Shown here: positions 1-24,583 of the stretch, one piece after another
Position numbering within the stretch: the first letter of the stretch is position 1
How the letters are laid out: each line of letters opens with the position of its first letter
Virus record (IMG/VR): IMGVR_UViG_3300035698_005595
Span: 1 to 24,583 of that record
Source of the DNA: a virus
Strand: one strand, 5' to 3'
Length of the DNA stretch: 24,583 bases
Program-made: the position numbers and the translations under genes
Notes under the pieces: model-generated
Database searches by the model: none
The model's input: the letters and a program-made list of their open reading frames with translations, nothing else
Told to the model about the DNA's origin: nothing

Positions 1-57
1 AAATGACTTAACCTCTGCTTTAATACTATATCAAAGAAGCAATGATGTCAAGGAAAG

Positions 58-66
58 TTATCCACA
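58..66 (+). promoter_or_regulatory. DnaA-box match (TTATCCACA)
   Basis: The nine bases match the strict bacterial DnaA box. It lies 25 bases upstream of the -35 element of the leader promoter. Only one full match is seen here; three 8-of-9 variants elsewhere lie inside genes (near 2036, 15437 and 18554). A single box does not make an origin, so it may be chance or a DnaA-responsive control site. Confidence 0.3.
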
Positions 67-91
67 GGTTGAAGATAAGTAGGGCACGGAC

Positions 92-120
92 TTGACAAAT
101 GATTAAAAATAGTGTATATT
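92..120 (+). promoter_or_regulatory. sigma70-type promoter driving the structural operon
   Basis: A perfect -35 hexamer TTGACA (92-97) is separated by exactly 17 bases from TATATT (115-120), which matches the -10 consensus at 5 of 6 positions. Transcription would start near 126-128 and run rightward into the small terminase gene. No terminator of the hairpin plus U-run type was found downstream, so it could serve the whole gene series. The hexamers and spacing are seen; activity is inferred. Confidence 0.65.
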
Positions 121-145
121 GGACTTAAAGATAAGGTTATATAAA

Positions 146-160
146 CATTGATTATCAATG
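146..160. promoter_or_regulatory. palindrome downstream of the promoter, candidate operator
   Basis: CATTGATTATCAATG is a perfect inverted repeat with 7-base arms and a 1-base centre. It begins 26 bases past the -10 element, so it lies in the early transcribed region. A dimeric helix-turn-helix repressor bound here could block the promoter. No such repressor gene is in the window. Confidence 0.4.
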
Positions 161-290
161 AAAACAAAACAGACCTTAAAGCAGAAACGAAGTAAAAAAA
201 TATAATCTCTTCAAAGAAAAGAGCCGTTTTGTTATAAAAGAACAATCTTAAAAATGTAAGTCTTAGTTAGTAAAAACCAGAAATAGAATT
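161..290 (+). other. A-rich leader without a supported gene
   Basis: This stretch is very rich in A. It holds a small hairpin (CTCTT 207-211 with AAGAG 219-223) and a longer-range 8-base inverted pair (AACAAAAC 163-170 with GTTTTGTT 226-233). The only + strand reading frames are about 15 codons or less. It looks like the 5' untranslated leader of the operon. Confidence 0.4.
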
Positions 291-641
291 ATGATAACAA
301 TAGCGAAAAAAAGAATAAAGAAAGTCTTTGACAATAGCCTTGCCAATGTAGTTGCGGGAAAACAACCCAATGTATCAGGCGAAATGATAAAGGCAGGATA
401 TTCAGAAAGCTCATCTAAAGCCTTAAAGGTAACCCAGACTAAGACATGGCAACAGCTACTTAATAAGATAGATGACCAGGTAATACTAGATAGATTCTAT
501 TCTATACTAACAGATGATGACAAGAGAGCTTCAATGGACGCGGGAAAAGAACTGCTCAAGTTAAAGGATAGATATCCAGCTTCAAGAAGCAAGATTGAGG
601 GCTTGTTTGGCGGATTAGGACGGAATAAAGATACAGTATAA
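291..641 (+). CDS. putative terminase small subunit
   Basis: 116 residues. Residues about 30-60 carry the pattern typical of small terminases: GEMIKAGYSESSSKA followed by a run in which Thr and Lys precede WQQLL. In this family that is a DNA-binding helix-turn-helix that recognises packaging sites. The rest is helical and charged, with a DAGKELLKLKDRY segment resembling the oligomerisation part. In a holoenzyme it would hand genome concatemers to the large terminase in the next structural gene. The ATG is preceded by A-rich sequence with no strong Shine-Dalgarno. The assignment rests on this motif and on the position before the large terminase, about 510 bases upstream of it. Confidence 0.72.
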   Translation: MITIAKKRIKKVFDNSLANVVAGKQPNVSGEMIKAGYSESSSKALKVTQTKTWQQLLNKIDDQVILDRFYSILTDDDKRASMDAGKELLKLKDRYPASRSKIEGLFGGLGRNKDTV

Positions 642-1153
642 TACCCGTATAAGCGTTAGATAGCAGTTAAGAGCCTTAAAACTATGATAAAAGAGTACAA
701 AATGCTTAAAACAAAGAAACACACGACAGAGCTTCACTTATGCGAGGAAAACAAATGTACCTCAATACTAAGCGGGAAACAAAGGAATAATAGTAGGAAC
801 ATAACTATATTAGACATGATACTAGATAACTACTAAGCGAGGCGAAAGAAAGATACCCATAGTAGAGTATTACATTAGAAGAGTATAAAACTTCTTAAAG
901 TATCTACTCTACCCATACACACACATACAATTAGACAATAGTCATTAGACTAAGATAAAGGCGGGAAATAGAGATATTAACCCTATATATACCTTATAAG
1001 CTGATTGTATTAGATAAGTAAGGGGGGGAGGGATACCGAGTCTGATTTTGAGGATAGTATATATATAGGGATATCACAGGAAATAATGAATTTAGACAAA
1101 AAGGGGGGACTTTTAAGAAATGTAGTATTAAAATAAATCGATTGCTATCGCAA
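642..1153 (+). other. 500-base gap between the terminase genes, with inverted repeats
   Basis: This is the longest stretch without a clear gene. Seen directly: GTAGAGTA (862-869) pairs with TACTCTAC (905-912), enclosing a second stem AGAAG (877-881) with CTTCT (891-895). The direct repeat TACCCATA flanks or overlaps that structure (854-861 and 910-917). CCCTATATATA (981-991) is the reverse complement of TATATATAGGG (1060-1070). CTTATAAG at 993-1000 is palindromic. A purine run lies at 1019-1033. A 16-codon frame at 1086-1136 is too short to support. Possible roles are a packaging recognition site, a small RNA or a long leader; none is proven. Confidence 0.4.
684..836 (+). CDS. small hypothetical protein
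   Basis: A 50-codon frame in the gap between the terminase genes. The product is basic in its first third and contains two Cys residues in CEENKC (residues 20-25). Its start context, TTAAAACTATGATA, is the same 14 bases as that of the scaffold-like gene at 11234, which is the main argument that it is translated. I do not recognise a family. It could equally be chance within a non-coding region. Confidence 0.3.
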   Translation: MIKEYKMLKTKKHTTELHLCEENKCTSILSGKQRNNSRNITILDMILDNY

Positions 1154-2488
1154 ATGGATAAGTTAGATGTTATCTTACAAGAGAAAATAGGTTGGAGTCC
1201 GCATCCTGGTCAAGCCGAGGTGATTGAGTCATATAATAAAGGAACAAGGGAAATAATCATCTGTGCTGGAAGAAGATGGGGCAAGAGTGCGGTTTGTGGT
1301 TACTTAGTAGCCAAGACCTTTATACAGCTTTATAGGCAGGTTCAAGCAGGAACCAGAGATGATATCATAAAAATATGGGTGGTAAGCCCAACATACGAGT
1401 TAAGTAAGAAAGTATTTGAATACATAGTAAGATTTTTAAGAAAAGTAGACCCTAAGATAGTTAAATCCTTACAGAATAGACCGTTTCCTCAGATTAAATT
1501 GACCGAAAGTATCTGGATACAGTGTAAATCAGCTGATTCTCCAGAGGGATTAATGGGAGAAAGTATAGATTTATTGATTGTAGATGAGGCAGCGTCCATT
1601 TCTAAGAGAGTTTGGTTTGAACATTTAGGTGCTACAATGGCAGATAGGAGAGGTTCAGCTCTTTTCATATCAACTCCTAAGGGAAAAAATTGGTTTTATG
1701 ACTTATGGATAAGAGCTAAAGAGAAAGAGGGAGCATTTCACTTCAAATCTAATGAGAATCCTTACTTTCCTGTAGACGAATGGGAGAGATTTAAGAAGGA
1801 TTGGCCCACAGACCTATTCCAGCAGGAGTTTCAGGCTTCATTCTTAGAAGCTGCGGCATCTGTATTCAGGAATGTTAGGAGTATTGTACAACCAAAATGC
1901 CTAAGTGAGCCTTTAGCAGGACATAATTACATAATTGGGCTTGATTTAGCTAAGATGAGGGACTTTACTGTCCTAACTGTCATAGATAAGTCCTCCCATA
2001 AGGTAGTTTACTTCGATAGATTTCAGAAGATTAGTTATCCACTTCAGATTGAGAGGATAGAAAACGTTGCTAGAAGGTATAATGGAGCTAAAATCATAAT
2101 TGATGTTAATAGTATGGGTGGAGTGGTAGCAGACGAACTAAGAGCAAGGGGGTGTAAGGTAAAAGACTTTAAGATAGTAGGAACAACATCAAAGGATTTT
2201 GAGAAAAGAGGGTCAAAAGAGCGTTTAATAGAGAAATTAAACACAGGAATAGCCAATAAGAACCTTAGTATCCCAGATTGGGAGATAATGGTTGACGAAT
2301 TAGAGGCTTATAGCTATAAAATGACACCATCAGGGAATTACAAATACGGAGCCCCAGAGGGATTACATGACGATTGTGTTATTTCTTTAGCACTATCTTA
2401 CTGGGGGATTAAAAGCAAAACTAAAGAAAGAGCTATTAGGGCTTCAAAGTCGATTCCAAGAGGAAGAAAATCATTTCAATATAAATAA
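1154..2488 (+). CDS. terL: terminase large subunit (packaging ATPase and nuclease)
   Basis: 444 residues from the ATG at 1154; a TTG four codons upstream (1142) is a less likely start. The product powers DNA translocation into the prohead through the portal and cuts the concatemer. Seen: a Walker A-like GRRWGKS at residues 39-45, a Walker B stretch LLIVDEAA ending in Asp144-Glu145, and a coupling-type STPKG near 177-181. The C-terminal RNase H-like nuclease shows Asp264 in GLDLAK, Asp317 in IIIDVNS, and the Asp406-Asp407 pair in HDDC. These acidic residues fit the metal-binding set of phage terminase nucleases. Length is normal for the family. No Shine-Dalgarno is evident. Confidence 0.95.
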   Translation: MDKLDVILQEKIGWSPHPGQAEVIESYNKGTREIIICAGRRWGKSAVCGYLVAKTFIQLYRQVQAGTRDDIIKIWVVSPTYELSKKVFEYIVRFLRKVDPKIVKSLQNRPFPQIKLTESIWIQCKSADSPEGLMGESIDLLIVDEAASISKRVWFEHLGATMADRRGSALFISTPKGKNWFYDLWIRAKEKEGAFHFKSNENPYFPVDEWERFKKDWPTDLFQQEFQASFLEAAASVFRNVRSIVQPKCLSEPLAGHNYIIGLDLAKMRDFTVLTVIDKSSHKVVYFDRFQKISYPLQIERIENVARRYNGAKIIIDVNSMGGVVADELRARGCKVKDFKIVGTTSKDFEKRGSKERLIEKLNTGIANKNLSIPDWEIMVDELEAYSYKMTPSGNYKYGAPEGLHDDCVISLALSYWGIKSKTKERAIRASKSIPRGRKSFQYK

Positions 2489-2498
2489 AACAAATAAC

Positions 2499-2648
2499 AT
2501 GGGAATATTCAAAAAGAAAGATAAAAAAGCAATAGTCATTAAAGCTTTAGCAAGTGTTCACGAAGCTTATGACCAAACACCAAGAGGAACGTTTAATGTC
2601 GGTGAATTAGAGAGAATAGCAGAACAACTATTAAAAGATTTAAAATAG
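2499..2648 (+). CDS. small hypothetical protein
   Basis: 49 codons beginning MGIFKKKDKK, with a basic N-terminus and then an amphipathic helix-rich body ending in a LERIAEQLLKDL segment. It starts 10 bases after the large terminase stop, and its own stop codon is immediately followed by the ATG of the next small frame, so it belongs to the same translated series. The function is not recognised. Its small size and its position beside terminase would suit an accessory packaging or head protein, but nothing in the sequence shows that. Confidence 0.5.
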   Translation: MGIFKKKDKKAIVIKALASVHEAYDQTPRGTFNVGELERIAEQLLKDLK

Positions 2649-2735
2649 ATGCCAAAAGGAATTAGACGTGCTAAATGTATAGAAACTGGGAAGAAGCCAG
2701 TTCATCCAAGAAAATATAAAAGAAGAAAGAAATGA
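2649..2735 (+). CDS. 28-residue Lys/Arg-rich peptide
   Basis: The frame starts on the base after the preceding stop codon (TAG then ATG) and ends by overlapping the amidotransferase start in an ATGA, so it bridges the two genes exactly. The product is strongly basic and ends in YKRRKK. It could be a real small DNA- or RNA-binding peptide. It could also be a leader frame whose translation carries ribosomes to the amidotransferase start, which has no Shine-Dalgarno of its own. Confidence 0.45.
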   Translation: MPKGIRRAKCIETGKKPVHPRKYKRRKK

Positions 2736-3790
2736 AGTATTGCACTAAATGCTTAATGCCAGAAACTCGTCCTAGGATTACCTTTAACGAGAAAGGGGTA
2801 TGTAATGCGTGTCAGCATGCAGAAGCAAAGGGTGCATCGATAGACTGGAATGCCCGCTGGAGCTCACTAGAGGCTCTCTGCGAGAGATTTAGGGGAAAAG
2901 GGTATTGGGACGTGTTAGTCCCTTGTTCAGGCGGTAAAGACGGTTCATATGTAGCTTGGAAATTAAAGCATGATTTAGGAATGAATCCACTTTGTGTTAC
3001 ATTAATTCCACAACTACAAACAGAGATAGGGAAACAGAACTTAGAAAACTTTAAAAATTCAGGCTTTGACCATATAACAGTATCGCCTAATCCAGAAGTT
3101 TACAGAAAATTAGCAATTAAAGGGCTAAAAGAACAGGGAAGACCAAAGATGCCTTTCGTTATAGGGATAACTACAACTACCCTACAGATAGCAAAGAACT
3201 TTAATATACCATTTGTGGTATATGGAGAAGAAGGAGAGAAGGAATATGGGGGGGCAGATGTGAAAGCCGACAAGATTAGTCGGGATTACCTAATGGACTA
3301 TTACTATTCTGGTGAATATCCAGAGGAAATGAAAGACTTGAAGTGGTGGACACTACCAGATTTAGAGGGATTATACCCAATTCATTGGTCAAATTTTGAA
3401 TATTGGGACCCAATTGAGCATAAAGAGCTCGCAATAGAGAAATGTGGCTTACAGACTATTGACAAATCAATAGGAACGTTTACTAATTATGCTCAACTAG
3501 ACGATATTTTACAAGATTTGCATGCTTATTTTATGTTTTTGAAGTTTGGCTTTGGCAGAGCAACGTCAGATTCAAGCATAGAGATAAGGGAAGGAAGAAT
3601 GGAAAGGGAAATAGGGCTTACCTTCGTTAAAAAGTATGATGGAGCCTTTCCAACAAAATATTTAGATAATTACTTAGAATACTTCGACTTGACAGAAGAA
3701 GAATTCTGGGGGATAATAGATAAATTCGCTAATAAAGATATATTAAAAAAGGTAAATAATCATTGGACACTAATAAATGAAGCCCATTAA
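2732..3790 (+). CDS. N-acetyl sugar amidotransferase (WbpG/PseA-like)
   Basis: 352 residues. Members of this PP-loop ATPase family convert an N-acetyl group on a sugar to an acetamidino group, as in WbpG of Pseudomonas O-antigen and PseA of Campylobacter flagellin glycans. Seen: the N-terminal metal-binding pairs CTKC (4-7) and CNAC (24-27), and the ATP-binding loop SGGKDGSY at 66-73. The length is only slightly below the family norm. It begins the first carbohydrate block, with a 4-base overlap upstream and 14 bases downstream with a radical SAM gene. WbpG works with HisH/HisF-like ammonia-supplying partners; none is seen in this window. The likely substrate here is the nonulosonic acid made by genes further down; this is inference. 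Confidence 0.88.
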   Translation: MKYCTKCLMPETRPRITFNEKGVCNACQHAEAKGASIDWNARWSSLEALCERFRGKGYWDVLVPCSGGKDGSYVAWKLKHDLGMNPLCVTLIPQLQTEIGKQNLENFKNSGFDHITVSPNPEVYRKLAIKGLKEQGRPKMPFVIGITTTTLQIAKNFNIPFVVYGEEGEKEYGGADVKADKISRDYLMDYYYSGEYPEEMKDLKWWTLPDLEGLYPIHWSNFEYWDPIEHKELAIEKCGLQTIDKSIGTFTNYAQLDDILQDLHAYFMFLKFGFGRATSDSSIEIREGRMEREIGLTFVKKYDGAFPTKYLDNYLEYFDLTEEEFWGIIDKFANKDILKKVNNHWTLINEAH

Positions 3791-4628
3791 AGACATTAAA
3801 CTAATACAGATTGAAGTTACGAACGCCTGTATCAACCAATGTGCTAACTGCACAAGGTTTGTGGGACACCACAAGACACCTTTCTTTATGAATTTAGCCA
3901 CAATATCTAAGGCTATTGACAGTTTAGAAGGTTTTCCTGGTAATATAGGCTTAATGGGGGGAGAACCAACGCTTCATCCTAAATTTAAAGAGATATGTGA
4001 GTTGTTCCAAATGAAGATACCAGATAAACGAAGGAGAGAATTCTGGACATCTGGATATAAGTGGGAAGAATATAAAGATATAATACACGAAACGTTTGAC
4101 GAAGACCTAATTTCATTTAATGACCACTCAAGTGCTGATGGAAAACACCAGCCAATGTTAGTAGCGATAGACGAAATTTTAGATGATAAAGAGGAAATGT
4201 GGAATATTATAGATAAATGCTGGGTTCAAGATAGATGGTGTGCATCAATTACTCCCAAAGGAGCTTTCTTTTGTGAAGTAGCCGCTGCTATGGACCATAT
4301 GTTTGACGGTCCAGGGGGTTGGAAAGTAGAAAAAGACTGGTGGAAAAGAACCCCAGAAGATATGATGGACCAAGTTTCTAGGTATTGTGATAAATGTGGA
4401 GCTACTGTTCCAATAGGAGAAACAAGTGATAACGCAACATTTGATATAATATCACCAAAGAACGTTCAAAGATTAAAAGAATTAAAATCACCAAAGGTGA
4501 TGAAAGGAGATTTCGCTGTTTATGGTAGAAGTTGGACAGCAGACGAAATAAAAAAGAAACAAAAAGAGAAGTGGAATCCACAAAATTATAGAACATTTGT
4601 AGGACATGACCCGAAAGATGGAAAATAA
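3777..4628 (+). CDS. radical SAM protein
   Basis: 283 residues. The CINQCANC motif (residues 18-25, CX3CX2C) is the iron-sulfur cluster site of radical SAM enzymes, and GLMGGEPTLHP a little downstream is the usual GGEP SAM-contact region. Further Cys residues in CW, RWCAS, FFCEV and CDKC in the C-terminal half could hold an auxiliary cluster, as in SPASM-like proteins. The substrate is unknown. It sits between a sugar amidotransferase and a glycosyltransferase with overlaps on both sides, so a sugar- or glycan-modifying role is the simplest guess. A peptide-modifying role cannot be excluded. Confidence 0.82.
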   Translation: MKPIKDIKLIQIEVTNACINQCANCTRFVGHHKTPFFMNLATISKAIDSLEGFPGNIGLMGGEPTLHPKFKEICELFQMKIPDKRRREFWTSGYKWEEYKDIIHETFDEDLISFNDHSSADGKHQPMLVAIDEILDDKEEMWNIIDKCWVQDRWCASITPKGAFFCEVAAAMDHMFDGPGGWKVEKDWWKRTPEDMMDQVSRYCDKCGATVPIGETSDNATFDIISPKNVQRLKELKSPKVMKGDFAVYGRSWTADEIKKKQKEKWNPQNYRTFVGHDPKDGK

Positions 4629-5292
4629 TCCATTAATAACAGTAAGAATTCCTACTAAGAATAGGGGAAAGCTTTTAATAGAAAGGGCAGTAACTTCGGT
4701 TTTAGCCCAAACATACAAGAATTTTGAATTAGTTATAGTTGGAGATAACTGTACAGATGATACAGAACAGCTTTTAAAGGAACTAAATGATAAAAGAATA
4801 AGGTTTTACAATCTCCCACCAAGGGGGAAAGTAGAACAACAGCTTTTAAAAGACCCAGAGATTAGATGGTGTATGGGCCCAGTCAGACCCACGAATAAAG
4901 CTAATGAATTAGCCAAGGGGGAATGGATAGCACATATAGACGATGACGACACATGGACACCAGACCATTTAGAAGTATCTCTAAGATTTGCACAAAAGGG
5001 CAACTACGAATTCGTTTGTGCAGATTACATAGCAGAAAGATACGGAGAAAGAAAGGTAGTATCTTGTGGAGGACAGACATGGCTGTACAGAACAAGGCTT
5101 AGAAGATTTAAATACCACGAAGACTGCTATAAGAAGAAGTGGAACAGAGTTAGTGATATGGACGTTTATGACAGAATGAAAAAGGGAGGTGTGAGAATGG
5201 GACATTTAAAGAAAATAACAGCATTCGTGCTACCAAGACCAGGCGAAAAAACAATAGGATTAGAGCAATATAAATTATATAAAAAAACATGA
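4618..5292 (+). CDS. family 2 glycosyltransferase (GT-A fold)
   Basis: 224 residues from the ATG at 4618; an in-frame ATG at 4606 would add four residues, and both lie inside the preceding gene. The N-terminus PLITVRIPTKNRG and the VLAQTYKNFELVIVGDNCTDDT stretch are textbook GT2. GEWIAHIDDDDTW supplies the DxD-type metal and nucleotide-sugar site. The chain is short for GT2, with little beyond the catalytic domain and no membrane segment, so it is probably soluble. It may transfer a sugar made by the flanking genes; donor and acceptor are unknown. The stop overlaps the next ATG by 4 bases. Confidence 0.88.
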   Translation: MENNPLITVRIPTKNRGKLLIERAVTSVLAQTYKNFELVIVGDNCTDDTEQLLKELNDKRIRFYNLPPRGKVEQQLLKDPEIRWCMGPVRPTNKANELAKGEWIAHIDDDDTWTPDHLEVSLRFAQKGNYEFVCADYIAERYGERKVVSCGGQTWLYRTRLRRFKYHEDCYKKKWNRVSDMDVYDRMKKGGVRMGHLKKITAFVLPRPGEKTIGLEQYKLYKKT

Positions 5293-5828
5293 CAGCATTC
5301 AACAGGTTTCTTAATGAAACATTTGACAAAGGATTAGTAGGGGCAGAAATAGGGGTAAGAGATGGAGCACACGCTCTTCAATTATTAGCTTCTAACAATA
5401 TGGAAAAACTTTATTTAGTTGACTCATTTTTACCATATCAAGATGCTACGGTTAGAGCTTACAATGAACAAGACCAAAAGTCAGAATATCAAAAATTGAA
5501 GAAGAACATGAAGCCTCATAAAAAGAAAACCGAGATTATGAAGATAAGCTCGAAAGAGGCAATGGGAGTATTCAAAGAAAATGGGATAAAACTTGATTTC
5601 GTTTATATAGATGCTAATCACGCATACGAGAATATTAAAGAAGATTTAAAATGGTGGGAATTTGTTAAAGTAGGAGGAGTTATGGGAGGACATGACTATA
5701 CTAAATCACATGGATGTGGAGGAGTAATATTAGCAGTTGATGAATTTGTTAAAGAGGAAAAAGTAGAATTATTTACAGAAATAAGTAGGGGAACAGTAGA
5801 GTGGGCTATTATTAAAACAAAAAAATGA
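5289..5828 (+). CDS. class I SAM-dependent methyltransferase
   Basis: 179 residues. GLVGAEIGVRDGAHA (about 15-29) is motif I for SAM binding, LYLVDSF follows as the acidic strand-2 position, and LDFVYIDANHAYENIKEDLKWW with GGVMGGHDY is the signature of the Methyltransf_24/TylF-like group. Relatives methylate hydroxyls of sugars and small molecules. Overlaps of 4 bases on both sides tie it to the glycosyltransferase and the nonulosonate enzyme, so O-methylation of the glycan is a fair inference. The exact target is not shown. Confidence 0.85.
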   Translation: MTAFNRFLNETFDKGLVGAEIGVRDGAHALQLLASNNMEKLYLVDSFLPYQDATVRAYNEQDQKSEYQKLKKNMKPHKKKTEIMKISSKEAMGVFKENGIKLDFVYIDANHAYENIKEDLKWWEFVKVGGVMGGHDYTKSHGCGGVILAVDEFVKEEKVELFTEISRGTVEWAIIKTKK

Positions 5829-7084
5829 AAATCTTAGCTATTGTTCCAGCTAGGGGCGGTTCTAAAAGATTACCTAAAAAGAACGTAAAGTTATTGGCGG
5901 GCAAACCGTTAATCTATTATGTTTTACAAGCAGCCAAAAAAAGCAAGCTAATAAGTAGGGTAGTTGTTTCAACAGAGGACAAAGAGATTGCGACAATAGC
6001 GGGAAAATATGATGTAGGAGTTATTAAGAGACCAAAAGAATTAGCACAAGATAGGTCATTAACCATAGACGTTATCTTCCACACATTAAAAGTATTAGCC
6101 AAAAGAGGATACAGACCAGACGTAGTATTGTGTTTACAACCAACGTCCCCATTACAGACACCAGAAGATATTGACAAAGCTATACAAATGTTTCTTGATA
6201 ATGATAATAAGTCAGTTATTAGCTCACATAACGATATAGCAAATGGGGCAATATATGTTTCAACCCCAAAAATATTAAAGGAAACAAAGAGTTTTTATAC
6301 AGGAGATGTATTAAACTATAATATGCCATACGAAAGAAGTGTAGATATAAATACAATAGCAGACTTCCAATTTGCCGAAATGATATTTAAAAAAAAACAT
6401 AGTTTCATAATCGCAGAGGCAGGAATCAATCACAACGGAGAATATCGGTTAGCAGAAAGACTGGTTGATGCAGCAGTAGAAGCAGGGGCAGACGCTGTTA
6501 AATTTCAAACATTTAAAGGGCTAGAAAGAGTAAAAGAATATGGATTAAAGAAAATGGAATTTAGGAAATTGAAAGAGTATTGTGATAAGAAAGGGATTAT
6601 GTTCCTTACAACAGCTCACACATTCAATATGATAGACTTCGTGAATACATTAGTCCCAATACATAAGATAGCAAGCCCATTTTTAACAGATAAGGATTTT
6701 GTATTAAGAGTAGCCTCTAAGGACAAACCAATTTTATTAAGTGTAGGAAGCACATTCCACAACGATGGAATGGCAACAGAAGAAGAAATAGCAGAAACGT
6801 TAAGCTGGATACCAACAGCAGACGTTACGCTATTACATTGTGTTAGCCACTATCCACTAATAGACGGAAAAGAGGAAAGAATAAAAGAGTTAGGTCAATT
6901 TTTGAAAGTAGTGGGATTGTCGGACCACACTAAAAATATTAAAGTTCAACCATACCCAGTTATTGAAAAACACCTTATGCTAGACGAGAAGTGTATTGAT
7001 GCACCAGTTTCCCTTAACCCAGAGGAGTTTAAACAAATGGTTCAATATATAAGAGAAAATGAAAATATATTTAGCATCGTTTAA
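5825..7084 (+). CDS. fused CMP-nonulosonate cytidylyltransferase and nonulosonate synthase (NeuA-NeuB / LegF-LegI type)
   Basis: 419 residues with two domains. Residues 1-190 match CMP-sialate synthetase: VPARGGSKRLPKKN (8-20), LQPTSPL (104-110), NGAIY (140-144) and the DIN...ADF metal and substrate region (174-181). Residues 193-419 match the NeuB barrel: IAEAGINHNGE (196-206), DAVKFQTFK, HCVSHYP (338-344), SDHT (366-369) and EKH (381-383); His338 and His368 correspond to metal ligands in NeuB. Known chemistry is condensation of PEP with a mannosamine-type sugar, then CMP activation. Both halves are shortened: the first lacks the usual segment before NGAIY, the second lacks the C-terminal SAF (antifreeze-like) domain, and the usual GPDH region reads IDAP. 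It overlaps the methyltransferase by 4 bases and the epimerase by 26. Confidence 0.9.
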   Translation: MKILAIVPARGGSKRLPKKNVKLLAGKPLIYYVLQAAKKSKLISRVVVSTEDKEIATIAGKYDVGVIKRPKELAQDRSLTIDVIFHTLKVLAKRGYRPDVVLCLQPTSPLQTPEDIDKAIQMFLDNDNKSVISSHNDIANGAIYVSTPKILKETKSFYTGDVLNYNMPYERSVDINTIADFQFAEMIFKKKHSFIIAEAGINHNGEYRLAERLVDAAVEAGADAVKFQTFKGLERVKEYGLKKMEFRKLKEYCDKKGIMFLTTAHTFNMIDFVNTLVPIHKIASPFLTDKDFVLRVASKDKPILLSVGSTFHNDGMATEEEIAETLSWIPTADVTLLHCVSHYPLIDGKEERIKELGQFLKVVGLSDHTKNIKVQPYPVIEKHLMLDEKCIDAPVSLNPEEFKQMVQYIRENENIFSIV

Positions 7085-7841
7085 TAGGGCGTCAAACGGG
7101 GCAATAAGCAAATTAAAAGAGAAATTAGATACCACAGAGAACTACGAAGAGGCTGATTACATATTAGCTTGTGGCGACAGAAAAGAAACCTTTGACTTTG
7201 TGTTAGAGAGATTCCGAGAGAATAGAAAGATTATACACTTATGGGCAGGAGAGATAAGTCAAGGAACACACGACGAAGTTTATAGACACGCTATGACCAT
7301 TATGAGTGTAATGCAGTTATGTACTAATGACACAGCTAAGGATAGAGTGGAGAGATTATGTGCCGCTATTGACAAAACACCTAATTGTGTTGTTGTCGGT
7401 AATATTATGTTAGACAATTTAGAGGTAGATGAGAGTGCTGTTCCAGCAGGAGATTACGATTTGATTTTATACAACCCACCAACCAATTTAAGTCCAGACG
7501 GAATACAAGCAGAAATAGACCAAATAGTTAAAATGGCAACTGGTAAATTTATATGGGTATCTCCTAACGGAGATTCAGGTAGCAATCTAGTTAATCAATA
7601 CGTTACGATTAAGAACCTTCCAAGACCAATATTCCTAGGATTAATGAAAAGATGTAAGAGATTTATTAGCAATTCATCTTCTATATTTTATGAAGCACAA
7701 TTTTTATTAGAACCAGAACAGATAGTTCAAATAGGGGCCAGAAATGAAAGTCGAGAGAGCGGTAAAGCAGATATGGAAATTAATAATGCGAGCGACAATG
7801 TCAAAAAAGCGTTGGACAAATTGGCAACAGCCACAGATTGA
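7059..7841 (+). CDS. reduced NeuC/LegG-like hydrolysing nucleotide-sugar 2-epimerase
   Basis: 260 residues against about 370-380 for cellular NeuC. The core is clear: ACGDRKET (37-44), IIHLWAGEISQGTHDEVYRHA (58-78; NeuC has IHGGE followed by a DE..RHAITK pattern), VVVGNIMLDNL (111-121), and near the end FISNSSSIFYEA (202-213), the NSSS nucleotide-binding loop with its Glu. Family enzymes epimerise C2 of UDP-GlcNAc or UDP-diNAc-bacillosamine and release the nucleotide, giving the substrate for NeuB-type synthases. The N-terminal Rossmann half is collapsed to about 40 residues, so the usual Arg-containing N-terminal motif is missing. Activity needs proof. It overlaps genes on both sides. Confidence 0.8.
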   Translation: MKIYLASFNRASNGAISKLKEKLDTTENYEEADYILACGDRKETFDFVLERFRENRKIIHLWAGEISQGTHDEVYRHAMTIMSVMQLCTNDTAKDRVERLCAAIDKTPNCVVVGNIMLDNLEVDESAVPAGDYDLILYNPPTNLSPDGIQAEIDQIVKMATGKFIWVSPNGDSGSNLVNQYVTIKNLPRPIFLGLMKRCKRFISNSSSIFYEAQFLLEPEQIVQIGARNESRESGKADMEINNASDNVKKALDKLATATD

Positions 7842-8181
7842 AGACGGAGTTCCTACTAAATGGGGATGGGTAGTAAAACACTCAGATAAATTTCACTTAG
7901 GAAAAGATACAGATATAGGATTTGGAACTTATATTAATGCTAAGGCAGGCGTTTTCATAGAAGACGACGTTCAGATAGGAAGCCACGGTTCAATATATTC
8001 AGTGAATACAATTGACGAGACACACGGAATAATTCGCCTTAAAAAGAATTGCAAGATAGGTTCTCACGTAATAATAATGCCAGGCGTTACGATTGGGGAA
8101 AACTCAATAGTAGGGGCATTTAGTTTAGTAAAAAATGATGTGCCAGCTAACAAAACAGTTTATGGAAATCCAGTTATATAA
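7798..8181 (+). CDS. hexapeptide-repeat acetyltransferase
   Basis: 127 residues from the ATG at 7798; in-frame ATGs at 7786 and 7744 would extend further into the preceding gene, without added family-like sequence. From about residue 30 the chain shows left-handed beta-helix repeats: LGKDTDIGFGTYINA, VFIEDDVQIGSHGSI, CKIGSHVIIMPGVTIGENSIVGAFSLV, closing with the usual GNPV. Such trimeric enzymes N- or O-acetylate nucleotide sugars. Its place beside the aminotransferase suits acetylation of the C4 amine, as by PglD or LegH. Unlike PglD it lacks the N-terminal nucleotide-sugar-binding domain. A His for catalysis may be His53 in IGSH or His85. Confidence 0.8.
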   Translation: MSKKRWTNWQQPQIEDGVPTKWGWVVKHSDKFHLGKDTDIGFGTYINAKAGVFIEDDVQIGSHGSIYSVNTIDETHGIIRLKKNCKIGSHVIIMPGVTIGENSIVGAFSLVKNDVPANKTVYGNPVI

Positions 8182-9190
8182 AATCTATAATGACAAAGAC
8201 GATATAAAAGCTGTTACAGATGTTATTAAAAGTGGAACTAATTGGGCGATAGGAGACGAAGTAGAAGAGTTTGAGGAAGAGATAGCAAGATATGTGGGGA
8301 CAAGACACGCTCTAGTATTTAATTCAGGAACATCAGCATTACACGCATTAATGCTAGCGTACGGAATAGGCGAAAAAGACGAAGTGATTGTGCCATCTTT
8401 TTCCTTTATTGCTACAGCAAACGCACCAGTGTTTGTGGGGGCTACACCAGTATTCGCAGATATAGAAGAGAAAACACTAGGATTAGACCCACAGAGCGTA
8501 ATAGACGCTATCACAGACGAAACCAAAGCTATTATAGCAGTTCATTTCGCTGGATGTGCTTGCGACATTAAAAGATTAAAAAAAATAGCACATAGATATA
8601 AACTTATTTTGATAGAAGACGCAGCCGAAGCTCTAGGAGCTAAAGTGGACGGAGAAATGGTAGGAACCTTTGGAGACGCAGCAATGTTTAGTTTCTGTCA
8701 AAACAAAACAATAACAACAGGAGACGGTGGGGCTATTACCACAAACGATACGGAAATTTACGAGAAATTAAAACTAATAAGGTCTCACGGTGGACGAACT
8801 GGATTTGGATATAATTTCAGATTACCAACAATACTTTCAGCACTTGGATTATCCCAATTAAAGAAGATTGATACTTTAACTGAAATGAGAAGAATCAATG
8901 CTGAATATTACATCTCTAACGGAGTGGGAAAGAAACCACCAGAAAATAGATTCCATACTTATCAGATGTTCACTATACAATCAGAGAACAGAGATGCTCT
9001 CAAAAAGAAACTAGCAGATAATGGGATTGCCTCAAAAGTATATTTTGAACCAATCCACTTAACTGATTTTTACAAAGGCAAAAAGGGAGACTTGCCTATC
9101 ACAGAAAAAATCTCCAAGAAAATATTAACAATACCGATGTATCCTACACTTAACCCAGAGGAGATGGACCATATAATAAAATGCTTTTAA
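8162..9190 (+). CDS. DegT/DnrJ/EryC1/StrS aminotransferase (LegC/PglE-like)
   Basis: 342 residues from the ATG at 8162; an ATG at 8135 adds nine residues unlike the family. PLP-dependent sugar aminotransferases of this family put an amine on a 4-keto or 3-keto nucleotide sugar. Seen: FNSGTSALHALMLA for phosphate binding, VPSFSFIATANA, IEDAAEALGA with Asp153 facing the PLP ring nitrogen, and FSFCQNKTITTGDGG with Lys182 as the Schiff-base lysine. Length is slightly below the usual 360-380. With the 4,6-dehydratase at 16332 it would give the 4-amino sugar needed for legionaminic acid. It overlaps its neighbours by 20 and 10 bases. The exact regiochemistry is inferred. Confidence 0.92.
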   Translation: MEIQLYKIYNDKDDIKAVTDVIKSGTNWAIGDEVEEFEEEIARYVGTRHALVFNSGTSALHALMLAYGIGEKDEVIVPSFSFIATANAPVFVGATPVFADIEEKTLGLDPQSVIDAITDETKAIIAVHFAGCACDIKRLKKIAHRYKLILIEDAAEALGAKVDGEMVGTFGDAAMFSFCQNKTITTGDGGAITTNDTEIYEKLKLIRSHGGRTGFGYNFRLPTILSALGLSQLKKIDTLTEMRRINAEYYISNGVGKKPPENRFHTYQMFTIQSENRDALKKKLADNGIASKVYFEPIHLTDFYKGKKGDLPITEKISKKILTIPMYPTLNPEEMDHIIKCF

Positions 9191-10947
9191 AGGATTTGCA
9201 GAAGGAAATAAGTGATTTTGAAACACAAAACGTAGAAGTTGTGCAGGGTTTGTTTTACAATCAAAAAGACACAATAGAAAATATTTATTTCTATTACAAT
9301 TCAAAGTTCATGAGTGGCGACATTGACGCCGAGGGAGATAAGAAATACTTTTACAACGTAGTTAGGAATCCTTGTAAGGTTACAACCAAAGCAATTGATT
9401 TCGACACGAAACATATAAATATTCAAACTGCCGCAGGGGGAAATCCTTTGGTTACTTGGTATTTTGAAAGAGATTTGAAGTTTTGGATGAAAGACCAGAA
9501 TTTCGGAAAAATCTTAAACAGAATATTTGAGGAACTACCAAGATTCGGCTCAGTTGTTCTAAAGGTAATTAATGGAAAGCCACACTTTGTGGATTTAAGA
9601 AACTTTGCCCTAGAACAGGCAGCAGACACATTAGATAAATCAGCTTTCATTCTTGAGAAACACTTTTACGTTCCAGACGAATTTAGAAAAGTTGGAAACG
9701 AATTAGGGTGGGATAATATAGAAGAAGCTATAGAACATCACAGAAAAATGGAAGAACCATATATAGCAGTTTATGAAAGATATGGAGACGTAGGAACCAC
9801 AGACACCAAAGGAAAGACAACTTATGCTTATAAGAAAGTTTTGTTCGCAGACGTTGGAGTAGACTCTTATGACAGAGCTACAAGACAAACAGTTCCTTAT
9901 ACAGGATTTCTATTAAAGGAAGACGAAGTTAAGAAACACCCATATTGGGAATTTCATATTGAGAAAATCCCAGGAAGATGGTTAGGCGTTGGAATAGTAG
10001 AAACACTATTTGACGTTCAGATTAGAATGAATGAATTAGCCAATCAAGAAGCCAAATCAACTTATTGGAACTCATTAAGATTATTCCAAACATCAGACGA
10101 GGGAATTAACAAGAACCTAATGACAGAGGTTAAAAGTGGAGATACACTTAACCCAGATAGTCCGATTACTCCGATAGATATGACAGAAAGGAATATGGCA
10201 TACTTTAATATGCAGACACAGAAATGGTTCACTAACAGAGATGAGAATACATTTGCCTATGACGTTATTCAGGGGGAAAGATTGCCAGCAGGAACACCAT
10301 TAGGCTCTGCTAAATTAGCGGCTGGTATGGCAGGTTCTCACTTTGACCAAATACAAGAGAATGTAGCATTAGACATTAAAGAATTTTTATTCAAGGTTAT
10401 TATTCCACAATTTGAAAAGGAAAATGTTAAAGAACACTCATTAAGATTAGCAGGAGAAGACCTTGACAAATTGAATCAATTGATTGTTAATCAGAAAGTT
10501 ACAAATGACTTATTCAGATTTATTGAAAGAAAGAGCAAACTTCCAACATTAGACCAATACGAAGTAATGAAGGCTGTAATGGAGGAAAAGGTTAAAAAAG
10601 GGAAAGAAAGGATTCTTACAATTCCTAAGGAGTTTTACAAGAACCTTAAATACAAACTAGATATTATTATTACAGGAGAACAAAAAGACTCAGCAGTTTA
10701 CTCTCAGACTTTATTTGCTATCTTACAAGCCATCACGACAGACCCAACCATATTGACAGACCCAACTAAGAAGAAAATCTTTTACAAGATTGCCGAAGCA
10801 GGTGGAGTTGACTTATCAGACATAGAACCAGAAAGCACAAGTGGAGTAGAAAAATTAACTGAGGCACAGCCTCAAAGAGGTGGTGGTGGAGTTTCAAGAC
10901 CAAGTTTTTCAGAGACACCCCAAGCACCTAGTCAAAAAAGAATATGA
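9181..10947 (+). CDS. portal protein
   Basis: 588 residues. The dodecameric portal forms the DNA channel at one head vertex and anchors terminase and tail. No short catalytic motif exists for this family; the call rests on length, on the sequence character of the first 150 residues (YFYNVVRNPCKVTTKAI followed by the FGSVVLKV core strand region, common in portals), on the AAGMAGSHFDQIQ-type central helix, and on position before small gene, scaffold and capsid. The last 35 residues are low-complexity with a GGGG run and many Ser, Pro and Gln, as in a flexible tail. The start overlaps the aminotransferase by 10 bases, the stop overlaps the next gene by 4. Confidence 0.78.
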   Translation: MLLKDLQKEISDFETQNVEVVQGLFYNQKDTIENIYFYYNSKFMSGDIDAEGDKKYFYNVVRNPCKVTTKAIDFDTKHINIQTAAGGNPLVTWYFERDLKFWMKDQNFGKILNRIFEELPRFGSVVLKVINGKPHFVDLRNFALEQAADTLDKSAFILEKHFYVPDEFRKVGNELGWDNIEEAIEHHRKMEEPYIAVYERYGDVGTTDTKGKTTYAYKKVLFADVGVDSYDRATRQTVPYTGFLLKEDEVKKHPYWEFHIEKIPGRWLGVGIVETLFDVQIRMNELANQEAKSTYWNSLRLFQTSDEGINKNLMTEVKSGDTLNPDSPITPIDMTERNMAYFNMQTQKWFTNRDENTFAYDVIQGERLPAGTPLGSAKLAAGMAGSHFDQIQENVALDIKEFLFKVIIPQFEKENVKEHSLRLAGEDLDKLNQLIVNQKVTNDLFRFIERKSKLPTLDQYEVMKAVMEEKVKKGKERILTIPKEFYKNLKYKLDIIITGEQKDSAVYSQTLFAILQAITTDPTILTDPTKKKIFYKIAEAGGVDLSDIEPESTSGVEKLTEAQPQRGGGGVSRPSFSETPQAPSQKRI

Positions 10948-11177
10948 AACAAGACGAGGTAATTAAATATTTAGGATTACTAGGAAAACACGAACAATAT
11001 GGACTAGCCATAAGATTATGGTTGGAAAAAGAAGTCGACAAAAGAGTAGACATTAGAAAGATAGAGACGCCAGAAGAACTGTTAGACAACAAAGCGGTAA
11101 TAAGGTTTATTAAAAAGGAATTGAATATCATTTTTAATGAGAAAGCAATACCTAAGGATAAACCAAAATACAATTAG
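10944..11177 (+). CDS. small hypothetical protein between portal and scaffold
   Basis: 77 residues, charged and predicted helical, with the segments LGKHEQYGLAIRLWLEKEVD and VIRFIKKELNIIFNE. No motif is recognised. The ATGA overlap with the portal stop shows translational coupling, so it is probably a real gene. Position suggests a small head-assembly accessory factor, but this is only context. Confidence 0.6.
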   Translation: MKQDEVIKYLGLLGKHEQYGLAIRLWLEKEVDKRVDIRKIETPEELLDNKAVIRFIKKELNIIFNEKAIPKDKPKYN

Positions 11178-11233
11178 AAAGTCGAGGAGGGATACCTCTT
11201 AAAACACCATTAAGTTAATAGTCTTTTAAAACT
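11178..11233 (+). promoter_or_regulatory. scaffold gene leader with an AGGAGG-containing motif
   Basis: This is one of the few real gaps inside the operon. It contains GGAGGGATACC (11186-11196), found again at 1027-1037 upstream of the large terminase. GAGG (11184-11187) can pair with CCTC (11195-11198). AGGAGG would be a perfect Shine-Dalgarno but lies about 45 bases from the ATG, too far for direct use. A role in expression of scaffold and capsid is possible. Confidence 0.3.
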
Positions 11234-11812
11234 ATGATAGAAGAAAAAATTGAGGAAACCATTGAAACCAAAGTGGAGGAAGTAACCACTGAAACTCCTA
11301 TTGGAGAAGAAACTTCAGAAGAGACACAGGACTCTAAAGAACCTGTGGAGACAGTAGAAGATGTTAAAGCTCAAAGAGACAAGCTCTATAAAAGGTTGAA
11401 AGACCAGGAAAGAGATAATAAAGAACTCAAAGAGCAAAAAAGCACAATTGTCCCAGGAGAAGTTGACGTTGTTGCTCTCTCAGAGAAAATGGCTGCATTA
11501 AGTGGCCTGAGTGCTGATGAACGCAATAGACTTATCAGGGAAGCAAAGGTGCAAGGCACTTCTTTGTCAGATGCTCGTAAGAGTCAAGACTTTAAGTTTT
11601 GGCGGTCGGCTTATCGAGATGAATTGAAAAAAAATAAATCTCCCGAGCCATCTACAAAACAGTCCCTAACAAGTGCAGAAAAGCCTTGGGACGAGAAGAG
11701 TGAAAATGAGAAGATAGAATGGGCAAAAAATATTAAAATATTAGACCCCAAGACTGGTGAGCTCAAACCAGCTCGAATTTTACCAAGAGAATTTTACAAG
11801 GGAGGAAAGTAG
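11234..11812 (+). CDS. putative scaffolding protein
   Basis: 192 residues. The N-terminal 45 residues are very acidic (repeats of EE and ET), followed by a charged coiled-coil-like region about 46-75 (VKAQRDKLYKRLKDQERD), a helical middle and a basic C-terminal end (REFYKGGK). Acidic, helical, Cys-free proteins of about 200 residues directly before the capsid gene are typical scaffolds, which guide coat assembly and then leave or are cut. No protease motif is seen. The assignment is by composition and position; no sequence motif proves it. Confidence 0.65.
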   Translation: MIEEKIEETIETKVEEVTTETPIGEETSEETQDSKEPVETVEDVKAQRDKLYKRLKDQERDNKELKEQKSTIVPGEVDVVALSEKMAALSGLSADERNRLIREAKVQGTSLSDARKSQDFKFWRSAYRDELKKNKSPEPSTKQSLTSAEKPWDEKSENEKIEWAKNIKILDPKTGELKPARILPREFYKGGK

Positions 11813-11830
11813 AGTGGCAGGGATTAAAAT

Positions 11831-12757
11831 ATGCCAGCAGGAAGTACAACAGTTAGCAACAATGTTACAGCGGTAACTCCAGAGATTTGGTCCAGAATAT
11901 TACAGATGCCTCTTTTTAAGAGCTTAGTCTCTTTTGAGATATGTAATCTGGATTTAAGAAAAGAACTGACCTACGGTGATACCATTAACAAACAGTATTT
12001 TGACGCTTTATCCGCAAAGGAATATACGCCAGGTACTGCTGTTAGTGCACAAGCCTTAGCGTTCAGCACAGATGCCATTACAGTGGACAAGAAATATCAC
12101 ACAACTTATTATGTTGATGATATGGAACAAATTCAAGCAAATGTTCCTCTTATTCAAAGTATGATTGGAGATGCAGCTTATCAGTTGCGAGACAAAATTG
12201 ACACTACAGTTTTCTACAGAGTATCAGGTGGTATTCCAATGGATAGCTTACAATTAGGTGGAGGAACAGCCTCAGCTTTAATTACAGCTACTACAGGAAA
12301 TATTATCAGAATCTTCTCTGACGCTCGTGAAGAGTTAAGGAAGAACAATGTAGAGGAAAACGACTGGATTGCTATTGTGAACCCAACAATGGCTCAATTG
12401 ATTGAGCAAAAAGCCACAGCAGTTGGATACAATGTTGCAGATGCTACGTTGAGAAACGGATATATCGGAGACTTTATGGGATTCGGTATCTACGTTACAA
12501 ACAACTTAGTTACATCAACATTACCTTCAGCGGTTGCCGCAAGGGGAATTAGCACATCAGGAAGCATGATTGACATGTATTTTGGTAGGAGAGGATGTAT
12601 TGAACTAATAATTCAATCCGACCTTAAAACCTACTTTAGAGATGTTTCAGATAAAACAGGTAAGAACATTATTACCACAGTTTTATTCGGAACAGGAAAT
12701 ACAACTAGAAACGACTCTCGTTTCTTAGACGCTCAAGTGTTTTACGTAGCAGCTTAG
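11831..12757 (+). CDS. major capsid protein (HK97-fold type)
   Basis: 308 residues. The pattern fits coat proteins of the HK97/P22-like group: an N-arm (VTPEIWSRILQMPLFKSLV), an ELTYGDTINKQYFDALSAKEY strand region, ITVDKKYHTTYYVDDMEQIQ, the long spine-like helix QSMIGDAAYQLRDKIDTTVF, and an A-domain-like block (EENDWIAIVNPTMAQLIEQ, FMGFGIYVTNNLV). Many copies build the head shell. An AGGG about 9 bases before the ATG is one of the better Shine-Dalgarno-like sites in the window, which fits a highly expressed gene. It is followed by an unusual RNA structure before the next gene. Confidence 0.85.
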   Translation: MPAGSTTVSNNVTAVTPEIWSRILQMPLFKSLVSFEICNLDLRKELTYGDTINKQYFDALSAKEYTPGTAVSAQALAFSTDAITVDKKYHTTYYVDDMEQIQANVPLIQSMIGDAAYQLRDKIDTTVFYRVSGGIPMDSLQLGGGTASALITATTGNIIRIFSDAREELRKNNVEENDWIAIVNPTMAQLIEQKATAVGYNVADATLRNGYIGDFMGFGIYVTNNLVTSTLPSAVAARGISTSGSMIDMYFGRRGCIELIIQSDLKTYFRDVSDKTGKNIITTVLFGTGNTTRNDSRFLDAQVFYVAA

Positions 12758-12761
12758 TGTA

Positions 12762-12777
12762 AAATTAACATTAATTT
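12762..12777. repeat. short palindrome after the capsid gene
   Basis: AAATTAA (12762-12768) and TTAATTT (12771-12777) form perfect 7-base inverted arms around two bases. The loop is too short for a stable RNA hairpin with all pairs, so it is more likely a DNA-level site or chance in AT-rich sequence. It directly abuts the larger structured element. Confidence 0.3.
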
Positions 12778-12838
12778 GTCTGGTTTGTTGGAGGATTTGG
12801 TCTTTCTGAATCCCCCAACGCCAGAAAGTCAGCCAGAC
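12778..12838 (+). ncRNA. structured RNA element between capsid gene and next gene
   Basis: Three helices can be drawn. An outer stem pairs GTCTGG (12778-12783) with CCAGAC (12833-12838). A central hairpin pairs 12787-12797 with 12809-12819, 11 positions with one A-C mismatch. Seven bases of its loop, CTTTCTG (12802-12808), are the exact complement of CAGAAAG (12822-12828), giving a pseudoknot or an alternative fold. There is no U-run after it, so it is not a classic intrinsic terminator. The next ATG is only 4 bases beyond the outer stem, so it could limit translation of the downstream gene or mark the 3' end of capsid mRNA. The pairings are seen; function is inferred. Confidence 0.5.
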
Positions 12839-12842
12839 TAAT

Positions 12843-13058
12843 ATGAACAAAATTACAAAGTGGTATTACCACCAAAAAGCAAAAAGAAATCTTATCAGAA
12901 ATAAGACAGAAGACTTAGCAATCTTTAGGATACTAGAAGAATTTCTAACAGAAACAATTATAGACGGAGCTCAACACAGAAGACAAGAGCTAACAGAAAT
13001 GCAGAAAAGAATCAATGAAGCAGTAGAATTTTTAGAGTTCGTTAAAAAAATTAAATAA
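12843..13058 (+). CDS. small hypothetical protein, helical
   Basis: 71 residues, basic at the N-terminus (WYYHQKAKRNLIRNK) and then a long amphipathic helix-like stretch with heptad character (FLTETIIDGAQHRRQELTEM onward). No family is recognised. It starts just after the structured RNA element and lacks a Shine-Dalgarno, so its expression may depend on that element. It sits between capsid and the second carbohydrate block, where a decoration or head-completion protein could lie, but that is context only. Confidence 0.5.
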   Translation: MNKITKWYYHQKAKRNLIRNKTEDLAIFRILEEFLTETIIDGAQHRRQELTEMQKRINEAVEFLEFVKKIK

Positions 13059-13067
13059 AACACTAAT

Positions 13068-14144
13068 TTGAACATACTTTACATGCTAGATAACCCATAC
13101 GCTTTTTCTAGCGGATGCTGGTTATACAGAAACCATCTCCCTGGGTTAGCGTTAAGGGCTAAAGGGCACATGGTCAAAAATATAATTCTTGGAAGACAAG
13201 TGCAAAATGAATTTTTAGAATATCCTGACGTAGTAGTCTTTTCAAGAACATATCCTATTGACCCGATAGTAGCAGTCAGACAATTTAAAAGGGCAGGAAA
13301 AAAGGTTGTTTATGAGATTGACGATAATTTATGGGATGTTAATCCAGACAATCCGTCTGTTTCTATTTCAAAAGATAAAAGAGTTCAATATGAGAAACTA
13401 ATGAGAGAAGTAGACCTCATAACAACTACCACTCCAGAGCTAGCTAAACTATTAAAGAAATTTAATAAAAACGTTGTTGTTTGTCCAAACTCAGTTGATT
13501 ATGATTTGTTTAAAGAGAAAGAAGGCAAAAACGATGTTTTAAGGATTGGATATACTGGAGCCTCATCTCATTGGAAAGACCTAACACTTATTACAGATGT
13601 CTTAATTGAATTAAAAAAGAAATATGACTTTACGTTCCATGTTCAAGGAATGACAGGAACACCAATAGAATCTGAGATGTATGGTTACCAACAAATGTTA
13701 AAATATGGATTGAAACCAGAACAAAATGATTACTTGAAGACAGCACTTGATTGGTTTGAGAATATGAGAAAGTTAGGATTTACACATACACCATTTTATC
13801 CACCAGAATTATTCCCATCAGTATTGAGAAGATGTAACATTGACATTGGACTAGCTCCTTTAATGGATAACAAGTTTAATCATTCTAAAAGTTGTGTTAA
13901 GTTTTATGAATACGCAGCCACTGGAACAGTAACTTTAGCCTCAGATGTATTACCATATAATACAGAGGTTGGATATTGTGCCAAGAACACATTTAAAGAT
14001 TGGTATGAAAAACTAGAGAAATTAATTGTAGATGAGAAATTTAGAAAGAAATTACTAGCCAAACAACAAAAGTGGGTAAAAGACAATAGAGATTTAAGCA
14101 AAGTTGTAGATATATGGGAAAAAGCATTTGACCCAAAGAAATGA
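13068..14144 (+). CDS. GT-B glycosyltransferase (GT4/GT1-like)
   Basis: 358 residues using TTG at 13068; the TTG start is chosen because the first strand NILYMLDNP would be cut by the next ATG (13083). The N-terminal domain has SGCWLYRNHLPGLALRAKGH. The C-terminal domain has VLRIGYTGASSHWKDL, then the donor-binding run IDIGLAPLMDNKFNHSKSCVK followed by FYEYAATGTVTLASD, where Glu in the KFYEY segment sits at the usual nucleotide-sugar contact. The final helix crosses back as in GT-B enzymes. It probably adds a nucleotide-linked sugar to a glycan or protein; donor and acceptor are unknown. It overlaps the next gene by 4 bases. Confidence 0.85.
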   Translation: MNILYMLDNPYAFSSGCWLYRNHLPGLALRAKGHMVKNIILGRQVQNEFLEYPDVVVFSRTYPIDPIVAVRQFKRAGKKVVYEIDDNLWDVNPDNPSVSISKDKRVQYEKLMREVDLITTTTPELAKLLKKFNKNVVVCPNSVDYDLFKEKEGKNDVLRIGYTGASSHWKDLTLITDVLIELKKKYDFTFHVQGMTGTPIESEMYGYQQMLKYGLKPEQNDYLKTALDWFENMRKLGFTHTPFYPPELFPSVLRRCNIDIGLAPLMDNKFNHSKSCVKFYEYAATGTVTLASDVLPYNTEVGYCAKNTFKDWYEKLEKLIVDEKFRKKLLAKQQKWVKDNRDLSKVVDIWEKAFDPKK

Positions 14145-14578
14145 GAAAGCTACCCAAATTAAAAGGAGAGATTAAATTGGATTTGGGCTGTGCTGATAAT
14201 GTATTAAAAGGATTTATAGGAGTTGATTTCAGAGACTATGGACAACAGATTATATGGGATGTTAGAGAAGGACTTCCTTTCGCAGACAACTCTGTAAAGG
14301 AAATCTATAGCTGTCATATGCTAGAACATTTAAACGAAGATGAAAACGAAGAATTCTTTAGAGAACTCTATCGGGTATTGGAACTAGGAGCATTATTTGT
14401 ATGCCGAGTTCCTCACTCAAACGCCCCTACAGCTCACTACATAGGGCACAAGTCCTTATGGAACGAACTTAGGGCAGAAGTATGGAGTAGAGACCCAAGT
14501 GGATTTCTAGGAAACTTCGCAGTATTAAGAAACGAAAGAATAGGAGACGAATTATTCTTTACACTTAAAAAGATATGA
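14141..14578 (+). CDS. small class I SAM-dependent methyltransferase
   Basis: 145 residues. KLDLGCADNVLKGFIGVDF gives motif I and the acidic residue of strand 2; GLPFADNSVKEIYSCHMLEHL and FFRELYRVLELGALFVCRVPH are the usual Methyltransf_11 motifs. It is a minimal catalytic domain, common beside phage glycosyltransferases. It overlaps neighbours on both sides by 4 bases (ATGA). A glycan or sugar O-methylation is the likely role. The C-terminal part beyond residue 110 is poorly conserved and may define the substrate. Confidence 0.85.
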   Translation: MRKLPKLKGEIKLDLGCADNVLKGFIGVDFRDYGQQIIWDVREGLPFADNSVKEIYSCHMLEHLNEDENEEFFRELYRVLELGALFVCRVPHSNAPTAHYIGHKSLWNELRAEVWSRDPSGFLGNFAVLRNERIGDELFFTLKKI

Positions 14579-15453
14579 AAATATATTTGCAGGACCATAA
14601 TAATATACTTACAGACGTAGCTAAAGAGCTCAATGTAACAAGAGACTTTGAAGAAGCAGACAAAGTTGTTTTGTGGCAAGACGTTATTGGATTTGGCAGA
14701 GGCATAGCACAATTAGCCAGAAAAAAGGGAAAGCCAGTAATTGTGGTTCAACACGGAGCGAATAGTCATATAGACTATGGGCCACCAAATCATTACAAAT
14801 TATTAGCAGATAAATATTGCGTATGGGGAACAAGAAGTAGAGACGCACTATTAAGCTATGGAATTCCAGCTAGTAAAATAGTTATTACAGGAAGCACTAT
14901 ATTCAGTCATATTAAACCAAAGGTTAAACATAATAAGATTAATGTAGTTTTCCGTCCAGCACATTGGGATATTAGAATATTAGAAGAGAATAAAATTGTT
15001 GCCGAAGCATTAAGAAATATAGATTATGGACTTACTATCACTACTAAGATTATTGAAACAATAGACCCAACAGGGCTTGACAATGTAGTTTCTTCTCATA
15101 GAGATAAACCAGGTCATTTAGAAGCTTGTGTGGATATATTAAGCACAGCAGACCTAGTTGTAGGAATAGCCGAAGACGGAACTTTTGAAATGTTAGCTTA
15201 TGCTATGGATGTTCCAGTTGTTATACCTAATGTTTGGAAACAAAAAGTCTTTTTAGGAAAAGCTACGCCAGAAATGAACTATTCAATAGCCTGTAATATA
15301 ACAGATATGAGACACCTTGAATCAGTTATCAAAGAAAATTTAGATAATCCAGATAAATTGAAAGCGGAAAGAAGGTCAGTAGCAGAAGAATGGGCGGGAA
15401 TACATATTGAGGACCCCTTACAAAAAATATTAAAAGTTATCCACGATGCGTAA
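14575..15453 (+). CDS. TagB/TagF-like or epimerase-like GT-B protein
   Basis: 292 residues. The segment from about 54 to 110 (PVIVVQHGANSHIDYGPP, LLADKYCVWGTRSRDALLSYG, then IPASKIVITGSTIF) is typical of CDP-glycerol glycerophosphotransferase-like and related GT-B proteins. VVFRPAHWD and, near 200, LVVGIAEDGTFEMLAYAMDVPVV supply the C-terminal donor site. As in the NeuC-like gene at 7059, the N-terminus is MKIYL and a short chain with (Y/F)EEAD replaces most of a Rossmann domain. It may transfer a sugar or polyol phosphate to a glycan, or be a nucleotide-sugar epimerase. Which one is not settled. Confidence 0.7.
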   Translation: MKIYLQDHNNILTDVAKELNVTRDFEEADKVVLWQDVIGFGRGIAQLARKKGKPVIVVQHGANSHIDYGPPNHYKLLADKYCVWGTRSRDALLSYGIPASKIVITGSTIFSHIKPKVKHNKINVVFRPAHWDIRILEENKIVAEALRNIDYGLTITTKIIETIDPTGLDNVVSSHRDKPGHLEACVDILSTADLVVGIAEDGTFEMLAYAMDVPVVIPNVWKQKVFLGKATPEMNYSIACNITDMRHLESVIKENLDNPDKLKAERRSVAEEWAGIHIEDPLQKILKVIHDA

Positions 15454-16342
15454 AAATTCATTTAAAAAAGTATATAAGGACCTAGCATTTCAACAAGCTC
15501 AGAAGAAAGAGTTGGTACCATTTCCTTTTTTAGCGGATATAGAATTAACAAATCATTGTAATTTGAAGTGTTTATTCTGCCCAGGAGCCTTAGCTATGAC
15601 TAGGGAAAAGGGATTTATGGATGAAGCAATATTTAAAACAGTAGTAAATGAGTGTGCGGAACACAATACACCAATAAGGTTTATTAGATGGGGGGAACCA
15701 TTCCTACATCCAAACATAATAAACTTTATGAAATATATTAAGAAAAAGAAATTATTATTACACATAACTAACAACGGTTTGGCAATAAAGGAGAAGCACA
15801 TGAAAGCATTGGTAGACCTAAAAGTAGATTCTATTATCTTTTCATTCCAAGGAGCCACTAAAGACGAATACCAGATAATGAGAGATAACAAAAGATATGA
15901 CGAGTTAGTTAAAAACATTAAAAAGTTAATTAAAATAAGGGGAAAGAAGTCTAAACCATACATTAAAATTACATCTACAATGTTAGATGATACTCCAGAA
16001 GATATAGAAAAGTTCAGGAAACTCTGGGAGGGTATTGTAGACGAAGTGGGTATCGGCAAAACAATACCTTTCTGGAATCCAAAGAGATTGATAAAACTTT
16101 ATGGGGCGAAATATAGACCATGCTCAGAAGTATATCAAAAAACAAGCGTAGATTGGGACGGAAAGATTTCAGCTTGTTGCGGGGACTATGACAATCTTTT
16201 AACAATAGGAGAAATACAGAATACAACCCTAAAAGAAGCTTGGAACGGAGAAAAACTAAACGCTATTAGAACATTATTAGACAATAACATGCATAGATGC
16301 CTCACAAAGTGTAGCACATGCACATTTGCCCATGAATTTTAA
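15446..16342 (+). CDS. radical SAM/SPASM protein
   Basis: 298 residues. CNLKCLFC (38-45) binds the catalytic iron-sulfur cluster. The C-terminal SPASM region shows VDWDGKISACCGDYDNLLTIG, a Trp-containing LKEAWNG, then C.TKC..C (CLTKCSTC) for auxiliary clusters. Family members modify peptides, sugars or other small molecules. It lies between a GT-B gene and the 4,6-dehydratase gene and overlaps both (8 and 11 bases), so a sugar or glycan substrate is plausible. SPASM proteins of this type are also common in bacterial O-antigen loci. The substrate cannot be read from the sequence. Confidence 0.87.
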   Translation: MRKNSFKKVYKDLAFQQAQKKELVPFPFLADIELTNHCNLKCLFCPGALAMTREKGFMDEAIFKTVVNECAEHNTPIRFIRWGEPFLHPNIINFMKYIKKKKLLLHITNNGLAIKEKHMKALVDLKVDSIIFSFQGATKDEYQIMRDNKRYDELVKNIKKLIKIRGKKSKPYIKITSTMLDDTPEDIEKFRKLWEGIVDEVGIGKTIPFWNPKRLIKLYGAKYRPCSEVYQKTSVDWDGKISACCGDYDNLLTIGEIQNTTLKEAWNGEKLNAIRTLLDNNMHRCLTKCSTCTFAHEF

Positions 16343-17261
16343 AATTTTAATTACAGGTGCATCTGGGAGCATTGGCTCTGAATTAGCAAGACAGATTTAC
16401 GCTTCAAAGCCAAAGCAATTAATTATCATCGACCAAGATGAAACAGGAATATTTAATATGTCAGAGGATTTGCCAGGGACAATAGGACTTGTAGCGGATG
16501 TAAGAAACCGAGAAAGAATACAAGAGATATTTAAAAAGTATAAACCTGATATAGTTTTCCACGCCGCAGCATATAAACACGTTCCTTTAATGGAAAGACA
16601 GATAGGCGAAGCAGTTAGAAACAACATATTCGGAACTCTTAATGTAGCAGAATCTGCCGTAAAGAACGGAGCAAAGAAATTTGTATTTGTGTCTACTGAC
16701 AAAGCAGTAAATCCCACATCTGTTATGGGAGCAACTAAGAGAATCGGAGAAATGATATGTCAAAACCTTAATGGAAAGACTAAATTTATGTCAGTTAGGT
16801 TTGGAAACGTATTTGACAGCAGGGGAAGCGTTATCCCAGCTTTTAAAAAGCAGATAGAAAGAGGCGGACCAGTAATAGTTACCCACCCAGAGATGAGAAG
16901 ATACTTTATGTCAATAAAAGACGCCGCAGAATTAGTAATTCAAGCATCAAAGATTGGCAAAGGCGGAGAAATATTCATATTAGATATGGGAAAACAGATT
17001 AAGATACTGGATTTAGCAAAACAAATGATATTACAGTCAGGTAAAGACATTCACATTATGATAAGCGAACCACGACCAGGAGAAAAACTATTTGAAGAAC
17101 TATTAATAGGAGATGAAAGTTCTACCAAACATAAAAATATATTCATTGTCAAGCCCTCTCAAGTCGATGGAGAAGAACTTGATAAAAGTTTAATAAAATT
17201 AAAAGAGGGCGGAAATGTTAAAAAAGTATTTAATAAATTAATACCCACATATGAAAAATAA
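16332..17261 (+). CDS. UDP-GlcNAc-type 4,6-dehydratase (PglF/LegB/CapD family)
   Basis: 309 residues from the ATG at 16332, inside the end of the preceding gene; a TTG at 16326 adds two residues. Seen: NAD-binding GASGSIGSE (9-17), FHAAAYKHVPLME, STDKAVNPTSVMGATKR and PRPGEKLFEELL. The catalytic Tyr of the SDR fold is Met132 with Lys136 in MGATK, the mark of the PglF/WbpM/CapD branch that keeps C5 configuration. PseB has YGATK instead. Cellular PglF and WbpM carry N-terminal membrane segments; this protein is only the soluble domain. It makes the 4-keto-6-deoxy sugar for the aminotransferase at 8162. That gene is 7 kb away, with head genes in between. Confidence 0.92.
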   Translation: MNFKILITGASGSIGSELARQIYASKPKQLIIIDQDETGIFNMSEDLPGTIGLVADVRNRERIQEIFKKYKPDIVFHAAAYKHVPLMERQIGEAVRNNIFGTLNVAESAVKNGAKKFVFVSTDKAVNPTSVMGATKRIGEMICQNLNGKTKFMSVRFGNVFDSRGSVIPAFKKQIERGGPVIVTHPEMRRYFMSIKDAAELVIQASKIGKGGEIFILDMGKQIKILDLAKQMILQSGKDIHIMISEPRPGEKLFEELLIGDESSTKHKNIFIVKPSQVDGEELDKSLIKLKEGGNVKKVFNKLIPTYEK

Positions 17262-18291
17262 CAAAACAAAAATCTGCATTACGGGCCACGCAGGTTTTAT
17301 AGGTTCACATTTTATAGAAGCAATATTAAAAGAAACAGATTGGGACGTAGTTGGGATAGATTGCCTAAACTACTCAGGTAATTTAAACAGGTTATCAGAT
17401 ATAGATAATTGGGAAGAAGAAGGGCATAGAGTTAAATTCGTTTATCACGACTTTAGAGCCGAACTAGGAGAGTTTGTAATGGACGAGATAGGTGAAGTTG
17501 ACTACATACTCCACATGGGAGCTGAAACGCACGTAGACAGAAGCATAGTGGACCCTACGCCATTCGTAATGACAAATGTGGTAGGAACAATGAACATGTT
17601 AAACTTCGCTAGAACATTACCTAATCTTAAAAAGTTCATATACTTCTCAACAGATGAGGTCTACGGACCTACAATTGATGATGTAGATTTTCCAGAAGAC
17701 GGCAGACATGCACCAGGTAACCCATATTCTGCTAGTAAGGCAGGAGCTGAGGATTTATGTCTCGCATACGCTAATACATACAAAATGCCTATTATTATTA
17801 CAAACACAATGAATGTGGTGTCGGAAAGACAGCATCCAGAGAAATTCTTTCCACTTGTAATTGGTAGAGTATTAAAGGGAGAAGAAATTTCAATCCACGC
17901 CAATCCAGAGCTTACTAAGGCTGGTTCAAGATTTTATCTCCACGCAAGAAATGCTTGGGCGGCGATTAGATTTATCCTAGAAAAAACAAATGAATTCTTA
18001 GAAGTTAGAAGTCCATCACAAGGAAGATTTAATATAGTCGGAGATAGAGAATTAGATAACTTAGAGTTTGCTCAATTCATTGCTGGAGTTATGGGAAAAC
18101 CATTAAAATATAAACTTGTGAATTTTCACGAGAGTAGACCTGGACATGACCTTCGCTATGGATTAACTGGAAACAAACTAAAAGACCTTGGGTTTGAATT
18201 TCCCAAGACATTTGAAGAGTCTATAACCAAAGCAATTAAATGGTATATGAAACCAGAGAATCAACGATGGTTAGATTTAAAAGATAAATAG
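17251..18291 (+). CDS. dTDP-glucose 4,6-dehydratase-like enzyme (RmlB-like)
   Basis: 346 residues. Extended SDR with GHAGFIGSH (12-20), HMGAETHVDRSI, the catalytic STDEVYG (Thr134, Asp135, Glu136) and YSASK (Tyr159, Lys163). Near the end HESRPGHDLRYGL matches the RPGHD signature of dTDP-glucose 4,6-dehydratases. Length is normal for RmlB. The product would be a 4-keto-6-deoxyhexose, a precursor for rhamnose-like or amino-deoxy sugars. The remaining Rml enzymes are not in this window, so the host may supply them or the substrate may differ. It overlaps the preceding gene by 11 bases and closes the second carbohydrate block. Confidence 0.88.
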   Translation: MKNNKTKICITGHAGFIGSHFIEAILKETDWDVVGIDCLNYSGNLNRLSDIDNWEEEGHRVKFVYHDFRAELGEFVMDEIGEVDYILHMGAETHVDRSIVDPTPFVMTNVVGTMNMLNFARTLPNLKKFIYFSTDEVYGPTIDDVDFPEDGRHAPGNPYSASKAGAEDLCLAYANTYKMPIIITNTMNVVSERQHPEKFFPLVIGRVLKGEEISIHANPELTKAGSRFYLHARNAWAAIRFILEKTNEFLEVRSPSQGRFNIVGDRELDNLEFAQFIAGVMGKPLKYKLVNFHESRPGHDLRYGLTGNKLKDLGFEFPKTFEESITKAIKWYMKPENQRWLDLKDK

Positions 18292-18305
18292 TAACAACAA
18301 AAAAT

Positions 18306-19028
18306 ATGTTATTCAGTAATAGTTCGAATAAGGCAGGTCTCATAGAAGACATTGATTTTCTGTGTGGAACAACAAGTGCTTCGTATCCACTTGTCCAAAA
18401 AGTAAGAAACGTTAATAACGCTTATCACGATGTAACCCGATTAATTTGGGAAGCACAAGATGGTTGGCAATATGACGACGCAAACAGAACAGACCTACCA
18501 AAAATTACGACAACCTTAACCGATGGTACTGGGGACTACAGGGTTCCTGCATTATCCACGGTTATTAGACATGTGAAGGGAATTGATATTCAAGACGGCA
18601 ATGGAAACTGGCAAAAACTACAGGCATTTGACTACAATGACACAACGATAGCTTGGGACGAACTTGATAAAACAAACGGAATGCCAAGATATTACGACTT
18701 AGAAGGAGGATTTATTAGACTAAAACCAGCACCAGATGACGCTTTTGTTACCACCTCTAGTGGTATGATTATTTGGATTTCAAGAGATGCTGTTGAATTT
18801 ACCACTGCCTCTACTACTTCAATACCAGGATTCGCTACACAATTTCATAAAATACTTTCTCTTTCCGCCGCAATAGACTTCACAAGAGATGTTTCGGAAC
18901 AAAGATTGTTTTTACAAATGAAAGATAGGCTAGAAAAAGGATTACAAGAATTTTACAGCTCTCGCAATGTCGAAAGAAGAGTTAATTTAAAGCCATTTGG
19001 TAAGAAAAGATGGCGTCAATATACCTAA
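18306..19028 (+). CDS. putative head-tail connector/adaptor protein
   Basis: 240 residues, no catalytic motif. The N-terminal helix-rich part (SYPLVQKVRNVNNAYHDVTR, then LIWEAQDGWQYDDAN) and the following beta-rich part (TTLTDGTGDYRVPAL, VKGIDIQDGNGNWQKL, GGFIRLKPAPDD) resemble a family of phage neck or adaptor proteins that join portal to tail. Its place after capsid and sugar genes and before the fibre fits. It starts after an A-rich stretch without a Shine-Dalgarno. The structural role is likely; the exact ring in the neck is unknown. Confidence 0.6.
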   Translation: MLFSNSSNKAGLIEDIDFLCGTTSASYPLVQKVRNVNNAYHDVTRLIWEAQDGWQYDDANRTDLPKITTTLTDGTGDYRVPALSTVIRHVKGIDIQDGNGNWQKLQAFDYNDTTIAWDELDKTNGMPRYYDLEGGFIRLKPAPDDAFVTTSSGMIIWISRDAVEFTTASTTSIPGFATQFHKILSLSAAIDFTRDVSEQRLFLQMKDRLEKGLQEFYSSRNVERRVNLKPFGKKRWRQYT

Positions 19029-19032
19029 TAAA

Positions 19033-21114
19033 ATGATAGAAGCAAAGGATTTCATAAAGTTAAAGAAGCAAATAGACGAGCTTCTGAAGAAAATTGAAAA
19101 AGAATACCTTGACAAAGGAGAAAACATCTCATCTAATAAGTTTAATATACTCTTAAAAGAAATTAAGAAAAGACTTGTAGAGAAAAGGGGTGTAAATTTC
19201 AAGGACTATGAAGAGTTGGAAAGACTTACTAATGTAAGAGTAGACCAAATACAAGAAGACAACCTTATAGAGTTCGGACAAGACATGCAAAGCAATCTTG
19301 TTTCTATAAGACAAGAAACAGAGAGGAAAATTCAATCTCTTTTAGAAGAAATAAACCTTAATAAGAAAACTAAGGTTACAGAAGCAGAGGTTATAGCAAT
19401 AACCAAAGCACTAATACCAGAAATGCCAGAAATACATCCGCCAACAACAGCGGAGGTTCTTGCCGTCCACGATGATTTTGACCACGTTAAGATTTTAAGA
19501 GATTTAAATGAGTTTGAAAAACGACAAGACATACTTCAAAGCACGGTTGAAAAAGAATTAGGAACTAATGGAAATATTAGTTCTGATACCAGTATGAAGA
19601 TTGACAAGCTTAAGGATGATTTTAACAAACAACTTAAAAAAATTAATAAAGATGTAGAGTCCCGTTTTTCTGCTCCTTTATTTAAAAAAGGATTAAATGG
19701 GAAAATAAATAAGCAAGTTCAAGAAGCCATATTAGAACCTCTAAGAAGGTTGGCTATTGGTTTAAATGATAAAATAGATGCCGTTAGCGGTACAGTTGGT
19801 GCCCAAGGACCACAAGGAACTCAAGGGTTTCAGGGACCACAAGGAACAGTTGGAGCACAAGGCACTCAAGGATATCAAGGCACACAGGGTATAATCGGAA
19901 CAACTGGTAGCCAAGGAACACAGGGTTATCAAGGTCCTCAAGGTTCACAAGGTTTCCAAGGACCTCAGGGTCCCCAAGGAAGTCAGGGCTTCCACGGCCC
20001 ACAAGGTATAACCCCAGTTGGTGTAACCTTTTATTGGCACGATGTCGCTGATGGAGTAATAGCAGACTATGAAAAATGGAGAAGAACAGTACCAGTTGGA
20101 AGCGAAGCCACTGTAACTGCTACGGGAAAAAACACAGACGGTGAAATGCCTCTTGTGGCTGTTTATCAATGGGTTTCAAGCAGTGGTTCTCCTGGAATAC
20201 AAACTATTCCTGCTGGAGAATGGTACGCTCATATGTATGCTAGTGTAGATAATGCTTCAGAAGACTCAACATTAAAGTTTTACCTGTATAAGAGAAATCT
20301 TGCTGGGGCGGAAACAGAATTATTCAACTACACTTCAGACCCAATTAATAATACTTCTGTAGGATTGGTGAGTATGATATATGTTCAAGCATCTGATATA
20401 TCTATATTAGACACAGATAGATTAATTATTAAGGTTTATGCTCAAACAACAAGAACAGCAGATGTAACCTTTACTTTTTACTATGATGGAGTTACTCACG
20501 CTTCTCACGTTCATACTCCAATAACTGAAGGTGCTAAAGGAGCACAAGGATTTCAGGGACCTCAAGGTACGCAGGGTCCACAGGGCTCGCAAGGAAGCCA
20601 AGGTTTTCAGGGTACCCAAGGCACTCAAGGATATCAAGGCACACAGGGTCCACAAGGAGATAATAGTGGAGGACCTCAAGGTGAAGTTGGACCGCAAGGA
20701 AGCCAAGGTTTTCAAGGTCCCCAAGGTATAATTGGTACTCAGGGTACTCAAGGATTTCAAGGACCTCAGGGAATTATAGGGACTCAAGGAACCCAAGGAT
20801 TCCAGGGACCTCAGGGGATAATTGGAACTGCTGGAGAAAAAGGAGATACTGGAGATACTGGAGCACAGGGAGCTCAGGGTTACCAAGGACCTCAAGGAAC
20901 GCAAGGTTATCAAGGTTTGTTGGGAACGCAGGGAACACAAGGGTATCAGGGAACTCAAGGACCTCAAGGAGAAGGAATAGGTGGAGTTCAGTTTGCTTCT
21001 GACCACGGAACACCTGCAACAGATGAAATAATTAACGTAGCTTATGGCACAGCCGCCGCTCCCGCAGCGAATACTACCACCATAGGTTCACTTTATATTA
21101 CGTATACTGCTTAG
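19033..21114 (+). CDS. collagen-like fibre protein
   Basis: 693 residues from the ATG at 19033; a TTG at 18997 would add 12 residues inside the preceding gene. Layout: residues 1-252 charged and coiled-coil-rich; 253-327 a collagen-like run of 25 Gly-X-Y triplets; 328-499 a beta-rich globular domain (begins PVGVTFYWHD); 500-648 a second collagen-like run of 49 triplets with one two-residue break; 649-693 a C-terminal tip. Triplets are dominated by GTQ, GPQ, GFQ, GYQ and GSQ. Such rods occur in phage tail and head fibres as trimers. Thr- and Ser-bearing triplets could be glycosylated, as in Bacillus BclA; that is inference. Its last 22 codons match a fragment lying beyond the next gene. Confidence 0.85.
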   Translation: MIEAKDFIKLKKQIDELLKKIEKEYLDKGENISSNKFNILLKEIKKRLVEKRGVNFKDYEELERLTNVRVDQIQEDNLIEFGQDMQSNLVSIRQETERKIQSLLEEINLNKKTKVTEAEVIAITKALIPEMPEIHPPTTAEVLAVHDDFDHVKILRDLNEFEKRQDILQSTVEKELGTNGNISSDTSMKIDKLKDDFNKQLKKINKDVESRFSAPLFKKGLNGKINKQVQEAILEPLRRLAIGLNDKIDAVSGTVGAQGPQGTQGFQGPQGTVGAQGTQGYQGTQGIIGTTGSQGTQGYQGPQGSQGFQGPQGPQGSQGFHGPQGITPVGVTFYWHDVADGVIADYEKWRRTVPVGSEATVTATGKNTDGEMPLVAVYQWVSSSGSPGIQTIPAGEWYAHMYASVDNASEDSTLKFYLYKRNLAGAETELFNYTSDPINNTSVGLVSMIYVQASDISILDTDRLIIKVYAQTTRTADVTFTFYYDGVTHASHVHTPITEGAKGAQGFQGPQGTQGPQGSQGSQGFQGTQGTQGYQGTQGPQGDNSGGPQGEVGPQGSQGFQGPQGIIGTQGTQGFQGPQGIIGTQGTQGFQGPQGIIGTAGEKGDTGDTGAQGAQGYQGPQGTQGYQGLLGTQGTQGYQGTQGPQGEGIGGVQFASDHGTPATDEIINVAYGTAAAPAANTTTIGSLYITYTA
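19789..20013 (+). repeat. collagen-like Gly-X-Y tract 1
   Basis: Twenty-five unbroken Gly-X-Y triplets encoded by purine-rich 9-base-like units around CAAGG. GTQ, GPQ, GFQ and GYQ dominate, with a GII-GTT step in the middle that may act as a flexible or folding point. Confidence 0.9.
20530..20976 (+). repeat. collagen-like Gly-X-Y tract 2
   Basis: Forty-nine triplets with a single break (GDN-SG-GPQ). The 15-residue unit GIIGTQGTQGFQGPQ recurs in tandem, with three GII steps in all, pointing to growth by slippage or unequal recombination. A GEKGDTGDTG stretch resembles the charged triplets that stabilise bacterial collagens. Confidence 0.9.
21046..21114 (+). repeat. active fibre 3' end, copy 1 of a duplicated tip
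   Basis: Encodes the 22-residue end starting GTAAAPAANTTTIG, then the stop TAG. It matches 21627-21692 at 19 of 22 residues but only 45 of 66 bases. Sixteen of the 19 shared residues use a different synonymous codon, so the two copies diverged as translated sequences before being brought together. Confidence 0.85.
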
Positions 21115-21129
21115 TATTTGTTAAAAATT

Positions 21130-21624
21130 ATGCCTAAAATCTATAAAAGAAATTGTAATAATTGTGGTGAATATTATGAAGGAGAGGGAATGTTTTTCTG
21201 TAGTCAAAATTGCTCTCAAGAAGGTCAAAAACGCGTAGGATTGTTTGAAAAAGGACAAAACATAGGGAATCAATTTGCCAAAGGGAATAAACCAAATAAA
21301 ACGTCTTTTAAAAAGGGATATGATGTAACTAAACATTGGAATTGGAAAGGTGGAATTACCCCTTTAATGCATCGTATTAGACAATGTTTTGAATATAGGC
21401 AATGGCGTTCAGATGTATTTACAAGAGATGACTTTATTTGTCAAAATTGTTTAATCAAAGGTGGAAATTTAGAGGCTCACCACATTAAAGAATTCGCAAA
21501 GATAATACACGAAAATAATATAAAAACTTTAGATAGGGCGCTAAATTGTGAAGAATTATGGAATATTAATAACGGACAAACACTATGTTTAAAATGTCAC
21601 AACGCAACAAAACAAAAAAAATAG
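21130..21624 (+). CDS. HNH homing-type endonuclease
   Basis: 164 residues from the ATG at 21130; a TTG at 21118 would add four. An N-terminal treble-clef-like zinc site (C9, C12, C24, C28) is followed by a basic, NUMOD-like DNA-contact stretch (FEKGQNIGNQFAKGNKPNK, then TSFKKG). The HNH domain has CQNC (104-107), LEAHH (His117-His118), Asn147-Asn148 and CLKCHN (153-158). Such enzymes cut a specific target and spread by repair. It stands alone between the fibre gene and a remnant of a fibre 3' end, with short gaps instead of the usual overlaps, so it looks like an insertion. No intron or intein is needed to explain it. Confidence 0.88.
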   Translation: MPKIYKRNCNNCGEYYEGEGMFFCSQNCSQEGQKRVGLFEKGQNIGNQFAKGNKPNKTSFKKGYDVTKHWNWKGGITPLMHRIRQCFEYRQWRSDVFTRDDFICQNCLIKGGNLEAHHIKEFAKIIHENNIKTLDRALNCEELWNINNGQTLCLKCHNATKQKK

Positions 21625-21698
21625 TCGGAACTGGAGCAGCACCAGCTGCAAATACCACAACCATTGGAGCAATATACATCACATATACCGCAGAATGA
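21625..21698 (+). pseudogene. displaced 3' end of the ancestral fibre gene
   Basis: Read from 21627, the frame gives GTGAAPAANTTTIGAIYITY and then TAE before TGA. That is the fibre tip again, now without a start codon or gene body. It is in a different frame from the HNH gene. Its TGA (21696-21698) overlaps the next ATG in ATGA, the same coupling seen at many gene junctions here. The simplest reading is that the fibre gene once ran straight into the gene at 21695. The HNH gene then arrived together with a substitute fibre 3' end and left this piece behind. Confidence 0.82.
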
Positions 21699-23206
21699 AA
21701 ATAAAAGATTATATAAGTAAATTGTTTAAGAAACCTAAAAAGAAAAGTGGCATTTCTTTTCCTAGTAAAAAATTAACTAGCAAAGAAATTGTAAGTAGAG
21801 TAAAATCTGGTGATTATTCTGTATTAGGTAAAGAATTCGAAAAGACTATAAAAAGAATTTTGCCTTCAAAGATTTTTGGTAAACGAGTTACAAAATTACA
21901 ATCTCTAGGAATACATTTTGGTGTTCTTGGAATAGGATTATTGAGTAGTTTTTGGACTGGCAATCCTTTGTTATTTTTAATTGGACTAAGTATTGCTTTT
22001 GGAAGTGAATATGTCTTTAATGATTCTGCAAGTAGTTATATTTATGATGTTACAGCAATAGACTCAACTACTATCGCAATAGTATATCGAGATTCTGGCA
22101 ATTCAAATCAAGGAACAGTTATCATAGGAGTAATATCTGGAACACCAGCAGACGACATAACTTATGGTAGTGAATATGTTTTCAATTCTGGAAATGGTAT
22201 ATCAAGTCCACATATAGATAAATTAACATCAACTACCTTTGTTGTTGTGTTTACTGATTTTGAAAATACTAATTATTATCCAACAGCAATAATTGGTACT
22301 ATAGCTAATGATGACGAAATATCTTATGGAAATAAATATGTTCCTGCTAATACCACAGGAGTTTATTGTGCTATTTCCACCTTAGATTCAACTCATATTG
22401 CTATGTCATATAGAGATTCTGCTGATGGTAATAAGGTAAAATCAGCTATTGGAGTAGTTTCAAGTGGAAATCAAATAGCATTTGGTAGTATCTATACAGC
22501 TCTTGCTGCTACTACTTATGAACTTGAATCAACAGCCTTAGACTCAACTCATTTCGTAGTAGCATACTATGACGCAGATGATGGGAAAGATGGAAAGGCA
22601 GTTATCGGAGTAGTTTCGGCTGGAGATGAAATAGCTTTTGGTAGTGTATATGAATATTATAACGGTGTTTCTAATTTACCAAGTCTTTGCACAATAGATT
22701 CAACACATTTTGCAGTTACATATTTAGACCAAGTAAAAATTGCAACTGTAGCATCTGATGATGAAATAAGTTATGGAAGTGAATACGTCTTTTTTACTGA
22801 TGCTAGAAATGCAGTAATATCACTTTTAGACTCAACACATATTGTGGTTTCTTATAGACAAGATACTGAAAATGATGATGGATATTCCATAGTTGGAATA
22901 ATATCAGATACAGACGTGGTTACTTTTGGAGATTCATTTGCTTTTAATGCTGCTGACACAATAAAAATAGCATCTGCTCCACTTAGTTCAACTTCTTTTG
23001 CTGTTGCTTATGAAGACCAAGGAGATTCAAATAAAGGAAAAGCTATTGTAGGAATTTATGAAGAACCAACAACTCTTCCAATAGAAATCAACATAGCAGA
23101 TACTTGGATAGAAGCAGATAAAATTCAAATCAACATAGGAGACGTTTGGAAAGATGTTACAAAAGTACAAATTAACGTAGGAGATGTTTGGAAAGACGTC
23201 TTCTAA
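21695..23206 (+). CDS. membrane-anchored seven-repeat propeller-like protein
   Basis: 503 residues. Residues 1-69 are basic (KLFKKPKKK at 9-17), and about 71-100 form one or two hydrophobic segments (FGVLGIGLLSS, LLFLIGLSIAF). From 101 to about 461 there are seven repeats of 45-54 residues. Each opens with (A/S/T)(F/Y)G(S/N)xY, continues with LDSTHxVVxYRD and ends with GKAxIGxVSxxDEI. Seven repeats of this size suggest a beta-propeller. The last 42 residues are three 14-residue units of the type KIQINIGDVWKDVT. No enzyme motif is seen. Its place after the fibre suggests a virion adhesin, or a protein displayed on the host envelope. The start overlaps the old fibre stop. Confidence 0.65.
   Translation: MKIKDYISKLFKKPKKKSGISFPSKKLTSKEIVSRVKSGDYSVLGKEFEKTIKRILPSKIFGKRVTKLQSLGIHFGVLGIGLLSSFWTGNPLLFLIGLSIAFGSEYVFNDSASSYIYDVTAIDSTTIAIVYRDSGNSNQGTVIIGVISGTPADDITYGSEYVFNSGNGISSPHIDKLTSTTFVVVFTDFENTNYYPTAIIGTIANDDEISYGNKYVPANTTGVYCAISTLDSTHIAMSYRDSADGNKVKSAIGVVSSGNQIAFGSIYTALAATTYELESTALDSTHFVVAYYDADDGKDGKAVIGVVSAGDEIAFGSVYEYYNGVSNLPSLCTIDSTHFAVTYLDQVKIATVASDDEISYGSEYVFFTDARNAVISLLDSTHIVVSYRQDTENDDGYSIVGIISDTDVVTFGDSFAFNAADTIKIASAPLSSTSFAVAYEDQGDSNKGKAIVGIYEEPTTLPIEINIADTWIEADKIQINIGDVWKDVTKVQINVGDVWKDVF
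23078..23203 (+). repeat. three tandem 14-residue repeats at the propeller C-terminus
   Basis: Three 42-base units encode (P/K)(I/V)(E/Q)IN(I/V)(A/G)D(T/V)W(I/K)(E/D) and two more residues. The last two are nearly identical; the first is more diverged. Short INVGDVWK-type repeats are also seen in other phage tail proteins, where they probably form a small beta structure. Confidence 0.75.
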
Positions 23207-23211
23207 AATAA

Positions 23212-23247
23212 ATGCCTAAGAAAAAAAAGAAAAAGAAAAAATACTAA
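23212..23247 (+). CDS. 11-residue poly-Lys leader frame
   Basis: The frame reads MP, eight Lys and Tyr. It begins 5 bases after the propeller stop and its stop is one base before the next ATG. It resembles the basic micro-ORF at 2649 in content and in bridging a gap. Translation through poly-A codons is slippery and may slow ribosomes. It could be a leader for reinitiation, or just A-rich spacer. Confidence 0.25.
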   Translation: MPKKKKKKKKY

Positions 23248-23248
23248 T

Positions 23249-24457
23249 ATGCCTAAAATAAGTGTTATTATTCCGACTCATAATGGGTCAAAATACTTAC
23301 TAGAAGCAATAAAATCAGTTCAAAAACAAACATATACTGATTGGGAAATAATATTGGTTCTTAACAATGGCGGAATATCTCACGGACTAGAAAAGACAGA
23401 CAAACGAATTAAAGTATTTACAGCTGAGAACAAAGACAAATCTGTGGGAAGAATGAAAAGGTTTGCGTGCGAAAAAGCCAAAGGAGAGATTTATGTTGAG
23501 CTAGATAGCGATGACCTGTTAATGCCAACAGCATTAGAGGAAGTAGTTAAAGCATTTGAAGACCCAGAAATATCACAAGTTTATTCAGATTTTGCGGAAT
23601 TCTTTTATGACCACGCAAAAGAGTCAGATTGGAAACCAAATCTGTATGGAACGGGTTGGGGCTGGGAATACAATGATGGGGAATATAAAGGACACCCTAT
23701 AAAGATATGTAGATGCTTTGAACCAGTCCCAAGTTCGTTCACTATGATATGGTTCGCACCAAATCACATTAGAGCTTGGAGAGCAACTCATTATTGGGAA
23801 GTAGGTGGACACGATGCAGAGCTCCCAGCGGTAGATGACTTTGATTTAGAACTTAGACTATATATGTATGGAAAGTTCAAGAGAATACCAAAATGCTTAT
23901 ACCTTTATAGGATAACTGGAGAGAATACTTGGATTAAAAAGAACGCCTTTATACAAAGAGTGGCAAAAGAAAAAGCGGAAGAATATCACTATAAGATAAT
24001 TTATAGATGGTCTGAATTACAAGGTTGGAAGAACTTAAAAATACAAGAAATAAAAGGAGACTTAAATAAAAAGTGGGATATACCAGACAACTCAATAGGT
24101 GTTTTAAAAGCCTGGGACAGAATACATATAATGAATGACCCACAACACTTTATGAATGAGGCTTATAGGGTATTAGTACCTGGAGGTTGGTTACTAACCT
24201 CTACCCCAAGCACAGATGGAAGGGGGGCGTTTATGGACCCAAGAACTAAGAGTTATTGGAACGAGAATTCATTTGATTATTATACTAAACGCCAAGAAGC
24301 TCTAAAAATTAACAACAAAACAAGGTTTCAAGAAATTAAAAGAAAAACATACTTTCCAAATAAGTATTGTGAGGATAGAAATATCTCTTATGTAATGTTT
24401 GAGGGAATAGCATTAAAAGAAGGTATGCCTCGCTTACCTGGATGGAAAGGAATATAA
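23249..24457 (+). CDS. GT2 glycosyltransferase fused to a truncated methyltransferase domain
   Basis: 402 residues. Residues 1-230 are a GT2 domain: KISVIIPTHNGSKYLLEAI, VQKQTYTDWEIILVLNNGG and the metal site VELDSDDLLMP, with a WEVGGHD acceptor-side motif near 190. From about 255 the chain matches the second half of a class I methyltransferase (WDIPDNSIGVLKAWDRIHIM, FMNEAYRVLVPGGWLLTSTP) and a GAFMDP...WNENSFDYYT end. The Gly-rich SAM-binding motif I is missing; in its place is RWSELQGWKNLKI. So the second domain may no longer bind SAM, or may have become an accessory domain. The usual EH(L/I) pair is DRIHIM here. The role is glycan assembly; the acceptor is unknown. Confidence 0.82.
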   Translation: MPKISVIIPTHNGSKYLLEAIKSVQKQTYTDWEIILVLNNGGISHGLEKTDKRIKVFTAENKDKSVGRMKRFACEKAKGEIYVELDSDDLLMPTALEEVVKAFEDPEISQVYSDFAEFFYDHAKESDWKPNLYGTGWGWEYNDGEYKGHPIKICRCFEPVPSSFTMIWFAPNHIRAWRATHYWEVGGHDAELPAVDDFDLELRLYMYGKFKRIPKCLYLYRITGENTWIKKNAFIQRVAKEKAEEYHYKIIYRWSELQGWKNLKIQEIKGDLNKKWDIPDNSIGVLKAWDRIHIMNDPQHFMNEAYRVLVPGGWLLTSTPSTDGRGAFMDPRTKSYWNENSFDYYTKRQEALKINNKTRFQEIKRKTYFPNKYCEDRNISYVMFEGIALKEGMPRLPGWKGI

Positions 24458-24462
24458 AAATA

Positions 24463-24583
24463 TGCCTAAAAAAATATACAACAATTTCCTAGGAGGAATA
24501 GCACCATTTTCAGATAAAATAGGACTTGAGGGTTCTTATGCTGAATCAAGAAGCGTAGATATACACAGAGAACCTGGGTATAT
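24463..24583 (+). CDS. partial gene, probable structural protein
   Basis: Only the first 40 codons are in the window. The start MPKKIYNNFLGGIAPFSDKI and the following LEGSYAESRSVDIHREPGY resemble the N-termini of phage virion proteins that open with a G(S/A)xAxSxxxDIxxxP pattern. It follows the fusion gene by 5 bases and uses the same ATGCCTAA start as three other frames nearby. The function cannot be settled from the fragment. Confidence 0.4.

Follow-up and report, generated by a model that had tools for sequence, protein, structure and literature searches.

Mobile endonuclease genes that bring a replacement end for the gene they invade have been described in fungi. The WHO elements of Torulaspora and Lachancea yeasts, known from the FBA1 locus, combine an endonuclease gene with, upstream of it, a substitute for the 3' end of the host gene, and involve neither an intron nor protein splicing; the old 3' end is displaced downstream, where it has been proposed to provide a second homology (Coughlan et al. 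2020, PMC7282813). Cleavage by the enzyme and resistance of the replaced allele have been shown experimentally for WHO (PMC7282813). The mORFs of fungal mitochondria, found in atp6 of Allomyces and in atp6, atp9, cox2 and nad3 of Glomus, consist of an endonuclease ORF and a foreign segment encoding the C terminus, which takes the place of the native segment and leaves it downstream, the two copies having high protein but low base identity (Beaudet et al. 2013, PMC3630166). Hybrid transcripts of mORFs have been detected by RT-PCR (PMC3630166).

Reviews and surveys of phages describe endonucleases that are intergenic, intron-borne or gene-splitting. The free-standing enzymes (seg and mob of T4, HNH genes of Skunavirus) resemble the element proposed here in being HNH or GIY-YIG genes adjacent to the sites they target, with intronless homing and co-conversion of the flanks, but they are described as intergenic or gene-splitting and not as carriers of a replacement gene end. 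We tested segF, segA, mobB, mobC and I-TevII of T4 for duplicated ends and found none; a match at T4 mobA was an overlap artefact, the 114-base gene being too short for the test. Neither the reviews and surveys nor our targeted searches, limited to open-licence literature, gave a case of end replacement in phages.

The window analysed, a virus record of 24.6 kb with terminase, portal and capsid genes, contains a locus that we consider likely to be an intronless two-part homing element, composed of an HNH gene and an upstream replacement 3' end for a tail-fibre gene; the cutting, the resistance and the route of repair are inferred. The features of the locus are as follows.

19033-21114, + strand: collagen-like tail-fibre gene, host gene of the putative element (Pfam Collagen, 2.3e-32; PHROG tail fiber families)
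21046-21114, + strand: active fibre tip of 22 codons and a stop, inferred to be imported from its foreign codon usage
21130-21624, + strand: HNH endonuclease gene, with ATG at 21130 and a possible alternative start at TTG 21118 (phrog_1271, 4.4e-10; invariant residues; HNH fold)
21624-21698, + strand: 24-codon fragment, putative remnant of the native fibre 3' end and probable right-hand homology arm (19/22 residues, 45/66 bases, native codons, ATGA junction)
21695-23206, + strand: gene that comes after the native fibre end and has INIGDVWK-type repeats at its own end (ORF; in L066, L079 and L080, single tips are followed by similar repeat-bearing genes)

The active fibre ends in GTAAAPAANTTTIGSLYITYTA and a stop (21046-21114; shared codons 21046-21111), and just past the intact HNH gene the remnant reads GTGAAPAANTTTIGAIYITYTAE and a stop (21627-21698; shared codons 21627-21692). 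The two copies are identical at 19 of 22 residues but at only 45 of 66 bases; 2, 1 and 18 of the differences fall at the first, second and third codon positions, respectively (18/21 at third positions). In a local protein alignment of the 900 bases upstream against the 900 bases downstream, the match scored 100, while shuffled sequences had a mean of 37.5 and a maximum of 55 (Gumbel P ~2e-8). When 21 random base changes were simulated, the mean residue identity fell to 9.8 of 22, and 19 was reached in none of 200,000 replicates; the residue changes are therefore too few for a remnant that drifted untranslated in place. The TGA of the remnant overlaps the ATG of the next gene at 21695, and five further gene junctions in the window share this four-base ATGA overlap (5289, 5825, 10944, 14141 and 14575). 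An earlier note on this DNA had described the duplicated tip with its mostly third-position differences and had called ATGA the standard junction of the operon, and both descriptions hold.

The gene between the copies encodes an HNH endonuclease, as judged by its domain, its conserved residues and its predicted fold, with cutting itself inferred. The protein matches phage HNH families (phrog_1271, 4.4e-10) and retains every residue that is invariant in 16 aligned relatives. The AlphaFold2 model is confident in the last half and unreliable in the first 62 residues; its best match among solved structures is the HNH nuclease of phage GVE2 (E 0.02, probability 1.00). No Rfam match indicative of a catalytic intron RNA was found in the window around the ORF, a search that unknown or very divergent introns would escape, though it did detect a group I intron in another contig (L147). 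An intein is not indicated either, as the HNH sequence is not in frame inside the fibre protein and the fibre stop (21112-21114) precedes the separate start of the HNH gene. With no intron RNA detected and with separate frames, the locus holds neither a recognisable intron nor an intein, in line with the earlier proposal that neither is needed.

Two sequence features of the window touch on the fibre and its surroundings. A short terminal module, DHG..TDQI.NV.YGTG..P.A.TTT.G.(L/I)(Y/F)..YTA (20990-21114), closes otherwise dissimilar fibre-like proteins in ~28 viral contigs (the window, L053, L065, L066 and L075-L098), and INIGDVWKxV repeats are frequent in the genes after the tip (21695-23206 of the window; L065, L066, L079 and L080). 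Elsewhere (2732-8181, 13068-18291 and 23249-24457), many ORFs resembling genes for sugar synthesis or transfer are interleaved with phage structural genes; they look like sialic-acid-type synthesis genes, nucleotide-sugar enzymes and glycosyltransferases, assigned by eye only except for a Glycos_transf_2 match of 23249-24457.

To distinguish the native from the imported end, we compared tips across phages. A broad tip-module pattern retrieved 26 viral stretches, and another scan retrieved three true relatives, two of them present in both sets; 25 contigs were readable beyond the tip. By inspection, all 25 have a single tip followed by other sequence, and none has an HNH gene or a second tip within 450 bases 3' of it. 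The earlier prediction that relatives without the HNH gene would carry one tip joined to the next gene thus came true, and the pattern named as its refutation, tandem tips without the endonuclease, was sought in these relatives and not seen. In L066, L079 and L080 the gene after the single tip has INIGDVWK-type repeats and resembles the window gene at 21695, and the end beside that gene therefore occupies the native position. A near relative of the window phage lacking the HNH gene was not found, and for that reason the point at which the import begins on its left side is only estimated.

Codon usage points the same way. The active tip has a codon adaptiveness of 0.46, a value below which just 0.4% of 22-codon stretches from the same phage fall (P=0.0025 in synonymous draws), whereas the remnant reaches 0.70 and is native-like (0.57 in synonymous draws). 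The fibre stretch just before the tip also has native-like codons. The agreement of codon usage and single-tip relatives supports the reading, already proposed in the earlier note, that the upstream tip was carried in as a replacement and that the remnant is the native end.

These data bear on a different history, in which the tip was duplicated in tandem long ago, the HNH gene was later inserted between the copies and nothing was imported. Such a duplication would account for two similar adjacent copies, but we regard it as very unlikely: tandem tips are absent in the 25 relatives, the copies differ in codon usage, and a dead copy would not retain 19 of 22 residues. Moreover, the copies are as distant from each other (68% of bases) as from the tips of unrelated phages (53-71%). 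The same low identity is relevant to whether the arrangement is an assembly chimera, a concern for a metagenome contig of an uncultured phage with no reads at hand. As the copies share too few bases for the usual collapse and the same anatomy recurs in independent contigs, we give this explanation almost no credence.

The remnant might also still be in use, as a silent spare tip, as a translation-coupling leader for the next gene or as part of an HNH fusion made by a -1 slip. A run of eight A at 21614-21621 directly precedes the HNH stop, and a -1 slip there would enter the remnant frame; in addition, an in-frame ATG at 21585, within the HNH gene, opens a 37-codon frame that passes through the remnant to the ATGA junction, and the remnants in two further contigs described below (L024 and L142) are fused in frame to the endonuclease. 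Against this, runs of at least eight A occur five times in the window, the fibre body is absent from the remnant, and a recent event would account for the state of the remnant without any use. We found no sign that the ATG at 21585 is used, although its presence means that the fragment is not start-less in the literal sense, as the earlier note had described it. Overall, continued use appears highly improbable, and we retain the reading of the remnant as the displaced native end.

To look for the arrangement elsewhere, we collected HNH relatives from viral and genome collections and tested 195 nonredundant ORFs for similarity between the sequence before and the sequence after each of them. Most showed no duplicated gene end. 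Besides the window, four recurrences were picked out on reading, affecting a portal gene (L024), an amidase gene (L179), a resolvase-like gene (L142) and an exonuclease gene (L157). In the firm cases, residues are retained while bases differ, beyond the neutral expectation (each P ~1e-4 or less).

In L024, the portal gene ends in TGRISPVELSIASNQ and the HNH protein in TGTISPVELSITSQQ, the old portal tail being fused in frame to the endonuclease; the tails share 12 of 15 residues and 28 of 45 bases. Two relatives of this case without the HNH gene (L213 and L214) have one tail and then the next gene. The codon usage of the upstream tail is odd (0.028) and that of the remnant is not (0.91), the same direction as in the window. 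The locus was missing from the 195-ORF screen because its fused tail had become part of the profile, and it was seen in other comparisons.

The second case, in a contig filed under Woesebacteria (L179), has the amidase end GHRNFSNTSCPGKNLYSWL before the HNH gene and GHRDFSSTSCPGRNVYNFI after it, with 12 of 21 aligned residues identical. The upstream end lies in a different frame from the rest of the gene: at 3540-3650 the amidase is frameshifted near an A run (near 3550), just before the replaced end, and the reality of this frameshift is uncertain. In L142, the endonuclease is of the GIY-YIG/NUMOD3 type and its gene terminates in DAMKIARGGQVLNP, which duplicates the end of the preceding gene (11/14 residues), with the remnant fused in frame. 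We take the preceding gene to be resolvase-like from its sequence alone, as it has no Pfam name. Both copies have unusual codons, and codon usage consequently leaves unresolved which end is native and which imported.

The exonuclease case (L157) is mirrored: the old 5' end of the exonuclease gene remains ahead of the HNH gene, and the new one comes after the HNH gene, with 11 of 15 residues shared. After the 5' remnant (4206-4300), another frame reads LDGLNIFI, similar to VDGLNNFL, and is perhaps left over from an additional, earlier insertion.

Searches among isolated phages for relatives of the affected genes gave one distant match for the L024 portal and none for the L142 resolvase-like gene. 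Taken singly, L024 and L142 are modest once 195 tests are corrected for (0.03 and 0.05), but position, frame and silent divergence add weight to both. Further 5' cases are probable in L187, in which a ParB-like 5' end is fused to the HNH gene (9/17 residues), and in L149, which involves a membrane segment (12/34 residues); both are weak and were kept apart, as was L257 (10/29 residues).

Other duplication matches were rejected. Those in L103 (two methylases), L146, L192 and L165 formed a set that was not adjacent, of low complexity or paralogous. The match in L112, a 7-kb viral contig with several HNH genes in tandem, arose from these genes, and the match in L147 from a group I intron (RF00028, 3490-3665) that adjoins an HNH gene in an apparent capsid gene, an ordinary intron-borne case.

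The recurrence also informs the strongest objection to an active role of the enzyme, namely that a foreign tip and a passenger HNH gene were joined by module shuffling, with the endonuclease uninvolved. In favour of this view, fibre ends are known to be swapped, and the tip module is common to otherwise different fibres of many phages. The same anatomy is nevertheless present in genes that do not encode fibres (portal, amidase, resolvase-like and exonuclease), always with the endonuclease between the copies, and the duplicate spans just the end past one point. Recombination without the endonuclease thus remains possible but unlikely. The presence of the arrangement in several other genes argues for a strategy and not an accident, and the insertion-with-repair strategy put forward in the earlier note is largely supported.

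A plausible course of events can be outlined for an element of this kind. In a mixed infection, the HNH enzyme would cut the fibre gene of the recipient close to where its tip begins, around the codons YGT, and the break would be repaired using the element-bearing genome as the source. Exchange on the left would take place within the fibre body and, on the right, within either the fragment of the old tip or the gene after it, giving a product with the order fibre body, new tip, HNH gene, old tip fragment and next gene. As the HNH gene would bring a replacement for the last 22 codons, the fibre gene would survive the invasion and its protein remain complete, and the recoded tip should escape further cutting. 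The old end would be pushed outward and kept as right-hand homology for the next transfer. Because it matches the sensitive target, the remnant is, in our analysis, probably a right-hand homology arm for homing and not mere debris, a point absent from the earlier note.

The proposed phage element has the anatomy of WHO elements and mORFs, whose mobility or resistance has been tested, and this likeness favours the homing reading. It works like WHO and yet is not WHO by descent, because its enzyme is an HNH endonuclease. The WHO enzyme is an intein-like LAGLIDADG protein with zinc fingers, acting in a eukaryotic nucleus, and the mORF enzymes, located in mitochondrial genes, are mostly LAGLIDADG with one GIY-YIG (PMC3630166); the window enzyme, which falls in the HNH family, does not share descent with these LAGLIDADG endonucleases. 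WHO has one main target gene with clustered, repeated insertions, whereas the phage cases involve several target genes and both gene ends, and the cleavage and resistance demonstrated for WHO are only inferred in phage. The strategy itself is therefore already known from yeast WHO and fungal mORFs, and the phage version, with its unrelated enzyme, is probably convergent. Its use in phages, which extends over several target genes, HNH as well as GIY-YIG enzymes and 3' as well as 5' ends, is apparently new, although priority is not certain, as the literature search covered open-licence papers only.

The window locus illustrates a way for a selfish endonuclease that has neither intron nor intein to invade a gene that is needed and yet leave it whole, and it suggests a concrete route by which homing endonucleases may exchange the ends of phage genes, among them the tips of tail fibres. 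A gene end that is duplicated beyond an endonuclease gene, with synonymous divergence between the copies, provides a simple signature for searches. On balance, we lean slightly towards phages holding a recurrent class of end-replacing homing elements, with HNH and GIY-YIG enzymes, in many genes and at the 3' or 5' end, in which the old end would serve as the homology arm of the next cycle. If true, such elements would drive small, directed exchanges of the ends of phage genes, fibre tips included.
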